This document shows positions 1 to 64,000 of a stretch of DNA of 64,000 nt, in pieces. The notes beneath the pieces were generated by a model. It was given only the letters and a program-made list of their open reading frames with translations. It had not been told where the DNA came from and searched no databases. A program made the position numbers and the translations under genes. The first letter of the stretch is position 1, and every line of letters starts with the position of its first letter. The stretch is from Synechococcales cyanobacterium bin31.maxbin.ball.101 (lineage in GTDB: Bacteria > Cyanobacteriota > Cyanobacteriia > Leptolyngbyales > Leptolyngbyaceae), in contig JAAFJU010000005.1 in the NCBI GenBank assembly GCA_013298165.1, positions 1-64,000 on the forward strand, written 5' to 3'.

Positions 1-118
1 AATGGGCAACCTTGATTCATCATTGAAATATCTATCGCCAAACTGTTTTTGCTGGAAGCGTTAGACCCATTTCAACGGTTCACTGTTGAGTCTTAGTGTG
101 TATTAAAGAGCGGTCGAA

Positions 119-874
119 ATGAGTCAGCGTGCAAATCGGCGAATTGTAATTGGGGATGTTCATGGTCATTACGATGGCCTCATGCTCCTCATGGAAACGA
201 TCGCTCCATCTCGTGGGGACGAAATTTATTTCCTAGGAGACCTGATCGATCGAGGTCCCAAGAGTGCCCAAGTGGTGGAGTTTGTCCGATCGCACCAATA
301 CCCTTGCGTCATGGGCAACCACGAGCAAATGCTCCTAGAAGCCTTCCCCAATGGTCAAGTCTTCGGTCCTGCGCTCCAGGCATGGTTGCACAGCGGCGGA
401 CGCGCCACCATGGCCAGCTATGAAACCGTAGAAGCGCTGTTAGAACATTTAGACTGGATCCAGACCTTGCCAACCTATTTGGATCTCGGCGATCTGTGGC
501 TGGTTCATGCCGGGGTCCATCCCAATTTGCCGATTCATCAGCAGACTTCTCAGCAGTTTTGTTGGATTCGGGACGAGTTTCACAGTAGTCCCAAGCCTTT
601 TTTCACCGATAAACTCATCATTACAGGCCACACGATTACCTTCACCTTTTCCGGTGTAATGCCAGGGGATGTGGTGGGTGGCAGTGGCTGGCTCGACATT
701 GATACTGGGGCCTATCATCCTCGCAGTGGCTGGCTAACAGCGCTCGACACGACCCATCAGCAACTCTATCAAGTCAACGTTCAGCAGCAGCAAGTCCGCA
801 TCGTTCCCTTGACTGAACTTCTCGTTCAGATTCAGCCGGAGAAAGGGACTCGGAAGCCCGTATTGCTCCTGTAA
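119..874 (+). CDS. PPP-family metallophosphatase
   Basis: Metal-dependent phosphatase of the PPP (PP1/PP2A/ApaH-like) superfamily, 251 residues. The three metal-binding signatures are present in order: GDVHG near residue 12, GDLIDRGP near 40 and GNHE near 66, followed by the LVHAG and TGHT histidine motifs in the second half. No signal peptide or membrane segment, so a cytosolic enzyme is expected. The substrate (phosphoprotein or dinucleoside polyphosphate) cannot be told from the sequence; bacterial members include PrpA/PrpB protein phosphatases and ApaH. It stands alone on the plus strand and faces the convergent DUF900 gene. Confidence 0.85.
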   Translation: MSQRANRRIVIGDVHGHYDGLMLLMETIAPSRGDEIYFLGDLIDRGPKSAQVVEFVRSHQYPCVMGNHEQMLLEAFPNGQVFGPALQAWLHSGGRATMASYETVEALLEHLDWIQTLPTYLDLGDLWLVHAGVHPNLPIHQQTSQQFCWIRDEFHSSPKPFFTDKLIITGHTITFTFSGVMPGDVVGGSGWLDIDTGAYHPRSGWLTALDTTHQQLYQVNVQQQQVRIVPLTELLVQIQPEKGTRKPVLLL

Positions 875-917
875 GGTGATGAAGCCCTACCGAATCGGGT
901 CCGATTGTCCCATCTGA

Positions 918-2699
918 TTAGTAGGCCGATCGATCGAAACTTTGCTGCAAAACATCCACCTGATAGCGCTCGGGTGACATTAAGACCTGCACCCCCTTCT
1001 GTTTGCAGAGATCGTCTAGGGCAAACAATCGCGCCAATTGTTGTTGTTGAATCAGATCTGCATCAGGTCTGTTTTGTTGTAGTTGGGTGAGGTGTTGAAC
1101 ATATCCAGAATCCAAGGTTGCCACAAATCCGGACCACCCTAAACAAGCCAATCCATAGATGGCCTGCTTGGTAAAATCAGCATCACTGGAAAAAATGTAG
1201 CCGCCATGGGGATCCCGTTTTCCTTGGGCGAAGTCTTTGCACAGGAGCGCATAGTCTTTCATTTCCAAACTCGTCTTATTCACGGCTCGGGTGAGAATGC
1301 CTTTGCTCTCTGGCTGTTTCGTTTTAGGGTTTTCCACATCTTCGCGGTAATTCGTACAGTCAAAATAGGTAAAGAGTTCTGCGATCGATCGCGTCCCGTC
1401 ATCCAGTCCAATCTCTAATTGACGGTCGAGGAGCGATCGGGATTGGCGAATGTAGAGATAGCTCAAAAATGCCCGAACATTCTCCTGAACCAACGTTCCA
1501 TTGGGCAACAGATTCACAATGCCAGAGGTCTCAATCTTGCGCGTCGCACTGGCCTCCCGCACGGTCACATTGCCCAACCGATAGCCGCCATCCCGCGTAC
1601 GAGCCGGAAAACTGAAATAGTTCGCCGTCGTCGAAGCCAGCCGCAGCGCCATATCCCCCTCATTACAAAATAAGTACGCCTCTTCAAAACGCCGCAGGGA
1701 CGATCGCAGCACATTGGCCCGTCCCGAAATGATGGTCTCTGACGAAATATCGGGAGCCACCAGCACCAAGCGCCCCAACCCAAAGACGTTTCCCACCTTC
1801 GATGTCGGTAAGGTGCTGCGCTGTAAGCCTCTGCCCAGCGCGCCTCGACCCAGGTTGCCAATGGAAGCCCGATCGAACACATCCGACAGCACCCGCACCG
1901 CATTCGTCACCACAAACGCGCCCATACTGTGGCCGATGAACGACAGCCGAATCCGATGGTTTTCCCAATAGGTTTCGCGGGCGCGGCGATCGGGGTTGAC
2001 GACGGCTTCCACCAAGGCATCATCCAACTGACGAATCAGTTCAACCAGATCCGACACCCCATACTGATTGGCCCGAAAGGTATCGCGAAAATAGTTCGAC
2101 ACCCGCAGCGCAAAAATCGTCACCAATGGCGCAAAAATCACTCCCGCCAAGGTAAAGAGTCCCGAAAAGATCGCCAGCACCGCCAGCCAACTCACGCCCT
2201 TCAGCAGCAGCAAAGCGTACCCGATAAAACTGCCGATGAAGCCTGCGATCGCCGCCACCATCGATACTTGATAGGTGGTATTCATGATCTTCGGAAGCGC
2301 TTGGCGGGCGGCGTTGCGTTTGGCCTTGACATCGCCGGATTCATCGCCGCTCATCTGCTCCGATGACCAGCGGTAGCCGATTAAGACTAAGCCCTTGGGG
2401 GATTGTGGGTAGCGTCTAGCGATTTCTTTGGCGGCTTCACGGTACCACCATTGAACATTTTCCCGACCTGTATTGTAGCCATGCACCAAGACCAAGACTT
2501 CCGCATCCCCGTGATGCTGCTTCAAATAGTCGGTCATTTCGGCCAGACAAGTTGCTGATTCTTCTTCTGATACCGCTCCGGGGAAGTCCTGGCCCGAGTC
2601 TTCGATGTTGATGGGGGCGGTGCTCATCACGAAATAGCAGGGGAACGGGACGATCGGATCTGCATTTATTTTTTGGATCGAAAGAAGTGGGTAACTCAT
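918..2699 (-). CDS. DUF900-type alpha/beta hydrolase with membrane segments
   Basis: Large alpha/beta hydrolase, about 593 residues. The N-terminal part has an LVLVHGYNT oxyanion-type strand-loop; a later GHSMG gives the nucleophile elbow, followed by a D in the APDIS region, as in DUF900 hydrolases. Between these two motifs is a hydrophobic stretch able to form two transmembrane helices, so the enzyme is probably membrane attached. The C-terminal third matches nothing I recognise. The ATG at 2699 is preferred over a TTG two codons upstream; a later ATG (2627) would remove the start of the conserved FVMSTAPI stretch. Substrate unknown. Confidence 0.75.
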   Translation of the reverse strand: MSYPLLSIQKINADPIVPFPCYFVMSTAPINIEDSGQDFPGAVSEEESATCLAEMTDYLKQHHGDAEVLVLVHGYNTGRENVQWWYREAAKEIARRYPQSPKGLVLIGYRWSSEQMSGDESGDVKAKRNAARQALPKIMNTTYQVSMVAAIAGFIGSFIGYALLLLKGVSWLAVLAIFSGLFTLAGVIFAPLVTIFALRVSNYFRDTFRANQYGVSDLVELIRQLDDALVEAVVNPDRRARETYWENHRIRLSFIGHSMGAFVVTNAVRVLSDVFDRASIGNLGRGALGRGLQRSTLPTSKVGNVFGLGRLVLVAPDISSETIISGRANVLRSSLRRFEEAYLFCNEGDMALRLASTTANYFSFPARTRDGGYRLGNVTVREASATRKIETSGIVNLLPNGTLVQENVRAFLSYLYIRQSRSLLDRQLEIGLDDGTRSIAELFTYFDCTNYREDVENPKTKQPESKGILTRAVNKTSLEMKDYALLCKDFAQGKRDPHGGYIFSSDADFTKQAIYGLACLGWSGFVATLDSGYVQHLTQLQQNRPDADLIQQQQLARLFALDDLCKQKGVQVLMSPERYQVDVLQQSFDRSAY

Positions 2700-2956
2700 G
2701 GGCAAGATTCGGTGGGCAAGATTTAAGAGGGGGCATCGTCCAGTAAATTCACGCAGGATTGACCTGAACGGTTAAGGTTGGGAAATGACGACTGGGGAAT
2801 TTAGACAAATAATCCTTACTTTATAGACTAAATTTAGAGACTGGTAGACAATACAAAGCGTTTTACCTTGATGGCTTAGAAATTCGATCGCCTAGCAATC
2901 AAAAATTTCAAGATTAGCCCTTTTCAATATCAACAATAGAGTGAGCATCGCACGTT

Positions 2957-3583
2957 ATGGAGTGGCATATCTCAGACGCCCAAAGTCTATCGATCATCGA
3001 TCGGGAGGTGGGGAAACACAGCTTAACCCCGGCGGAGTATGAACTGGTGCGTCGGGTTATCTATGCCACCGCCGATTTTGATTACAAAACGTTAATTCGC
3101 ATGTCCGATACGGCGCTTCAGTCTGGCGCAGCGGCTCTTGCGGCCCGGACCACCATTATTGTAGATGTACCCATGGTCCAGGTGGGTATCTCCCGACAGA
3201 TTCAGGCGACCTTTGCCAACCCGATCTACTGCGGTATGGAGACCCTCACTCGCCCCCAAAAAGAAAAAACAGCCACGGCCTGGGGGATTGAAACCTTAGC
3301 GAAGCGATATCCCGAGGGGATTTTTGTGATTGGGGAGTCGCAGACGGCGCTGGTGACGCTGGCGGAGTTGATTGAGGCGGAGGAGATCCGGCCTGCGTTG
3401 GTGATTGGGACTCCGGCGGGCTTTGTGGGTGTGGATGTGGCAAAACAGCGGTTGCAGGATTCTCTGGTGCCTCACATTCGGACGGATGGGCGGAAGGGGA
3501 GTGCGGTCGTTGCTGCCGCCTTGGTGAATGGACTGGTGGATCTGGCTTGGCAGGCGTATGGGAAGGAAGAGGTGGGGCGTTGA
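2957..3583 (+). CDS. cobH: Precorrin-8X methylmutase (CobH/CbiC)
   Basis: Cobalamin (corrin ring) biosynthesis enzyme that moves a methyl group from C-11 to C-12 of precorrin-8X to give hydrogenobyrinate. The 208-residue length is normal for CobH/CbiC and the protein shows the family stretches RVIYATADFDY near residue 33, TIIVDVPMVQVGI near 66, and the C-terminal GTPAGFVGV and GRKGSAVVAAALVN segments. No other cob gene is adjacent, which fits the scattered cobalamin genes of cyanobacteria. No B12 riboswitch is recognisable in the 257 bp upstream. Confidence 0.9.
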   Translation: MEWHISDAQSLSIIDREVGKHSLTPAEYELVRRVIYATADFDYKTLIRMSDTALQSGAAALAARTTIIVDVPMVQVGISRQIQATFANPIYCGMETLTRPQKEKTATAWGIETLAKRYPEGIFVIGESQTALVTLAELIEAEEIRPALVIGTPAGFVGVDVAKQRLQDSLVPHIRTDGRKGSAVVAAALVNGLVDLAWQAYGKEEVGR

Positions 3584-3659
3584 ACCGAAACCTGGATTTT
3601 TGTCTAGATTTTACGATCGCTCAGTAATTTCACTAGATTTACAGAAATAAATGTGACCG

Positions 3660-3860
3660 ATCGCTCACAAACATGAGTACATCTGGCGAGGGTGTTACGG
3701 TCTATTATCCAGAGAATAGGAGATGAATCTGAGGAACGCAGTTGAAGTTTTAGACGAGGCTAGGGGGCAACTATAGCACCGTCTAATGAAAAGCTTTGAT
3801 GGTTCAGCGTCCTTACAGGTACATTGTCTGACCCTGGGGGCTTTTGTGGGTCAGACTATT
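3660..3860 (+). ncRNA. Possible small RNA in the cobH-ycf51 spacer
   Basis: The 457-bp spacer between cobH and ycf51 has no convincing ORF. It contains a hairpin with perfect 9-bp arms, GTCTGACCC at 3826-3834 and GGGTCAGAC at 3848-3856, followed by a pyrimidine-rich tract, which would suit the 3' end of a short transcript. The sequence ahead of it resembles no RNA family I can name. The start at about 3660 is a guess. Confidence 0.25.
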
Positions 3861-3920
3861 TCTTCTTCAAATCACCTTAAATGAGTCAGTTGACCACCTG
3901 TCTGTTCGGTAAGTTCTGTT

Positions 3921-3966
3921 AACAACGGCGTCGCTTTTCTACAAAGGCGATGCCGTTGTTTTTTGG
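3921..3966 (+). terminator. Rho-independent terminator
   Basis: 14-bp stem (3921-3934 with 3947-3960, one G-U pair) closed by a 12-base loop and followed by a run of T. It ends any transcript from cobH or the candidate small RNA before ycf51 starts at 4041. Confidence 0.75.
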
Positions 3967-4040
3967 CGGTAGGTTGGGGGACGGTGGCGCGGTAAGATGG
4001 TCAGGTAAGACCGTTATTTAAAAGTTGGCAGTTTTTAATC

Positions 4041-4562
4041 ATGTTTTCGACGGAACAGTTGGTTTTGATCGCGCAGTATTTGGCGATCGCGACGGTTATT
4101 TTTGGCGCAGTCACGACGATCGCCTTCATCGCGAAGTGGGGATTTCGATTCCGGATGGTGGGTGTCACCAGTTTCACAGGCGTTCTCGCAGGTGGCGTTC
4201 TGGGCTTGAGCTTGGCGCTGTACCAACGGCCTATGATTCCGGATTCGCAGCCTTTTGTGCGGGTGTACGATCGATCGGCGGGTCAACTGGTGATCAGCGT
4301 GAATCCCAAGATGACGCCTGCCCAACTCGAAGCGACGCTGAAGCAAGCGGCGATCGATTTGTCGTCGCCGGGACGATCGTCGGCAGATGGCACGATCACG
4401 GTGCGGGCGCGGGTGCTGCTCCACACGGAACCGGGTGTGACGCAGCCGCTATATGTGGGCGCGGCGATGCGATCGTTGGACAGTAAGCGCGATGACGTGA
4501 ACGACATTCAAGTGCAAGTCGATGCTGATACCTTAGCTAAAGTGGCTGCGCAGATCACGTGA
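4041..4562 (+). CDS. Ycf51 family protein (DUF2518)
   Basis: 173-residue protein of a family found in cyanobacteria and some plastids, function unknown. The N-terminus carries two hydrophobic helices (about residues 8-30 and 38-60) separated by the characteristic KWGFRFRMVGVTSFTGVL stretch; the C-terminal half is soluble and contains the family-like SPGRSS and LEATLKQAAIDL segments. Probably anchored in the thylakoid or plasma membrane with a cytosolic or lumenal domain. Transcribed alone after a strong terminator. Confidence 0.8.
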   Translation: MFSTEQLVLIAQYLAIATVIFGAVTTIAFIAKWGFRFRMVGVTSFTGVLAGGVLGLSLALYQRPMIPDSQPFVRVYDRSAGQLVISVNPKMTPAQLEATLKQAAIDLSSPGRSSADGTITVRARVLLHTEPGVTQPLYVGAAMRSLDSKRDDVNDIQVQVDADTLAKVAAQIT

Positions 4563-4575
4563 TACCCAATCAATG

Positions 4576-4688
4576 AGGCCCCCTAACCCCCAATTCTGGG
4601 GGGACATGAAATTTTCAGACATTCTCCGGCTCCCCCAGAATATAGCCCTTACGGGCATCTAAGAAAGGGGGCTGGGGGGCGGTTCGCC
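4576..4688. repeat. C-rich dispersed intergenic repeat, copy 1
   Basis: Two inverted half-elements built around CCCCCAATTCTGGGGG and CCCCCAGAATATAGCCC, ending in GGGGGGCGGTT. Related copies lie at 8645-8690, 9566-9612, 12583-12676, 16150-16180, 22411-22437, 26112-26193, 37363-37470 and 39348-39403, all between genes or at gene ends. Each half can fold into a hairpin. Confidence 0.8.
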
Positions 4689-4723
4689 AGAGAGTTTGAT
4701 TACAAATCGATCGATTACTGACC

Positions 4724-5845
4724 ATGAAAACTCAACCCATCAACCAAACTCCAACCCAACGCAAAAGCCCGATCGTCTCTGCTATTGCCCCTGCAAGAGT
4801 CGTCCGAGGGTTTGGCATCCTGGCTGAGATGGGAGAGACGATTGCGCAGTTTGGGGTGCGGCCTTTGGTGGTGGGCGGGGAGGCGAGTTTGGTCAGTTTG
4901 AACGATCGGCTCAAGCCAGTCTTTAAAGCACAGTCGTTAGAGGCTAAATCCATTAGCTATCGCCCCGACTGTAGTGAGTCCACGATCGAAGCACTGCAAA
5001 CTGCTTTTGATCAGCATCAAGCGGATTTTGTCATTGCCACGGGTGGCGGAAAATCTTTGGATGCGGCGAAGTTAATTGCGTTTAAACGGGGTTGTCCGAT
5101 CGTCACGATTCCTAGTTGTGGTGCGACCTGTGCCGCTTGGACGGCGCTTTCCAATATTTATACCGATGAAGGTGCATTTCGCTATGACGTGGGCTTGTTT
5201 CGTTGTCCGGATCTCTTGATTTTGGATTATGAATTAGTGATGACAGCCTCTCCACGAACTTTGATCGCAGGTATTGGAGATGCGATCGCAAAGTGGTATG
5301 AAGCCCGTGTCAGCAGCGGCACCTCAACCCAGACGTTTGTCATTGCTGCTGTCAATCAAGCGAAGGTGTTGCATGATTTGCTATTGGAACAATCGATCGA
5401 AGCATTAGCCAATCCAGGGAGCGATCGGTGGTGTGAGGTGGTGGATGCGACGGTGTTGCTGGCAGGGGTGAGTGGTGGAATCGGCGGCGCGCAATGTCGG
5501 ACGGTGGCGGCCCATGCGGTTCATAATGGGTTGACGCAATTGCCGGAAAGTCATGGCATTTTACATGGTGAAAAGGTTGCGTTCGGGATTTTGGTGCAGT
5601 TGCGATTGGAAGAAATGATTAGTGGAAAAGCAACGGACGATCGGTTTAATCTTTTGACGTTTTATACTGCGATCGGATTGCCGATGACGTTGGCAGATTT
5701 GGGATTGGGGCAGGTGAGTGATGACGCATTATTAGAGGCTGCTGCGTTTGCTTGTAAACCCGGATCGGATATTCATCATTTGCCCTTTTCGGTGAACCCA
5801 CAGCAGGTTTTTGAAGCGATGAAATCTACGATTGTCAGAAATTGA
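4724..5845 (+). CDS. Iron-type alcohol dehydrogenase / glycerol dehydrogenase family protein
   Basis: 373-residue NAD(P)-dependent dehydrogenase of the GldA-like branch of the iron-containing alcohol dehydrogenase superfamily. The nucleotide-binding motif GGGKSLDAAK is near residue 107 and the conserved PTIPSCGATCAAWT-like segment follows; GDAIAKWYEA near 185 and the two His residues in the HAVHNGL and SHGILHGEKVAFG stretches are the expected metal ligands. Substrate is not determinable. It ends 12 bp before the convergent cmpR and has no obvious tie to carbon uptake. Confidence 0.8.
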   Translation: MKTQPINQTPTQRKSPIVSAIAPARVVRGFGILAEMGETIAQFGVRPLVVGGEASLVSLNDRLKPVFKAQSLEAKSISYRPDCSESTIEALQTAFDQHQADFVIATGGGKSLDAAKLIAFKRGCPIVTIPSCGATCAAWTALSNIYTDEGAFRYDVGLFRCPDLLILDYELVMTASPRTLIAGIGDAIAKWYEARVSSGTSTQTFVIAAVNQAKVLHDLLLEQSIEALANPGSDRWCEVVDATVLLAGVSGGIGGAQCRTVAAHAVHNGLTQLPESHGILHGEKVAFGILVQLRLEEMISGKATDDRFNLLTFYTAIGLPMTLADLGLGQVSDDALLEAAAFACKPGSDIHHLPFSVNPQQVFEAMKSTIVRN

Positions 5846-5857
5846 GAAGCTGAGGAC

Positions 5858-6772
5858 TTAGATCGGTTTCTCTACGATCTGTCTGCCTTCGGTCAAGAGG
5901 AAGTTGAGAAAAATTTGGGCGGCGATCGACATTTGTTTGCCCTTGGGATAGACCGCATACCATAAACGTTGCAGCGGAAATCCTTCGACATTGAGACAGG
6001 TTAAGGGATTCCCCGCAACAGCTAGAGAAAGCGTATGGAGCGATAGAACGGAAATTCCTAATCCGCCAATGATGCCTTGTTTAATGGCTTCATTGCTGTT
6101 CATCTCCATGACAACATTTAAATCCAGACGATTTTCATTGAAGAATTGCTCAACGATCGATCGCGTCCCCGATCCCACTTCCCGCAAAATGAAAGACTCT
6201 TCCGCCATACGTTTTAGCGAAATGGGTTTGGTTTCTTGGGCTAGGGGATGATGACTGGCGGCGACGACCACTAAAGGATTCGGGAGGACGGGCCTGAGTT
6301 CAACGTCCAGATCTTTGGGAGGACGACCTGTGAAGTATAGATCGTCTTCGTTCCGAGCTAGACGTTCGAGGACCTGCGCCTGATTGGTGATGTTGATTTG
6401 GACATCGATCGCAGGATGCCGCTGATGAAAGGTGCCGAGCAAACGGGGGACAAAATATTTGGCCGTGGTCGTGGTGGCGAGGCTGAGACGACCTTTTTCT
6501 AACCCTTTGAGATCATTGAGGGTGCTTTCGAGCTTTTGCAATCGATCGGTAATGGCATGGGACGCTGTGAGGACATCTCGCCCCACTTCCGTCAAGTACA
6601 ACCGTTTACCCAATTGCTCGATCAAGGGCATCCCGATCAATTGAGTCAATTGCTTCATTTGCTGAGAGACCGTCGGTTGCGTCAGATGTAACTCTTCAGC
6701 CGCACGGGTAAAACTGCGGTGACGAGCGATCGCCTCCAAAATTTGGAGTTGGTGGAAGGTGGCCTGTTTCAC
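5858..6772 (-). CDS. cmpR: LysR-type regulator CmpR
   Basis: LysR-family transcription factor, 304 residues: N-terminal winged helix (RSFTRAAEELHLTQPTVSQQ, about residues 19-38) and a C-terminal effector-binding domain from about residue 90. It belongs to the RbcR/CmpR/NdhR group; the divergent position directly upstream of cmpABCD identifies it as CmpR, the activator of the bicarbonate transporter under low CO2. In studied CmpR proteins the co-inducers are photorespiratory metabolites such as 2-phosphoglycolate. A TTA-N7-TAA operator-like site lies 41 bp upstream of its start. Confidence 0.85.
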   Translation of the reverse strand: MKQATFHQLQILEAIARHRSFTRAAEELHLTQPTVSQQMKQLTQLIGMPLIEQLGKRLYLTEVGRDVLTASHAITDRLQKLESTLNDLKGLEKGRLSLATTTTAKYFVPRLLGTFHQRHPAIDVQINITNQAQVLERLARNEDDLYFTGRPPKDLDVELRPVLPNPLVVVAASHHPLAQETKPISLKRMAEESFILREVGSGTRSIVEQFFNENRLDLNVVMEMNSNEAIKQGIIGGLGISVLSLHTLSLAVAGNPLTCLNVEGFPLQRLWYAVYPKGKQMSIAAQIFLNFLLTEGRQIVEKPI

Positions 6773-6812
6773 GGTGGGGTACTCGTATAGGTTAATCCTA
6801 TTCTTGCACAGG

Positions 6813-6825
6813 TTATAAGTTATAA
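6813..6825. promoter_or_regulatory. CmpR operator-like palindrome
   Basis: TTATAAGTTATAA matches the TTA-N7/8-TAA site described for CmpR. It lies close to the cmpR start, where it could serve autoregulation as well as activation of the divergent cmp operon. Confidence 0.55.
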
Positions 6826-6873
6826 CTTCTATGGATTTAGTGGATTAAATTATAGGTGGCATCAGTTAAAACT

Positions 6874-6886
6874 CTATGATTCATAG
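6874..6886. promoter_or_regulatory. Perfect short palindrome in the cmpR-cmpA spacer
   Basis: CTATGATTCATAG has 6-bp arms around one base and lies 49 bp from the CmpR-like site. It is a candidate second protein-binding site; the factor is unknown. Confidence 0.35.
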
Positions 6887-7059
6887 GAGTTGAATTGACG
6901 CCAATTTATGATTTTTGGTCGAATTTGTCGCAATAGGAGCGGGTTTAAGGAAAGTCTGGTTGCTTGAATCGAGACTTGAGAGCAGTCGATCGATCGCATC
7001 ATAGATTTCACTATGGGATCAGTAGAGAAAGATTTTGATTATGATTAATTTGTTTATTA

Positions 7060-7089
7060 TTGATTTTATCTATCTGCATGGGGTATAAA
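7060..7089 (+). promoter_or_regulatory. cmpA: Candidate cmpA promoter
   Basis: TTGATT at 7060-7065 and TATAAA at 7084-7089 are 18 bp apart, giving a transcript start near 7096 and a leader of about 195 nt. The rest of the 519-bp divergent spacer holds the two palindromes above and no ORF. Confidence 0.4.
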
Positions 7090-7116
7090 TATTTGCAAGC
7101 CAATCAAGCCAGTCAC

Positions 7117-7133
7117 TTAAGCAAGTTGCTTAA
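7117..7133. promoter_or_regulatory. 17-bp inverted repeat in the cmpA leader
   Basis: TTAAGCAAGTTGCTTAA has perfect 8-bp arms around one base and is flanked on both sides by CAGTCACTT (7110-7118 and about 7136-7144). It lies about 20 bp past the predicted transcript start, so it could be an operator or an RNA hairpin. Confidence 0.4.
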
Positions 7134-7291
7134 ACCAGTCACTTCAGTTTGATAGCTCAGCCCGATCGAGTCCTTTGCTAAACGAGCCTGTTCCAAATGC
7201 GACGTGATGCTCAGACGTTTCATGTGCAGACGTTATTGCTCCAGCGTTGCGAATGATCTAAATCAATCTTCTGTTACCTAAGGAAAAGCCC

Positions 7292-8644
7292 ATGTCCCAA
7301 TCCTTTACACCCTTATCACGACGCAAGTTTCTTTTAGTGGCGAGTGCAACGGCCACGACTTCTATTCTTCTGAAAGGCTGTGCTGGAGAGCCGCCATCGG
7401 ATAAACCTGCGGGGAGTTCTTCTGCGCCTACGGTGGCCGCTGGGTCTGGTGTGAAAGCGGGAGAAGAGCCGGAAGTGAAGACGGCTAAACTTGGCTATAT
7501 TCCGATCGTGGAGGCCGCTCCGCTAATTGTTGCGTCGGTGAAGGGTTTCTTTGCCAAGTATGGAATGCTGGATGTCAAAATTGATAAACAGGCCAATTGG
7601 GGTGCCGCTCGTGATAATGCCAAGATTGGGTCGGCGGGGGGTGGCATTGATGGAGGGCAATGGCAAATGCCGATGCCTTACCTAATGACAGCAGGTATCA
7701 TTACCGATGGCGCTAAAGTGCCGATGTATGTGCTTTGTCAACTGAATACTCAGGGGAATGGCATTGCGATCGCCAATAAGCACAAAGGTAAAAACTTAGG
7801 GTTGAAAGTTGATCCAAAGTTCTTTGCGGATATGAAAGCAGGCGGAACGAAGTTCAAAGCGGCCTATACGTTTCCCAAAGCAAACCAAGAATTGTGGATT
7901 CGCTATTGGTTAGGGGCGAGTGGGGTTGATCCGGATTCCGAAGTAGAACTGTTGACGGTGCCTGCGTCTCAGACGGTGGCGGATATGAAGCGGGGTGCAA
8001 TGGATGCTTTCAGCACGGGCGATCCTTGGCCGAATCGCATTGTGGCGGATGATATTGGATTTGTTTCGGCATTGACATCGGAAATGTGGGCGGCGCATCC
8101 GGAGGAATACTTTGCGGTACGTCAAGATTGGGCGGATAAGCATCCTAAGGCAACCAAGGCATTGTTAAAAGCCATCATGGAAGCACAACAGTGGTGTGAT
8201 AATTTCGACAATCGGAAGGAACTCGCGGGCATTTTGGCTCAACGGGAATACTTCGGGGTGCCGGAAGCTGTGTTGGAAGCGCCGTTGATGGGCAAATACA
8301 ATCTGGGTGAACGATCGATCGATGATAAGCAGCAAGCGGTGCTGTATTGGAAGGATAAGAAGGGCAGTGTGTCCTATCCGTACCAAAGTCATGATCTATG
8401 GTTTTTAACGGAAAGTCATCGTTGGAAATTCCTCGATAAGGTGCAGTACGACGAGGCGAAGGCATTAATTTCTAAGGTGAATCGCGAGGATCTTTGGAAG
8501 CAATGCGCTCAAGAAATTGGAGTGGCGGCGGGTGACATTCCCACGACTAAATCGCGAGGGATTGAGGAGTTTTTCGATGGGATTAAGTTTGACCCAGCCA
8601 ATCCAGAGGCTTATTTGAGCAGTCTCAAGATTAAACGGGTTTAG
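7292..8644 (+). CDS. cmpA: CmpA, bicarbonate-binding lipoprotein of the BCT1 transporter
   Basis: Periplasmic substrate-binding protein of the high-affinity bicarbonate ABC transporter BCT1, 450 residues. A twin-Arg/hydrophobic signal ([20 protein letters not shown]) ends at a lipobox LLKGC, Cys near residue 30. CmpA rather than the homologous nitrate protein NrtA is indicated by [25 protein letters not shown] and HPEE where NrtA has HPEK (in CmpA structures this Glu takes part in calcium-assisted bicarbonate binding). AAGGAA precedes the start. First gene of cmpABCD, expected to be induced by CO2 limitation through CmpR. Confidence 0.92.
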
Positions 8645-8690
8645 ACAAACCGTCCCCCAGCTACCAATTCTGGGGGAGCTAGAACAACTA
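8645..8690. repeat. C-rich dispersed repeat, copy 2, inside the cmp operon
   Basis: Half-element CCAATTCTGGGGGAGCTAGA in the cmpA-cmpB spacer. As a hairpin it could stabilise the cmpA mRNA or lower read-through into cmpB. Confidence 0.65.
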
Positions 8691-8719
8691 TTTAGGCATT
8701 ATTTAGGAGTACTAACATC

Positions 8720-9547
8720 ATGACCCTTGCCCAAAAGCAAACGATCCAAAACCGCTTTAAACTCAAGGCCAAAACTTGGGAGCGGATTGATGATATTTTG
8801 ACACCGATCGTCACCCTATTTATTCTGTTAGCCCTATGGCAACTCTTCTCTGCCTTTAATCAAAACCTTCCTGGCCCTATTAAAGTGGTGCAGGATACTT
8901 GGAAATTGATTCTTTATCCCTTTTACGATCGCGGTGGCACCGATAAAGGACTGTTTTGGCAGGTGTGGGCGAGTCTGCAACGGGTGTTGATTGGCTATTC
9001 GATTGCGGCGGTGGTGGGGATTACGGTGGGCGTGATCATTGGTTTAAACAAACGTGCATATAAGGGTCTTGATCCCATTTTTCAAATCCTCCGTACCGTT
9101 CCACCGTTGGCTTGGGTGCCGATCGCTCTGGCTGCATTGCAACAAAACCAACCCGCTGCGTTATTCGTGATTTTCATCACTGCTGTATGGCCGATTCTAA
9201 TCAATACCGCAGTCGGTGTGAAGCAGATTCCCCAAGACTATATCAATGTGTCACAGGTGCTTCAACTGCCTCGGGGGGAGTTCTTCTTTAAAGTGTTGTT
9301 CCCTGCGGCATTGCCTTATATTTTCACGGGATTGCGGATTGCGATCGGATTGGCTTGGTTGGCGATTATTGCGGCAGAGATCGTGATGTCGGGGATTGTC
9401 GGGATTGGGTTCTTTATCTGGAACGCCTATCAAAATGGTCAAGTCAGCGAGATTATTTTAGCGCTGGTTTACATCGGTCTTGTTGGATGGGGATTGGACA
9501 AATTGATGGCTTGGTTGCAAAACAAGATTCTTCCCGCTCAGCGATAG
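8720..9547 (+). CDS. cmpB: CmpB, bicarbonate transporter permease
   Basis: Inner membrane permease of BCT1, 275 residues, with five to six hydrophobic segments. The EAA-type cytoplasmic loop that contacts the ATPases is recognisable around VLQLPRGEFFFKVLFPAALP (about residues 175-195). It has the usual cytoplasmic N-terminal extension before the first helix (LFILLALWQLFSAF). A good ribosome site (TAGGAG) precedes the start. It pairs with the CmpC and CmpD ATPases. NrtB is very similar; the name rests on the operon context with CmpA. Confidence 0.9.
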   Translation: MTLAQKQTIQNRFKLKAKTWERIDDILTPIVTLFILLALWQLFSAFNQNLPGPIKVVQDTWKLILYPFYDRGGTDKGLFWQVWASLQRVLIGYSIAAVVGITVGVIIGLNKRAYKGLDPIFQILRTVPPLAWVPIALAALQQNQPAALFVIFITAVWPILINTAVGVKQIPQDYINVSQVLQLPRGEFFFKVLFPAALPYIFTGLRIAIGLAWLAIIAAEIVMSGIVGIGFFIWNAYQNGQVSEIILALVYIGLVGWGLDKLMAWLQNKILPAQR

Positions 9548-9565
9548 TGATTCAAATTAGATACG

Positions 9566-9612
9566 GGCAAACCGCCCCCCAGCCCCCAATTCTGGGGGAG
9601 CCGGAGTTAGAG
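9566..9612. repeat. C-rich dispersed repeat, copy 3, inside the cmp operon
   Basis: Half-element with CCCCCAATTCTGGGGGAG in the cmpB-cmpC spacer, near-identical to part of the copy behind cmpD. Confidence 0.65.
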
Positions 9613-9645
9613 AAGATTTCATGTCCATTTTAGGAGTAATCGACC

Positions 9646-11649
9646 ATGACTTTTGTAACCGTTGACAATGTAGAAAAGACGTTTGATCTCAATGGTGGGG
9701 GCACCTATATTGCTCTTAAGGGAATTGATTTAACCATTGAAGAAGGCGAGTTTATTTCGTTGATTGGTCATTCGGGGTGTGGGAAATCGACGCTGCTTAA
9801 TATGGTGGCGGGGTTGGATTTGCCGACGGATGGGGTGGTGATGTTGCAAGGGGAACAAGTTTTGCGTCCCGGTCCCGATCGCATGGTGGTGTTTCAAAAC
9901 TACTCTCTTCTTCCTTGGTTGACGGTGCGCGAAAACATTCGGCTTGCGGTGAAGAATGTTTTGAAAAATCTGTCGAAGGAAGAGCAGGATGCGGTGGTCG
10001 AAAAGCACATTGATCTCGTGGGTTTGCGACATGCGGCGGATAAGCCCCCGGAGCAGCTTTCCGGTGGGATGAAGCAGCGAGTGGCGATCGCTCGGGCCTT
10101 GGCCATTCGACCGAAGTTGCTGCTTTTGGATGAACCCTTTGGGGCGCTGGATGCGTTGACAAGAGGCAATCTTCAGGAACAACTGATGAAGATCTGTGAG
10201 GAAAACAAAGTCACGGCGATCATGGTGACGCATGATGTGGATGAGGCGATTTTACTCAGCGATCGGGTGGTGATGTTGACCAATGGTCCCGAGTCCAATA
10301 TTGGTCAATTGATGACGGTGGATATTCCCCGTCCCCGTAAGCGTATGGAAGTGGTCAATCATCCCAATTACTATCTCTATCGCAGTGAAATTATTTACTT
10401 CTTGAATCAACAGAAGCTCGTGAAGAAACTCCGATCGCGCAAACAAACCGTGTTGGCGAAGCATGGACTAGAAAAGGTGAATCTGGAAATTGGGTTCCTG
10501 CCCTTAACGGCCTGTGCTCCGATCGTTATTGCTAAGGAAAAAGGCTTCTTTGCCCATCATGGCTTAGATGAGGTGAATTTAGTCCGGGAATCAAGCTGGC
10601 GGGGCATTCAAGATGGCATTGCGGGCGGCTATCTCGATGCGGCGTTGATGCCTGCGGGAATGCCTGTGTGGATGACGGTGGGTGGAATGGATAATAAGCC
10701 GATTCCTGTGGCCACATCGCTGACGCTGACGCGCAATGGCAATGCGATCGCTCTAGATAAACGTTTTGCGGATCAAGGGATTCGTACGCTGAGTGATCTA
10801 AAGCGATTCCTTCGGGAAACACCCGACAAAAAGCATATCTTTGGTGTGGCCCATGTCGCATCGTCGCATAATTTATTGCTGCGCTATTGGCTTGCTTCCG
10901 GGGGCATTAATCCAGATAAAGATGTCGAAATTCTCGCGTTGCCGCCTGCTCAGATGATTGCAAATTTACAGTCGGGAACGATCGATGGCTATTCGATCGG
11001 CGAACCTTGGGCAACTCGGGCAGTCGTGGAAGAAATCGGCTATGAAATCGCAACGGACATTGAAATCTGGAATGGGCATCCCGGTAAAGTGCTGGGCGTG
11101 CAGGAGGAATGGGCCTTGAAGTATCCCAATACCCATGTGGCGTTGGTGAAAGCCTTACTCGAAGCCTGCCAATATTGTGCTGATCCGGCAAACCATGGAG
11201 AAGTGCGAGAAATCCTAGCCCAATCGGAATATCTGGCCATGGATCACGAGTACATTTACCTCAGTGATGAACAGCAGGCGACTTGCAGTGTGACCAATGA
11301 TAGTCGCCAATTGTCCCATCACATTTTCTTCGGTGGATCGGCCAATCGCCCTAGTCGCACTGAAAATCTATGGCTCCTGACACAATTAGCCCGCTGGGGA
11401 GATGTGGCGTTTCCGCGCAATTGGGTGGAGGTTTTGGAACGGGTCTGTAAGGTGGGGGTCTTTAGTATTGCTGCGCGGGAATTAGGGCTATCTGAGATTG
11501 CGAATTACAGTCGCGGGACGATCGAACTCTTTGATGGTCAAAAGTTTACAGCAGATGACCCGATCAGCTATTTGAATCATCTCGAAATCAAACATGATGT
11601 CTACATGGCAGATGTGATGTTGGATGTGGCGATGCCAAAAGCAGCTTAA
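9646..11649 (+). CDS. cmpC: CmpC, ATPase fused to a CmpA-like domain
   Basis: 667-residue two-domain subunit. The N-terminal ABC ATPase (about residues 1-260) has Walker A GHSGCGKST, signature LSGGMKQR, Walker B LLLLDEPFGALD and the switch His in VTHDVDEA. A linker then leads to a CmpA/NrtA-like substrate-binding domain (about 280-650; EIGFLPLTACAPIVIAKEKGFFAHHGL, IDGYSIGEPWATRAV). In the family this cytosolic domain is regulatory; in NrtC it is required for inhibition by ammonium. Here it reads HPGK at the place where CmpA has HPEE. The length matches known CmpC proteins. Confidence 0.92.
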   Translation: MTFVTVDNVEKTFDLNGGGTYIALKGIDLTIEEGEFISLIGHSGCGKSTLLNMVAGLDLPTDGVVMLQGEQVLRPGPDRMVVFQNYSLLPWLTVRENIRLAVKNVLKNLSKEEQDAVVEKHIDLVGLRHAADKPPEQLSGGMKQRVAIARALAIRPKLLLLDEPFGALDALTRGNLQEQLMKICEENKVTAIMVTHDVDEAILLSDRVVMLTNGPESNIGQLMTVDIPRPRKRMEVVNHPNYYLYRSEIIYFLNQQKLVKKLRSRKQTVLAKHGLEKVNLEIGFLPLTACAPIVIAKEKGFFAHHGLDEVNLVRESSWRGIQDGIAGGYLDAALMPAGMPVWMTVGGMDNKPIPVATSLTLTRNGNAIALDKRFADQGIRTLSDLKRFLRETPDKKHIFGVAHVASSHNLLLRYWLASGGINPDKDVEILALPPAQMIANLQSGTIDGYSIGEPWATRAVVEEIGYEIATDIEIWNGHPGKVLGVQEEWALKYPNTHVALVKALLEACQYCADPANHGEVREILAQSEYLAMDHEYIYLSDEQQATCSVTNDSRQLSHHIFFGGSANRPSRTENLWLLTQLARWGDVAFPRNWVEVLERVCKVGVFSIAARELGLSEIANYSRGTIELFDGQKFTADDPISYLNHLEIKHDVYMADVMLDVAMPKAA

Positions 11650-11692
11650 ATTGTCGGTTTTGATGGATGTTCATTTTACATAGGAACGCATT

Positions 11693-12553
11693 ATGCAAAC
11701 ACTAAGCACAACGCATCACGATCGGTCTACTTCTTTACGAGGTTCTATGGACGCGCCAACTGTGAATGAGTTTCTCTCGATTAAGAATGTCAAGAAAAGT
11801 TTTCCGATCGCGGATGGTGGCGAATATGTTGTTCTCGATGGCGTTAATCTAACGGTGAAGCAGGGCGAGTTTGTCTGTCTAATTGGACATTCTGGCTGTG
11901 GTAAATCGACGCTGCTGAATATGGTGAGCGGTTTTTCTAAACCCACAACAGGGAGCGTGACGTTAAAGGGCAAACCGATTATGGGTCCGGGTCCCGATCG
12001 GATGGTGGTCTTTCAAGGCTATGCCTTGCTGCCTTGGTTGACGGCGTACGAGAATATTTATTTAGCGGTCAATGCGGTTTATCAGGAGAAGTCTAAAGGT
12101 GAAAAAGATGAAATTGTGATCAATCACCTCAAAATGGTGGGACTCATGGATGCCAAAGACAAGACGCCACCGCAAATTTCAGGTGGAATGCGGCAGCGGG
12201 TGGCGATCGCCCGTGCGCTTTCCATTCGTCCGGAGGTGTTGGTATTGGATGAACCCTTTGGGGCGTTGGATGCGATTACAAAGGAAGAGTTGCAGGAGGA
12301 GTTGCTAAAAATCTGGAATCATACGCGCAATACGGTGTTAATGATTACCCATGATATTGATGAAGCGCTGTTTCTCGCAGACAAAATCGTAATGATGACC
12401 AATGGACCTTCGGCGGAAATTGGGGAGGTGATTGAGGTTCCGTTTAAGCGGCCTCGCGATCGGGCCAGAATTATGGAAATGCCGGAATATTATAAAGTTC
12501 GCAATTACGTGTTGGATTATTTGTACAACCGTTTTGCTCATGCTGTGGATTAG
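11693..12553 (+). CDS. cmpD: CmpD, bicarbonate transporter ATPase
   Basis: Single-domain ABC ATPase of BCT1, 286 residues: Walker A GHSGCGKST, signature ISGGMRQR, Walker B VLVLDEPFGALD, switch His in ITHDIDEA. An N-terminal extension of about 25 residues precedes the ATPase fold; an in-frame ATG at codon 20 is an alternative start. It forms the ATPase pair with the N-terminal half of CmpC. Last gene of the operon, followed by a C-rich repeat pair. Confidence 0.92.
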   Translation: MQTLSTTHHDRSTSLRGSMDAPTVNEFLSIKNVKKSFPIADGGEYVVLDGVNLTVKQGEFVCLIGHSGCGKSTLLNMVSGFSKPTTGSVTLKGKPIMGPGPDRMVVFQGYALLPWLTAYENIYLAVNAVYQEKSKGEKDEIVINHLKMVGLMDAKDKTPPQISGGMRQRVAIARALSIRPEVLVLDEPFGALDAITKEELQEELLKIWNHTRNTVLMITHDIDEALFLADKIVMMTNGPSAEIGEVIEVPFKRPRDRARIMEMPEYYKVRNYVLDYLYNRFAHAVD

Positions 12554-12582
12554 ATTTCACAATGGCAATCAATGCAACACAT

Positions 12583-12676
12583 CCTGACAAACCGCCCCCC
12601 AGCCCCCAATTCTGGGGGAGCTAGAGTTAGATTCCGCTTCCGGTTCCCCCAGAATTGGGGGTTAGGGGGCTTGATA
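12583..12676. repeat. C-rich dispersed repeat, copy 4
   Basis: Two inverted half-elements (CCCCCAATTCTGGGGG, then CCCCCAGAATTGGGGG) behind cmpD. They can pair with each other as a long hairpin and may act as the operon's 3' end. Confidence 0.7.
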
Positions 12677-12716
12677 TGTCGCAATGACGAATTGATTTGG
12701 TATAAGGTCCGATCGG

Positions 12717-13103
12717 TTAATTGACGATCGCGGTGCTGCTGTTAGAGCCTTTAGTACGAATGGGGCGTTTGCGATCGGACTTTTTCTTCAGACCAATGGC
12801 ACGGGCTTCGTTACTATCAGACCCAAACTGTCCGCGCACGACTTCTTTCATGGCCAAAATTGCATTGTGGAAGTCCCATTCAGCAGTGCGGGCCGCGTCA
12901 ACGGAAGCTTGGTACAGGGCGAGACATTCTTTTTCGGCTTGACGACGAAGTTGGAGCGTTTGGTAGGCATTTTGCAGGGCTTCGGGGGTGGCTTCGGCGC
13001 GGCTGGTGGCGTAGGTGCGGATGCTACCGAGTCCGTTGAAGGCGTCGATGTCTTGTTGAAGCAGTTGAGGGGTGATTTTGCGGTTGGAAGTGGTGTTTGG
13101 CAT
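12717..13103 (-). CDS. Hypothetical protein, helical and basic at the C-terminus
   Basis: 128 residues, no family recognised. Residues 15-95 look helical (ATPEALQNAYQTLQLRRQAE and neighbours); the C-terminus is basic (KKKSDRKRPIRTKG). Soluble, without signal peptide. The region with the highest apparent conservation potential is DFHNAILAMKEVVRGQFG. It is alone on the minus strand between cmpD and a tandem repeat. Function unknown. Confidence 0.6.
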   Translation of the reverse strand: MPNTTSNRKITPQLLQQDIDAFNGLGSIRTYATSRAEATPEALQNAYQTLQLRRQAEKECLALYQASVDAARTAEWDFHNAILAMKEVVRGQFGSDSNEARAIGLKKKSDRKRPIRTKGSNSSTAIVN

Positions 13104-13204
13104 TGTGCGCCCTGTGATTTTATATTTACCGATTTAATGTGCCCGATCGGATTTCGAGGGCGATCGGCTGTTTGACGTAAGGGACTCAGCCAAATGTCTA
13201 AATG

Positions 13205-13390
13205 CACGGGTGACAATGGCGTTGTTGAGCTTGGTTGAAGCTTGTGCAAGCTTGCTTATGGGGTTATTGAGCTTACTTATCGCGTTGTCGGGCTTGCACT
13301 TAGGATTGTCGATCGTGCTTATAGGATTGTGAGGCTTGCAATTGGGGTTGTCAGCGGTGCTTATGGGATTGTTGGGCGTGAATGAAGCCT
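13205..13390. repeat. Degenerate tandem repeat of about 24 bp units
   Basis: Roughly seven degenerate units built on GCTTGC/GCTTAT and GGATTGT/GGGTTGT. The repeat opens a minus-strand frame (13134-13445, 103 codons) translating to NPISTxDNPxCKP-like units; it has no recognised family, so I treat the frame as a by-product of the repeat. Confidence 0.55.
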
Positions 13391-13482
13391 GGTGATTTGC
13401 GCGGGAGGCGTTGCTAACGATCGATTTCCTTTGTGGGCCAATCACACTCCTGTTGTGATGAAGCCTGATGAACCGCCCCAGT

Positions 13483-13869
13483 TCACCAAATCACGTTGAC
13501 GGGGTATTGAATAATATATTGATCGACGCTGATAATGGGGATATTTTCGATTTGGCTTTGTGCCACGAGGAGTCTATCGAAGGGATCGCGGTGCAAGCTT
13601 GGGAGGGACGCAACTTGGAGAATATGCGATAAGTTAACGGGAAGGATGATGAATCGATTTGCGGTAATTCGGGATGGAATGTAAGTTTCGGCAGGTTCTG
13701 GGAGTGTGAGTTTTCCTGTACCTTGTTTAATGACAATCTCCCAACCATTGATAACGCTGAAGAGGATTGTGTTGTTCGGATTAGCAATTGTATCCCGTGC
13801 GATCGGCGAGAGTTGAGGGTCGTCAGTGACCCACCAGATAAACGTATGGGTATCGAGCAGGAACTTCAT
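13483..13869 (-). CDS. PIN-domain toxin (VapC-like)
   Basis: 128-residue PIN domain, the RNase fold of VapC toxins. Acidic active-site residues are at FLLDTHTFIWW (D6), the central INGWEIVIKQ (E about 45), and DPFDRLLVAQ (D about 96, D about 99), followed by the late strand IPIISVDQ. It is closely preceded by a small gene of antitoxin type on the same strand (9 bp apart), so the two form a toxin-antitoxin module. Expected activity: cleavage of tRNA or rRNA when the antitoxin is lost; target unknown. Confidence 0.85.
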   Translation of the reverse strand: MKFLLDTHTFIWWVTDDPQLSPIARDTIANPNNTILFSVINGWEIVIKQGTGKLTLPEPAETYIPSRITANRFIILPVNLSHILQVASLPSLHRDPFDRLLVAQSQIENIPIISVDQYIIQYPVNVIW

Positions 13870-13878
13870 GGGAATGAA

Positions 13879-14142
13879 TTATGACGGGTTGAGAAAATCA
13901 TTGAGAATCGGTTCAGGCAGCGGAGCATTAAAATCATCTGAAATCCAGACTTGTCCCCGGTCCTGTCCAGGAGTTCTAGGCAAGATACTTTCTGATACCT
14001 GTGACCGATCGTATTTCATCTGTGCGACCTCAAGCTCTAGTCTAATGAGTCGTTCTTCTAGCTTCGTGTTTTGCGCGGGTTCTTGTCGAAACCGCAACCA
14101 TTCATTGAGTCGGGATGTAAGGCTTTTGAGTGAGAGGGTCAT
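13879..14142 (-). CDS. Antitoxin partner of the PIN toxin
   Basis: Small protein of 87 residues. The middle is helical and charged (LEERLIRLELEVAQMKY) and the C-terminus WISDDFNAPLPEPILNDF is typical of cyanobacterial antitoxins that pair with PIN toxins: such tails fold into the toxin's active-site groove. The ATG at 14142 has GAGG 8 bases upstream and is preferred over the GTG two codons earlier. Promoter autoregulation is expected by family precedent but no operator was identified. Confidence 0.7.
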   Translation of the reverse strand: MTLSLKSLTSRLNEWLRFRQEPAQNTKLEERLIRLELEVAQMKYDRSQVSESILPRTPGQDRGQVWISDDFNAPLPEPILNDFLNPS

Positions 14143-14210
14143 GGTCACAACCTCGATCGCATTTGTTTATATTATACCAGAGACCATCGAACCTCTCTCC
14201 ACACCACGGG

Positions 14211-16103
14211 CTAGTCCACCGATCGCACCTGTTGCAAAATCGATCGTGTCATCGTATGCTCCGACAGTCGATCGGCTTGTCCATTCGTATGAGCGGTGAT
14301 GATTAGATTAACCAATCCGTTAAATGTGCCTTTGACGTAGGGATGATCTTGGGGGAGACGATCGAGGAAGACTGTTAGGGCTTTGTGGTAGAGGGGTTCG
14401 GCTTCCTCATAGCGATCGAACTGGGTATAAAGTCCAGCGAGATTGTTATACCAAACAGCAACGTCTGGATGATCTTCTCCGAGATGTTGAATGCCGATCG
14501 CCAAGGCGCGAAGGTAGAGGGGTTCAGCGTCGTTGTAGCGTCCCATCGATCGATATAACCCCGCCAAATTATTCAAGCTCCCTGCCGTTTGCGGATGGTC
14601 CGGTCCTAACTGCTTTTCGCTGATCGCCAAGGCTCTCAGGTAGAGGGGTTCTGCCGCTTCGTAACGTCCCATCGACTCGTATAAGCCCGCCAAATTATTC
14701 AAGCTCGTTCCCGTGTCCGGATGGTCCGGTCCTAACTGCTTTTCGCTGATCGCCAAGGCTAGTTCACTCCACTGCAACCCCGGTTCAAATAGCCCTTGAG
14801 CATAGTAGTAAAGGCTAAGGTTCGCTGCCACAAAGCCGATCGACTCTCCAAAAACATCCACCGATTGCTGTTCCGTCAGATCCACCCAATGCGGAACCCA
14901 CAGCGCCGCATCCTGCACCTGCTCCCGATCCATCGTCTGCTTACATTTTTCTTGCGCCGCGCCCAGCATTACCTCGACATAGCGCTCCCGAGCCTCACTT
15001 GCATCAGCTATCTCATCCAGCTTCACCGCCAAAAACGCCCGTAGCATCGGATGCAACTGCTCATCCGTACCCACCAAATGCAAATTCACCAACTGATCCC
15101 AAGCATCCTCCAGATCCTCCTCCTCCCACTCCGCGAGACAAGCCCGCACCGCCACCGCCGGAATCGCCGCCAACCCAAACAAACTCAAAAACGCCCCCAA
15201 CTCTTGAGCCTTCGACCCAGCCTCCAGCGCGACCCAGCTCACCTCAAACGCCGCCGCCAAACTCTCATGCGTCGTCGTCATCGGCTGTCCCCGCAGCAAC
15301 GCCTTCGCCACCAGCTTCTGATCCCTCAGTCGCTCCAGCACCGTCGCAACACTCGTTCTCGGCTTCGCCGCCAAATATCGCCCCACCAACTCCAACGCCA
15401 ACGGCAAATTCCCCAACCACTCACACAGCTTCTCCGCGATCGCAAGCTCCCGATCGACCCGCTCCGTCCCCACAATCTCCCGCAACAACCCCAACGACTC
15501 CGGCAACCGAAACACCCCCAAATCCAACCGCCGCATCTGCAACCGTTCCCGCGTCGTCAACACCACCCGAAACGCCCCATCCGTCGGCAAATAAGGACGC
15601 ACGGCTTCATAGTCCGCCACCGTCACGACATCATCCACAATCACCAACCGCCGCCCCGTAATCCCCTGCTTCCAGAAGGCATAGCATTCCTGCACCTTCT
15701 GCACCTCAGTACTCAGCGTCCCCGTCTCCGGCAACCCCATCCGCACCCCATAGCTCAACACCTGCCCCACAATATCCCGCGCACTCAGCCACCAGACCCC
15801 CGCCGGATAATCATCATCATGGCGCAATGCATATTGCACCGCCAACTCCGTCTTCCCCACCCCGCCCATTCCCGAAGTCGCCGCCGCGATCGCCACCTGC
15901 GACTCCACCGCCAGCAACTTATGCAACTCTGCCAGTTCATCTTCCCGCCCCACAAACGTCTCCGTCCCCGTCCGATCGATCGTCGGACGTGCGATCGATC
16001 GTTGTTCATTATGGTAATGAACGTGATCGCCACCGATGATATTAGTGTTCTTTTCTCCACGAATATCTGTGTTGTAAACCGTTGCAGAAGTATTGTCTGA
16101 CAT
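14211..16103 (-). CDS. NB-ARC/TPR (NLR-like) receptor with N-terminal amyloid-like motif
   Basis: 630-residue STAND NTPase. Order: a short N-terminal stretch with TDIRGEKNTNIIGG (about residues 12-25), NB-ARC ATPase with P-loop GMGGVGKT (78-85), RRLVIVDDVV Walker B and LPLALELVGRYL, a winged-helix linker, then at least three TPRs with LGPDHP-NNLAGLY-GRYxxAEPLYxRAL consensus. The NTNIIGG motif recurs at the C-terminus of the adjacent Bell-like protein; in NLR-like systems such pairs let the oligomerised receptor template amyloid folding of the effector. Start at 16103 chosen because it places the motif right at the N-terminus. Confidence 0.85.
   Translation of the reverse strand: MSDNTSATVYNTDIRGEKNTNIIGGDHVHYHNEQRSIARPTIDRTGTETFVGREDELAELHKLLAVESQVAIAAATSGMGGVGKTELAVQYALRHDDDYPAGVWWLSARDIVGQVLSYGVRMGLPETGTLSTEVQKVQECYAFWKQGITGRRLVIVDDVVTVADYEAVRPYLPTDGAFRVVLTTRERLQMRRLDLGVFRLPESLGLLREIVGTERVDRELAIAEKLCEWLGNLPLALELVGRYLAAKPRTSVATVLERLRDQKLVAKALLRGQPMTTTHESLAAAFEVSWVALEAGSKAQELGAFLSLFGLAAIPAVAVRACLAEWEEEDLEDAWDQLVNLHLVGTDEQLHPMLRAFLAVKLDEIADASEARERYVEVMLGAAQEKCKQTMDREQVQDAALWVPHWVDLTEQQSVDVFGESIGFVAANLSLYYYAQGLFEPGLQWSELALAISEKQLGPDHPDTGTSLNNLAGLYESMGRYEAAEPLYLRALAISEKQLGPDHPQTAGSLNNLAGLYRSMGRYNDAEPLYLRALAIGIQHLGEDHPDVAVWYNNLAGLYTQFDRYEEAEPLYHKALTVFLDRLPQDHPYVKGTFNGLVNLIITAHTNGQADRLSEHTMTRSILQQVRSVD
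14592..14760. repeat. Direct repeat encoding neighbouring TPRs
   Basis: A 43-bp stretch at 14592-14634 is repeated without change at 14718-14760, an offset of 126 bp or one 42-residue TPR. Such identity points to recent unit duplication or gene conversion. Confidence 0.8.
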
Positions 16104-16149
16104 GATGAAGAGGCTAATTGAATGAACGTGAATCAAGCGATCGTCGATC

Positions 16150-16180
16150 ATAGCCCCCAGAATTGGGGGTTTGGGGGCTA
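16150..16180. repeat. C-rich dispersed repeat, copy 5
   Basis: Short copy (CCCCCAGAATTGGGGG core) in the 104-bp spacer between the effector and receptor genes. Confidence 0.65.
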
Positions 16181-16207
16181 CAAGACTCGGAAACAAACGA
16201 GCAATCT

Positions 16208-16651
16208 TTATTGATTGTGAGTATGGGTATGAGTTCCCCCAATAATATTGGTATTCTTATTACCCGAAATCGGCGTCACATAAGCCGTTCCCCCTTCATA
16301 CACATTCGTTACGATCGAGCTATTATCTTGAATCTGCGTCAACTCAAAATGCAGATCATTCGCCAACGCCTTCACCTCTTCCGCAAACTCCGGCGTCTGT
16401 TTCCAAAGACTCATCAAATAGTTTCTCAACGCCTGAACCTCTTCCGGCTTATCCGCCGCCGCACCCTCCAGCGCTTCCACCGCCCGCCGATTCGTCCGAA
16501 TCTTCGCCAACACCGCATTCCCCAATTCCGTCAGTTTCTTCGTCGCCGCCACCGTCAGCGTCTTCCCAAGCTCCCCCGCACTCCCTTTAACAAACTCATC
16601 CAACACAATCTTCCCGATCGCCAAAGCCGCCGTCGTCGTCACAATTTCCAT
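16208..16651 (-). CDS. Bell-like (HeLo-type) effector with C-terminal amyloid-like motif
   Basis: 147-residue protein. The N-terminal two thirds are helical and resemble Bell domains, bacterial counterparts of fungal HeLo/HELL pore-forming cell-death domains: a hydrophobic, Gly/Ala-rich first helix (VTTTAALAIGKIVLDEFVKG) is followed by amphipathic helices. The C-terminus has ISGNKNTNIIGG (128-139) and a His/Thr-rich tail, matching the receptor's N-terminal motif. Inferred role: membrane-permeabilising executioner switched on by the NB-ARC receptor. The ATG at 16651 is favoured because it starts exactly at the Bell-like helix. It is upstream of, and co-directional with, the receptor gene. Confidence 0.7.
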   Translation of the reverse strand: MEIVTTTAALAIGKIVLDEFVKGSAGELGKTLTVAATKKLTELGNAVLAKIRTNRRAVEALEGAAADKPEEVQALRNYLMSLWKQTPEFAEEVKALANDLHFELTQIQDNSSIVTNVYEGGTAYVTPISGNKNTNIIGGTHTHTHNQ

Positions 16652-16791
16652 GACCAGTCTCCCAAGTCTAAATTGAAGGTAGATATTTAGTTCTTCAAAG
16701 ACTAGACGACAAATTCCGTAAAATGCTCCCGCTTTATGGAAAATTAACCATGACCCTGAAATTTCGCCCATCTCCCATCCCGATCGCCTAC

Positions 16792-16860
16792 CCTAAAAGC
16801 ATTGCCGCCGATGAGTCGATCGATCGTGCGATCGGGGGAAGTGCGATCGTCCCTTTTACG
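16792..16860. repeat. CGATCG-rich cassette repeat, copy A
   Basis: Core CGATGAGTCGATCGATCGTG followed by CGATCGGGGGAAGTGCGATCG. Copies B (about 17353-17456) and C (about 18261-18352) flank the next two gene units. Confidence 0.7.
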
Positions 16861-17293
16861 CTGGGATAGAATACTCTGACGCATGGCATTGAAGATACTC
16901 CAGCGAAAGCAATCGCAAATAATCTAGAAGCTGAATATAGGACTGAAGTTTTGGATAATCGCTACCTGACACTTGATAGAACTGGATGACGATCGCATTT
17001 TCAAATACATTGAACCGCCGAAGGTCAGCGATCGCATTCTCAACATTCTTCATCTGTCCCGTTGCTTGAATTTGCCTCGCATACCCACTAATATCAACCG
17101 TCAACAGTTCCAACTCTTCCACAATGGAAAACCCCTCCTCAGACCCCGGACACATCAAAGCCGCTTGAACCCATTCTGACTTTGCCTCTTGATGAAGCTG
17201 GGTGAGCTGATGGAGGAAGTGATTAATTTGATGTTGCTGACTACCGAGTTGATTAGGAGAGGTCCGCATAAGCTTGAATCTCAGAGGTTTCAT
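16856..17293 (-). CDS. Hypothetical protein
   Basis: 145 residues, no recognised family, soluble and largely helical (HQINHFLHQLTQLHQEAKSE; SYIQLLDYLRLLSLEYLQC). A strong Shine-Dalgarno AGGAGG lies two bases ahead of the ATG, which supports translation although the spacing is short. It stands between copies A and B of the cassette repeat in a defence-like region, which is the only hint at a role. Confidence 0.55.
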   Translation of the reverse strand: MKPLRFKLMRTSPNQLGSQQHQINHFLHQLTQLHQEAKSEWVQAALMCPGSEEGFSIVEELELLTVDISGYARQIQATGQMKNVENAIADLRRFNVFENAIVIQFYQVSGSDYPKLQSYIQLLDYLRLLSLEYLQCHASEYSIPA

Positions 17294-17352
17294 TACCTCC
17301 TTTGCTTAATTTTGCCATAGTTCAGGAAAACAGACTTAATATTTGCGATCGG

Positions 17353-17456
17353 GCGATTCCCGCTGGGAGGTTGGCTAACGGTGAAGTGCGATCGATCGTC
17401 CTAAAGGGATTCTGCTGATGAGTCGATCGACCGTGCGATCGGGGGATGTGCGATCG
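17353..17456. repeat. CGATCG-rich cassette repeat, copy B
   Basis: Contains ATTCCCGCT, then TCCTAAAGGGATTC and CTGATGAGTCGATCGACCGTG, close to copy C, in the 206-bp spacer between two hypothetical-gene units. Confidence 0.7.
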
Positions 17457-17499
17457 AAATTTCTGAGGGGATTTCGGGCGATCGAATTTGGATTAATTC

Positions 17500-17937
17500 T
17501 TAAATCAAATCACCCGCAGGTGGATGCCGACCAATCTCCAAATCAGCCGATCGAATCGCAATCACACGATCGCGGTTCATGGCTAATGCAATGACGGTCG
17601 CTCGTCCTGTTGCGGTCAGTCCAACGATCGTAAGTTTGTCTTCAGACCATGAGAAGTGAGCCGTCCATACGTCTTGTCGAGGATTGAATAGAGGAACTTC
17701 AGCGGTCGAGATGGGATCGATCGCAGTCACTCGATTCGTTTTTCGGCGGTTGCAATGGAAACAGGCTAAGGCAAGATTGTGCAAATCATCACCACCGCCC
17801 AACGACAAGGGCATCCAATGATCGACCGTAAATCGAACATATTGCCACTGTTCAGAGGCATGACAATATTCGCAAAGATGTCGCGCACGATCGCGCACCT
17901 GTTGTTGAATCGTTTCAGAGAGTTTGCTGCGAGGCAC
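17500..17937 (-). CDS. HNH endonuclease
   Basis: 145-residue HNH nuclease. The zinc-binding and catalytic elements are clear: CEYCHA near residue 22, FTVDHWMPLSLGG (catalytic DH), HNLALACFHCNRRKTN with the Asn and the second CxxC pair. The C-terminal 60 residues are not recognised. The start is GTG at 17937, 2 bp after the stop of the small upstream gene, so the two are translationally linked. Standalone HNH proteins of this size are common in cyanobacteria; target and biological role are unknown. Confidence 0.85.
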   Translation of the reverse strand: MPRSKLSETIQQQVRDRARHLCEYCHASEQWQYVRFTVDHWMPLSLGGGDDLHNLALACFHCNRRKTNRVTAIDPISTAEVPLFNPRQDVWTAHFSWSEDKLTIVGLTATGRATVIALAMNRDRVIAIRSADLEIGRHPPAGDLI

Positions 17938-17939
17938 GA

Positions 17940-18218
17940 TTATGAGGGCTGATTAGTGGGATTGGTAGACAGATTGCGAATCGTTCGGTTCACGAAGCTC
18001 AGATAATCGTCAATTTCTTCGTAACAATCGAGTTCTTGCTCTTCTTCTAATTGAAGTGGCGAATCTTGCTGTTTAGCTAAAAGGATTTCAATGCGGGATT
18101 GAACAGAGCTTGAGGCGCGGAAGATCGGAATACCTTCTTCTAGCTCAATTCGGACTGCACCGTCAATCGGTAGACTGATCGGCAACTGTTGAAGTTTTGG
18201 CAGTAATGAGAGAGTCAT
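17940..18218 (-). CDS. Small protein paired with the HNH nuclease
   Basis: 92 residues, acidic. An N-terminal strand-like region (SLPIDGAVRIELEEGIPIF) is followed by a helical acidic region (DSPLQLEEEQELDCYEEIDDYLSFVNR). The pattern resembles small cyanobacterial partner proteins that precede HNH or nuclease genes; an antitoxin or specificity role is possible but not shown. The ATG at 18218 is chosen because the upstream sequence in frame lies in the cassette repeat. Confidence 0.55.
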   Translation of the reverse strand: MTLSLLPKLQQLPISLPIDGAVRIELEEGIPIFRASSSVQSRIEILLAKQQDSPLQLEEEQELDCYEEIDDYLSFVNRTIRNLSTNPTNQPS

Positions 18219-18260
18219 AATAGGCGATTCCAGTGAGGTGAATCCTGTGGTTGCATTATA

Positions 18261-18352
18261 GCAATTCCCGCTCCAGGGGATCGATCGGTCGTCCATCCTA
18301 GACACATTCCCGCCGATAAGTCGATCGACCGTGCAATCAAGAGATGTGCGAT
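18261..18352. repeat. CGATCG-rich cassette repeat, copy C
   Basis: Contains ATTCCCGCT and CCGATAAGTCGATCGACCGTG, followed by ATCAAGAGATGTGCGATCG. Most diverged of the three copies. Confidence 0.65.
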
Positions 18353-18461
18353 CGCAATTTTCAGTGGGATTTTGGTCGATCGGACTTGGACCAACCACAG
18401 AGCCGTATAGGATATAATGAACTCTCAAAGTCAGTTCAACACTCTATTCAGAAGGTTGTCT

Positions 18462-19109
18462 ATGGTCGTTGCTATCCAACCGATCGCTGCCGAAGTCTCT
18501 CCTCCCGAGAATCGATCGTCAACTGATTCAAGTCTTGAACTCGAACCCGGCAATCAACGCATCACCCTAGGCGACATCACCTGGGACCAATACGAAACAC
18601 TCCTCACCATCGTCGGCGATCGTCCCGGATATCGCTTAACCTACCTGGACGGAACCTTGGAGATTTTTATGCCATCCCCTGAGCATGAATCCGTCAAAAA
18701 AACGATCGCCCGACTCCTTGAACGCTACGCCGAAGAACTCGAAATCATCCTCCACGGCTTAGGTTCCACCACTTTCCGTAAAGAACTCAAAGCAAAAGGT
18801 TTAGAACCCGACGAATGCTATTGCATCGATCAGATCAAAGATGTTCCTGATTTTGCGATCGAAATCAATCTTACCAGTGGCAATCTTGATAAATTATCAA
18901 TCTACAAAGGCTTAGGGATTCCTGAAGTTTTGGTGTGGGAAAACAAAACCCTAACCCTCTACGACCTTCGATCAGACAGTCCCGTCATCATTGATCGCAG
19001 CCAATTCTTCCCCCAGTTAGACCTAAAACTTCTTGCCCAACACATCAACCCCAACAACCAACCCCAATCGGTCAAAGAGTTCCTACTCGCCATACGCCAG
19101 TCTAATTAA
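18462..19109 (+). CDS. Uma2 family (DUF820) putative nuclease
   Basis: 215-residue Uma2-type PD-(D/E)xK nuclease-like protein, a family greatly expanded in cyanobacteria. Core features: [18 protein letters not shown] near the start of the fold, [17 protein letters not shown] (catalytic Asp and Glu on the central strand) and [15 protein letters not shown] (late strand with the usual lysine-containing turn). The ATG at 18462 is preceded by AGAAGG at good spacing and is preferred to an ATG 15 codons upstream. Physiological role unknown; many members are thought to come from mobile elements. Confidence 0.8.
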
Positions 19110-19268
19110 CCGATCGTTCGGACGATCGCAAGCGTCATCCATGCCCCAACCCATCGCTAAAAGCGAACTGCCGATCGTTCAGAAAATCTACGATCTGATC
19201 AAATGGTACGTCCCCATTCTTAACCGCCTCCCTCGCGATCATAAATTTGCACTGGGCGCGACTAACCT

Positions 19269-20600
19269 TCAGCGTTTTGGCATCTGTTGGACGATGCAGT
19301 GCATTCCACCACCGCCTGCGTTGATGTTTTCGGGGTTAATCTGAACAATTTTTCGATCGGGAAAGCGCTTCTCGAAAAGCTGTTTGACGGCATTATCTTT
19401 TTGTTGAGTGGACAGAGGGCGTCCGGGTTGCCAGTAGGCGGGAATCAAGATGACATCGTTGGCCACTACAAAGTTGAGATAACTTGCGGCTAAGATGACT
19501 TTGATGGTTTGACCCGCTTCGATCGTCGTCCCATCGTCAAACTTCAAAGCTTTGAGTAACTTAAAGACTTCATCGCCTTCCGACAGGGTGGTATAAATTG
19601 AATCGGGAACCGGAACCCGAATAATCGTGAACGGCTGACCGTCTTGATCGGTGGCTTGTTTCAAAATGCGGAAGTTTTCTTCCATGCGCTCGTGGGTTAA
19701 TCGAGCGATCGGGTCGCTCTTGCGGTCTTCCGGGGGCACTTGGGCGAGGGCGATCGTCTTGGCATCGAGAAAGCGAGCGAACTCGTCAATATGTCCCCCG
19801 GTCGTCAAGGCGGTGAAGACATCTCCTGGCAGCTTGCCCTTCGTAGACAAATCATCATCGGCTAGCCCTTGCTTCAGCCAAATCACTTTTTTGATATTGA
19901 AAATGCGTTTTAACTCGGTTTCAATCTCCTGTTTAGTGAGACCGGGATTGCGTTGAAGCTCGACTGATTCAGTCACCATTAACGTCCCTTTCCCATTGAA
20001 TTCTCGATTGCCCCCTTCGCTGATTAAACTCGATCGAACCGTGGGTAATTCCAGTTGTTGAGCAGCAATGCGATCGACAGTCTCATCCGTCATGGCATCT
20101 GGATGGGTGGCGACATTATAGCTCCAAGTATTGAAGCCAAAATCAGCAACCTTGATTGCATTCTCTGAATTTTTTAAAAAGATAGGACCCATATCTCGGG
20201 TCCAAATATCCGTATGGGGAATCGGATGAATTCGCACGTGGCCTGCTGGGAGATTTAAGGATTTTAGCCAGGATTCTACTTGAGTAGACTCTTTGGAATC
20301 TTGAACGAGTAAATCAACTTTGGCATGATTGACTAAAGCCTGAATCATATCAGCTTGAACCGCTTGAGACGGCTTTCCTTTCCGATTTTCAAAGGTAGGA
20401 TACGCCATCCAAACAGACTCGATCGGTTCAAATTCAGCAGGCATCGTAAACCGATCAGCCTCTTGAACGGATCTCTCAAAGCTTGCTATATCAAACGATC
20501 GCTGGTTCGCTGTCGCCTTTGCGAAGTCGATCGGATGGAGAAACAGGTGAATAGTGATGGCCGTAATGAAGAATAGGAAAAATCGGGATAGAAATTTCAT
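19269..20600 (-). CDS. Exported agmatine deiminase / peptidylarginine deiminase family protein
   Basis: 443 residues with an N-terminal signal peptide ([20 protein letters not shown], about 5-24), then a complete PAD-type deiminase fold. Family motifs: [50 protein letters not shown] and the C-terminal GGGGMHC with the catalytic Cys near residue 434. The enzyme would hydrolyse a guanidino group (agmatine or arginine-like) to ureido plus ammonia. Cytosolic agmatine deiminases lack a signal peptide, so this copy is likely periplasmic or secreted. Monocistronic. Confidence 0.85.
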
Positions 20601-20645
20601 AGAAGTTATTGGGATGGTGAATGATTCTGCTCTAAAGGATTCAGA

Positions 20646-21035
20646 CTAAACGGTACTCGTACTCGCACTTCTCAAAATACTAATCCCTGCAATCACTAGC
20701 GCCAATCCGAAAAATTCATTTATGGAATACGATTCTCGAAAAACTGACATGCCCAAACCCAGCGTCAACACACACTCCAATCCGACAATAAAAATATAGC
20801 TACTTCCTAAATCTTCATTCGCCGTCACGAAAATCTGAAAGGTTGTGCCAATGGCAAAGAAGATATACACCAATAAACTCGGTAAAGGCACTGAAAACCC
20901 AGCCGAAAGTTTCATACAAACCGCGCCTGCGGAAAATGCGATCGCAGACAAAAGAGCATTAATTAGATACACAAGAAGACCCTGACTTGAAACTGAATTA
21001 CTAAAGATGGTTGATTGTATGATTTTTAACCTCAA
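20646..21035 (-). CDS. SMR/EamA-like small membrane transporter
   Basis: 129 residues with four predicted transmembrane helices (about 20-42, 50-70, 79-100, 107-125), the architecture of small multidrug resistance or half-EamA proteins of the drug/metabolite transporter superfamily. The fourth helix FGLALVIAGISIL is typical. A Glu in helix 3 (VGLECVLT) could be the functional acid, although SMR proteins normally have it in helix 1. Substrate unknown. The first 15 residues are weakly supported; the start could be internal. Confidence 0.6.
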   Translation of the reverse strand: MRLKIIQSTIFSNSVSSQGLLVYLINALLSAIAFSAGAVCMKLSAGFSVPLPSLLVYIFFAIGTTFQIFVTANEDLGSSYIFIVGLECVLTLGLGMSVFRESYSINEFFGLALVIAGISILRSASTSTV

Positions 21036-21210
21036 ACATCTTAAGGAGTATTCCTTTAATCAGTCCATACTCCGAAAGTCGTATTACCATCTAACTCAAA
21101 AGACGTAGTGTTGTAGAATACAAAGTGTTGTTTGTGCCAAAAAATCAAGAGCAAACACCGCCACAAGTCGCTATAGTTTTTTAGGATTCTTGCATATTGA
21201 AGGAACGCGC

Positions 21211-22416
21211 ATGATGGCTCCCTGGACCGAATGGACAACCCCCGGCAACACTAATTCTCACCGCTTACTGCTACTTGGGTCAGGAGAACTTGGCCGCGAA
21301 GTCGCGATCGAAGCCATGCGACTTGGCATTGAAGTGATTGCCGTGGATGCCTATGCTGGAGCGCCCGCGATGCAGTTTGCCCATCGATCGCATGTAATTA
21401 GTATGCTGGATGGTGCCGCATTGCGTGCCGTGATTGAACAGGAAAAACCGAGCTTAATCGTTCCCGAGGTCGAAGCGATCGCCACCGAAACCTTAGTTGC
21501 CTTGGAAAGCGAAGGCTGGACCGTCATTCCCACCGCTCAGGCCACCTTTTTGACCATGAATCGGGAGGGCATTCGGCGACTGGCTGGCGAAACGCTGGGC
21601 TTAAAAACCTCGCCCTACCGCTTTGCTGATACCCAAGAGGAGTACTTAGCTGCGATCGCCGAAATTGGACTGCCCTGCGTCGTCAAACCTGTTATGAGTT
21701 CCTCCGGCAAAGGTCAAAGCACCGTCAAAACGCAAGCTGACGTTCTTCCAGCTTGGGATTACGCCCACGATAAAGGTAGAGCGCAAAACGATCGGGTGAT
21801 CATTGAAGGCTTCGTTGATTTTGAAACTGAAATCACCTTATTAACCGTCCGCGCAACCGATGGCACACACTTCTGTCCACCGATCGGTCACGTACAAATC
21901 AGCGGTGACTATCGCGAATCTTGGCAACCCTGTGAATTGTCACCGCAAACGCTAAAACAATGTGAAACGATCGCTGCAACGATTACTGAAGCCTTGGGAG
22001 GCTGGGGATTGTTTGGGGTTGAGTTGTTTATTGAAAAGGATGGGTCGGTTTGTTTTAGTGAAGTGAGTCCGAGACCCCATGATACGGGAATGGTGACGAT
22101 GATTAGTCAAAACATGTCAGAGTTTGAATTGCATGTGCGGGCGATCGCTGGATTGCCGATCGGGGATATTCAATTGCTTTCCCCCGGGGCCTCTTCCGTG
22201 ATCCTCGCCACCGAAAGCAGCAACAACCCCATCTTCACAGGCATCAACGAAGCCCTAAAAGTCCCCACCACCAAACTCCGCCTCTTCGCCAAACCCACCA
22301 GCCACCCCAACCGTCGCATGGCCGTCGCACTAGCGACAGGGAAAACGGTGGAGGAAGCTCGCGATCGGGCGAAGGCTTGTTCGGGTGCGATTACCGTCGG
22401 TTCTGCGGCCCCCTAA
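21211..22416 (+). CDS. purT: PurT, formate-dependent GAR transformylase
   Basis: Phosphoribosylglycinamide formyltransferase 2, about 401 residues: an ATP-grasp enzyme that joins formate to glycinamide ribonucleotide in purine synthesis without folate. Visible features: N-terminal [27 protein letters not shown], the ATP-grasp loop MSSSGKGQS, the WGLFGVELF and [10 protein letters not shown] metal/ATP-binding segments. The ATG at 21211 has GAAGGA upstream and is preferred over one seven codons earlier. The last codons run into a C-rich dispersed repeat. Convergent with the signalling operon. Confidence 0.92.
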
Positions 22417-22437
22417 CCCCCAATTCTGGGGGAACAT
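22411..22437. repeat. C-rich dispersed repeat, copy 6, overlapping the purT stop
   Basis: CCCCCAATTCTGGGGG core directly at the 3' end of purT, between convergent genes, where it may terminate both. Confidence 0.65.
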
Positions 22438-22443
22438 GAGGGT

Positions 22444-24009
22444 TTAGAGTTCGTATTCGGCGATGCGCGATCGTAGGCCATAGACGGTGAGTCCTGCGAT
22501 CGTGCCTGTGATCAGAAATGCCTTAATCCAAAAGAAATCTAATCCTTTATTTTGGCCATTGGATTCATTGTCCATCAATTTATCTTTTTCATTGCTCAAA
22601 GGGATGACATCTTTGATAGCACCATTGACATCTAGATTGGTCAAACCTTTGTAAATTGATTGATTGAATACCGTGATATTAATATCCATGACTTTGTCAT
22701 GATCTTTTAGAAAAACTGCAAAGACATTATTAGATTCCCCGGTACATAGTTTGATTGCTGCTATTTTGTCTTTGTCGCTCATAACCCGAATCTTTTGATC
22801 AATGTCAAAGTAATTCAGAAATGATTGAACCATTGTTTGGGTTGCTTCTGCTTCTCCAGGAAAGGTAATATTTTTAAGTTGATCGGCAAACAGTCCTTCT
22901 AGATCACTGACTTGATTCGCAGATGTATTTTGGAGAAGCTGACGTAAGGCTTGTGAATATTTGGTTGGATCTTGTTCGGGGCGTAGCGTTTGATTCTTGA
23001 ACTGAGCTAAAGATTTGACTTTAGTGAAGAAGTTGTCGCGATGGAGATTAGAAAATCTTGCGTCTAATAAATAACGACTTTCGTCGGCATTCAGGCTATA
23101 GGCGATCGATCGGGATTTGCGAAGCGCGTGAAGCGAGTCAAACGCATCTTCTTTCGCTAACTTCAGTAAGTCAGACGACGATATTAGACGAGATAAGGCA
23201 TCTAGAATAAAAATAGTAGAGACGATCGTCGCTAACATCAATCCCAGATTAAATCGACGCTTCGTCCACTTTGTTAGAATGAGTTGAATCCAGACTAACG
23301 ATCCAATTAATATCGCTCCTAGTAGACAGATTAGCAGTTGATTGATGCTTCCTCTCAGTCTTCCCTCTTCATATCCTTTTCTCAGTGCTTCGAAGTTAAC
23401 TTGATCGAGTTCATCCGCTTTTACCATTAGGATTCTATCTACAAACTTCTGAGCTTCTCGATAAACTTTAACAGCCTCTTCTGTTTTACCTTGGGAGTGA
23501 AGGACTTTGGCTTCTTGGGTTTTTTCGATGTAGTTATTAATATTGAGAGATAGATCAATAATCAGATTTTGTTCGATGGGAATCGTAATATTTTGGGCGG
23601 CGCGGGTGAGGAGTGAGGAGAGTTTTTGTTTACGATCTTGATAGTCTTTTTCGGCGTTGGTATTTTGGCCTGTGGGGACGAGTAGTAGATTGGCGACGTT
23701 GGCGTCCATGTCGGCGACGCTGTCCCGAATGCGTTGGGCTTGATAGATACTCGGGGTGGTTTCAAAGCCGACGGTGTACAGGGCCGATCGTTGACTCATG
23801 ACCGCATTGGCGATCGCTCCCGTCAGCAATACCGCACTTCCGATGATTCCATACATCGCCGCTTGATAAACCTGAGGGGTTGTGAGTTTCTGCGATCGGA
23901 AGGGAATGGCGATTTGACGCAGCGATCCGGCGGGGGGCATTCCGATCGGTAAGGTGCTGAGGTCTGATTTTGGATTTGTTTTTTGGAGCGTTGGTTTTTG
24001 AGGATTCAT
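22444..24009 (-). CDS. Four-helix membrane sensor with GlnX-like topology
   Basis: 521-residue membrane protein. A cytosolic N-terminus of about 45 residues precedes TM1 (about 50-71), then a helical extracytoplasmic domain (about 72-215), TM2 and TM3 close together (about 218-240 and 249-270), a second extracytoplasmic domain (about 275-490) and TM4 near the C-terminus (about 493-512). This topology and the position in an operon with a PknG-like kinase and an FHA protein resemble actinobacterial GlnX, which passes an amino-acid signal from the GlnH lipoprotein to PknG. No enzymatic domain is seen. Role as sensor is inference. Last gene of the operon. Confidence 0.65.
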   Translation of the reverse strand: MNPQKPTLQKTNPKSDLSTLPIGMPPAGSLRQIAIPFRSQKLTTPQVYQAAMYGIIGSAVLLTGAIANAVMSQRSALYTVGFETTPSIYQAQRIRDSVADMDANVANLLLVPTGQNTNAEKDYQDRKQKLSSLLTRAAQNITIPIEQNLIIDLSLNINNYIEKTQEAKVLHSQGKTEEAVKVYREAQKFVDRILMVKADELDQVNFEALRKGYEEGRLRGSINQLLICLLGAILIGSLVWIQLILTKWTKRRFNLGLMLATIVSTIFILDALSRLISSSDLLKLAKEDAFDSLHALRKSRSIAYSLNADESRYLLDARFSNLHRDNFFTKVKSLAQFKNQTLRPEQDPTKYSQALRQLLQNTSANQVSDLEGLFADQLKNITFPGEAEATQTMVQSFLNYFDIDQKIRVMSDKDKIAAIKLCTGESNNVFAVFLKDHDKVMDINITVFNQSIYKGLTNLDVNGAIKDVIPLSNEKDKLMDNESNGQNKGLDFFWIKAFLITGTIAGLTVYGLRSRIAEYEL

Positions 24010-24030
24010 AGGGGTTTTGAAGGGTGAGTT

Positions 24031-24696
24031 TTAGTGGAGGGTAATCGCGGTCCAGTGGCCTAGGGTGATGCGATCGCCGAGTTTGAGCGGGTAGTCTTTC
24101 ATGGCTTCGAGATCGACGCCGTTGAGTTGGGTGCCGTTGGAGGAGCCGATGTCTCGCAGGATGAGTTGGCCGTCGGCTTGGCAGGCGAGGAGGGCATGGC
24201 GCGAGGAGATGGCGTTGTCGAAGTCTAGAGCTAGTTCTGGGGTGATGGCGCGGGCGGTGTTGGTGCGGCCTATGAGGTGGGCCATTCCTGGGGAAATGCA
24301 ATGCTCTTGGGGAGCTTGGGGCGGTGGAGTGGGGCTTTCGGGGGCGGCGAGGCTGGGGTCGATTTCGATCGTCAGATTCCACTGGGTTTGAGTGGCGGGA
24401 GGTGGGGGTGGCGGGAGGTCGATGCCGGGGATGGGGGGGATGTAGAGGGGCGGGATGATGACGGGTGGGGCGTCAATTGGCAGTTCGCCGGATTTTTGGG
24501 TGTCGAAGTTGTAGCCGCAGATTTCGCAGAATTTGCCGTCTTGGGGATCATGGGCTGTGCCGCAGTCGGGACAAGGGATTGTGGTGGTGCTTGGGGTGGC
24601 AGGTGTGCTGCTGCTTCCTTCGATGCGGGTTCCGCAGACTGAGCAGAAGTCGGAGTCGGTGGAGCTGTGGCCTTTGGGGCAGTTGTAGGTGGTCAT
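24031..24696 (-). CDS. Double zinc ribbon - FHA domain protein
   Basis: 221 residues. Two zinc ribbons at the N-terminus (CPKGH...CSVCG and CPDCG...CEICG, about residues 5-60), a proline-rich linker (PPLYIPPIPGIDLPPPPPP), and a C-terminal FHA domain (about 125-221) with the phosphothreonine-binding set GRT, SSRH and DIGSSNGTQLNG. FHA domains bind phospho-Thr peptides; in the PknG pathway the FHA protein GarA/OdhI is the kinase substrate, so this protein is the likely counterpart. Several Thr residues between the ribbons (TPATPSTTT) are candidate phosphosites. Confidence 0.85.
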   Translation of the reverse strand: MTTYNCPKGHSSTDSDFCSVCGTRIEGSSSTPATPSTTTIPCPDCGTAHDPQDGKFCEICGYNFDTQKSGELPIDAPPVIIPPLYIPPIPGIDLPPPPPPATQTQWNLTIEIDPSLAAPESPTPPPQAPQEHCISPGMAHLIGRTNTARAITPELALDFDNAISSRHALLACQADGQLILRDIGSSNGTQLNGVDLEAMKDYPLKLGDRITLGHWTAITLH

Positions 24697-24770
24697 GATG
24701 ATAGTGGGAGTTATCGGGGATGGGATATACCTGTCGGGGCGCGGGAGGCGCGCCCTTACGGGTCTCGGGA

Positions 24771-26069
24771 CTAGCGTTTTATGCGGGTGGTTTTGGTGGA
24801 GCGGGTTTCTAGGGCCATCTCGTCCTCTTTGCGGACGTCGCGCTTGATGCGGATGGTGCCTGTGGCCTCGTCTTCGACTTCGACGACTTTACGGAGGAGT
24901 TTCATCGTGGCTTCGTTGCCGGATTCCGCTGAGAGTTGGACGGCGCGGGAGAGTTTGGCTGTGGCTTGTTCGAAGTTGCCTTTGGCCCGCTCTTCCATGC
25001 CTTCTTGGATCACCTGAGCCAGCTCCGCTTGTCCGGTGTAGTGGGCCACGGTCCGATCGATTTTGGCCGATCGGACTTCGTCGTCAGTCCAAATCGCCAA
25101 AATCCGCGTTTCGGCCACTTTCGTCTCCACCCCGTTTTGGCTGTACACTAAGCTCGCTCGACCTGCCAGCATTTCATCTCCGACATTTCCAGCGTTGACG
25201 CGAATGCAGAAATGGTAATCGCGAGATTCCTGATTTCCCCAAGATCCCGTGGGATAGTCCGTGATCTGTGCGCTGACAGCTTTCGCTTTATTGGTCACAT
25301 CCACGATCGCCGGACTCACTTGCTTACAGAACATCACCTTCGCACCCTGCGGTGTCCACAACCGCAATGCAATGTCACTAATTTGTTTACTCATCGCCTG
25401 ACCTAAGATCGCTCTAAAATCCGCTTCGATCGCCGCCGCTTCAGGAATGATGTCCGCTGTTCCCAAGAGCTTGTGGGCGATCGTTTGAAGTTGAGCTACC
25501 CGCCATTCGGTGCCGACGCCGCGACAGTCACATTGAAATTGACCTTCGCAGGCATTCAGGGCTTGATTGAGCGCATTGGTATCGGAACTATCGTTTTGGC
25601 CATCGGTGAGCAATAATGCCTGTGCAATGGCTCCGGGCATTTGTTGGAACTGTTGCAGTGCGAGTCTGAGCCAGGTGGAAATGGTGGTGCTGCGATTGGC
25701 CGTCACGCCTCGCAGGGCTTCGAGGGCTTGCTGCTTAGCAGAAACGGTGGCCAGGGACAGCGGAGATAGGAGTTGCGCGGTGCTCGATCCGGTGACGATG
25801 AAGAAGTAGACATCCGTGGGCAGCAGTTCGATCAGTTTGGCGATCGCTTGTTTGGCCGATCGTATTTTTTCGCCTTCCATGGAGCCGGACGTATCACAGA
25901 TAATCCCAAATACCCGCGCTGCACCCGAGGTTGCCCCGATCGGAGCATTGCCGCCCGACTCGCCGCTAGATTCATTATCGGTGGCGATCGTCATGATGGC
26001 ATTGACTTCCTGAGAGCCTTCGGGAAGGTAGGCATTTTGATAAACTTGAGCGTTAAATTGAGTCGTCAT
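24771..26069 (-). CDS. VWA domain protein of the kinase operon
   Basis: 432 residues with a von Willebrand A domain at about 45-230. The MIDAS metal site is complete: DTSGS near residue 58, a Thr in VTANRSTTIST, and TDGQND near 158. The C-terminal half is beta-rich then helical, ending in a basic tail (ETRSTKTTRIKR). No signal peptide, so cytosolic. VWA proteins usually bring other proteins together in a metal-dependent way; here the likely partners are the operon's kinase, PP2C and FHA proteins. Thr/Ser residues near the C-terminus could be phosphorylated. Confidence 0.8.
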   Translation of the reverse strand: MTTQFNAQVYQNAYLPEGSQEVNAIMTIATDNESSGESGGNAPIGATSGAARVFGIICDTSGSMEGEKIRSAKQAIAKLIELLPTDVYFFIVTGSSTAQLLSPLSLATVSAKQQALEALRGVTANRSTTISTWLRLALQQFQQMPGAIAQALLLTDGQNDSSDTNALNQALNACEGQFQCDCRGVGTEWRVAQLQTIAHKLLGTADIIPEAAAIEADFRAILGQAMSKQISDIALRLWTPQGAKVMFCKQVSPAIVDVTNKAKAVSAQITDYPTGSWGNQESRDYHFCIRVNAGNVGDEMLAGRASLVYSQNGVETKVAETRILAIWTDDEVRSAKIDRTVAHYTGQAELAQVIQEGMEERAKGNFEQATAKLSRAVQLSAESGNEATMKLLRKVVEVEDEATGTIRIKRDVRKEDEMALETRSTKTTRIKR

Positions 26070-26111
26070 AGCGGTTTAGGTGCGTTGGATAATGGTTGGG
26101 TGTTGAGTTTA

Positions 26112-26193
26112 GAGCGTCGGGCGAACCGCCCCCCGGCCCCCAATTCTGGGGGAGTTAGAGAGATTCAGGTCCCCCCAGAATTGGGGGGGCTTT
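26112..26193. repeat. C-rich dispersed repeat, copy 7, running into the PP2C gene
   Basis: Two inverted half-elements (CCCCCAATTCTGGGGG and CCCCCCAGAATTGGGGG). The second half encodes the last residues of the PP2C protein (SPPNSGGT). Confidence 0.7.
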
Positions 26194-27199
26194 CTTTCAA
26201 ATCTAACAATGCGATCGTGATGTTGTCCTGTCCCCCACAGCGCAGGGCGAACTCGACTCCCTTGCGGGCGATCGTGATGAGGTCAGCGCCTTCGGGCTGT
26301 TGCAGGCTTTTCTGAAGTTGTGAAACCTCGCTGGCGTAGTTCCAGAGACCATCACTACAGAGCAGCAAGCGACCGGGAAGTGGCAGATTGATTTGTGCGA
26401 TCGTCGGTTCCATTTCGCCGTCGGCATCAGCTCCGAGCCATCGCGTAATGGCATGGGCTTGCAGCGATCGTTCCGCTTCCTCCCGTGACATTTGACCTGT
26501 GGCTACCATCTCCTCACACCAGGAATGATCTTGGGTGAGTTGCTGGGATGCTTCCGGTGCGAACCAATAGGCCCGACTATCGCCTAGCCAGCCTAGGGTG
26601 ATTTGCGTCATAGCAGGCGATTCAACACCGGATTCGACAATGGGTGAAACGATCGCCGCTACGATCGTCGTTGAAGGTGCTTCGCCATGGCCCGAGGGGA
26701 CCAGTTTTGCGACGGTAGATTGGGCGGCGGCGATCGCTTCTAATAAGGCTTGGCTCGGTTCCACATCTGCTTCTAACGATCGTTGAATCGATCGGCAAGC
26801 GGTTTGGGAGGCTTGCTGAGAGGCGATGCCAGGGTTGCTAGAACTGGATACGCCATCACAGACCACCAGCACCGCTCGGCCATCGCTCAACTGCTGAATC
26901 GCAAAACAATCTTCGTTCTGCGAATGCTTAATGCCCCGATCGCTAATAGCCACAAAGTTTGGGTTAATGATTTGTTCAAACCGATCGCGCTTCGTTGGAT
27001 TACGAAACCCGCACTGATTACAAAAGCCATCGGGTTCTAAGTCGGTGCTGTCACATTTCTGACAATTGGGAAACACCGTTTGAGGCAGGTTTGAATCGTT
27101 CCCTGCAACCCCTTCAGGAATCGCTAATGCCGTCCCACAGGATTCACAGAATCGAGCAGCGAGGTCGTTTTCTTCATGACAAGCAGGGCAATGATTCAT
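26165..27199 (-). CDS. PP2C-type protein phosphatase with N-terminal zinc ribbons
   Basis: 344 residues. Two zinc ribbons (CPACHEEN...CESCG and CQKCD...CNQCG, about 4-75) precede a PPM/PP2C phosphatase domain: SDRGIKHSQNEDCF, VLVVCDGVSSSS, LGWLGDSRAYW, ITRWLG and LLLCSDGLWNY are the metal-binding and structural motifs in order. It should remove phosphate from Ser/Thr residues and so oppose the PknG-like kinase encoded upstream. The ATG at 27199 is chosen because it starts directly at the zinc ribbon; the longer reading frame upstream runs through a REP-like repeat. The C-terminal codons come from the dispersed repeat. Confidence 0.9.
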   Translation of the reverse strand: MNHCPACHEENDLAARFCESCGTALAIPEGVAGNDSNLPQTVFPNCQKCDSTDLEPDGFCNQCGFRNPTKRDRFEQIINPNFVAISDRGIKHSQNEDCFAIQQLSDGRAVLVVCDGVSSSSNPGIASQQASQTACRSIQRSLEADVEPSQALLEAIAAAQSTVAKLVPSGHGEAPSTTIVAAIVSPIVESGVESPAMTQITLGWLGDSRAYWFAPEASQQLTQDHSWCEEMVATGQMSREEAERSLQAHAITRWLGADADGEMEPTIAQINLPLPGRLLLCSDGLWNYASEVSQLQKSLQQPEGADLITIARKGVEFALRCGGQDNITIALLDLKESPPNSGGT

Positions 27200-27230
27200 A
27201 ACAAATCCGGTAGAACGTTGAGTGGTGATC

Positions 27231-27370
27231 GGGCTTCGACTCCGCTCAGCCCACGGGGTCTTTGAACAGAAGGTCGAGGACTGAGCGGAGTCGAAGTCCG
27301 GCTTAAGCCCACGGAGGCTTTGCATGGAGGATTGAAGACTGAATGGAGGATCGAGGACTGAGCGGAGTCG
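27231..27370. repeat. REP-like repeats in the kinase-PP2C spacer
   Basis: The unit TCGAGGACTGAGCGGAGTCG occurs at 27274-27293 and 27351-27370, with a partial inverted copy at 27233-27252. A third full copy is at 29882-29901, ahead of the kinase gene. The halves are imperfectly palindromic around CGACTCCGCTCAG. Confidence 0.7.
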
Positions 27371-27401
27371 TTCGCATCGCGTTGCGCTAGCAAAGTCCGG
27401 C

Positions 27402-29753
27402 TTAAAACATCGATTCACTCCGCACTCGATTGGCCTCATCAACTAGACGAATTTTTTCATCGCCACTGGATAGATGTGCCATCGCCTTCAGCACCTCCTC
27501 TAACTTGCACTTCAGTTCCTCGATCGTCAGCGGCAAATGCTGAGTGCCGATCGATCGCAGATGGTTTCTGGGGGACTGTTGGACAACCTGGAGAGCATTG
27601 CTGTAAAGCATGTACAGTAAGTGATACCGCTCCATGCCTTGCAGCGAAAGTTGATTCATCAGTGTGGAAGCTGCCGTCAACGTCTGGGGTGTCGGCGGGG
27701 ATTTTTGAACACTGGCCAAGCATTGGACCATTTCGGCCTGCGATCGTAAATGCAAACTAGACGTTGCCGGAATTTGCTGAAGCGCTCTCACCGCCTCATT
27801 ACGACAGTCCTCCGTGGAATGGGTCGCTGTCTGGAGTGCCAGGTAGCAGCGGGCTTGACCAAAGGCCGCGCTGGGATAGTCGGGACTGGTTTGGAGAACT
27901 CGTTGATAGTAGAAAATCGCCTCAGAATAGTTCTGGTTTTGCTCTAGGGCTAGAGCGAGAGCGAGTTGAGGCGCGAGTTCTCCGGGGAGATCGGTGTAGA
28001 CCCGATCGAACCGGGCGATCGCCTCCTTTGACTTCTTTCGGGTCAAATCAATGCGTCCCCAGTTCCAAGTAGCCCGCCATTCCCAAGGATCAATCTCAGC
28101 AATCTCTTGTAAGATGGGCTGCGCTCGATCGACATCGTCCTGAGAGAGCCAATGTTCCACAATTTGTAACTTGGTTTCAATGGACTTCGGATACTTCCAA
28201 GAAATCTCCACCAGTCGATCGATGCGCTGTGCCGGATTGATCAAACTCATCGCATTCATTAGATCGGGCATTGCCGGATCGTCCTTACCCATCATAGGCA
28301 TGGGAATTTGATGGGGATCGACCCCGATCGGATCAAGAGCACCTGTGACCAAATAGGACAACCGATCGCTCCCAAACAACGTACTCACTGACGGACAAGG
28401 CGTTCCCCGATCGGCAGCCACCACTTCCCGCATCACCCCTAAAAGCTGATCGGCCATTTCGTCTGCTGATTGAAAGCGGGCATTGGGATCGGAAGCGGTC
28501 GATCGCAATAGAAATCGATACAGCGACTCATGTTTCGCAAACAGCGGCTCGTCCTTCGGCGTCGGCAAACTGTAGAGATGCTCTTTGCTGAGTTTAAATC
28601 GATCAAACGAACACACCAATACGGCCAAGGTGCGAGCAACAGTATATAGATCCGTTACGATCGTCGGCCCTTCTCCAGCTTCCGGCGCAGTATAGCCGAC
28701 CGTTCCATAGATATCGCCGTCTGGATCATCAATCCGCCGCACGCCGCCCATGTCGATCAGTTTGACATCATCCCCTTCAATCAAAATATTGTCCGGTTTG
28801 AAATCGCAGTAGACGAGGTTTTGGCCATGGAGGTAGGAGAAGGCGCTGAGGATGCGGTGAATGTAAGCGATCGCCTCCGCCACAGGGAGGACGCCATTCT
28901 CCTTACGGATATCCTTCAGTGTTTTGCCCCCGACGTATTCCATGACAATAAAACTCTCAACCCCATGGCTGACAAAGTTATAAATCCCGACAATATTGGC
29001 GTGCTTAACCGACGCGAGAAACTGTTTCTCCGCCACCGCCACCGCCGCGCTGGAGGCATCTTCCGTATTCAGCAATCCCTTCAGCACCACATAGCGCGAC
29101 AGCACCAAGTCATACCCCAAATACACCCACCCCAATCCTCCAAAGGCGATCGCCCCTTTGACCTCATACTGTCCCGCCACCCGATCGCCAGGTTTTAGCG
29201 AAGCAATGAATGAGTACTTCTGACCACAGGCCGGACAAAATCCTTTTTCGCGTTTGACACTTTGGCCGCAGTCACTATTGCCACAGAACCGTTTATGTTC
29301 TGGGACGACTGCCTCTTTCATGATCACGCTTTCAGGGGCGATCGACGGTAACTCAGGCAGAGAAATTAAACCCGCCCCGAGCTTTTTGCGGGTGCTGCGG
29401 CTGACGGAAGCCGATCGACGGGTGCCCTTCGTCCCCGCGATCCCTGTCACGCTGCTGGAGATGCCAGTACTCAAACTGCTCAGCCCACTCAGCCCACTTC
29501 GACTACTTAAAATCCCACTACTGGGAACCGCCTGACTAACGCGAGTGCTGAACTCTCCACTGACCTGACTCAGGGACGAGCTGGAGCTTGATTTAGGTTT
29601 TGATACAGAGTTTGATATAGAGCTGGCTGGCGAACTCGCTTTAGCCCCGGCCATCCCGCAGACATCACAGTAGCCATCATCAATGGTTCCAGTACATCCC
29701 GCTTGAAGGCAACGATCGGGGGATTGAGCGATTGGCGCTTGAGGATTTGTCAT
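27402..29753 (-). CDS. PknG-like Ser/Thr protein kinase with TPRs
   Basis: 783 residues. Order: a zinc ribbon at 15-32 (C15, C20, C29, C32), a long Ser-rich linker, a second rubredoxin-like CxxxxC/CxxC pair at about 155-180, a protein kinase domain (about 190-450) and TPRs (about 560-740). The kinase shows the PknG hallmarks LVYCDFKPDNIL (no classical HRD His) and LIDMGGVRR in place of DFG, then YGTVGYTAPE. PknG in actinobacteria controls glutamate metabolism through an FHA protein; the FHA gene in this operon supports a parallel function. First gene of the operon. Confidence 0.9.
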   Translation of the reverse strand: MTNPQAPIAQSPDRCLQAGCTGTIDDGYCDVCGMAGAKASSPASSISNSVSKPKSSSSSSLSQVSGEFSTRVSQAVPSSGILSSRSGLSGLSSLSTGISSSVTGIAGTKGTRRSASVSRSTRKKLGAGLISLPELPSIAPESVIMKEAVVPEHKRFCGNSDCGQSVKREKGFCPACGQKYSFIASLKPGDRVAGQYEVKGAIAFGGLGWVYLGYDLVLSRYVVLKGLLNTEDASSAAVAVAEKQFLASVKHANIVGIYNFVSHGVESFIVMEYVGGKTLKDIRKENGVLPVAEAIAYIHRILSAFSYLHGQNLVYCDFKPDNILIEGDDVKLIDMGGVRRIDDPDGDIYGTVGYTAPEAGEGPTIVTDLYTVARTLAVLVCSFDRFKLSKEHLYSLPTPKDEPLFAKHESLYRFLLRSTASDPNARFQSADEMADQLLGVMREVVAADRGTPCPSVSTLFGSDRLSYLVTGALDPIGVDPHQIPMPMMGKDDPAMPDLMNAMSLINPAQRIDRLVEISWKYPKSIETKLQIVEHWLSQDDVDRAQPILQEIAEIDPWEWRATWNWGRIDLTRKKSKEAIARFDRVYTDLPGELAPQLALALALEQNQNYSEAIFYYQRVLQTSPDYPSAAFGQARCYLALQTATHSTEDCRNEAVRALQQIPATSSLHLRSQAEMVQCLASVQKSPPTPQTLTAASTLMNQLSLQGMERYHLLYMLYSNALQVVQQSPRNHLRSIGTQHLPLTIEELKCKLEEVLKAMAHLSSGDEKIRLVDEANRVRSESMF

Positions 29754-29880
29754 AAGAGTTTAATCAATCCTTCTAGACTCAAGGTCTTAGGCGTATTGCT
29801 TCTATAGTAAGAGCGATCGAGGGAAACGCTTAGCTCAGGTTTCCCCGATCTTTGGGTCAGAAACGGCTCAGTAATCCTGA

Positions 29881-29910
29881 GTCGAGGACTGAGCGGAGTC
29901 GAAGTCCGGA
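29881..29910. repeat. REP-like repeat copy
   Basis: Same unit as in the kinase-PP2C spacer (GTCGAGGACTGAGCGGAGTC), located between creD and the kinase gene. Confidence 0.65.
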
Positions 29911-29936
29911 ATGGGATTCTATTTATCGGGAAGTGC

Positions 29937-31427
29937 TTAGCTCGATCGGGAATTAAACCAATCCACACGACGGGTTAAGAACATGACGATCGCTAGAAAT
30001 ACAAATAATCCAACGGATCCAAGTAATAACGAATAATCTTGACTCGCCAACACCACATAGAGATAGCTATAAAGTGAAACCTGCATCACCCCCACAATGC
30101 CACCGCGACGTTTGGTTCGCAGCGCCGACATCGTATAGCCCGTAATCATCAAAACGATCGACAAACTTGCCACCACATAGGCTTGATGAAATCCCAAATG
30201 CTCAGAGAGCGCCAACTGCAAGAGATAAAACAAACACATCGCGACGCCGACCAAGAGATATTGCAGCGGATGCACCTTCACCCCCGCCGTCACCTCAAAT
30301 AGCCACAACACCGCAAAGGTCAGAATAATAAACAGGAAATTGTACTTAATGCTGCGCTCCGCCATATGGTAATTATCTACTGGAGAAAATAAATTTACTC
30401 CAAAGCGCGCATTGTATAGCGTTACGTCCGCCACAGGCGCATCGTCATTCCATTGCTGTGGAAAATTACGACTCAGGAACGGAATCTGCCACTTCGCTTC
30501 AAATCCCTTATCACTAATTTTAGGCTTCTCCGGCAACCACCCCCCTTGGAAACTAGGACTTGCCCAATTTGATTTGAGATTGACCTGCGTCAGTTTTCCC
30601 ATGGGCACAAAGTACAAACTCTCACTGCCCCGCAGCTCGATCGGAATCGAAAACTCGTAGTCTTTTTTCTCACCCATTTGGGACAGTCTTGCATGGATCC
30701 CAGAAACTGTTGAAATATTCGTAGGCGGCATATAGCGACTACTATCAATGCTAGCGCTTGAGCCAGAATAGGGCATCGCAGTTTGCACTGGATTGATCTG
30801 AATATTCGGATCCCCCGCTTTGAATTTTCCCAGTCCTGGGTTGAACGGGATTTTGGTCTTATTCCACTGAAGATTGACCTGATCACTAATGGCCCGCGTA
30901 TCCGAAATTTGCACCGCCAGTTCCGATCGGTCCCACAGCACGTCCTCCGGTTTCACGCCCCAAGCCGTAAAATCTAAGGGTTCAAACTTCCCCTTCACAT
31001 CCCATTTAGTTGTATAAACTGGAACCTGAAATAATCCGCGATTACGCACCTCGGTTGCCATCGTGGCATTGATCTGAAGATCATCGGGCAGAAAGGTCGC
31101 CACCTTTTGTTCGGACTTGGGTTTTTCAGCCGTGCCCGATCGCTTGATGTAGGGAACCATGAGGCGTGGTCCCACCAAGGTTTGCTCTTTGCCCCATTTG
31201 CTCGTGACATCGAGAATGGCCGTTTGGCGAAGATTTTGTCGTTCGCTGATAATTCCAAAGAGCATGACCGTCGGGATCTGGAGAATCAAAACCAAGAAAC
31301 CAATGACCAGTAGTCGCGTGAATTGAGAATTCATCAGCCGATCGATCGGGGTGGAGGATTGATTCGGCGAGTTAGACGGCAGGTTAGAGGGTGGATTCGG
31401 CGGTGGATTTTCAGAAAAAGACATCAT
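29937..31427 (-). CDS. creD: CreD-like inner membrane protein
   Basis: 496 residues. After a Pro/Asn/Ser-rich cytosolic tail there is one transmembrane helix (LLVIGFLVLILQIPTVMLFG), a large periplasmic domain (about 65-340) with the family stretches ERQNLRQTAILDVTSKWG and FVPMGKLTQVNL, then five or so C-terminal helices (from NFLFIILTFAVLWLFEV on). This is the CreD/inner membrane cell-envelope-integrity family; in Escherichia coli CreD belongs to the CreBC regulon. Here no creBC genes are adjacent. Start at the first of two consecutive ATGs. Confidence 0.85.
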   Translation of the reverse strand: MMSFSENPPPNPPSNLPSNSPNQSSTPIDRLMNSQFTRLLVIGFLVLILQIPTVMLFGIISERQNLRQTAILDVTSKWGKEQTLVGPRLMVPYIKRSGTAEKPKSEQKVATFLPDDLQINATMATEVRNRGLFQVPVYTTKWDVKGKFEPLDFTAWGVKPEDVLWDRSELAVQISDTRAISDQVNLQWNKTKIPFNPGLGKFKAGDPNIQINPVQTAMPYSGSSASIDSSRYMPPTNISTVSGIHARLSQMGEKKDYEFSIPIELRGSESLYFVPMGKLTQVNLKSNWASPSFQGGWLPEKPKISDKGFEAKWQIPFLSRNFPQQWNDDAPVADVTLYNARFGVNLFSPVDNYHMAERSIKYNFLFIILTFAVLWLFEVTAGVKVHPLQYLLVGVAMCLFYLLQLALSEHLGFHQAYVVASLSIVLMITGYTMSALRTKRRGGIVGVMQVSLYSYLYVVLASQDYSLLLGSVGLFVFLAIVMFLTRRVDWFNSRSS

Positions 31428-31626
31428 TCAGTACCAGAGCTAGGTCAACCAATATCGGCAGACTTCAACAGGGATTGCCTACATTCCGGAAAACCCAGCC
31501 TATGCAAAAATCAGCCGATCCAAAATCATATATCGTGGATTTTTAGAATGAATTGCGTCAATTTGACGATCGCGATATACAATCGAGCCATACCAAAGCA
31601 GGACCCAAACACAGGACCACAAAGTA

Positions 31627-32391
31627 ATGGCTTTTAATGTCTTAACTGATGACTTCAGAAAGCAACTAGAACAGCAGCGCAAACGCCTTGTTAAGGATCG
31701 TGATGCTCTTGTTAAAGCGGCTATCACTCAGGCGACCGCTTCGATCGATGCGAGTCTCGACCATATCAGCAGTCTCCTTGGAGAACTTGCAGCCCCCGCA
31801 AAAGCCCGCCGAGGTCCTAAGCCTAAGGCAGCGGCAGCAGTAAAAGTCCCCTCCGGCAAACCCCGTGGCCGTCGTCCCAAGCAAGTAGTTGAAGCTGCTG
31901 CTGAAGAGATGGACAGCACAGTGGTCAAGCCTAAGCGCGGTCGTCGTCCCGCCGCCGCCGCTCTAGAAACCACGAGTACGGCTCGTAAGACCAAAGCCCC
32001 TAAAGCGACAAAGGCCCCTAAAGCGGCCAAAGCGCCTAGAGCAACCAAAGCGCCTAAGGCGGCTAAAGAGCCTAAAGCAAGTAAGGTCAGCACCAAAACT
32101 AAAGCCAAGACCAAAGCGCCTAAAGCAGCGATCGACCTTCCTGAGTTGAAGGCTGAATTTGCAGGGTTGACGGCAACTCAAGCGATCGCTCAAGTGCTGA
32201 AAAAAGTGCCCCAAAAAGCGTTTGATGTGGATCAAATGATTCAGGAAATCTATGGAACGGTTGATGCGAGTGCAGCAGCCCGTACCCGTCAGCGCGTCGG
32301 CGTGATGTTTGGCCATGGTGCGCGTCGCGATGAATTTGAAAAAGTTCAGGACAACCCACCACTCTACAAGATTGGTCGTGCCAGCAAATAA
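31627..32391 (+). CDS. Histone H1-like basic protein with AT-hooks and a HARE-HTH-like C-terminus
   Basis: 254 residues. The N-terminal 60 residues look helical or coiled-coil; then three AT-hook-like motifs (ARRGPKPK, KPRGRRPK, KRGRRPA), a Lys/Ala/Pro-rich tract of KAPKA/KAPKATK units (about 117-172), and a globular C-terminal domain (about 176-250; LTATQAIAQVLKKVPQKAF and GVMFGHGARRDEF) that reminds me of HARE-HTH winged-helix domains. Expected to bind AT-rich DNA and act in nucleoid architecture or regulation. The Lys-Ala tract has expanded by short repeats. Monocistronic. Confidence 0.7.
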   Translation: MAFNVLTDDFRKQLEQQRKRLVKDRDALVKAAITQATASIDASLDHISSLLGELAAPAKARRGPKPKAAAAVKVPSGKPRGRRPKQVVEAAAEEMDSTVVKPKRGRRPAAAALETTSTARKTKAPKATKAPKAAKAPRATKAPKAAKEPKASKVSTKTKAKTKAPKAAIDLPELKAEFAGLTATQAIAQVLKKVPQKAFDVDQMIQEIYGTVDASAAARTRQRVGVMFGHGARRDEFEKVQDNPPLYKIGRASK

Positions 32392-32584
32392 AGTTGCAGG
32401 TCTGTATCGCTTCAGGGATGCAGATTAGTGTTGTGGACGTGCGAAAAAATGATGTTTATCTAGAATGCTTCTCTCAATCAGATGCCTCTCTAAGATGACT
32501 TCTCAGAACTGAGTGCTAGACGAATTCGTCTCACCCAAGCTAGGATCATTTTTTCGCCATCCCTCATTCTTGCCCAACTTCGCT

Positions 32585-33895
32585 ATGCTCCATTCTGATT
32601 TTCAGCGACGCCGTAGCCAACTGCTTTCAAAAATTGCAGGAGGGACGGCGATTTTTAATGCGGCCCCCCAAGCGGTCATGCACAATGATGTGGAATATAA
32701 TTTCCGCCAAGACAGCGCCTTTTACTACCTCACAGGCTTTAATGAAACCGATGCCGTCGCCGTCTTCGCGCCCCATCACGACGAGCATCAATACATTCTC
32801 TTTGTCCAACCCAAAGATCGCGCTAAAGAAACCTGGAGTGGCTATCGAGTCGGAGTCGATGCCGCCAAGGAACATTATGGGGCGGATATGGTGTATCCGA
32901 TCGCAGAACTCGATCAGCATCTGCCCAAATATTTAGAAAAAGCCGACAAACTCTACTATCACTTCGGCATTGATCAAGCCTTTAACGATCGCATTTTAAA
33001 CCATTACCGATCGGGCGTTCGTCAATATGATCGGCGTGGGACTGGCCCGCTCTCCATTGCAGACCCCATGGCGGTAATGAGTGCCCTGCGATTGCATAAG
33101 AGTGACTATGAACTGAGTCAAATGCGTCAAGCCGTTGCGATCGCCGCTGAAGCGCATAATCTGGCCATCCAGAAGCGAAAACCGGGTCTATACGAATATG
33201 AACTCCAAGCTGAAATGGAAATGATCTTTCGACAGCATGGAGCCATTGGTCCCGCCTATCCCTCGATCGTCGCCTCGGGCGCAAACTCCTGCATTCTGCA
33301 CTATGTGGAAAACGATCGGCAAATGCAAGACGGTGAACTGCTACTGATCGATGCCGGGTGTTCTGTCAATTATTACAACTCGGATATTACGCGCACCTAT
33401 CCCGTGGGCGACAGGTTTAGTCCAGAGCAGCGCATTCTGTACGAATTAGTTCTAAAAGCCCAGCTTGCCGCCATCGACAAGATTAAACCCGGCAATCCCT
33501 GGAATGAATTTGATGATACTGCCGTCCGCGTGATCAGCGAAGGGCTGATTGAATTAGGGCTAATTGTGGGAGAACTGGACACCGTCATTAAAGACAAACT
33601 CTACAAACCCTTTTTCATGCATGGCACCGGACATTGGCTCGGTTTAGATGTCCATGATGTGGGAGGCCGCAAGACGGGCGATCTGTGGCATACCTTTGCC
33701 CCTAATCAAGTCATTACAGCGGAACCCGGCATCTACATTCGATCGGATTTTGAACCGCTTGAAGGTCAGCCCATGGTGCCCGATCGCTGGTTGGGGATTG
33801 GGATTCGGATTGAAGATGATATTTTAGTGACGCCGGATGGCAATGAAGTGCTGACGGCGGCGGTGCCCAAGGCGATCGAGTTTCTAGAACGTTAG
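32585..33895 (+). CDS. pepP: Xaa-Pro aminopeptidase (aminopeptidase P)
   Basis: 436-residue M24B metallopeptidase that removes the N-terminal residue from Xaa-Pro peptides. N-terminal aminopeptidase P domain (about 1-140; NDVEYNFRQDSAFYYLTGF) and pita-bread catalytic domain with the dinuclear metal ligands in LLIDAGCSVNYYNSDITRTYP, the HGTGHWLGLDVHDVG His motif, ITAEPGIYI and GIRIEDDILVT. The ATG at 32585 begins exactly at the domain; the frame is open 24 codons further up. A strong hairpin follows the stop. Confidence 0.92.
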   Translation: MLHSDFQRRRSQLLSKIAGGTAIFNAAPQAVMHNDVEYNFRQDSAFYYLTGFNETDAVAVFAPHHDEHQYILFVQPKDRAKETWSGYRVGVDAAKEHYGADMVYPIAELDQHLPKYLEKADKLYYHFGIDQAFNDRILNHYRSGVRQYDRRGTGPLSIADPMAVMSALRLHKSDYELSQMRQAVAIAAEAHNLAIQKRKPGLYEYELQAEMEMIFRQHGAIGPAYPSIVASGANSCILHYVENDRQMQDGELLLIDAGCSVNYYNSDITRTYPVGDRFSPEQRILYELVLKAQLAAIDKIKPGNPWNEFDDTAVRVISEGLIELGLIVGELDTVIKDKLYKPFFMHGTGHWLGLDVHDVGGRKTGDLWHTFAPNQVITAEPGIYIRSDFEPLEGQPMVPDRWLGIGIRIEDDILVTPDGNEVLTAAVPKAIEFLER

Positions 33896-33913
33896 GAATT
33901 TAGAACGACAAAA

Positions 33914-33941
33914 ATGGCATCCCAACAATGCGGGATGCCAT
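33914..33941. terminator. Hairpin terminator between convergent genes
   Basis: Perfect 10-bp stem ATGGCATCCC / GGGATGCCAT with an 8-base loop. An A-run on one side and a T-rich stretch on the other would let it serve both pepP and the convergent Spy-like gene. Confidence 0.7.
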
Positions 33942-33977
33942 CTTCATCGTTACTTCATATTTCTGCTGATCCAGATT

Positions 33978-34032
33978 AGACCGTGATCAGACCGTGATCA
34001 GACCGTGATCGGACTGTTATCGGACCGTCATT
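33978..34032. repeat. 11-bp tandem repeat overlapping a gene end
   Basis: Three exact AGACCGTGATC units (33978-33988, 33989-33999, 34000-34010) followed by two degenerate ones that run into the last codons of the Spy-like gene. Confidence 0.85.
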
Positions 34033-34502
34033 GGATCGGTCGAGTTCCAGGTTGTACCTGCTCCTTTGCCGGAACGCTTGAACTGCGATCGCTGTTTTTT
34101 GATTAGCTCTTTTTGTTCTGGGGTGAAGACGAGTTCGCTTCTGGATTTAGCAGACTCGCGAATTTTTTTGAGTTGAGCTTTTTGGTCCTCGGTGAGTCCG
34201 AGTTGCTTCCAACCGCCCTGTTGACGATTGCCCTGGCCCCGAGATTCTTTCATGGCTTTGATCTGTGCCTTTTGGCTATCGGTGAGGACCGATTCCATTT
34301 GAGCGCGGGTTTCGGTGCGGATTTGTTTAAGTTGAGCCTTTTGGGTCTCGGTTAGATTGAGACTTTTTTGGAATTGTTTCCACTGGGCCGATCGTTCCGT
34401 CCGATCGCCCATGGGTACTGCTTGAGCATTGGCGGACATCAAGACCGGAGCGCTCAAAAGCATTGCCCCAGCAGCCACAGAAAGAAGTTGACGTAACATC
34501 AT
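34017..34502 (-). CDS. Spy/CpxP-like periplasmic protein with LTxxQ motifs
   Basis: 161 residues with a signal peptide ending after MSANAQA (about residue 25). Three LTxxQ-type repeats follow: LNLTETQKAQL, LGLTEDQKAQL and LVFTPEQKEL, in a highly charged helical protein. This is the Spy/CpxP family of periplasmic chaperone or stress proteins; in enterobacteria they answer envelope stress. The start at 34502 has GAGAGG upstream and begins at the signal peptide (MMLRQLLSVAAGAML). The last codons are formed by an 11-bp tandem repeat. Confidence 0.8.
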   Translation of the reverse strand: MMLRQLLSVAAGAMLLSAPVLMSANAQAVPMGDRTERSAQWKQFQKSLNLTETQKAQLKQIRTETRAQMESVLTDSQKAQIKAMKESRGQGNRQQGGWKQLGLTEDQKAQLKKIRESAKSRSELVFTPEQKELIKKQRSQFKRSGKGAGTTWNSTDPMTVR

Positions 34503-34586
34503 GAAAAGCCTCTCAAACGCAAATGGTGGGTGTTTTGGATACCTTCCTATCCTACAAATCAAACCTTCCAGGCACCATGGGAACAA

Positions 34587-34954
34587 TGTCCCGACTTTGC
34601 AGATTCACCCAAGTTCAACCTAGGACTTTTCTCCTAGACCCATTCAAATGACAGCCGCTCAACGCTCTATGTGAAATTTCGGATAAGCTTAGGAGCAAGT
34701 TCACAATCCTGCCTGAGTATGATTAGATAATGTATTCTTGAATAAGCTATTAAATCCGTACTCATACGCAGACATTTAGGTGCGTAGGTATTAAGGTTTA
34801 CCAGGTTGTTCAGAATTTTATATTCACAATATTTAGTATCCACAGAACGATCGTCTTCGAAATTATTATTTGCCCCCAAATTATTATTTGCGCTCATTCC
34901 TGATTTAACGTCTTTAACGTCAATTGATTTTTATATTGTACTGGAGAATTTTAA
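34587..34954. other. Spacer ahead of the Wzc-like gene
   Basis: AT-rich 368-bp spacer between divergent genes. A direct repeat AAATTATTATTTGC occurs twice 20 bp apart (34859-34872 and 34879-34892), about 75 bp before the wzc-like start, and may be a regulator site. I see no supported gene here. Confidence 0.45.
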
Positions 34955-37363
34955 ATGGCTATGGATCCAATCAGAAATGGAAGCTCTGCTTCTCAAGGGA
35001 ATGCTCTGAATCCTCAGTCATCCGTTCCTGAACTTTCTGATCGGGACCGCACCATGATTGATCGGGCGATCGTCTACGCCCAGCAATCCGCCACGAATAG
35101 TCGATCGGACGATGAGGATGGCGAAGATGGCGAAGAGATTTCCATTCAGAAGATCTTTGCGTTTCTCAAGCGTCGGGCCTGGATTATGGCATCCGTGGGC
35201 GGCATTTCTGCCCTGGGTCTTTGCACGATGGTGATGGGGAGTCCACCGAGTTATATTGGCACCTTTAGGCTGTTGGCGGAACCTGTGACGAGCGGCAGTC
35301 AACTGGCCGATGATCTGACCGCCGATGCGGTGCAAAGTAACCAAGCCACCACGCGCCGATCGGTTTCGAATGCGTTGGACAATAGCAAAATTGACTATGT
35401 CAGTCAGATTGAAGTTCTCAAGAGTGAGACGACCTTAGAGCCAATTATCAAGCGCATCCAGGAAAAGTATCCTAAAATTACATACTCCACTCTTGTTAAT
35501 AGTATGAAAATCCAGCGCCCTAAGGACACCAAGGTGCTTGATTTTGCCTATGCTTCTAAAAATCCTGACGAAATCGATGTGGTGTTGAAGGAGTTGTCAG
35601 CGGGATTTATTCGTTACAGCATTGACGATCGGCGCAACAACCTCAAAGAAGGCAGCCAGTTCATCGAGGAACGCATTCAAAAACAGCGTCAAGAAGTCGA
35701 AGCCTTAGAAAGCAAACTCAGCATTCTGCGGAAACAATACAACATTGTTGATCCGAAAGCGGTCGTCGATCGGTTGGCCGATCAAATGAAAACGATGACC
35801 AGCGAGCAAGCCGCAACCCGGATTAAACTCGCTTCGGTCCAGAGCCTCTACGACAATCTCAAGCGGCAAACGGGCGTTGCACCCCAGCAAGCTCTAGCCC
35901 TGGCCAATTTGAGTGAATCCCCCAGCTATCAAGCACTCCTGACCAAACTCAGAGAAATTGATACCAAGATCGCCTTGGAATCAACGCGATTTGAAAATAC
36001 AACGCCGATGATGCAACTGCTGCAATCCCAGCGCAAGGAACTGTTGCCTGTGCTGCAAGCCGAAGCGCAGCGGATTATGGGAATTGATAATGGGGATTCG
36101 ACAAATCCTGAGGCGCTGGGATTTCAGGGTGCTGTGGGTCGAGACCTGACCAAGCAATTAGTGGATGCCGCGAATCAACTGCAGATTTTGACCAATCAAG
36201 CCCAGGTGATTCAACAGACGATCGCCCAGAATGGCCAGCAGACTCAAAATATTGCTGGAATTTCGTTGGAATATACCAAAGTGGTGCGCGAGATTGATAT
36301 TGCCACCAACAGTTTGACCCGGCTCCTCCTCGCTCGGGAAAACCTTCAGCTTGAATCCGCTCGTCAAGCGGCACCTTGGCAAATGCTGTCGAAGATTGAC
36401 GATCGCAGCATTGGCATCACAGGCAATAAGCCCATGATGTTTTTGCTGAGCTTACTGGCCAGCGGCGTGATTGGTTTAGTTGCGGCTTTGATTGCAGAAC
36501 AGCTCGATCGTGTTTTCCATGACGTTGAAGAACTCAAGGAAACCAATCTCCCCACCTTGGGAATTATTCCGTTCTACCAAGGTCTCAAACAAGAAACGGC
36601 CTTTGCCAATTTGGGCCGCTTAGCGCCGCAGGTGGATTCGCCTGCAGACCGGAAGTCTCAGCAATCCCATGCCGCATTCTTGGAATCGTTTTATACCCTT
36701 GATGCGAACCTGCGACTGCTGGGATCGGATCACCCGATTCGATCGATTACCATTACGTCCGCCAGTCCCGCAGATGGAAAATCGAGTATTTCATCTCATT
36801 TAGCTTGGGCCGCAGTCGCTATGGGCCGTAAGGTTCTACTCATTGACACGGACCTGCGGCGACCCCAGGTTCATCGCTGGTTTGGGATGCCAAATCTTCG
36901 GGGCTTAAGTAATGTGATTACGTCGGATACTGACATTCACGACTTCATTCAAGAATCCCCCCAAGATCCCAATCTATCCTTGCTGGCAGCAGGTCCGTTG
37001 CCGCCTTCTCCGGGACGACTGTTGAGTTCGAATAAAATGCGATCGTTGATTCAGCAGATGACGGAAGAGTATGACTTAGTGATTTGCGATGCCCCTCCGG
37101 TCGTGTTTGCGGATGCGAAACTGACGGCAGCGCATACGGATGGCATTCTCGTTGTTGTGGGTGTGGGTAAGACCGATCGGACCCATGTGTTGCAGGCATT
37201 GGGCGATCTGAAGGGGAATGCGCAATGTCCTGTGTTGGGGATTGTAGCGAACGGGGTGAAGAGTGCCGCCAGTGCCTCGTCCTATTACTACCAACGCTAT
37301 TACGAACAACGACCCGAGAAGAAATCGATTCTGTCTCCTCGCAAATTGCAGAAGCGATCGTAG
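34955..37363 (+). CDS. Wzc-like polysaccharide co-polymerase / BY-kinase
   Basis: 802 residues, fused PCP-2a membrane protein and bacterial tyrosine kinase. TM1 at about 72-92, a long extracytoplasmic coiled-coil domain (to about 485), TM2 at about 488-508, then a P-loop kinase with Walker A' SPADGKSS, Walker A'-type LLIDTDLRRP and VICDAPP. The C-terminus has a Tyr cluster (SSYYYQRYYEQ) for autophosphorylation. Such proteins control chain length and export of Wzx/Wzy-made polysaccharide, matching the flippase and polymerase genes downstream on the other strand. GGAG precedes the ATG. Confidence 0.92.
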   Translation: MAMDPIRNGSSASQGNALNPQSSVPELSDRDRTMIDRAIVYAQQSATNSRSDDEDGEDGEEISIQKIFAFLKRRAWIMASVGGISALGLCTMVMGSPPSYIGTFRLLAEPVTSGSQLADDLTADAVQSNQATTRRSVSNALDNSKIDYVSQIEVLKSETTLEPIIKRIQEKYPKITYSTLVNSMKIQRPKDTKVLDFAYASKNPDEIDVVLKELSAGFIRYSIDDRRNNLKEGSQFIEERIQKQRQEVEALESKLSILRKQYNIVDPKAVVDRLADQMKTMTSEQAATRIKLASVQSLYDNLKRQTGVAPQQALALANLSESPSYQALLTKLREIDTKIALESTRFENTTPMMQLLQSQRKELLPVLQAEAQRIMGIDNGDSTNPEALGFQGAVGRDLTKQLVDAANQLQILTNQAQVIQQTIAQNGQQTQNIAGISLEYTKVVREIDIATNSLTRLLLARENLQLESARQAAPWQMLSKIDDRSIGITGNKPMMFLLSLLASGVIGLVAALIAEQLDRVFHDVEELKETNLPTLGIIPFYQGLKQETAFANLGRLAPQVDSPADRKSQQSHAAFLESFYTLDANLRLLGSDHPIRSITITSASPADGKSSISSHLAWAAVAMGRKVLLIDTDLRRPQVHRWFGMPNLRGLSNVITSDTDIHDFIQESPQDPNLSLLAAGPLPPSPGRLLSSNKMRSLIQQMTEEYDLVICDAPPVVFADAKLTAAHTDGILVVVGVGKTDRTHVLQALGDLKGNAQCPVLGIVANGVKSAASASSYYYQRYYEQRPEKKSILSPRKLQKRS

Positions 37364-37470
37364 GCGAACCGCCCCCAACCCCCTTTCTTAGATGCCCGTA
37401 AGGGCTATATTCTGGGGGCTTCAGAAGTTCATGTTCCCCCAAAATTGGGGGCTAGGGGGCGGTTTGCCAG
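37363..37470. repeat. C-rich dispersed repeat, copy 8
   Basis: Two inverted half-elements, one containing GCCCGTAAGGGCTATATTC, between the convergent Wzc-like gene and lasso exporter gene. Confidence 0.7.
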
Positions 37471-37482
37471 AGAATGGATTTT

Positions 37483-39306
37483 TTACACTGCAACATAAGG
37501 CGTTGCTTGTGTTTGGTCACGCCACGATCGGGCGTAGGTCCCGTTTTGTTCAAGCAGCGTATTGTGGTTGCCGGATTCAATCACCTCTCCGCCTTGCAAC
37601 ACATGGATCATATCCGCCCGCATCGCCAAGGTAAATCGGTGGGTAATCACGATCGCCGTGCGCCCATTGGCCATTCCCCGGAACCGATCGAGCCAGTCAT
37701 GCTCCGACCAAGAATCCATAAAACTGGTTGGCTCGTCCAAGATCAAAATCGGGGCTTGACGGATAAAGGCTCTGGCCAAGGCTATGCGTTGCCATTCGCC
37801 GCCACTTAAGTCGGTTCCTTCCGCGAACCATTTTCCAAGTCTTGTATTTTCCTGCTGGGGCAGACGATCGATAATTTCAGTTGCACCCGCTTCTGCAATG
37901 GCACTGCGGATTTCGTCCGGCGCAATCTCGCGATCGACATCCCCGAGGGCAATGTTTTCAGAAACCGTTTTCTGATAGGTCACTGGAAACTGGAACATCA
38001 CCGTCAACATCGATCGCCATTCGGCTTGGGAAAAGTCACGAATGTCGGCGTTATCGAGATTCACACTGCCCGTCTCGGGATCGTAAAACCGACAAAGCAA
38101 TTTAATCAGCGTACTTTTTCCAGCCCCATTTTCACCCACGATCGCCACAATCTTACCCGCAGGAATCGTCAGATTAAAGTCTTTGAAAATCCACCGATCG
38201 CTTCCAGGATAACGAAAGCTAACGTTTCGCAGTTCGATGCTTTCTTGGGGGGCGATCGGAATGGGTTTGGGTTGCGGCGGATCAACTAAGGTAGACGCCA
38301 TGTTGAGGTATTCAAAGAGATTGCCTAAGTACAGACTATTGCCGTAAATCTGACTAAGCTGCGTCAAAATCCCTTTGGCCAAGCCCTGGCCTCGGTTGAA
38401 GGCTTGATAAAAGAGGGCTAAATCGCCCAAGGTGAATTTACCTTGTAGCGCTTGCCAGAGCATCCAGGCCAAGGCCAAACCCGCCACCACCATCGCCATT
38501 AAACTCCCGCCCAATTGGGCGATCGTTTGTTCTTGGATCAGGCTGATATTTTCATTACGAAGCTGAGTGCGAAACCCTTCATAGCGCTTCCGAAAGTTAT
38601 CCCCTAACCCAAAAAGGCGCAATTCTGCTGCGGTATAACTTTGGGTAATCAGAAAGTCATGATATTCCGCTTGGCGACGCAGGGGTGTCGTCCGTTCCCA
38701 CCAGCGATGGTATTGTCGGTTGAATTTGGACAGAAAGTAAAAGGCAGGTAATGCGCTGATGATTAAGACGATCGGCAACCACAACCCGTAGGGAATCAAG
38801 ACAGCGGCGATCGTCACCAGCGTAATCAAATTCTGAATCAAACTCCCACTACTTTCAAGCAGTGTAATCGGACGACTGCTGGAATTGTTCCGGGCCTGAT
38901 GGAGCTTGTCATGAAACTCGGGCATCTCATGGAATGCCAGGTCCGCTTCGATCGACTTACGATGAACCAATGAATGAATATGGTCTGCCACATACTCAGA
39001 TTGAATCGTCCGTAAAATTGAGAGTCCTGTTTTTGCGAGTTCCGATAAGAGCAACGTTGCGCCCATGAGGAGGCAGGGCATCAGGAGAAGTTGAATACTG
39101 ACTTCGACATTCCTAAGGGCGATCGCCTGCACCAAGGTATCCACCAGCAGCTTCGTCAAATAAACCGTCGCCCCCGGCAGCAACCCCTGAATCACCAGCA
39201 AAATCCCCCAGCCCACCGTCGCCCGAGGCGCAGAAGCCCAGACCAAATCCAGGGTGGGTTTGATATAAACCAGTTGACTCAAGGCACGACGAAGCTTCTT
39301 CAACAT
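37483..39306 (-). CDS. ABC transporter of the lasso-type cluster (exporter/immunity)
   Basis: 607-residue fused permease-ATPase of the McjD/LasD type. Six transmembrane helices in the N-terminal half, then an ATPase domain with GENGAGKST (Walker A, about residue 390), LSGGEWQR signature, ILILDEPTSFMD and the ITHR switch. It lacks a C39 peptidase domain, as usual for lasso exporters, where the leader is removed by B2. Expected function: export of the mature peptide and self-protection. Last gene of the minus-strand cluster. Confidence 0.88.
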   Translation of the reverse strand: MLKKLRRALSQLVYIKPTLDLVWASAPRATVGWGILLVIQGLLPGATVYLTKLLVDTLVQAIALRNVEVSIQLLLMPCLLMGATLLLSELAKTGLSILRTIQSEYVADHIHSLVHRKSIEADLAFHEMPEFHDKLHQARNNSSSRPITLLESSGSLIQNLITLVTIAAVLIPYGLWLPIVLIISALPAFYFLSKFNRQYHRWWERTTPLRRQAEYHDFLITQSYTAAELRLFGLGDNFRKRYEGFRTQLRNENISLIQEQTIAQLGGSLMAMVVAGLALAWMLWQALQGKFTLGDLALFYQAFNRGQGLAKGILTQLSQIYGNSLYLGNLFEYLNMASTLVDPPQPKPIPIAPQESIELRNVSFRYPGSDRWIFKDFNLTIPAGKIVAIVGENGAGKSTLIKLLCRFYDPETGSVNLDNADIRDFSQAEWRSMLTVMFQFPVTYQKTVSENIALGDVDREIAPDEIRSAIAEAGATEIIDRLPQQENTRLGKWFAEGTDLSGGEWQRIALARAFIRQAPILILDEPTSFMDSWSEHDWLDRFRGMANGRTAIVITHRFTLAMRADMIHVLQGGEVIESGNHNTLLEQNGTYARSWRDQTQATPYVAV

Positions 39307-39347
39307 AGGGAAACCAGAATTTGAACAAGTCAGTAATAATAAACCTC

Positions 39348-39403
39348 ATGTTCCCCCAGAATATAGCCCTTACGGGCATCTCAGAAAGGGGGTTAGGGGG
39401 CGC
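39348..39403. repeat. C-rich dispersed repeat, copy 9
   Basis: Copy with CCCCCAGAATATAGCCC and GGGGGTTAGGGGGC in the kinase-exporter spacer. Confidence 0.65.
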
Positions 39404-39409
39404 GATCGG

Positions 39410-40321
39410 TTAGGAATTCAAAAAGTGGGATTCAAGCATCGTAGCGAGTTTTGGGAGATCTTCCAGGTTTTGCGATCGGATCATCCGATAAAAGGGGAGA
39501 GATTTTGCAAAATCGGTACATTGTTTAAACTGCGCAGGACTATGCTGTTGCAGCCACATGGTGGGTAATGAGTTTTTCATCATGCCAAAGACCGCATCAA
39601 TCTGTGCGCAGGGTTGAATATCGAGCGCTTCTCCAGCTTCTAACACGTAGATCTGTTTCAGGGGCAATGGCGTCTCTATAAATTGATGACGCGCATCAAA
39701 ACTCACTTCTCCGCATTCAGGATGTTTCTCAATAATGTGCGTTTCGCCGTAGTCCAGACAGGCGGCAACGGGTTCAGAGATCTTGAGGCGCGGATAGCCC
39801 GGATAGACCCAGTAGCCGCCCTCTTTAAAGACGATCGGAACGGCATCATCAGACAGTAATCGATGGCCTCTTTTGTACAGAGCCGCAGCAGTGGAAGACT
39901 TTCCGGTGCCCGACGGTGCAATGACTCCGACGACTTGATCCCCGATCGCCATGGCACTCCCATGCAGCGCTAAAATTCCGCGCTGATAGAGCAACACGGT
40001 TAGAATCGTGCCTAAAATATAGAGCCGAATTTGATTAAGATCTTGCGCCTCACTCGGTTGAATCAGAACTTCGCGCCCTTCCTTGAGGATAAAAAGCCCG
40101 TAGCGCCGATCGAATAACGTCCCCTCTTTTTCGTTTAAATCAGCGTAAATTAAATGAGGGCAGTTGTACCGATCGAAATCGGCGACCGTTGGATCAAAAT
40201 TAATATAGACATCGGCTTTTGATAAAAGCATCCCGCCACTTAAGGACGGCAATAAGGACGGCAAAGCTGGAATCTCAAGATTAGAATGAATGACTAATCC
40301 ATAAACCCAATAATGATGCAT
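39410..40321 (-). CDS. HprK-like peptide kinase of the lasso-type cluster
   Basis: 303 residues, related to the catalytic domain of HPr kinase. P-loop APSGTGKS at 135-142, the LLSDDAVPI segment at 155-163 (HprK-type acidic pair), and KISEP about 25 residues on. Kinases of this type occur in lasso clusters (for example in the paeninodin family), where they phosphorylate a C-terminal Ser of the precursor. Neither precursor here ends in Ser, so its target residue is open. It lies 178 bp after the second precursor, beyond a hairpin. Confidence 0.8.
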   Translation of the reverse strand: MHHYWVYGLVIHSNLEIPALPSLLPSLSGGMLLSKADVYINFDPTVADFDRYNCPHLIYADLNEKEGTLFDRRYGLFILKEGREVLIQPSEAQDLNQIRLYILGTILTVLLYQRGILALHGSAMAIGDQVVGVIAPSGTGKSSTAAALYKRGHRLLSDDAVPIVFKEGGYWVYPGYPRLKISEPVAACLDYGETHIIEKHPECGEVSFDARHQFIETPLPLKQIYVLEAGEALDIQPCAQIDAVFGMMKNSLPTMWLQQHSPAQFKQCTDFAKSLPFYRMIRSQNLEDLPKLATMLESHFLNS

Positions 40322-40378
40322 AAGGAAACTACAGTTAAACGGGACATTGATTAAAAGTATCTATATTCTCAGTTAGAG

Positions 40379-40427
40379 CTTGTTTCTAAGGTTTGTAGAA
40401 GATAACTCTAGAAACCCTAGAAACAAG
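40379..40427 (-). promoter_or_regulatory. Hairpin between precursor genes and kinase gene
   Basis: Perfect 10-bp arms (CTTGTTTCTA at 40379-40388 and TAGAAACAAG at 40418-40427) enclose 29 bases. No T-run follows on the minus strand, so it looks more like an mRNA-stabilising or processing hairpin that could raise precursor expression over the kinase and exporter. Confidence 0.5.
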
Positions 40428-40498
40428 ACTTAGATTGAGAAGAAGATAAAAAATTATCCTAACAGGCAATTCCTAAATCTTCTTAGTTCAACCTATTC

Positions 40499-40702
40499 TT
40501 AACGAACAGGATTACCGTTGTTGGTAATGTCGATCAACGATCCGCCAGTGGCGATCGGAGTCGTCACAGAAACACCGTTCACGACTAAGACGATCGAGTC
40601 TCCGCTACCCAATTTTTTGTTGAAATCAACGTTATTTTGGGTGATTTTGGAGGCAGGGCCGTAGTTCTTAAGTGCAGGAGTAGACCATGTTTGCTTTGTC
40701 AT
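40499..40702 (-). CDS. Lasso-type RiPP precursor 1
   Basis: 67 residues. The leader TWSTPALKNYGPASKIT (residues 5-21) matches the W/YxxPxLxxYGxxxxIT recognition sequence bound by PqqD-like B1 proteins. The following region has KKLGSGDSIVLVVNGVSV and ends with SLIDITNNGNPVR. The only Asp that could close a lasso ring is in GSGD; no Thr at the expected second-last leader position precedes a start seven to nine residues before it. A good ribosome site (AAAGGA) supports translation. Paralogue of the next gene. Confidence 0.8.
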   Translation of the reverse strand: MTKQTWSTPALKNYGPASKITQNNVDFNKKLGSGDSIVLVVNGVSVTTPIATGGSLIDITNNGNPVR

Positions 40703-40768
40703 TTTAAGTTCCTTTGGTAGACAAGATTTATCAGTTGAAATTCATCATCTGAGTGTGCAAATTGAAGT

Positions 40769-40972
40769 CTAGTTCCGTTGGATGTTGATGAGCGATCGCC
40801 CAGCAGCAGCCCCAGAAGCCACAACAGTTGTGACGCCTGCGATCGTGACAGTGATCGTATCACCTGCACCACCGCTTTTTGTCACAGTCCCGACGGGCTG
40901 TTGTTCTGTGATATCTTCTACGTTGCCGTAGAAGCTTAGTCGAGGTTTCGACCAAGGTTGTTTTTCAATCAT
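40769..40972 (-). CDS. Lasso-type RiPP precursor 2
   Basis: 67 residues. Leader PWSKPRLSFYGNVEDIT (6-22), then QQPVGTVTKSGGAGDTITVT, an Ala/Gly/Val-rich stretch and SLINIQRN at the end. Shares with precursor 1 the pattern G-x-G-D-[ST]-I, GV[ST] and SLI[DN]I. If the core begins at the Thr after GTV, Thr would sit at leader position -2 and the Asp at core position 8, but the core would be 37 residues, much longer than known lasso peptides. AGGA is well placed before the ATG. Confidence 0.8.
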   Translation of the reverse strand: MIEKQPWSKPRLSFYGNVEDITEQQPVGTVTKSGGAGDTITVTIAGVTTVVASGAAAGRSLINIQRN

Positions 40973-41022
40973 GGTGAGTTTCCTCAGAAGTTGAATGAGT
41001 CGAGGGAAGCTGTTCTGAATTT

Positions 41023-41046
41023 CAGGAATAGAACCCCCATATTATA
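41023..41046 (-). promoter_or_regulatory. Candidate precursor promoter (-10 TATAAT)
   Basis: In the 175-bp spacer ahead of precursor 2 the minus strand reads TATAAT (at 41041-41046), giving a start near 41035 and a leader of about 60 nt. The -35 region is weak. A promoter here would express the precursors separately from the enzymes. Confidence 0.35.
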
Positions 41047-41147
41047 TTTAGACCTAATTCGCGGAAAATGCGTAGATTTATTCTAAAATTCATCTAAATA
41101 TTACAAACAAAGGGTGGATTCCACTTAGAATTTGTGATAAAGGAAAT

Positions 41148-43046
41148 TTAAATTCTGTCTAACCAAATCCCCAAGTTCGTGGCGGCGTAGACTTGGAGTG
41201 CGGCCTGCTCGTTGAGGGGATCCTGATTGTATTGTTGATAGGCTTGGGCGAGGAAGTTTGACTCTAGATAGCTTGTGATCACTGAGTTGGGATTGAGAAT
41301 ATATTTTTCAATCCGCGATCGTTCTTCCTGCAGGAGTCGGGGCTTGGTATTGGCTCCGAGGTTGGCTTTGCTAAGACGCTGACGAATTTCATCCGGTAAA
41401 ATTCCCTGGGTTCCCCGTCGCGCAATCAGCCGAGTGATCCCCTGTCGAAACTTCTGTTCTGGCGGTAAAGAGACGCAAAATTGCATCAAGCGCCGATCGC
41501 AAAAGGGATATCTCAGTTCCACATCAAAGGCCGCTGCGGACCTGTCGGCGAGTTCCAGTGCATACTGCAACAGTCCGGACTGGAGGCTATAGCAATGGGC
41601 ATGGCGGGCCGTTGTCATCTCAGGCAAATGATACTGCTGTTTCAGAAGTTTTTGCGCGTAGGTGGACAGCTTTAACTGTTGCGCAAATTTTGGCTGAAGT
41701 CCCGATCGTTTCCATAGGGGAGACCGGGCTTCTTGGAGCATGGCCCATCCAGAATAAAGCCAGCGAGGAATCTTGCCTTTAAAGCCCCAGTCCCAGGCTA
41801 GTAGAGGGATTGGGTAGTTTGTAACGCGAGCGTAGGCGCGGATTTCTTTGGCAAATTGTTTGAATTTCCCCGTATCTAGCAACTCAATTAAATAGGGCTG
41901 ACCGTGGGAAACGGTGCTGTCTCCGTCAATGCCATCCATCACAATGCGAACTTGATTGCTTTTAGCCCGATCGTACCAAGCCCAGTTGTAGTAGAGATTA
42001 GGGGCAAAAAATGGCTCATCCATATGCCAAAACATTTGTTCCGCATGGCCGAGGGGATTGAGCCGATCGCCTTCAATAAAGTGCGGGGTGAAGTTGCCTT
42101 GTTCGAGGACTTTTTCCACATAAAAGCGTTCATCAATCAGCTTGCGATGCGCTTCGGGTAAATTGTCAAAACTTGTGGAAAAGGTGTGAACGGTGTTGTG
42201 TTGTGTTTCACCCAGCAAGGTCCTAGCCGTACAGGCGATCGAGCTAGAGTCCAAGCCACCGCTGAGCATAGAGCCAATGGGAAAGGCCGATCGCATTCGA
42301 CAGCGCACGGCCTCGGTCAACTGCTCCCGATAGGCTTCAGCGTAGTCATAGTCGGAGCTAAGCTTGAGTTCGGTATCGCGATCGAGCTGCCAATATTGTC
42401 GCATGGCAAATTTGCCCGCCGCCACTGTGAGGCAGTGGGCAGCGGGCAAACGCAGGATATGTTCGTAGGCTGTGATTTCGGGGTCTTCTAAAAGCCGCAT
42501 CATGAGTTGAGCAATGCGCAACTCATTAACGATTTTTGGAATCTTCGGGACTTGGAAAAGCGCTTTGATTTCGGAGGCGAAGGCAAAGAGATGCGGCGAA
42601 TGGTAATAAACAAAGGGTTTAATTCCCATCGGATCGCGGGCACAGAAGAGTTTTTGCTGTGGCTGATCCCAAATGGCAAAGGCAAAATCGCCAATCAGCT
42701 TTTCAGGACAGTCTTCACCCCATCGACCATAGGCCGACAAAATCAGGTCACTGTCGGTGATCTTGCCGGGTTCTCGCCGATCGAGTCCCAGTTGTTCAAT
42801 CAGTTCGGTTCGATTATCAATGCGAGCATCCGCCGTAATCACCCAAGCATTTTGCTGCTTAGGCAATGCTTCAATCAGCGACTCCGGCGTCGTCCAAAGC
42901 ATCCGAGACCCCAGTCCAACCTGCCCCTCTGCCCAAACCCCACCTCCATCTTTGCCGCGATGCTTCAGACTATCCGTCATCGCTGCGAGGGTATGGGAGT
43001 CAATGGGTTCTTGATTTAGGGCGTAAAGCCCAACGATCGCACTCAT
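41148..43046 (-). CDS. Asparagine-synthetase-like lasso cyclase (C protein)
   Basis: 632 residues, asparagine synthetase B homologue. The N-terminal glutaminase-like domain begins MSAIVG: Ser replaces the catalytic Cys2, so it cannot release ammonia from glutamine. The C-terminal domain keeps the ATP pyrophosphatase loop SGGLDSS (262-268). In lasso clusters this protein adenylates an Asp/Glu side chain of the core for macrolactam formation with the new N-terminus. Gene order with B1, B2 and precursors supports that role rather than asparagine synthesis. The long C-terminus (about 420-630) includes the conserved YPFCDRRLMQFC segment. Confidence 0.9.
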   Translation of the reverse strand: MSAIVGLYALNQEPIDSHTLAAMTDSLKHRGKDGGGVWAEGQVGLGSRMLWTTPESLIEALPKQQNAWVITADARIDNRTELIEQLGLDRREPGKITDSDLILSAYGRWGEDCPEKLIGDFAFAIWDQPQQKLFCARDPMGIKPFVYYHSPHLFAFASEIKALFQVPKIPKIVNELRIAQLMMRLLEDPEITAYEHILRLPAAHCLTVAAGKFAMRQYWQLDRDTELKLSSDYDYAEAYREQLTEAVRCRMRSAFPIGSMLSGGLDSSSIACTARTLLGETQHNTVHTFSTSFDNLPEAHRKLIDERFYVEKVLEQGNFTPHFIEGDRLNPLGHAEQMFWHMDEPFFAPNLYYNWAWYDRAKSNQVRIVMDGIDGDSTVSHGQPYLIELLDTGKFKQFAKEIRAYARVTNYPIPLLAWDWGFKGKIPRWLYSGWAMLQEARSPLWKRSGLQPKFAQQLKLSTYAQKLLKQQYHLPEMTTARHAHCYSLQSGLLQYALELADRSAAAFDVELRYPFCDRRLMQFCVSLPPEQKFRQGITRLIARRGTQGILPDEIRQRLSKANLGANTKPRLLQEERSRIEKYILNPNSVITSYLESNFLAQAYQQYNQDPLNEQAALQVYAATNLGIWLDRI

Positions 43047-43065
43047 ATAAGATTAAAAATATAAA

Positions 43066-43530
43066 TCAAAGTGATCCGGCCATTCCTTGATAAAACTGTT
43101 TTTCGAGTCGCTTGTACCGATCGATTTCAGGCAGCCAGCCCATGACGATCTGTTGTTCGCTTTCGATCCAAGCATGGGCTTGAAGTTCTCCGCTTTCCGC
43201 TTTGAGGACGCCGATACAGAGGTCATAGGGATAGCCATTCTGACCCATGAGAATTTGAGTGGTCATGGCTTTGGCTAAACATTTTGCACCTCCAGGCATC
43301 ACTTTTGCGGCCCGGTCTACAGACCAAGTCAGACCGTAGAGGGTGTAGTAGCCATCCGATCGAAGGGTCTTCTGAGCGATCCGATCGACTTTGGCCTGTA
43401 GCTGCGCAAAGCGTAAAAATCGTAGTCCCAATCGCACTAAGGTCAACCAGAAAAAGGCTTGCAGAAACAGACCTATGGCGGCGAGTTTAATTCGAATGCC
43501 ATTTTTGATTTTATGGAGCAATGATTTCAT
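43066..43530 (-). CDS. Lasso B2 leader peptidase (transglutaminase-like)
   Basis: About 154 residues. Homologue of the B2/McjB C-terminal cysteine protease that removes the leader. Catalytic Cys in PGGAKCLAKAM (C84) and His in LQAHAWIE (H119); the third residue is not clear, since the place where many B2 proteins have Asp reads GW. An N-terminal hydrophobic stretch (AAIGLFLQAFFWLTLVRLGL) may touch the membrane. The ATG at 43530 lies 13 bp after the B1 stop and is preferred over a TTG that overlaps B1. Confidence 0.88.
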   Translation of the reverse strand: MKSLLHKIKNGIRIKLAAIGLFLQAFFWLTLVRLGLRFLRFAQLQAKVDRIAQKTLRSDGYYTLYGLTWSVDRAAKVMPGGAKCLAKAMTTQILMGQNGYPYDLCIGVLKAESGELQAHAWIESEQQIVMGWLPEIDRYKRLEKQFYQGMAGSL

Positions 43531-43543
43531 GCCTTCATCCCCC

Positions 43544-43822
43544 TTAGTCAAGACTAATTAAGTCGGCTTCACTCAGACTGATGAGCAGTTCTTTGAGTTC
43601 CCGATCGCAGTCTTCGGGGGTGACATCATATTCATCTAAGAGTGTTTGCCGAAGGTCTGCAAGGGTCTGGGGGGTTTGGATCAGGGTCCAGATTTTGACG
43701 CCGACGTTGTTAAGTCCGTAGTACAGCCCGGAGGTCATGTGCAGCAAGATAGTTTCGCCTTCGAGGTCCGATGAGATTTGATCGGGGAGGGCTGAAATGA
43801 GGGTCGTATCGATTAAGGTCAT
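43544..43822 (-). CDS. Lasso B1 protein (PqqD-like leader-binding domain)
   Basis: 92-residue standalone RiPP recognition element. The PqqD fold shows in ETILLHMTSGLYYGLNNVGVKIWTLI (beta strands followed by the first helix) and the C-terminal helices with DVTPEDCDRELKELLISL. It binds the precursor leader and presents it to B2. Separate B1 and B2 genes are the norm outside proteobacteria. Stop codon 13 bp ahead of B2, so probably co-translated. Confidence 0.9.
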   Translation of the reverse strand: MTLIDTTLISALPDQISSDLEGETILLHMTSGLYYGLNNVGVKIWTLIQTPQTLADLRQTLLDEYDVTPEDCDRELKELLISLSEADLISLD

Positions 43823-43928
43823 AAAATTATGAATAATGGTAGATTTACAAGATATACATCATTTTTGAGCTTTTGCATCGTAGCCGATCGCGTAATCCTT
43901 TATACAACCATCATTGAATTGCCATGAT

Positions 43929-45170
43929 TCATTTGACGAGGAACTTAAAGAGGTTTTGGCGATAGTCTCGGATGATGCGGAGGGGGCGGATTAGGTAGTA
44001 GAGGAAGTGGAGTGGTTTTGGCAATTGGATCACGTCGGTGTCGCGGTAGTTGATGGCGAGGCTGAATTTGATGACTCGTTCGATCGAGCCTAATACATAT
44101 TTACGACGAGCGGATGTGTATTTTAGTCCAACCCATTTGAGGATGAGAGCTTCGATCGGATTTCGAGATTTGAGGGTTTCAAATTCGTACATGAATTTTC
44201 GGCAAATCCGATCGACGAGCCAAGTGGTGGACCGATCGCGTTTGATATGGGTGAGTACGTCGTCGGGGAGTGGGGCTTCGAGGAGTTGGTGGGCGAGGAG
44301 TAAGCCGAATCCGATGATGCGATCGGTTTTAAGCTTACGGGTTTCGGAGAGGATGTAGTCCCATTCGAGGTGTTCGGCTTGGCGCTGGAGGATGCCTGCG
44401 ACGTCACAGACGCTGCGTAGGATTTCCCAGCCGTCTTTGAAGCCGTTCATGCAGAGGTAGATGAGGAGATCGCTGTGGGAGAAGGTTTGGATTTCTTTGC
44501 CTGCGATCGTGATGGTGATGAGTCGGTTCCAGAGTTGGGGGAGATCGCCGAAGAGGGTGAGATCTCCGTTCCCTAAGGGGCGACGGTGAATATCTAAGGT
44601 GATGCCGTTTTTTTCGCGAACCAGGGGGTATTCACCGAAGTAGTAGCGGAAGCGATCTTCTTCTCCTTCGGATATTGCAATACGAGGTGGAGTAATGTAA
44701 CCATACTGAGAAAGTATCAGCTTTGGCTTGAGGTAGTCTTCTTGTGAAGTCAAAATATCTAAATCATCAAAAGAACGCAAATCTAATTTCCCATAGGCAA
44801 ATAAGGATAGAAGTGGTCCTTTGTAAGGGATTGCACAAATGTTTGTTTCTTTCAGAATACTAAGGACACGAATTAATTCAAAAAACATCTTAAGTGCTTG
44901 ATTTTGGTGCGCTCCAATATTATTAGCAATAGTAAAAGAGAGCTTTTTTCTGACTCTTGAAGGAATATTTTTCCAGTTCTTCTGATTTAATCTATAGTGC
45001 AAGATGGGAATATTTCGATGAATGATTGCAAGATCAACTACTTTTAACCAATCAATCTCCTCTAAAAAATTATCTAGGATAGGCTTTTCTAAATTATTTA
45101 AATCTACATAAAAAACAGTTGTAGAAGTAGGAACAGAATATCTAGGACAAATTGAGAGTTCAGAATCCAT
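43929..45170 (-). CDS. Nucleotidyltransferase-fold protein of the lasso-type cluster
   Basis: 413 residues of the uncharacterised nucleotidyltransferase family (PF14907 type) often found beside lasso genes and HprK-like kinases. The NTase core includes ICAIPYKGPLLSLFAYGKLDLRSFDDLDIL (Gly-containing loop and acidic DDLD pair) and ITLDIHRRPLG as the third acidic strand. In pseudomycoidin biosynthesis a homologue adds hexoses to the phosphate placed by the kinase, so a similar tailoring step is possible. AT-richer in its 5' half than its 3' half. First gene of the peptide cluster, 51 bp after a glycosyltransferase gene. Confidence 0.8.
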   Translation of the reverse strand: MDSELSICPRYSVPTSTTVFYVDLNNLEKPILDNFLEEIDWLKVVDLAIIHRNIPILHYRLNQKNWKNIPSRVRKKLSFTIANNIGAHQNQALKMFFELIRVLSILKETNICAIPYKGPLLSLFAYGKLDLRSFDDLDILTSQEDYLKPKLILSQYGYITPPRIAISEGEEDRFRYYFGEYPLVREKNGITLDIHRRPLGNGDLTLFGDLPQLWNRLITITIAGKEIQTFSHSDLLIYLCMNGFKDGWEILRSVCDVAGILQRQAEHLEWDYILSETRKLKTDRIIGFGLLLAHQLLEAPLPDDVLTHIKRDRSTTWLVDRICRKFMYEFETLKSRNPIEALILKWVGLKYTSARRKYVLGSIERVIKFSLAINYRDTDVIQLPKPLHFLYYLIRPLRIIRDYRQNLFKFLVK

Positions 45171-45221
45171 GCTGCTTGTATGTTCTGTTTTCTTTTCTTT
45201 TGATTGTTTTGATTGGCAGAA

Positions 45222-46355
45222 CTATGGATTCAGATGATATTCCGATTGTTGTGAATTGTGGACTACTTCTTTGTAAAGGACCATTGTTTTTTTCATCATA
45301 TGTGTGAATTCAAAGACTGATTTGTAAGATGATCGGCTTTTAGAACCCATTTCAGCACGTAGGTTAGGACTGTTGGACAATTTTTCTAAGCGCTTAGTAA
45401 GAGTAATCGTATCACCTCGTGGGATACAATATCCATTGATGCCATCTAAGACTGCTTCAGATACACCACCAACATCAGATGCCACGATTGGAAGCCCTGC
45501 GCGCATCGCCTCAAGAATTGATCTAGGAAAGCCTTCCCAGTTAGATATTAATACAAAAAAGTGAGCTTCACTTAAGACCTTTGCAATTTGTGGACTATTG
45601 CATGATCCTAAGAAGCAAACTCGGTTAGATAGTTCTAGCTTTTTGACAAGGTCTTTATTTTTTTGTAGCAGTGGACCATCTCCGATTAAGTCAAGATGTA
45701 GATTAGGAACGTTAGCTAAAGCTCTCAGTAGCGTTCGGTGATCTTTTTGACGATCGAAACGAGCAATCATTACTGCACGTACTACGGGAGAGGGTAGGTG
45801 AGGTTGAGAATATAATGAAGATGAGATGTCAGGCATTCCATTATGGACAGTTATTAATCTATGAGGAGACATCCCAATGCGCACTCCTAATTTACGATCG
45901 TAATGTGATACGCAAATTATGGTATTAGAAAACTGCTCTACCGCCTTTTCTATACGTTTATAGATCTCGCTTTGTAATTTTGGCACACCATTTGTAAATG
46001 ACCATCCATGTGCAGTAAAAATACAAGGTATGTTAAGTGAATGACAAACAAGACGTCCAATAATACCTGCTTTGCTTGAATGCAGGCTAACCATATCAGG
46101 CTGAAATTGCGATATCTTCCTTTTTAATTCTAGGAATATCTGGAAATCGTTAAACAATGAAATTTCTGAAAGAAATTTACTGCAAGAGGTGTTTGGTATT
46201 GAGTATGAATCTAATTCAAAGTTGTATATCCCATTTTTTCCAGTGATCACCATTACCTCATGGCCATAAGATATTAGATAGTTGGCAATATCTCGCACAT
46301 GGATCTGTGCCCCACCTATCGTATCCGATCGTGTAATGACAAATAATATTCTCAT
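45222..46355 (-). CDS. Glycosyltransferase family 4
   Basis: 377-residue GT-B enzyme of the GT4 family. N-terminal acceptor domain (RILFVITRSDTIGGAQIHV, VSLHSSKAGIIGRLVCH, FTAHGWSF) and C-terminal donor domain with ARFDRQKDHRTLLRA, and the EX7E-type motif in SNWEGFPRSILEAMRAGLPIVAS. Transfers a sugar to the lipid-linked repeat unit at the inner membrane face. Clearly paralogous to the GT4 at 47535-48644. Start taken at MRILF; the frame opens nine codons earlier. Confidence 0.87.
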   Translation of the reverse strand: MRILFVITRSDTIGGAQIHVRDIANYLISYGHEVMVITGKNGIYNFELDSYSIPNTSCSKFLSEISLFNDFQIFLELKRKISQFQPDMVSLHSSKAGIIGRLVCHSLNIPCIFTAHGWSFTNGVPKLQSEIYKRIEKAVEQFSNTIICVSHYDRKLGVRIGMSPHRLITVHNGMPDISSSLYSQPHLPSPVVRAVMIARFDRQKDHRTLLRALANVPNLHLDLIGDGPLLQKNKDLVKKLELSNRVCFLGSCNSPQIAKVLSEAHFFVLISNWEGFPRSILEAMRAGLPIVASDVGGVSEAVLDGINGYCIPRGDTITLTKRLEKLSNSPNLRAEMGSKSRSSYKSVFEFTHMMKKTMVLYKEVVHNSQQSEYHLNP

Positions 46356-46420
46356 TGCCCAAGACTTATGCGAATTTAGCATCTTAGACTTAAATTAAGA
46401 AGAAGTTAAGTCTTCTTAAT

Positions 46421-47434
46421 TTATACAGGAATATAATAGTAAGACTTATACCATTCAGAAAACTTTTCAATTCCTTCACAAATTGAAGTTGATGGGTAAA
46501 ATCCAAAATCTTGTTCTAAATCTTTTGTGTCTGCATAGGTTGCAGACACATCACCTGGTTGCATAGGCAAAAAGATTTTCTTAGCTGTTTGGCCTAGAGA
46601 GACTTCAAGCTGTTCAATAAAGTCCATTAATTGAATAGGGGAGCTACTTCCAATATTGTAAATTTTATATGAAGGATTAATATTAGGGATAGCTTTTTCA
46701 TTCTTAGAATTAGTATTTGAAGATAGGTGAGAATTAAGGATAGCGATCGTACATTTCACTACGTCATCTATGTAAGTAAAGTCGCGTGACATCAAGCCAT
46801 TATTGAAGATGTTAATTGGATGACCTTTCAAAATTGCCTCTGCAAATAAGCAGGGAGCCATATCAGGTCTACCCCAAGGTCCATACACAGTAAAAAATCT
46901 TAGTCCCGTCATGGATATTCCATAAAGGTGACTATAACTATAGGCCATGAGTTCATTTGATGCTTTAGTCGCAGCATATAAGCTCATAGGACGACTAATA
47001 TGATCTGAAGTGGAGAATGGTATTTTTGAATTAGCTCCATATACTGAACTAGAGGAGGCAAAAATTAGGTGAGGAACTGAAGATTGTCTGCATCCTTCTA
47101 AAATATTATGGAAACCGACTAAATTACTATCTATGTATTCATAGGGTTTCTCTAGAGAGAAGCGAACACCGGCTTGCGCGGCAAGATTAATAACACAGTC
47201 AAAATGATTCTCTTCAAATAGTTTCTGGATACTAATCCGATCGGATAAATCAACCTTTTGAAATTTGAAGTTTGAATGTTTTTCGATTTCAGATAATCTA
47301 TTTTTTTTTAAATCCACATCATAATAAGAGCTTAAGTTGTCAATGCCTATGACCTGTTCACCACGATCGAGTAATTTTTTCGCAATATGAAGTCCAATAA
47401 ATCCAGCCACTCCAGTTACCAAAATGCTAGACAT
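46421..47434 (-). CDS. NAD-dependent epimerase, UDP-glucuronate 4-epimerase type
   Basis: 337-residue extended short-chain dehydrogenase. NAD motif GVAGFIGLHIA at residues 8-18, Ser in ASSSSVYG, catalytic YAATK near 153, and TGLRFFTVYGPWGRPDMA, typical of UDP-glucuronate 4-epimerases. It would supply UDP-galacturonate for the polysaccharide. Length is standard. Located between two paralogous GT4 genes. Confidence 0.85.
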   Translation of the reverse strand: MSSILVTGVAGFIGLHIAKKLLDRGEQVIGIDNLSSYYDVDLKKNRLSEIEKHSNFKFQKVDLSDRISIQKLFEENHFDCVINLAAQAGVRFSLEKPYEYIDSNLVGFHNILEGCRQSSVPHLIFASSSSVYGANSKIPFSTSDHISRPMSLYAATKASNELMAYSYSHLYGISMTGLRFFTVYGPWGRPDMAPCLFAEAILKGHPINIFNNGLMSRDFTYIDDVVKCTIAILNSHLSSNTNSKNEKAIPNINPSYKIYNIGSSSPIQLMDFIEQLEVSLGQTAKKIFLPMQPGDVSATYADTKDLEQDFGFYPSTSICEGIEKFSEWYKSYYYIPV

Positions 47435-47534
47435 AAGCCTTTAGATTGATTTACATTCAAAATCTTATCATTTTAATTGTGTTTACATTTTACTCGATGA
47501 AATTATATAGAAAATTTTACAGTTAAATAAATTA

Positions 47535-48644
47535 TTAATTGTGAGACATTAAGATATCCTTATATATTTTAGAAATTTCTTCCACCATATAGGAAATTGT
47601 AAATTGCGATTCAAATTTTTTTCGCCCTTCTTCACCGAAACTTGCTCGTAGCTGTGGAGATTCAGTCATTATTTTGAGAGTTTCAGCTAAACTTTCAATA
47701 TTTCTAGGTGGGACGATTAAACCTGTAGATTGGTGTTCAACTTCTTCAGGTACACCATTCACAGCACTTGCAAGTACGGGTAAACCAGCGCGCATTGCTT
47801 CAAGAATACTAATTGGGAGTCCCTCATAGTGGGTACTGAGAATAAATGCTTGCGATTGAGCCAATAAATCAGGGACATCTAATCGATCGCCAAGAAAGGA
47901 TACACGCTCCCATACACCTAGCTCTTTAGCAAGCTGCTTACATGATTCTAAAGATGGACCACTTCCAACAAAATCGATATGCAGTGGAAGCTGAGGTATT
48001 AAGGCTAACGCTTTCAGGAGTGTAGGTTGATCTTTCTGCTCATTAAAACGAGCAACCATGATAAAACGCGGTGGTTGCTTAGATAAGTTAGGGGACTGAA
48101 TAGGTTTGTCGTGGATGCCATATCGAACAGTCGTGAGAACTCGTTTATTTCCTATAGATTTATTCAAAGCTTGCTGTCGATCGCTCTCTGAAACACAAAT
48201 GATTCGCGCAGTCAAAGAGGCCAATAATTTCTCAACGACAAGTGCTATTAAACCTCTAAACTTTGGAGTACCTGGCGAGAACCCCCACCCATGTGCAGTA
48301 AAAACCGTTGGAACGTTACATATTTTTCCGGCGATGCGAGAGATTGTCCCGGCTTTACTACTATGCGCATGAATCAGTTCAGGCTTTACCTGATGAATTA
48401 AGCCAATAAAATCCTTCACACATTTAAAATCCTTTGCAGGATTAATACTTCGTATCAGACTAGGGATGATGTAAACAGGAATATTTAAAGAGGTTACATT
48501 GTCAACTAGTGGACCTAGACATCCAACAGCAAGAATGACGTTATAGCGAGACGAGAATGACTGAAGCAGATCAAGAACATGACCTTGAGCGCCTCCAAGA
48601 TCGCTATTGGTAATTACATACAAAATTGTAGGGCGGGATGACAT
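47535..48644 (-). CDS. Glycosyltransferase family 4
   Basis: 369 residues, GT4. Same landmarks as the neighbouring GT4: ILYVITNSDLGGAQGHV, IHAHSSKAGTISRIAGK, FTAHGWGFSPGTPKF, ARFNEQKDQPTLLKAL, STHYEGLPISILEAMRAGLPVLAS. The high similarity of both, including FTAHGW and HSSKAG, points to gene duplication followed by divergence in donor or acceptor preference. Sugar specificity is unknown. Confidence 0.88.
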   Translation of the reverse strand: MSSRPTILYVITNSDLGGAQGHVLDLLQSFSSRYNVILAVGCLGPLVDNVTSLNIPVYIIPSLIRSINPAKDFKCVKDFIGLIHQVKPELIHAHSSKAGTISRIAGKICNVPTVFTAHGWGFSPGTPKFRGLIALVVEKLLASLTARIICVSESDRQQALNKSIGNKRVLTTVRYGIHDKPIQSPNLSKQPPRFIMVARFNEQKDQPTLLKALALIPQLPLHIDFVGSGPSLESCKQLAKELGVWERVSFLGDRLDVPDLLAQSQAFILSTHYEGLPISILEAMRAGLPVLASAVNGVPEEVEHQSTGLIVPPRNIESLAETLKIMTESPQLRASFGEEGRKKFESQFTISYMVEEISKIYKDILMSHN

Positions 48645-48742
48645 ATTATCTTACTAGTTCAGAGAATCACAATAAATTGACTAATGCCTGAAGACTATCA
48701 CAAAAGTTTAATGCATAACAAACAAGTAAAGCTCACTTCGAT

Positions 48743-49417
48743 TCATTCAAACGATTCTGGTACATTCCAAGAATCTTTACTGCCCAAGACTCCATAGTAG
48801 GTGATGTAAAATAGTAGTTTTTTCGTTTCACTCAGAACCCATTTACGAGAAGCTTCATCTTCCCACCAATTCCCATACGAAGTATCCGATAAATCGTAAG
48901 CAGAAAAGGTTTTTACTTCAATCGAATTACCTAGAACATGATCGAATACCCATTTAGATCGACGTAGGTGATACTTACTAGTAACGATCGTTATGGATCT
49001 CGGCTTCAATTGATATTTTTCAAGAACCTTCGAAAAAGCACGTGCTTCTCCAAAGGTCGTCTCTGGATTATGACCTCCCCAAAATATCTTAACTTTAGAT
49101 GTGTCTGTCCTTTGAGAGAGTTGCTGAAAGTATTCAGCAGAGATTGAGTCTACATACAACATGTTAGACTTTCCTTGTCTTACTAACTTCTCTGCAGTCT
49201 CTATTCGATTTGTACCACCTAAAGCAACAATAATATCTGAATCTACGTTAACACTTTCTTGAGAAAGCCAAGCACCATATGCTCTAAGAATAGGCTGATG
49301 CAAGGAAACGGTTAAAACTGATAGAGAAATAAGAAAAGCAAAATATTTTTTTTTATTTGAATGAGTTAAGTGATTTTTTTCACCTTGAAACGATCTTCGA
49401 CAGTTCAATATTTTCAT
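48743..49417 (-). CDS. YdcF/SanA-like DUF218 protein
   Basis: 224 residues. A hydrophobic N-terminal segment (YFAFLISLSVLTVSLHQPIL, about 25-45) anchors a DUF218 domain: DIIVALGGTNRIETAEKLV, GEARAFSKVLEKY and ITIVTSKYHLRRSKWVF are the family signatures. Members such as SanA and ElyC act in envelope and lipid-carrier metabolism but the reaction is unknown. Its place in a polysaccharide cluster fits a role in undecaprenyl-linked precursor handling. Confidence 0.8.
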   Translation of the reverse strand: MKILNCRRSFQGEKNHLTHSNKKKYFAFLISLSVLTVSLHQPILRAYGAWLSQESVNVDSDIIVALGGTNRIETAEKLVRQGKSNMLYVDSISAEYFQQLSQRTDTSKVKIFWGGHNPETTFGEARAFSKVLEKYQLKPRSITIVTSKYHLRRSKWVFDHVLGNSIEVKTFSAYDLSDTSYGNWWEDEASRKWVLSETKKLLFYITYYGVLGSKDSWNVPESFE

Positions 49418-49460
49418 CTGAGAACCCTGGACGTTAACGACAAAAAGTGTTGGTATTTAG

Positions 49461-50519
49461 CTAAATTATTTGAGCATTTTTTAATTTTTGATTTAGATAT
49501 GACTCCGAATGATTTTTTTCAAAAAATTCTATTGCAGACCAATACCGCTGCTCATATTCCTGGAAAGACATGCTAAAGATTTTATCCAAGCAATTTAATA
49601 TAGAGTCAGGCGAACTAAAATCAACGACCAACGTAAAATCCAGGTCTTTAATATCTTTAAACGACTCAATATCATTAATAATCAACAGTTTTCCATATGC
49701 TAAAGCCTCAGTAACCGTTCCACTCTGAGTATTATTTAGATAGGGAATGACTAGAAAATGCGACAGTCCCATCAAAAAAGATTTTCCATTTTGTGATAAA
49801 TACCCAGGAAATTCGATAATCCTTTTTGTGTCATACGATACTTTTCCGACCAGATCTCTCCCTGCCCTAACAAAATCAACTTGATCACCATATATAGAAC
49901 ATGCAATGTTCATAAATGACACAAAACCATCTGGATTATTCTCTTGATTATAAAAAGTGCCGAGGAAAGAAAATTTTTTATTAAATTTCCAAGCGCTTTC
50001 TAGTTGAGCTAAATTTTTAATTAAGTTCTGCTTTCGTTGTGAAGGAAAGGTTAGATTAACTTTAAAAGATTTTTCGCTAGGAACTATATGCAATGCACGC
50101 TTCACTGCATTATCGCTAGGTAGAAAAACTTGGTTCGAAACCATACCGAGAAGTTTATTAAAAAGAAAAATCATAATAACCTTAGAATACTTTCCCCTGC
50201 GAAACTCTATAAATGGCTCATGCATTAAATAGTAAATTTTTAAATTACCATTTTTTAGGTAAGCGATCGTCCTTAGAACGAGGACTAGCGGCACATACCT
50301 AAGGTTAATTGCAAACAAAAATATTGATGTAGAAGCATTTGCAACTAAAACTGATTTAGTCAAAGTGATTAGATTCTTAAAATATTCAATAAAACTTCTT
50401 AAAGCCAAATAATTGACCTGAAACTCTTGAGTGTTAGTTAAATTAATTGCTAGGTAGAAACTTTCAGGACAATGGAATAAGTTCTTATTCTTAGGGATGA
50501 CAAGCCAATAGTTTTTCAT
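49461..50519 (-). CDS. Probable GT-B glycosyltransferase
   Basis: 352 residues, AT-rich. Weakly similar to GT1/GT4-type enzymes: an N-terminal domain with IYYLMHEPFIEFRRGK, then the donor-side features FSFLGTFYNQENNPDGF and VIPYLNNTQSGTVTEALAYGKLLIIND, in which the SGTVTEALAYG stretch corresponds to the nucleotide-sugar-binding helix. Specificity unknown. The ATG at 50519 is preferred to a GTG 13 codons earlier. Part of the minus-strand cluster. Confidence 0.65.
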   Translation of the reverse strand: MKNYWLVIPKNKNLFHCPESFYLAINLTNTQEFQVNYLALRSFIEYFKNLITLTKSVLVANASTSIFLFAINLRYVPLVLVLRTIAYLKNGNLKIYYLMHEPFIEFRRGKYSKVIMIFLFNKLLGMVSNQVFLPSDNAVKRALHIVPSEKSFKVNLTFPSQRKQNLIKNLAQLESAWKFNKKFSFLGTFYNQENNPDGFVSFMNIACSIYGDQVDFVRAGRDLVGKVSYDTKRIIEFPGYLSQNGKSFLMGLSHFLVIPYLNNTQSGTVTEALAYGKLLIINDIESFKDIKDLDFTLVVDFSSPDSILNCLDKIFSMSFQEYEQRYWSAIEFFEKNHSESYLNQKLKNAQII

Positions 50520-50587
50520 AATAGTAAGGAGTATATCACTAACAATAAGTGACCGCACGACGTAAAAATATGAGAATGAATTTAGAT

Positions 50588-51214
50588 TTATACTGGATAA
50601 GGTCGTGGATTCCCTTGAAATTTTCTATAGTATGGATGATGAGCAGTTAGTAAAATCTCTTTGTCTCCTTTACTGTCGCCATAAGCAAAAAGAATATATT
50701 CTTCTAAGTCCGGAACAAGAAGCTGTAATCTTCTAAGCTTTTCTGCGCCATAACAATTTTTTCCAATAATTGAACCGATCATAATGCCTTCCTTAGAAGC
50801 TAACTGAGTACCAATGATATGATCAAATCCTAAATTTTTTCCAAATGGAGTCAGATAAATTTCAGGAGAGGCACTTACCAAAATAAGTGTATGCTCTCTA
50901 GCTTTATGCCAAAGTAATTTATCTAGAGCATCTTGCTTCAAGTTCTTAAGTAAATAAGAATAGCAAAATTTCTCTGCGACAATACTTATATCGCTTAGAC
51001 TGCTGCCAAATAAAAAAAACTTCAGCAACATACTCTTTGCAGAATGATTGTCTAACACCCTCAAAAAATAAAGTAAAAAGTATGGTAAGAATAATACTAG
51101 TTTTACAATAAATACATAAATACCTGAATGAAGTTTCAGAAAGGGGATTAGTGAATCCCCTTTAAGGAGAGTATGATCGAAATCAAAAATCGCTATGGTT
51201 TTTGAAGAAGGCAT
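50588..51214 (-). CDS. HAD-IB family phosphatase
   Basis: 208-residue HAD hydrolase of the SerB-like IB subfamily. Motif I FDFDHTLLKGDS near residue 9, motif II ILVSASPEIYL near 112, motif III/IV YGDSKGDKEIL near 186. Two genes upstream lies a UbiA-type phosphoribosyl transferase; in decaprenyl-phosphate pentose pathways the product of that enzyme must be dephosphorylated, and HAD domains are often linked or fused to such UbiA proteins, so this enzyme may do that step. ATG at 51214 preferred over an upstream TTG. Confidence 0.82.
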   Translation of the reverse strand: MPSSKTIAIFDFDHTLLKGDSLIPFLKLHSGIYVFIVKLVLFLPYFLLYFLRVLDNHSAKSMLLKFFLFGSSLSDISIVAEKFCYSYLLKNLKQDALDKLLWHKAREHTLILVSASPEIYLTPFGKNLGFDHIIGTQLASKEGIMIGSIIGKNCYGAEKLRRLQLLVPDLEEYILFAYGDSKGDKEILLTAHHPYYRKFQGNPRPYPV

Positions 51215-51326
51215 AAATTTAATAGTGAATACTAGAGGCAAAAAACTGAAACACTAAGATTTATACAATAAATTTCCCCACTTAGCTTTCAACATTAAAA
51301 CTTGTTTTGAGTGGCTATTTCAAAGC

Positions 51327-52028
51327 TTAGCTTCGTCTAAATACAAGCAGTTCATGTCCATAAGCAAGACGGGTATAATGCTTTTCCTCTTCAAGAGCTA
51401 AACCACATTCACTAGCCCAGACTTTGATATCTTTGATATCAACATAATTAATCCATTGTCTAGCTAGGACTAAATCATGAAAACGGTTAAACCATGCTCT
51501 CCAGAGAGGATATCTACACATGTCTTTATAAAGAAAAATACCGCTCTTTTCTACTCTTGCGGCTGCCTCTTTAAATGATTGTTTTTGAAGATTGATGGGT
51601 ATGTGATGCATAACATCGATCATGCTAACAACCGAGAAAGATCTCGTCGGCCAGTCTGAGGGATCACTCACTGCTCTGAAATCATAAATAATAGGCTTAT
51701 CAGGAAAATTTATTTTTCGAGTAACGATCTCAGCGGTACTCACAGAAAGTTTATTTGGCTCAACACCACATACATATTTAGCTTTGTTAAAGAAAGACAC
51801 TAAGACCAAGAATAAACCATTACCACATCCAATATCAAAAACAGATGATTCAAAAGGTACCCTGGATAGAAGAGGTTGTAATGGACAGATATACGTCCTT
51901 GCAGAAGCAAGAATACGAATAGTAAACGAGGAAGATTTATAAATATTCCAAATGAACTTTGACATAACTTTATCGGTAGGTACATTGAGGGTACCAGAAA
52001 GAGAAGATGACATAACTATTCCATCCAT
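51327..52028 (-). CDS. Class I SAM-dependent methyltransferase
   Basis: 233 residues. Rossmann-type methyltransferase: motif I VFDIGCGNGLFLVL near residue 65, acidic VCGVEPN after it, VVSMIDVMHHIP as motif IV, and a C-terminal extension with FNRFHDLVLARQWINYVD. Likely modifies a sugar or lipid intermediate; target not determinable. Lies between the HAD and UbiA genes. Confidence 0.82.
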   Translation of the reverse strand: MDGIVMSSSLSGTLNVPTDKVMSKFIWNIYKSSSFTIRILASARTYICPLQPLLSRVPFESSVFDIGCGNGLFLVLVSFFNKAKYVCGVEPNKLSVSTAEIVTRKINFPDKPIIYDFRAVSDPSDWPTRSFSVVSMIDVMHHIPINLQKQSFKEAAARVEKSGIFLYKDMCRYPLWRAWFNRFHDLVLARQWINYVDIKDIKVWASECGLALEEEKHYTRLAYGHELLVFRRS

Positions 52029-52114
52029 AAATAAGTTGACGTTCAGTGTATTTGACTTAAAAAATTGAGACTAGTACAACTCAATCAATTTGGTAGAAAA
52101 GAATTTAGATTTTA

Positions 52115-53119
52115 TTAAGATATTACAGAAATTGACTTTAACCACAGGATCGTAAAGCAGGAAGATGACCACAAAATAATTGACCACAAGATGGGTCGGT
52201 CCGAAAGTAATACTTCATCTGGTCTTTCGGTCAAAGATGATGATTCATAAGACTGAGATGAATCATTACGGCCACTATCACTCAGCATTTGGTATCGGAA
52301 AATTCCATATAGAACAAAAGGATTAGTTAACATCATCCAATAGGTTGAAGCTCCACCAACCTGTGGTCCAGAACTCCAGAGAGCATATGATATAACAGTA
52401 GATGAAGTAACAATACTTTCCATCTTGTTTAAAAGCTCCATAGAATAATATCTTAAAACAGGTCTAGCACCACCACTTTTCAAAGAAACAAGACGTAACT
52501 CTGCTCGCCGCTTTTCAATAGCTAGAAAAAGAGCCAGCATTGCGGTACAAAGTATAAACCAACTGGACAAGTGAACATTAATAGAGACCGCACCAGCGTA
52601 AGCTCTTAGTACAAAGCCGATCGAAATAGATATGATATCAAGAATAGGCAGGTGCTTTAGCTTGAAATTATAGCATACTTGCAAAAATGCATACAAGCCT
52701 ATGATGAAAAACAACTTCCAAGAAATTGAAATACTAGCTAAAAGTGATAAGCATAACAATGAAGTTGCAAGAAATATTGCTGTTGAAACCTTCACTTTTC
52801 CTGAAGCAATTGGTCTATTAGATTTAGTAGGATGACGTCTATCTGACTTGACATCTATTACATCATTAATCAGGTAAAAGGAACTAGAAGTTGCACTAAA
52901 CAATACGAATGCTATAACTGCACTGAATAATGATTGATCTATTTTAAATGAGAACAGTGATGCGGCAAAGATAATGAGATTTTTCGTCCATTGATGAGGT
53001 CGCAATGCTTGGAAATGAGCAAAAATAATATCGGAAATCGCAAGCGTCTTATTCGAGGTATGTTTCAAGGTAGAATCCTCATTATTTGATCTACTTGATA
53101 AATCACTTTTTGTTTTCAT
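52115..53119 (-). CDS. UbiA prenyltransferase, decaprenyl-phosphate phosphoribosyltransferase type
   Basis: About 334 residues with eight or nine hydrophobic helices. UbiA superfamily motif NDVIDVKSDRRHPTKSNRP (first Asp-rich motif) and the HQWTKNLIIFAASLFSF N-terminal signature identify the subgroup that transfers 5-phosphoribose to polyprenyl phosphate, as in mycobacterial arabinan synthesis. This would give a lipid-linked pentofuranose donor used outside the membrane, for instance by the GT-C-like protein encoded immediately upstream. Start is uncertain; both candidates overlap the upstream gene by 17-35 bp. Confidence 0.82.
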   Translation of the reverse strand: MKTKSDLSSRSNNEDSTLKHTSNKTLAISDIIFAHFQALRPHQWTKNLIIFAASLFSFKIDQSLFSAVIAFVLFSATSSSFYLINDVIDVKSDRRHPTKSNRPIASGKVKVSTAIFLATSLLCLSLLASISISWKLFFIIGLYAFLQVCYNFKLKHLPILDIISISIGFVLRAYAGAVSINVHLSSWFILCTAMLALFLAIEKRRAELRLVSLKSGGARPVLRYYSMELLNKMESIVTSSTVISYALWSSGPQVGGASTYWMMLTNPFVLYGIFRYQMLSDSGRNDSSQSYESSSLTERPDEVLLSDRPILWSIILWSSSCFTILWLKSISVIS

Positions 53120-54821
53120 AATGGTTCTGTATTTCATGACAAATGGGTGGAAGAGGAGCTGCTACAGCAAGCTTAATGATTTTTTGATTGCCCGTTGAGC
53201 AAAACCCTTTCTCTTTAAATTCAAATGGTACATTCCACTTCCGCAGGCGATATGGAACAGCCGCAAAGGCTACATTTGAGTAGCCTTCTAAATATAAAGT
53301 AACAGCACCCTCTCGGTGTGCTGCGAGAGAATGTCTATATTGAAAATTGGAATAAACGTTATACCCTATACAGATAGACACTATCATAAGATGATTAACC
53401 ATCAACGTGATAAGAGCTAATTTATATAAGTAATAAGATGATTTTTTGAGTCTATCTCTGAAAGACACCAAGATGAACAATGGCAAATGAAATAGCTGAG
53501 GTATATATCTAGCGCTCCAAATATATGGATTTGATATTGTAGTCAACAATATTACACTAATCGCGAACATAGCATATTTTTCTGGAAACTCCTTGGCAAA
53601 TATTTGACGTATGACAGTAATCATCAATGCTATGAGAGATACAATGAATAAGATTCCGAATCCATTAAATCTCACATCAGGCTTTGCATAATTGCTCAAT
53701 GACTGGACAAAATTAAATCCAAACAAGTTATTGTAGATTGGCTGATAAGCAGTTGATGATGGATGGTTAGCTGGAAGTGTTGTCAGAGATCTAAATAGTG
53801 ATATAAATCTTGCTTCATCTTTCACTATCTCTGAATAAGCACCAATATTTTTTTTGATAAATTCGGAATGAACTTTGTCTGAAATTGGATAGATAGGATT
53901 ACCGTAGGTCAGTGAATTAGTGATATATGGATTAAATCCTATAACTATAAATATTAAAAACATACAAGAAGTAGAAGTAACGACACTTCTCAAAACCTTT
54001 TTATCCTTACTTAAAAGTAGGAATATACATAGCAAGAGAAAAGTAATACCAGAATAGACAAGCCCACTGAATTTTAAATTTGATATTAAAACCAAACACA
54101 AAAATCCCATGTACAAATTGGATTTATACGGGAATTTTACATACGCCGATAAAGTTACTAGGGAACACAGAAATAGAGAAGATATCTGACCATCAACATA
54201 ATTAGTAAAAAGTTGACTAATTGTCACAGGATTACATGTGAAAATGAAGCAAACAATGCAAGCTAGCCGATCTTTTTTTGAATTAGATTTTGAATTTTGA
54301 TAGGCTCCAAATAAAATGCAGTATGAAGCAATCAGGTACAATAAATTAAAAGCTTTTCCAGTTTCTGCATTATTAGTCAATACCGATAAAGATGCTGCGG
54401 ATACCCAGGAAAACTTTGGATAGCCTGTAGACCAAGGAGAATCAACAATAGGAGACCGTACTACATTCCATCCCTCCATAATCTGAACGATCGAGAAATA
54501 ATGATAATCTTGTCCGTCATACGATAAATCATAAATAAAACTTGAAGCAGCTATGGAAAGTGTATATATCGAAATTAATATAAGAATTATGCGGTATAAA
54601 TATTTTCGTCTCTCCTTTGACGAATTTTCTACATAAAGTCTTATGAGTAAGCTTGTGAAGCTAGCGATAAAGGATATTGATATTAGATTCCATGAGATAT
54701 AAAATCCTAGATAGCATATCATTACACACATCAATGATTGTAATAATATAAATATTGCAACATCAAAGTAAAGATTGCCTGAAAAAATTTTATTATGGCT
54801 ATTAACTTTAGACTTAAACAT
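53103..54821 (-). CDS. Multi-spanning GT-C-like membrane protein
   Basis: 572 residues with about ten to twelve transmembrane helices. The first large extracytoplasmic loop has SYDGQDYHYFSIVQIMEGWNV, reminiscent of the acidic loop motif of GT-C glycosyltransferases (PMT/ArnT type), which use polyprenyl-phosphate sugars. A C-terminal soluble tail of about 80 residues follows the last helix. The adjacent UbiA and HAD genes would make such a donor, supporting a role as a periplasm-facing pentosyltransferase. No close family assigned. Confidence 0.6.
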   Translation of the reverse strand: MFKSKVNSHNKIFSGNLYFDVAIFILLQSLMCVMICYLGFYISWNLISISFIASFTSLLIRLYVENSSKERRKYLYRIILILISIYTLSIAASSFIYDLSYDGQDYHYFSIVQIMEGWNVVRSPIVDSPWSTGYPKFSWVSAASLSVLTNNAETGKAFNLLYLIASYCILFGAYQNSKSNSKKDRLACIVCFIFTCNPVTISQLFTNYVDGQISSLFLCSLVTLSAYVKFPYKSNLYMGFLCLVLISNLKFSGLVYSGITFLLLCIFLLLSKDKKVLRSVVTSTSCMFLIFIVIGFNPYITNSLTYGNPIYPISDKVHSEFIKKNIGAYSEIVKDEARFISLFRSLTTLPANHPSSTAYQPIYNNLFGFNFVQSLSNYAKPDVRFNGFGILFIVSLIALMITVIRQIFAKEFPEKYAMFAISVILLTTISNPYIWSARYIPQLFHLPLFILVSFRDRLKKSSYYLYKLALITLMVNHLMIVSICIGYNVYSNFQYRHSLAAHREGAVTLYLEGYSNVAFAAVPYRLRKWNVPFEFKEKGFCSTGNQKIIKLAVAAPLPPICHEIQNHYENKK

Positions 54822-54844
54822 AGTGATTAAATTGTACTAGAGAT

Positions 54845-56056
54845 TTAGAATCCTTGATATTTTACAGGTTGAGGTGAATCGTAATTCATAACTCGAATAA
54901 TTGCTTCATTACTATATACATAGAAAGAATACATATACATAATCACGATAGCCATACTCGTAAGGATAAGCCTGACATTTTTCTTTAGCGAAATATTAGC
55001 GACAAATTGTGCCAGACACAATATGACTAGAAGATTTAGATAATACTCAGTTCTCAACGCAAGAGTTGCTCCTTGCATTGAAGAAAACATACAAAATATA
55101 ATTAAAAAGAAACAAACTTTGAGTAGAAATTTAAAATTATCAACTAGATATTCATTTGAAGTAACCTCTCTTAGTGATAGGAACCTTTTTTGGCGTCTAA
55201 AAAGCTCTAATGTATAGAGAAAACATATCATGACTGCATTAATAAGTAGTTTTATAGCTAACTTCTCACTTGTTTCTTCTGATTCATAATCATAGCTCCC
55301 ATAAATATCTTTTAAAATAACTGAAGATCCGAGGGAAGTAAGTATTATTGACAACTCTACTACAATTAAGGATAAAGAATAAGATGTAATTCTTGGATTT
55401 AGTGAAGGCTTAAATCTATAACATACGTAGAAAATTATCAACACAAATAGGCTTGAGATGTGAGAAAAGATTTGTAATCCAGCAGCAATTAACAATTTCT
55501 TATAATTTATTAATTTGTCTTTAAGAGAAGACTTACTAAATACAAAACCAATTGCGAGTACTGAATTAATTAAGCAAGATGCTGCAAGCCCTTGCCTTAG
55601 AAAATTTCCAAATAATAGAATTCCTCCATTTGTAAAAATCAAGTATGATAGTACGATTAGGAGCGAATTTACATTTTTCTTCGAGAATTTAGATACACCT
55701 TGAAAGAGGAGGATCATCAAAGTTGATTCGGTCATAGTCATGACAAATTGGTAATCTCTAGAAGCGAAAGAAAAAAGCTTCATAATAAGCATTAGCAAGA
55801 CATCAATTTTCGGGAAATTATGATTCCAAATTCCACGCACTGAAAAGTTAGTTATTTGAGCATAGTAAATACCTGGATCTCCATCAAAAACGTATCTCGA
55901 CCCAAGAGCTATTGACCATAATAAGTAAAGGAGAAGTGATAGATTAAATGTAATCTTCCTGGATTTTTGTGTAAAATTATCTATTATAAAGACAATTAAT
56001 ATTAATAAGAAGGATATGCTTGGTATAAATGCAGCAAATTTTAAGTTAGAGTCCAT
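54845..56056 (-). CDS. EpsG/Wzy-like polysaccharide polymerase
   Basis: 403 residues with at least nine predicted helices. The pattern IALGSRYVFDGDPGIYYAQI near residue 45, an early periplasmic loop with a D-x-x-x-Y, and the helical layout match EpsG-type Wzy polymerases, which join lipid-linked repeat units at the outer membrane face. Immediately follows the flippase gene. The ATG at 56056 comes just after the flippase stop; a TTG four codons earlier would overlap it. Confidence 0.7.
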   Translation of the reverse strand: MDSNLKFAAFIPSISFLLILIVFIIDNFTQKSRKITFNLSLLLYLLWSIALGSRYVFDGDPGIYYAQITNFSVRGIWNHNFPKIDVLLMLIMKLFSFASRDYQFVMTMTESTLMILLFQGVSKFSKKNVNSLLIVLSYLIFTNGGILLFGNFLRQGLAASCLINSVLAIGFVFSKSSLKDKLINYKKLLIAAGLQIFSHISSLFVLIIFYVCYRFKPSLNPRITSYSLSLIVVELSIILTSLGSSVILKDIYGSYDYESEETSEKLAIKLLINAVMICFLYTLELFRRQKRFLSLREVTSNEYLVDNFKFLLKVCFFLIIFCMFSSMQGATLALRTEYYLNLLVILCLAQFVANISLKKNVRLILTSMAIVIMYMYSFYVYSNEAIIRVMNYDSPQPVKYQGF

Positions 56057-56060
56057 TAAA

Positions 56061-57434
56061 TTAGTCAAGATAAAAGATACCTATAGTAGATATGCATAAA
56101 AACAATATTAATTGATACCTAATCCACTTAAGTAGCTCAAATACTGTAATCCCGAATAGTTTTCCTGACACATAAGATAGATAAGAGGTTATGAGCCAGC
56201 CAATGTTTCCTAATATTGCACCTCTTAATCCAAGACCATAAGACAAGTAAATTATCATTGTCAATGACAGTATGGCACTCAACACTTGAATCTTTGCAAT
56301 AATATCAGGTCTTTCTAAGCTCATCAACACATAGTACCCTACTGTACCGGAAGAACACAACGCTGTTATTATTACTGATATCTTAAATTCAAACAAGTAT
56401 TGAGTTGAATGAACGCTACTTAGAAAAAGTGACAAAATTGGGCGCGTACACAGAAGTAAACAAGTAGATAGTAATACTATGACTGTACTATGAGTTTGAA
56501 AACCGGATTTAACAATTTTCAAAGCTTTTTTATCCTGCTCACAGGCTATTATAAAACTAATGCTTGGAATAACAGGTTGGATTGAACGAGTCGCAAGAGA
56601 AGTAATCACTGCACAGACTTCTGTAATAACTGAGTAAATTCCTAAAGCATTCAAACCTAAAATAGATGAAACAATGAACCTATCACCTCTCCTAGACAAG
56701 AAAATTCCAACTGTTGCAATCCAATTTATCAAGGAAAATCTTGCTATTTCAACAGACTTTTTAGAAGACCAATTAAACCCTGTAAACAGATCCTTTATAA
56801 TTGAAGAAGCATAAAAAGCATAAATTATTAGTACAACTAAGTTGACTATTAGCTGCCACATTGCTAGGAAGGTAATGTCATGGCTAGAGTTTGATATTAA
56901 AATCCATCCTAAAGAAACGAAAAAAAATTGCAAGCCATCTAATATGGCGACAAATTTATATCTTTGATAAGACTGAACAACACTATTTATTACTTGTTGA
57001 AGAAGTTGAAAAGCTACAATACAGGATCCAATTTTAAGCATTTTTGACAAAAGTATTTTGTCAGATGCACTAGAAATTTTTAAAGGTATTAGTTTTAGAT
57101 CAGATATGCACCAAACTAAAACTAGCGAGAAGATTGAAATTATTGAAATAATAATTAAAATTGATGATAAAGTGCGAGAAAAATCAATATTATCTTTTTT
57201 AGATAAAGATTTAGATAAGAGAACTACAGTAGCAGATGACAAGCCTAACTCTGCAATCGAAAATACATCTATTATTGAGTTCCCCAGAACCCACAAGCCA
57301 TATCTCTCTAATCCAAGAGAATGTATTAAGTAAGGAATAGTTAGTACAGAAGATATTCCTTTGACTACACCAATTCCCAAAGTATAAACGGAGTTTTTAA
57401 CATCTTCTAAAAATTTGAACGATATTTTAGGCAC
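56061..57434 (-). CDS. Wzx-like flippase, copy 1
   Basis: 457 residues with 12-14 predicted helices; polysaccharide biosynthesis (MOP/MATE-like) flippase. Landmarks: LGLERYGLWVLGNSIIDVFSIAELGLS near the N-terminus and NWIATVGIFLSRRGDRFIVSSILG with charged residues in the middle. It moves the undecaprenyl-linked oligosaccharide to the periplasmic face. Strongly resembles the flippase at 58655-60007, so the cluster has two paralogues. Confidence 0.85.
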   Translation of the reverse strand: MPKISFKFLEDVKNSVYTLGIGVVKGISSVLTIPYLIHSLGLERYGLWVLGNSIIDVFSIAELGLSSATVVLLSKSLSKKDNIDFSRTLSSILIIISIISIFSLVLVWCISDLKLIPLKISSASDKILLSKMLKIGSCIVAFQLLQQVINSVVQSYQRYKFVAILDGLQFFFVSLGWILISNSSHDITFLAMWQLIVNLVVLIIYAFYASSIIKDLFTGFNWSSKKSVEIARFSLINWIATVGIFLSRRGDRFIVSSILGLNALGIYSVITEVCAVITSLATRSIQPVIPSISFIIACEQDKKALKIVKSGFQTHSTVIVLLSTCLLLCTRPILSLFLSSVHSTQYLFEFKISVIITALCSSGTVGYYVLMSLERPDIIAKIQVLSAILSLTMIIYLSYGLGLRGAILGNIGWLITSYLSYVSGKLFGITVFELLKWIRYQLILFLCISTIGIFYLD

Positions 57435-57545
57435 TGTTTACACAAAAGAGAACAAAATCTGAGCTAGTCCTATCTGACTATTATGCTTTAAAGTAGATAG
57501 GGCTAGTCATCATATCATTTCAAAAATGGAGGAAAATTATTAAAT

Positions 57546-58250
57546 TTAATTTTCCATCGGCTTCCTCGCGATCAAAATTACTTCTTCACATGGGATAACT
57601 TTTCTAAGGAACCACAAACCAAGTTGATAAGACTTAAACCCACCTTTCGCTAAGAAAGAGAGACGCTGTTCATATCCAAAAGGTCTATTTTCAACTAATT
57701 CAACTGTAAAACCTACCGTCGATACAAGATTACCTAAGGATTGAACACTCCAACTAAAGATATGACGGTTAGGATCATTAGGGTTGTATCGTCGATGAAG
57801 AGATGAAAACTCGTTAGGGACGCAAAGTATGAGACGTCCACCAGGAATTAAAAAATTATTGATTTGAGATAATACTTGAATTGGATCCGGAACATGTTCA
57901 AGAACATGGTGACAAAGCACTGCAGAGAATTTTTTGCTTTCTACTTCAGTAATATCGGTAGTGAAATTAATTCCATTAGATACATGCAAATCTTGGCCAG
58001 CATCACTAGCATCAAATCCAAATCGACTCCGGCACTTAAGATAGCGTAAGTTAACACCTAACCCAGATCCAAATTCTAGTAAATCATCTTCATTACTGAC
58101 GAAAGGCTGTAGTTTATATGCTCTCTGTTTTGCAATTGTACTAAGAATAAAGTCATCCTTTGAATGGACTGCACTATGATACTCCTCACCTCCTTCTTTG
58201 GAATAGCCAGAACGAACTGCATCTTTTACTACTTCGTCAGAAAATTTCAT
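57546..58250 (-). CDS. Class I SAM-dependent methyltransferase
   Basis: 234 residues. SAM-binding motif LLEFGSGLGVNLRYL near residue 58, then FSAVLCHHVLEHVPDP (motif IV) and FLIPGGRLILCVPNE (post-motif). Belongs to the Methyltransf_23 type common in polysaccharide clusters; probably O-methylates a sugar of the repeat unit or caps a chain. Stands between the two flippase genes. Confidence 0.85.
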   Translation of the reverse strand: MKFSDEVVKDAVRSGYSKEGGEEYHSAVHSKDDFILSTIAKQRAYKLQPFVSNEDDLLEFGSGLGVNLRYLKCRSRFGFDASDAGQDLHVSNGINFTTDITEVESKKFSAVLCHHVLEHVPDPIQVLSQINNFLIPGGRLILCVPNEFSSLHRRYNPNDPNRHIFSWSVQSLGNLVSTVGFTVELVENRPFGYEQRLSFLAKGGFKSYQLGLWFLRKVIPCEEVILIARKPMEN

Positions 58251-58534
58251 GATTTACCTCTAGGAAAATGCTTTACTGGATCTTAAATAATGAATGGTGG
58301 TGCAAACAGTATTTATTTCTACTAGGCCAGATTTTAACTTATAGCCATAAGCGGATTTAAGAATAGCAGGAAACGTAATCTCTCTTGACTACGCTCACAC
58401 TTGTGATATTTAAAGTAGATTAATAATCTATCTCCTTATCGTATCAATTTCTTAATTGGGTTCAAATCTTGATCTAAATTTTAATTTCCACGACTTAAAT
58501 TCTTACAGTCTTAATTTCCAATGGTGGTCTACCA
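58251..58534. other. AT-rich spacer, no gene seen
   Basis: First part of the 404-bp spacer between the flippase and methyltransferase genes; the rest is the 92-bp MITE-like element. I see no ORF, hairpin terminator or strong promoter here. Confidence 0.4.
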
Positions 58535-58626
58535 TATAGCAATCCGACGTGAATCGTGAGAAAGCTGTTGAGAGGCATCAAGGCTTTGAGCCGAAGCGTA
58601 CTCACAAATGAGATGAGATTGCTATA
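58535..58626. mobile_element. MITE-like element with TATAGCAATC ends
   Basis: A 92-bp segment bounded by inverted repeats of about 26 bp: left 58535-58560 and right 58601-58626 agree in 19 of 26 positions, with the outer ten (TATAGCAATC) identical. No coding capacity. Ends beginning with TA suggest mobilisation by an IS630/Tc1-type transposase. Confidence 0.6.
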
Positions 58627-58654
58627 GTACAATTTTAAATATCTAGAGCTAGAT

Positions 58655-60007
58655 CTAGCTTAGATTAAATCTATACAAACTTATTACTAGAAAAAACAAC
58701 CAGGGAACCTTAATCCAGTTCAATAAATCAGTAAATACAATATCAAACCTTTTTAAAGCAATAAAGGATAACAAAATAGTTACCGACCATCCTAAATTAC
58801 CTAAGACTGCTCCTACAAGTCCAAATTTAATCGAACCAGTTGTAATTAAAAATAATGATGTTAAAGATGCACATATTTGGATTACCGAACATATCTTAAC
58901 CATTTGAATACTTAGTAATAGATAATGCCCAACAGTTCCTATCGTATAGATGGTCGTTATCACTACAGCAATCCGAAACTCAAACAGAATATTTTCGATA
59001 GGCTGTTTTTGAAGAAATATATTTAGAATAAATCCAGAAAGTAGTAAAAATGTTACTCCTAATGATGTAGCCACATAGCTATGCAATTGAAAAGCTGATT
59101 TGATTTTATTAATAATTTCTGCCTGATTGATTTGCTTTCCTGAGTCTGCTGACAAAGAAGTAATTGCTGGAACTATTGGCTGGATGCTACGAGTAGCAAA
59201 CGCATGAATCAGATTTGTTGAGTCAATTATAATTGAATATAAACCTAACTGCTTAGGTCCCAACACAGTAGCAACTATCAATCGGTCAGATTTTTTGAAT
59301 AAGACAACTCCTAAAACAGATAACCAATTAACTACACTAAATACAATTACCTCACGCATTTTTTTAGGATTCCAAAGAAATCTAAAAAACAGACCTCCTA
59401 TAAATCTACTCATAAAACAACAATGAATAATGAGAAAAACCAATGAAGTTATAACTTGCCAAGTGATTAGGTCAGTAATTCCTCTTTGATTAACTGCTAA
59501 AATAGCCCATCCTAAACCCAGTGTAATAATCTGTAGGCTGTCGAGAATATTTAAAATTTTATATTGTTGACAAGCTTGCTCTACTCCAATGCAAATCTGT
59601 TGGAGTAGCTGTGCCCATATAGAAATAGAACCAATTTTTAGTGCAGCTATAACAGTCTGCTGCTGGAACGAATTTAATTGAGGTATCCACAAAACAATCA
59701 TGCTAGCTCCTTGCCAAAGACAGAAAGCAGCTAATGTAGCGATACAGAGCATTAAGAGGAAGGTAACACTTAGAGTCTCAGAAAACCCTTGTCTATCATT
59801 TCTTGATATATCTGTAGATAAGAAAACAGTCGTAGAAACTGAAAGTCCCGCCTCAGCAATTGCAAAAAGCTCAATAATGGAGCAGGTTAACGCCCAGACT
59901 CCATATTCTTCGATACCCATCACACGAGTGAGGATAAAAATGGTAACAATAGTATGAGTTGCTTTTACTACACCTGTGAATAGATTATAGAGTCCATTTT
60001 TTAGCAT
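58655..60007 (-). CDS. Wzx-like flippase, copy 2
   Basis: About 450 residues, 12-14 helices, MOP-family flippase. Aligns along its length with copy 1: MGIEEYGVWALTCSIIELFAIAEAGLS and NWLSVLGVVLFKKSDRLIVATVLG correspond to the landmarks there. Two flippases may serve two repeat-unit types, or one may be left from an older cluster. ATG at 60007 or GTG at 60013; a 155-bp MITE lies directly upstream of the start region. Confidence 0.85.
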   Translation of the reverse strand: MLKNGLYNLFTGVVKATHTIVTIFILTRVMGIEEYGVWALTCSIIELFAIAEAGLSVSTTVFLSTDISRNDRQGFSETLSVTFLLMLCIATLAAFCLWQGASMIVLWIPQLNSFQQQTVIAALKIGSISIWAQLLQQICIGVEQACQQYKILNILDSLQIITLGLGWAILAVNQRGITDLITWQVITSLVFLIIHCCFMSRFIGGLFFRFLWNPKKMREVIVFSVVNWLSVLGVVLFKKSDRLIVATVLGPKQLGLYSIIIDSTNLIHAFATRSIQPIVPAITSLSADSGKQINQAEIINKIKSAFQLHSYVATSLGVTFLLLSGFILNIFLQKQPIENILFEFRIAVVITTIYTIGTVGHYLLLSIQMVKICSVIQICASLTSLFLITTGSIKFGLVGAVLGNLGWSVTILLSFIALKRFDIVFTDLLNWIKVPWLFFLVISLYRFNLS

Positions 60008-60016
60008 TTGCACTTA

Positions 60017-60191
60017 TGTTAAAGCCCTTAGTGGTGTAGAAAACTTTTTTGGGTCAATTCCGAGCAAATGTACTATAGACTCAAGCCTAATATCCTCATC
60101 AAATCTTTAGTTATTCTCAATAAAAATTCTTGTTGAGAATATTGACTTTACTGGGTTTCAGGAGTTTTCTGCACCACTAAGTGTTAAAGCC
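60017..60191. mobile_element. 155-bp MITE with 10-bp target duplication
   Basis: Element at 60027-60181 with 19-bp terminal inverted repeats differing at one base (CTTAGTGGTGTAGAAAACT and its inverse at 60163-60181), flanked by a perfect direct repeat TGTTAAAGCC (60017-60026 and 60182-60191). Inside is a small hairpin (ATTCTCAA/TTGAGAAT). No ORF. Long duplications of this kind are known from IS4-type transposases. Confidence 0.8.
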
Positions 60192-60246
60192 ATACGTTTA
60201 GTTAGTGTAATGAGCTAGTATTGAATTTTAGGCTTAAACTAAATAA

Positions 60247-60996
60247 TTAGCGATTTTTCAGGAGGAACATGACACTGCCGCCTGAAAACGCAGAAGTAAT
60301 TTGTGGGGAAAATTTATAGGCTACATAGCGTATCCAATGAATAAATTTTTTAATGAAATTACCTGAGTTAAAAGTTAAGATAAAGTTAGTTGCGCCTGTA
60401 ATCTGAAAGTCAACTATCTCAAATGGAGACTCTTTAAGCATTAACCGAGCGCTCTCCCAAGAGAAAAAGTGAATGTGATTATAGGCTTTATTAGAGCGGG
60501 TACAAGCTCCAGTTATCCAATGTCCTAGGCTTTGCTCAATGGGTAAGTGAAGAATTAGATATTGGGATTTTCCAGCTAGTCCACGCAAAATTTCCCAGGG
60601 ATTTTCCACATGTTCTAAGACATCAATACAAAAAATGATATCTAAGTTATGAGGAATATCTTCTACGGGTGCAACATGAAATGAAACATGACTATCTGAA
60701 AAATAGTTATTAGATTTTGCTTGTTCGATCGCCATTTGTGAAATGTCGTATCCAACAATTTTAAACTCGACTCCTTTATCTTTCAAAAGACTTGCTAATG
60801 GTAGGAGAAAAGCACCATCACCACATCCAATTTCTGCGACATTTAAGAATCTAGGTAAATCCAAGCTAGATTTCTTCAAAAGAGCATCTACTACTTTTAC
60901 TTTAAAGCTAGAACTCTTGCCAAGGTTATTTTTCCAGAACTCGTCGGAAGTATAGTAATCAGATGCTTGAGTCTTTAATTCCAAATTCTTAGTCAT
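60247..60996 (-). CDS. Class I SAM-dependent methyltransferase
   Basis: 249 residues. Motif I VAEIGCGDGAFLLPLASLL near residue 53, acidic IVGYDIS, DIIFCIDVLEHVENPWEIL as motif IV, then YLILHLPIEQSLGHW. A C-terminal hydrophobic patch (NFIKKFIHWIRYVAYKF) may associate with the membrane. First gene of the lower part of the minus-strand cluster; a flippase follows, an arrangement repeated once more downstream. Confidence 0.83.
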   Translation of the reverse strand: MTKNLELKTQASDYYTSDEFWKNNLGKSSSFKVKVVDALLKKSSLDLPRFLNVAEIGCGDGAFLLPLASLLKDKGVEFKIVGYDISQMAIEQAKSNNYFSDSHVSFHVAPVEDIPHNLDIIFCIDVLEHVENPWEILRGLAGKSQYLILHLPIEQSLGHWITGACTRSNKAYNHIHFFSWESARLMLKESPFEIVDFQITGATNFILTFNSGNFIKKFIHWIRYVAYKFSPQITSAFSGGSVMFLLKNR

Positions 60997-61139
60997 AACA
61001 CATGGTTCTCCAATTAATTATTGTCTACTAGCAGCATAAAAGCAAAAACTTTTATCTATACACGACTATTTCGTCTAAACAGTCATCAATCTTAATCGAT
61101 CGAAAGACGTGAACTGTCATCAGGATCACTTTCACACAT

Positions 61140-61365
61140 GGTGTTTACAGTTTAGGGCGATCGAAAGCATGATCACCCTCGTTATTCCGGCTACCCAATT
61201 CTTAGCTGGACTCGCATCATGAGAAGATTGCTCTCCCTTCTGAGCCAAGAACTGAATGAAATCAAAGACCTATTGACGATGAGTCGGAGACAATGACTCA
61301 ACCGCAGCCATGATTTCATCTAAAGAACTACTAGCCTGAGTCGGTTGAAGTATCTGAGCTGTCAT
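61140..61365 (-). pseudogene. Broken antitoxin gene (DUF2281-like)
   Basis: On the minus strand, an ATG at 61363-61365 with AGAGAGGTGATGCTG ahead opens 31 codons ending LSPTHRQ, then TAG, and the frame continues VFDFIQFLAQKGEQSS and WVAGI. This is the usual sequence of small cyanobacterial antitoxins (LSPEQQQxVLDFxEFLxQK), interrupted by one stop codon and lacking the normal C-terminal tail. No toxin gene is nearby. The rest of the 470-bp spacer shows no gene. Confidence 0.6.
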
Positions 61366-61466
61366 CAGCATCACCTCTCTAGTTACAGTTCCTTATGTTA
61401 GCGTAGCCCAAAGCCAAAGGTGCTAATTCTCACAATTGCTGCTCCATCAACCGCAACGATCGCGCA

Positions 61467-62450
61467 TCATCTAAATGTCTTTTCCCACTCAAAAGCCGAT
61501 CGCACACTCTCCTCCAATTCTGAATACCTAGGCTCCCAATCCAAAACGCTGTGAATCTTAGCAACATCAGCCGTCACACAAGCAGGATCTCCCAGTCTTC
61601 TTTCCGACTCCACAACAGTAAAGCCATTATCAGAAAGATCTTGAACACACTTAGCAACTTCCCTCACACTATAACCACGACCATAACCACAATTGAAAAC
61701 CTGGCTACCCCCTCCATTTTCTAAATAGCGCAATGCAGACAAATGCGCCGAAGCCAAATCTTCCACATGGATAAAGTCTCTAATCGCACTGCCATCAGGC
61801 GTTGGAAAATCAGTCCCAAAAATCTCTAACGCAGGTCTTCGCCCCAACGCCGCATCACAAGCCATCCGAATTAAGTGAGTAGCATTCTCAGTCCGTTGTC
61901 CCAGCGTCCCACTACTATCAGCCCCCGCCACATTAAAGTATCTCAAAATGACATACCGTAACTGACTGGCCCTTGCAAAGTCTTGGATCATCCACTCACT
62001 CATGAGCTTCGATCGGCCATAGGGATTAATCGGATTGGTCCTTGCATCTTCCCGTACCGGAACTTCCTCCGGTTCCCCATACACCGCCGCCGTACTGGAA
62101 AAGACTAATTTCTCAATCCCGAACTTCTCACAACACCGCAGCAAATTCAGAGTATTGCAAGTGTTGTTTGAGTAATAATCCAGCGGATGTTTCACCGATT
62201 CTGGAACGACCAAGCTCGCTGCAAAATGCAGTACGGCATCAAACTGATGCTGTTCAAAGACCTGAGAAAGCCGATCGAAATCCTTCAGATCCCCAACAAT
62301 CAGATCCCCATACAGTACCGACTCCGCAAACCCAGTCGAGAGATTGTCATACACCACAATCTCATAGCCCGCTTCTCCCAATTGCTTTACCACATGGGAG
62401 CCAATATATCCTGCTCCCCCTGTAACCAAAACCTTCCCTGAATCACGCAT
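61467..62450 (-). CDS. galE: UDP-glucose 4-epimerase GalE
   Basis: 327-residue extended SDR. NAD motif VTGGAGYIGSHV at residues 8-19, Ser in FSSTAAVYG, catalytic YGRSK near 147, and LRYFNVAGADSSG typical of GalE. It interconverts UDP-glucose and UDP-galactose (possibly the N-acetyl forms), giving galactose units for the polysaccharide. Only 3 bp separate it from the initiating transferase gene upstream, so they are co-transcribed. Confidence 0.92.
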   Translation of the reverse strand: MRDSGKVLVTGGAGYIGSHVVKQLGEAGYEIVVYDNLSTGFAESVLYGDLIVGDLKDFDRLSQVFEQHQFDAVLHFAASLVVPESVKHPLDYYSNNTCNTLNLLRCCEKFGIEKLVFSSTAAVYGEPEEVPVREDARTNPINPYGRSKLMSEWMIQDFARASQLRYVILRYFNVAGADSSGTLGQRTENATHLIRMACDAALGRRPALEIFGTDFPTPDGSAIRDFIHVEDLASAHLSALRYLENGGGSQVFNCGYGRGYSVREVAKCVQDLSDNGFTVVESERRLGDPACVTADVAKIHSVLDWEPRYSELEESVRSAFEWEKTFR

Positions 62451-62453
62451 AAG

Positions 62454-63881
62454 CTATCTCCCTTTACCCAACAACACAACTCGAACCGTCTTAAACAAAA
62501 TCCCAATATCTAACCAAAACGAATAGTTCTTGATGTAATACAAGTCATAGGCCAATTTCTCATAGGCATCCTCCACCGAGGCCCCATAGGGATACATCAC
62601 CTGTGCCCAGCCCGTAATCCCTGGCTTCACCAAGTAGCGAATGTCATAATAAGGAATCGCCTCAGCGAGTTGTACATCGAACTCAGGACGCTCAGGACGC
62701 GGACCTACCAGGCTCATGTCCCCTTTCAACACATTCCAAAACTGCGGTAACTCATCAATTCGCGTTAACCGAATGAACTGCCCCACCTTTGTAATGCGAG
62801 AATCACTCTTACTGGCCCATTGTGCCCCTTGAGACTCCGCATCCGTCCGCATCGATCGGAACTTGTACACCCGAAATGGATTATTACTAATGCCAGTCCG
62901 AATCTGACTATAAAAGACTGGACCTCGACTATCGAGCTTAATCAGTACCGCCGTCAAAATCATAATCGGCGATACCAGTAACAGTAAGATGCCTGAAAAT
63001 ACGACATCCACAATGCGCTTTAGGCGAGTATTAAAACCACTGGGCAGAAGATTGAATCCCGTACTGAAAATGAACCAGTTATCTTTCAATAATGCCGCCG
63101 GAACCTTATAACATAGGGCTTCGTAAAAATCAGGCAGTCGATAAATCGGAACCCCCTGCAACCTTAAGTCCATTAATTGTCGCGTGTGCAAATCCGACAC
63201 ATGCAGATCATCCGACATCAACAGCCCCGCCCAAGCAGGCGATCGGTCCTCATCCAAAAACTCATCGCGCTCAATGCACTGAAAGCCACTCTTCATCAAA
63301 TCAATGGATCGATCGAAGCTCTCCACCACCACTGAAAACTTCGCTCTTACCTCCTTCTCCAGCGACTCCTGAGCAAACTGTAAGGCTTTGCGATCGCTCC
63401 CCAAAATCAACCATCGTAGCTGTTCCGCTTGGCTCTTCATCCAGGCTCCAGCCCAAAGCCGCAGCATCACCGCCCACACCATAAAGAGCAAAAAGCTAGA
63501 ACCCCAAGTCGCCCGTCCCAAGATGGCGTTATCTGCCACAATTCCAGATAGATTAATAAATCCCGCTAATACGATCGCCGTAAAGATTCCACTCACCACA
63601 ATCCGAGCAGGCGCGCGTAGTCCCAGCGTCTGAGTATTGGGGCGGTAGGCTTCAGCCAAATAAAGTCCAACCAGCATAATCATCGAAAACCCAATAAAAA
63701 TTGGATCGACCAGACTTAAAAATTTAGCAAATCTAGCCCAATACACCACCTGCCAAGAACAAATCAACCCCAGTACATCTGCCAGTAATAGCAGCCGTGC
63801 AAGATTTGACGATTGGGCTAGAGGCTGATGCTTAACAGGCGATCGCAAAACAGTCTTTTGAGAAGCAACTGTAGATGTCAT
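62454..63881 (-). CDS. Undecaprenyl-phosphate sugar-1-phosphate transferase (WbaP/EpsE-like)
   Basis: 475-residue polyprenol-phosphate glycosyl-1-phosphate transferase that starts repeat-unit assembly. Four to five N-terminal helices (about 30-150), a CoA-binding-like soluble region, another helix (IVDVVFSGILLLLVSPIMIL, about 290-310), then the catalytic bacterial sugar transferase domain with FRSMRTDAE, RIDELPQFWNVLKGDMS and LVGPRPERPEF. The enzyme usually transfers glucose- or galactose-1-phosphate. Probably the first gene of the polysaccharide operon; 119 bp upstream remain in the window and show no further gene. Confidence 0.92.
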   Translation of the reverse strand: MTSTVASQKTVLRSPVKHQPLAQSSNLARLLLLADVLGLICSWQVVYWARFAKFLSLVDPIFIGFSMIMLVGLYLAEAYRPNTQTLGLRAPARIVVSGIFTAIVLAGFINLSGIVADNAILGRATWGSSFLLFMVWAVMLRLWAGAWMKSQAEQLRWLILGSDRKALQFAQESLEKEVRAKFSVVVESFDRSIDLMKSGFQCIERDEFLDEDRSPAWAGLLMSDDLHVSDLHTRQLMDLRLQGVPIYRLPDFYEALCYKVPAALLKDNWFIFSTGFNLLPSGFNTRLKRIVDVVFSGILLLLVSPIMILTAVLIKLDSRGPVFYSQIRTGISNNPFRVYKFRSMRTDAESQGAQWASKSDSRITKVGQFIRLTRIDELPQFWNVLKGDMSLVGPRPERPEFDVQLAEAIPYYDIRYLVKPGITGWAQVMYPYGASVEDAYEKLAYDLYYIKNYSFWLDIGILFKTVRVVLLGKGR

Positions 63882-64000
63882 GATTAATTCAGGAATATAG
63901 AACGTTGTGATTTTCGGGAACTAATAAAAATCAAGGCATCAGTTTTTATAACGCTCGTAACTTGAGATAAGTAATAACCATGCGTTGTAAATGGTTGTTT

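Follow-up and report, generated by a model that had tools for sequence, protein, structure and literature searches.

The minus strand of the window, the 64,000-nucleotide stretch of DNA analyzed here, encodes a complete lasso-type RiPP pathway that belongs to a distinct clade in cyanobacteria. The clade is recognized by precursors with Trp in place of Tyr at leader position -17 (W-type), in which an invariant Lys and an invariant Gly stand at a fixed distance ahead of the acceptor Asp while the spacing between leader and Asp varies, and by a loop insertion in the cyclase. The precursors form a previously unremarked branch: the usual ring-setting spacing is broken and the Lys-to-Asp unit is fixed, which suggests that the ring may be closed by a new route. 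From the sequences, we put at roughly 40% the probability that the ε-amine of the Lys, and not the N-terminal α-amine, closes the ring in this clade.

The Locus Encodes an Intact Lasso-type Pathway

The original prediction had described a complete biosynthetic gene set at this site. All of the genes were found, on one strand, with matches to family models and with intact motifs, in the order NTase, B1, B2, cyclase, two precursors, kinase, and ABC exporter:

37483-45170, minus strand: whole lasso-type RiPP gene set
43929..45170, minus strand: NTP_transf_5 nucleotidyltransferase-like protein (NTase), 413 aa, first gene of the set (PF14907, 170.6 bits)
43544..43822, minus strand: B1, PqqD/RRE-type leader-binding protein, 92 aa (PqqD PF05402, 57.4 bits)
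43066..43551, minus strand: B2, transglutaminase-like leader peptidase, 161 aa (NF033537, 85.1 bits, cut-off 33)
41148..43046, minus strand: C, AsnB-like lasso cyclase of the W clade, 632 aa (NF033535, 750.3 bits, cut-off 525)
40769..40972, minus strand: precursor 1, 67 aa, leader W(-17)..P(-14).L(-12)..T(-2)E(-1), then QQPVGTVTKSGGAGDTITV...
40499..40702, minus strand: precursor 2, 67 aa, leader W..P.L..T(-2)Q(-1), then NNVDFNKKLGSGDSIVL...
39410..40321, minus strand: HprK-like peptide kinase, 303 aa (TIGR00679/PF07475, weak match)
37483..39306, minus strand: ABC exporter, 607 aa (PF00005, 117.5 bits)

B1, B2, and an AsnB-like cyclase are encoded together with a small precursor, as in lasso clusters, and an HprK-like kinase lies beside them, as in clusters of the paeninodin type. 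B1 scored 70.2 bits with the lasso PqqD model NF033536, under its cut-off of 80. The Cys and His motifs of B2 (KCLAKA and AHAW) and the motif of the NTase are intact, and the cyclase retains its SGGLDSS loop and the conserved D/E/R/K positions of the family. The kinase, which matched Hpr_kinase_C weakly (30.3 against 33.3), carries the Walker A motif APSGTGKS and the motif LLSDD. Replacement of Cys2 by Ser in the cyclase had been pointed out beforehand; this is correct but ordinary, and it was rejected as a special trait because Ser2 is near-invariant across the family. Searches with Pfam and NCBIfam models gave no match to an ATP-grasp ligase among the cluster proteins, and no methyltransferase gene among the open reading frames of the set.

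The accessory genes recur in the neighborhoods of about 65 cyclases that were compared. An HprK-like homologue adjoins nearly all of the cyclase loci examined, ABC exporter homologues are present in most of the clusters, and the NTase gene is also found at loci L197, L070, L112, and L190 and in other clusters; by analogy, it may encode a PsmN-like tailoring enzyme. Since the same set occurs at many cyanobacterial loci, finding a cluster of the lasso type in such a host is nothing new. The cluster type is already known, and the NCBIfam cyanobacterial lasso cyclase and B2 models fit well over their cut-offs. Of 386 cyanobacterial genomes, 20 gave matches to the family cyclase model, 17 of these over cut-off; among 100 relatives of genome G078, 36 had close cyclase homologues.

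The Precursors Keep the Leader Motif with a Displaced Acceptor Acid

A Shine-Dalgarno-like AGGA lies a few bases 5' of the ATG of each precursor. Precursor 1 has a close counterpart in both L197 and L198, and precursor 2 has counterparts in L197. The AGGA ahead of the ATG and the relatives at the same place in L197 indicate that the precursors are real genes, each of which matched lasso precursor models weakly, under cut-off.

According to the published rules, the YxxPxL motif spans -17 to -12, Thr occupies -2, and the acceptor acid falls at core position 7-9 (PMC10368454). Both window precursors have the leader pattern Y/W(-17)xxP(-14)xL(-12) together with Thr(-2). The Asp or Glu expected at core 7-9, as counted from Thr(-2), was not found there, the Asp lying at 15 and 13; a classical lasso product can therefore not simply be assumed. 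The earlier assignment to a lasso pathway with tailoring and export is thus borne out in part: the pathway is lasso-type, and the accessory set is a known one. In each precursor, the Asp terminates a short KxxGxxD unit:

40859..40879, minus strand: KSGGAGD, the unit of precursor 1 (Lys9-Asp15 if cut after Thr-Glu)
40598..40618, minus strand: KKLGSGD, the unit of precursor 2 (Lys7-Asp13)

Alignment of 103 precursors on the leader motif separated a large group of 81 from a small group of 22. The large, sister group has Tyr at -17, rarely another residue, and its acceptor acid stands at core position 9 (50 precursors), 8 (18), 7 (3), or 10-11 (10), that is, at 7-9 in 71 of the 81. The residue six positions before the acid (D-6) is mostly Gly. 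The small group, drawn from 17 genomes counting the window, has Trp at -17 and otherwise the usual leader distances (W -17, P -14, L -12, and T -2, the Thr being invariant in 22/22), with the Asp at core 8, 9, 10, 11, 13, 14, or 15. What is constant in this group is KxxGxxD: Lys is found at D-6 in 21/22, Gly at D-3 in 22/22, and Asp in 22/22. L194 has two Asp residues side by side, of which the second was counted as acceptor. The one precursor without Lys at D-6 is that of L191, where Lys stands at D-7, which counts against Lys closure.

With one representative for each of ten lineages, Lys occurred at a common offset from the Asp (D-6) in 9 of 10, a value reached by 0 of 20,000 shuffles. When positions were numbered from the leader instead, no Lys position was common to more than 4 of the 10. 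The other ring positions were 19% identical between W lineages, and shared ancestry alone was rejected on that account as the explanation of the invariant Lys. At D-7, all precursors except that of L191 have a small residue (T, N, P, V, S, or A), and a small residue (S, G, T, D, or A) follows the Asp in every case.

W-type Cyclases Form a Clade with a Loop Insertion

In a tree of 66 cyclases, the 15 that accompany Trp-type precursors fell on one side of a branch with an SH-aLRT value of 99. A single change of state separates the Trp type from the Tyr type on this tree, a fit matched by none of 500 shuffles. The window cyclase groups with that of L197, to which it is 56% identical. All 15 of the W cyclases, and none of the 46 sister cyclases compared, contain a 4-5-residue loop insertion just ahead of a conserved DER motif, such that FPxLxxxxxxxIDER in the W clade stands against FDxVxECDER in the sisters:

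42141..42152, minus strand: W-clade-specific insertion in C, around residues 299-302 ('...EAHRKLIDER...'), beside the conserved DER motif

The insertion loop presumably follows a strand that lines the nucleotide site in the AsnB family; a PDB sequence search returned no lasso cyclase structure.

Relatives, Origin, and Polysaccharide Setting

A search for the same gene order in relatives, proposed along with the original prediction, was successful, L197 having the identical order and a precursor of each of the two kinds. A contig scan with the whole cyclase as query gave one relative, and plasmid tblastn gave two matches only, both distant. Order-wide searches around genomes G653 and G750 added four precursors, which were rejected as new W members because they are Y-type with Asp at 9. 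Neither the precursor type nor relatives were found among the other 41 genomes of the window's own order; the cluster was thus probably acquired horizontally, and vertical descent within the order is unlikely. The W clusters L112 and L113 are without B2, and the only B2 of those genomes sits in a D9-type cluster with Thr(-2) leaders. The presence of this second B2 meant that the loss was not accepted as proof that no cleavage takes place.

Immediately upstream of the cluster, and likewise on the minus strand, runs a long exopolysaccharide operon (roughly 45.2-63.9 kb). The cluster is situated between the Wzc and glycosyltransferase genes, as had been stated for it:

34955-37363, strand opposite to the cluster: Wzc gene, flanking the ABC exporter side
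45222-46382, minus strand: glycosyltransferase gene, about 50 bases from the cluster

A Wzc-like gene was present in 17 of 65 loci (about 0.94 Mb), many of the 17 being non-independent members of one genome family, where about one would be expected from a density of very roughly one per megabase in ten whole genomes. The suggestion that the peptide is released with surface material, or modified like it, does not follow from this count, which is a measure of proximity only. The polysaccharide surroundings are a recurrent neighborhood and provide no evidence for joint chemistry.

Ring Closure in the W Clade

We infer the following route. The Trp-type leader would be bound by B1 and cut by B2 after Thr(-2)-x. 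The AsnB-like cyclase would adenylate the conserved Asp, which would then be attacked by the ε-amine of the invariant Lys six residues upstream. The predicted product is a side-chain-to-side-chain lactam across KxxGxxD, with 26 ring atoms; the residues N-terminal to it would remain free and would differ in number between precursors, and the C-terminal tail might still thread the ring. Phosphorylation and further modification of the peptide would then fall to the HprK-like kinase and the NTase, and its export to the ABC protein. The fuller version, in which the W cyclases switched nucleophile to give a two-tailed side-chain lasso around the 26-atom Lys-Asp ring, possibly with a threaded C-terminal tail, is put forward somewhat more tentatively than Lys closure as such.

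The ring of microcin J25 has 26 atoms. A K(i)-D(i+6) lactam would likewise have 26, the size of a Gly1-Glu8 ring, and lies between X1-Asp8 (25) and X1-Asp9 (28), the last being the size reported for 9-residue lasso rings (PMC13352647). Closure through Lys would leave the Lys-Asp distance fixed and the leader-Asp distance free. The leader geometry is unchanged and agrees with the published rule (PMC10368454), so that a cut after Thr-x is to be expected. We searched the literature for an AsnB-type cyclase with a Lys side-chain nucleophile and found none. To our knowledge, no RiPP cyclase of this type uses a Lys side chain.

A rather unlikely alternative keeps the α-amine as nucleophile and moves the cut: B2 or a second peptidase would cleave before the residue preceding Lys, giving an ordinary lasso with the 8-residue ring [TSNVPA]1-Lys2-x-x-Gly5-x-x-Asp8, or a 9-residue ring from one residue earlier. 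Ring size would then be constant at 8 across lineages, and the small residue at D-7, which could be residue 1 of such a ring, speaks for this reading and against Lys closure. Lariocidin has a similar ring, Ser1-Lys2...Gly7-Asp8, and closes it through the α-amine (PMC11451635), which shows that Lys can occupy ring position 2 without acting as the nucleophile; position -2 is also not obligatorily Thr, Ile(-2) having been reported in BsfA. A moved cut fits poorly, however, with the Thr and its neighbors, which are invariant at the usual distance from W/YxxPxL in 22/22 precursors, and with the residues that would become -1 and -2, which lack conservation (entropy about 2.7 bits). Pro would become residue 1 in L071 and L073, and if the lone Thr(-2)-type B2 in the genomes of L112 and L113 serves both clusters, the cut there falls after Thr-x. 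Enlarged N-terminal macrolactams would instead leave both the cleavage rule and the chemistry as they are known, with a cut after Thr-x, α-amine attack, and ring sizes running from 8 to 15 residues according to the precursor (15 and 13 for the two of the window). The acid already lies at 10 or 11 in 10 of the 81 sister precursors, but lasso rings are stated to have 7-9 residues, a one-residue change in ring size was reported to harm production (PMC13352647), and the invariant Lys, the invariant Gly, and their fixed distance to the Asp would be left unexplained, which makes such rings distinctly improbable.

The cluster might also be an ordinary lasso-like one. Lys and Gly would then be conserved only because a target, the kinase, or the exporter binds them, and either the ring would form in a register that is not readable from sequence or the Asp would be activated for a different reaction, for example aspartimide formation. 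In sequence, a Lys conserved to bind a target could not be told from a nucleophilic one, a point against Lys closure, and conserved basic residues are kept in ribosome-binding, lariocidin-like peptides (PMC11451635). The small residue after the Asp suits aspartimide formation, although the cluster is without a methyltransferase gene; binding alone does not account for a leader distance that is free beside an Asp distance that is fixed, and we regard this reading as unlikely. That the cluster is degenerate and non-producing seems very improbable. Its probable acquisition, with no relatives in the 41 other genomes of the order, and the precursor scores under the curated cut-offs point that way, but all reading frames are intact, motifs are kept, the precursors have ribosome-binding sites, and the two-precursor arrangement is conserved with L197.

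Comparison with Known Systems

The window cluster shares its gene set with the cyanobacterial lasso clusters described by NF033535, NF033537, and NF033528, and its cyclase and B2 score over cut-off. It differs from them in its precursors, which fall under the NF033528 cut-off and have Trp instead of Tyr at -17, the Asp at core 13 and 15, and Lys in place of the common Gly at D-6, and in the cyclase insertion. An HprK-like kinase and a nucleotidyltransferase are common to the window cluster and the paeninodin and pseudomycoidin systems (PadeK and PsmK; PsmN), whose peptides are phosphorylated on the C-terminal Ser and receive hexoses (PMC9266682). Many W relatives end in Ser (9/22, with Ser among the last three residues in 16/22), whereas the window precursors end in Asn and Arg. 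The kinase of another cluster is reported to modify Ser3, so a C-terminal Ser is not the universal phosphorylation site. The lariocidin/triculamin ring resembles the candidate ring [TSN]-K-x-x-G-x-G-D found here (PMC11451635). Those peptides come from other host phyla, with other tailoring genes, and their strongly basic core is absent here. Graspetides, such as the microviridins, contain Lys-to-Asp/Glu side-chain lactams made by ATP-grasp ligases. The bond type would be the one proposed here, but the window cyclase is AsnB-like and its cluster is without an ATP-grasp gene.

Implications for Lasso-type Biosynthesis

Lasso peptides are built from the N terminus, so that exact removal of the leader is needed and the N-terminal end is not free. 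If Lys closure is correct, ring closure would be decoupled from leader cleavage, leaving an N-terminal tail of any length in addition to the C-terminal tail and permitting N-terminal fusions to lasso-like rings. It would also explain why tools that require an acid at 7-9 likely miss or mis-assign such precursors. A shifted cleavage site or an altered ring size, if either is the case instead, would equally depart from the stated rules of Thr(-2) and 7-9 residues. Closure through Lys, if true, would constitute a new reaction for AsnB-type cyclases.

A Wzc-like gene was found close by at 17 of the 65 lasso cyclase loci, a frequency ∼10-fold or more above chance, with many of these loci being related to one another. 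Within the window, the exopolysaccharide genes (positions 46000-60000) have a G+C content of ∼0.31-0.37 vs ∼0.5 across most of the stretch.

A three-gene set encoding the leader-binding protein B1, the leader peptidase B2 and the cyclase, together with a nucleotidyltransferase, is also present on a haloarchaeal plasmid (Halopiger xanaduensis, NC_015658.1; L211), the cyclase of which shares 36% identity with that of the window. At another locus, the nucleotidyltransferase gene (L114:9696-10660) is seemingly divided between two frames and probably broken in that genome.

Six lasso precursor genes lie in tandem in a single cluster (L057:5833-7843), one of them masked by Ns. Three lasso-type precursors (GTLLPPPVGSD...) at L196:14089-15997 have Asp at core position 11 and no Lys; an HprK-like gene is present, and no cyclase was found near them within the fetched sequence. 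In genome G096, the L078 precursor carries KLSGKSD, a KxxGxxD unit, and has a Tyr-type leader. Gene rows adjoining the lasso genes at L078 and L080 of this genome encode ∼320-residue proteins, for which B1-like matches were weak.

Two Trp-type clusters, L112 (genome G432) and L113 (G422), lack a B2 gene, the cyclase gene directly following that for B1. The sole B2 of each genome is located in a second cluster of the D9 type (acceptor Asp at core position 9), so that a single B2 may be shared between the two pathways.

Follow-up and report, generated by a model that had tools for sequence, protein, structure and literature searches.

A complete lasso gene set in the 64-kb window (the whole stretch of DNA analysed, 64,000 nucleotides) includes two precursor peptides, A1 and A2, in which a leader in canonical register is followed by a K-x-hydrophobic-G-x-x-D unit with a fixed Lys-Asp spacing and a floating position, and the cyclases that go with such precursors form one clade with a diagnostic insertion. 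On sequence comparison, the floating Lys-Asp unit with its own cyclase clade is a real, well-bounded subclass of lasso-type systems, possibly with a new ring chemistry. We give about an even chance to the reading that the leader is removed as usual and that the cyclase then joins the Asp to the Lys side chain, which would leave a free N-terminal tail.

The cluster lies on the minus strand in the order nucleotidyltransferase-like gene, B1/PqqD, B2, cyclase C, precursors A2 and A1, HprK-like kinase and ABC exporter, with the following features:

43929..45170, minus strand: NTP_transf_5 nucleotidyltransferase-like protein (PF14907, 170.6 bits), a frequent lasso-cluster neighbour also found in related loci.
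43544..43822, minus strand: B1, PqqD-type leader-binding protein (PF05402, 57.4 bits; NF033536, 70 bits, under the cut-off of 80).
43066..43551, minus strand: leader peptidase B2, transglutaminase-like (NF033537, 85 bits, cut-off 33), with Cys93 and His128 kept.
41148..43046, minus strand: lasso-type macrolactam cyclase C of the asparagine synthase family, 632 aa (NF033535, 750 bits, cut-off 525; Pfam Asn_synthase), a member of the K-type clade in the tree.
42138..42152, minus strand: insertion diagnostic of the clade, at residues 299-303 of C (within FDNLPEAHRKLIDER), some 30 residues past the SGGLDSSS motif that binds ATP.
40769..40972, minus strand: precursor A2, 67 aa (ORF; NF033534, 23.2 bits; NF033528, 18.6 bits; unit alignment), laid out as leader MIEKQPWSKPRLSFYGNVEDITE, linker QQPVGTVT, unit K32-SGGAG-D38 and a 29-residue tail.
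40859..40879, minus strand: K-x-x-G-x-x-D unit of A2, KSGGAGD, with the Asp at core position 15 from Thr(-2).
40499..40702, minus strand: precursor A1, 67 aa (ORF; leader-part match to lasso models; unit alignment), laid out as leader MTKQTWSTPALKNYGPASKITQ, linker NNVDFN, unit K29-KLGSG-D35 and a 32-residue tail.
40598..40618, minus strand: K-x-hydrophobic-G-x-x-D unit of A1, KKLGSGD, with the Asp at core position 13 from Thr(-2).
39410..40321, minus strand: HPr-kinase-like protein, putative precursor kinase (Hpr_kinase_C, 30.3 bits, slightly below the cut-off of 33.3; HprK-related models below cut-off).
37483..39306, minus strand: ABC exporter, permease and ATPase (PF00005, MsbA-like), 60.6% identical to the neighbour at locus L051.

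Precursor, B1, B2 and an asparagine-synthase-type cyclase thus stand side by side, and all 20 B2 proteins in an alignment share Cys93 and His128. The cluster seems to be located within an exopolysaccharide locus, because its flanks (34955-37363 and 45222-50558) carry genes for a Wzz/tyrosine-kinase-type chain-length protein and glycosyltransferase-type genes.

An earlier note on this DNA had described two paralogous 67-residue peptides at 40499-40972 with normal lasso leaders, and both open reading frames are present there, sharing 42% identity, each with an ATG preceded by a purine-rich, ribosome-binding-like sequence. In lasso precursors YxxPxL always occupies positions -17 to -12 and Thr position -2 (PMC10368454); W-17, P-14, L-12 and T-2 are in exact register in A1 and A2, with Trp in place of Tyr. 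The words G[SA]GD[ST]I, GV[ST] and SLI[DN]I, said to be common to the two peptides, are also there. Against the NCBIfam lasso precursor models both stay below the curated cut-offs, with NF033528 at 18.6 bits versus 33 (only the leader part matches) and the rhodolasso model NF033534 at 13.4 and 23.2 bits versus 30, the higher score being that of A2.

The claim that the cores break the standard lasso rules is correct, because positions 7, 8 and 9 of the core hold neither Asp nor Glu. By the count from Thr(-2), the earliest Asp that could close a ring stands at position 13 in A1 and 15 in A2 and the cores measure 45 and 44 residues, whereas the lasso peptides known so far have rings of 7, 8 or 9 residues and cores of 13-33 (PMC13352647). 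The proposed core length of 37-40 residues does not hold, as values near it (39 and 36) are obtained only by counting from the conserved Lys, and both the 44-45 residues from Thr(-2) and the 36-39 from Lys lie outside the range of about 13-33. A conventional ring on another acidic residue was considered and rejected, since none occurs at positions 7-9 and in A1 Asp4 stands too near. A second, hidden Thr(-2), nine residues before the Asp and hence at the start of an 8-residue ring, can be found in A2, L065 and L060; it was rejected as a general rule because it is absent in A1, L051 and most others. The C-terminal conservation, previously taken to indicate a functional tail, mostly reflects the paralogy of A1 and A2: they have SLI[DN]I in common and their nearest relatives only a loose hydrophobic pattern (TLVQIS in L060, VVKVSG in L051), so the conserved C-terminus was dropped as a key feature.

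The earlier note did not mention the invariant Lys that precedes the Asp. In both A1 and A2 a Lys stands exactly six residues, and a Gly three residues, upstream of the Asp. Relatives sharing these features adjoin the nearest cyclases (L051, L060, L065), which argues that they are not chance. Homologues were collected by searching 386 cyanobacterial genomes with B2 as query and fetching the neighbourhoods, by taking 77 named loci by cyclase from a species-level genome collection, and by searching more cyanobacteria and genomes from the phyla to which the acidobacterial, Rokubacteria, Chloroflexi and deltaproteobacterial matches belong. Most precursors of the cyanobacterial type keep to the standard count, with 96 canonical sequences that have the Asp at position 9 in 76 and at position 8 in 20. 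A second class is built on K-x-hydrophobic-G-x-x-D, in which the Lys-Asp spacing is fixed (i, i+6) and the unit floats 1-9 residues past the leader Thr, placing the Asp anywhere from core position 7 to 15. Counted from Thr(-2), it falls at position 7 in L189/L191 (the same genes as L218/L219), 8 in L119 and L077b, 9 in L065b, L067, L069 and L111, 10 in L061, L062, L077, L082, L113, L148 and L215, 11 in L047, L060, L068, L083 and L157, 12 in L065 and L080, 13 in A1 and L154, 14 in L051 and L155, and 15 in A2. The L047 precursor is a short one that extends just 10 residues past the Asp. The unit alignment reveals no conserved residue between the leader Thr and the Lys and no Thr at a fixed distance upstream of the unit; the residue just before the Lys is N or T in 12 of 30. 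The invariance of Thr(-2) itself is partly a product of selection, because this residue belonged to the pattern with which the peptides were listed.

Because the first list had been picked by the unit itself, the test was repeated on precursors picked only by their clade cyclase, the Asp being defined as the first from core position 7 on. Lys was found at D-6 in 20 of these 23 precursors and Gly at D-3 in 19, while the best residue and offset in 5000 within-segment shuffles averaged 7.3 with a maximum of 12. In each of the three exceptions another Asp follows within one to three residues, and relative to that one Lys is again at -6. Arg was never seen in place of Lys at D-6 in the unit precursors, although it makes up just 1.6% of the segments.

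The fetched neighbourhoods contained several other arrangements. At L033, L038, L042, L043 and L045, genes for B1, B2, an HprK-like kinase, an ABC exporter, a nucleotidyltransferase and glycosyltransferase-like proteins are present, with no asparagine-synthase cyclase in the stretch fetched; where readable, their precursors have lasso leaders (YSEPELKAHGKISGLT-QQVGGSGGFGTT...) and no Asp or Glu in the ring range. L193 and L196 (L224, L225) encode peptides that combine a lasso leader with KD[MI][GA]NGV and a hydrophobic-basic tail, again with no cyclase in the fetched stretches, and L203 encodes several tandem lasso-leader precursors with long terminal RGG repeats. Archaeal lasso-type gene sets were found at L236 (a plasmid of Halopiger xanaduensis), L130/L132 and L136; the L236 precursor, unannotated in the record, is located some 200 bases past the cyclase match, and its leader is followed by EQVNKEGVASDQWSENTPLLGSIQPAPT.

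Of the 23 cyclases labelled as K-type by their precursors, 22 fall into one clade of 24 (SH-aLRT 95) in a tree of 93 cyclases, where they are surrounded by cyclases that have standard lasso precursors. With these 22 go the Rubrobacter L115, sister to the clade and lacking the K-x-hydrophobic-G-x-x-D unit, and L072, whose contig ends before any precursor. The remaining K-labelled cyclase, L101, lies outside the clade, at a canonical locus with one chance match. The hosts comprise Cyanobacteria, Acidobacteriota, Rokubacteria, Chloroflexota, Deltaproteobacteria and Sumerlaeota and are mixed within the clade, which therefore follows the precursor type and not the host phylum. Nearly every clade locus whose sequence extends far enough carries B1 and B2.

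The clade is also marked in the cyclase sequence. An insertion of 4-5 residues at C residues 299-303 is present in 22 of 22 K-type cyclases and in 0 of 60 others in the alignment; this region reads F-P-S-L-P-x-x-x-L-x-x-I-D-E-R in the K-type and F-D-x-V-P-E-C-D-E-R in the others, and there are several further class-specific residues. Cyclase C of this cluster belongs to the clade and has the insertion. When loop length was compared with precursor type, K-type precursors accompanied 20 of 21 inserted cyclases and 1 of 62 others (Fisher p = 5e-17, a value inflated by related sequences, although the clade spans deep divergences). An out-of-sample test on 252 further genomes and on plasmids returned L235, which has no insertion and, as predicted, a canonical D9 precursor; L234, which has the insertion and a contig ending before the precursor; and one exception, the Halopiger L236, with no insertion and yet K-E-G-V-A-S-D with the Asp at position 10. 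Lys at D-6 also accompanies a few other cyclases outside the clade (L055, L161/L162/L173), and these cases, like L236, may be independent or due to chance. L161, L162 and L173 are an acidobacterial group whose precursors contain TKG[GS]N/SKGSN..DG (the KGGNxxDG group) and whose cyclases form their own clade; the Lys(-6)-Asp arrangement may have arisen there a second time.

Homologues with an invariant Asp, mostly without a conventional Gly1-Asp8/9 ring, and cyclases that form a separate clade give good support to the suggestion that A1 and A2 represent a lasso class of an unusual kind or some other Asp-linked macrocycle. Homologues with an unambiguous short ring were looked for; the long members offer none, but some clade members fit D7, D8 or D9 by the Thr(-2) count. 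Overall, the earlier interpretation of A1 and A2 is partly supported.

We infer that two simple models are left, one in which the cut moves with the unit so that the N-terminus closes a ring at or near the Lys, and one with a fixed cut and the Lys side chain as nucleophile. Under the fixed-cut model, B1 would bind the leader through W-17, P-14 and L-12, and B2 would cut where it usually does, one residue beyond Thr(-2), so that a tail of 6 residues in A1 and 8 in A2 remains before the Lys. The clade-specific cyclase C would activate the Asp of K-x-hydrophobic-G-x-x-D with ATP, and the side-chain amine of the Lys exactly six residues upstream would attack it, giving a side-chain-to-side-chain Lys-Asp macrolactam with a predicted 26 ring atoms and an N-terminus that is consequently free and may vary in length. 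By arithmetic, 7-, 8- and 9-residue lasso rings have 22, 25 and 28 ring atoms, so that a Lys-Asp(i,i+6) ring of 26, between 25 and 28, could be held by the same enzyme fold. As in a lasso, the C-terminal segment may pass through the ring, a point beyond the reach of sequence, and the HprK-like kinase and the ABC exporter would probably phosphorylate and export the product. The general form of this proposal, that cyclases of the clade in at least six bacterial phyla make a Lys-Asp(i,i+6) macrolactam instead of using the N-terminus, with a threaded or unthreaded ring and a free, variable N-terminal tail, is in our judgement equally balanced between right and wrong. It would explain three things together, namely that Thr is kept at -2, that the linker varies freely and that the residue is always Lys. 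Against it count the use of the peptide N-terminus by characterised lasso cyclases (PMC13352647) and the members with Asp at 7-9, which fit an ordinary lasso equally well; the invariant Lys could instead be a recognition element or the first core residue.

The moving-cut model describes an ordinary lasso with a longer leader, in which B2 cuts just before the Lys (a 7-residue ring, Lys1-Asp7) or one residue earlier (an 8-residue ring), with ring closure by the N-terminal amine in the usual way. It is a possible but less probable account. It retains the known cyclase chemistry and the ring sizes of 7-9 (PMC13352647); L189/L191 read T-Q-Lys1...Asp7 by the usual count, L119, L077b, L067, L069 and L111 fit D8 or D9, and N or T is common directly before the Lys. 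Yet the leader Thr would stand in canonical register and 1-9 residues away from the cut, no consensus surrounds the proposed cleavage site, and an invariant Lys1 or Lys2 would have no reason. The 8-residue version was rejected, as many different residues (N, T, G, P, V, I and others) precede the Lys, and as in L218/L219 the residue in question directly follows the Thr, after which the cut would have to fall. Closure of the N-terminus onto the same Asp after a canonical cut, with a ring size of 10-15 residues depending on the member, would need no change of cleavage site or nucleophile and agrees with the leader register. We nevertheless consider it most improbable: ring size would vary by up to 8 residues among homologous enzymes (13 versus 15 between A1 and A2), known rings have 7-9 residues (PMC13352647), and the internal Lys would be fixed for no reason. 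In one tight subclade the Asp is at 7 (L218/L219), 8 (L119), 9 (L067/L069/L111) or 10 (L062) from the Thr with the Lys-Asp distance constant, so that N-terminal closure at the usual cut would give these homologues rings of different size, although a one-residue change in a lasso ring sharply lowers production (PMC13352647). It is also unlikely, if less so, that the Asp bears no macrolactam at all, being amidated or otherwise modified, or that Lys and Asp are mere recognition determinants of a linear product. The enzyme family does include true amidotransferases, and the nearest solved structures to cyclase C are a hydroxyamidotransferase and asparagine synthetase; however, C reaches 750 bits with the lasso cyclase model, groups within cyclases that have standard lasso precursors and is accompanied by B1 and B2, and a ring closed over a turn would be expected to show just such a constant Lys-Asp distance with Gly at D-3.

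Rules for lasso genome mining assume a ring from Thr(-2) to an Asp or Glu at positions 7-9, a count which the long members of this subclass fail, and the cyclase insertion is a marker by which members can be found without reading the precursor. Should the Lys side chain act as nucleophile, the cyclase could do without a free N-terminus at the ring, and N-terminal extensions or fusions, impossible with ordinary lassos, could ride on a lasso-like ring, which would be a kind of ring closure new to the lasso enzyme family. None of the family models or solved structures describes the K-x-hydrophobic-G-x-x-D subclass, and no description of it was found in the openly searchable papers on cyanobacterial lassos or Lys-Asp lasso chemistry. 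The subclass is thus provisionally regarded as previously unrecognised, since subscription literature lay outside the search.

Among known systems, the cluster resembles the class II lasso clusters with split B1/B2 (the paeninodin type with an HprK-like kinase and the cyanobacterial NF033528 family) in leader register, Thr(-2), B1, B2 and asparagine-synthase-type cyclase, as well as in its ABC exporter, HprK-like kinase and nucleotidyltransferase neighbours. It differs from them in that A1 and A2 have no Asp or Glu at positions 7-9, an invariant Lys six residues before the Asp, a unit that floats relative to the leader and cores of 44-45 residues versus 13-33 known, and in the diagnostic insertion of cyclase C. 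A ring starting from the Lys would have 7 residues, as in the xanthomonin-type lassos, but in precursors of the A1/A2 type the leader would have to be cut 1-9 residues further on than usual and the ring would begin with Lys, whereas xanthomonins start with Gly1. Lariocidin is a lasso-type product with a second isopeptide bond (PMC13352647); there the bond is added to a lasso, whereas the long members described here have no conventional ring available. Graspetides of the microviridin type contain a side-chain-to-side-chain Lys-Asp/Glu macrolactam, the same kind of bond as that proposed here. Theirs is made by ATP-grasp ligases, none of which appeared in the Pfam scan of the cluster proteins, whereas the candidate ligase of this cluster belongs to the asparagine-synthase family.
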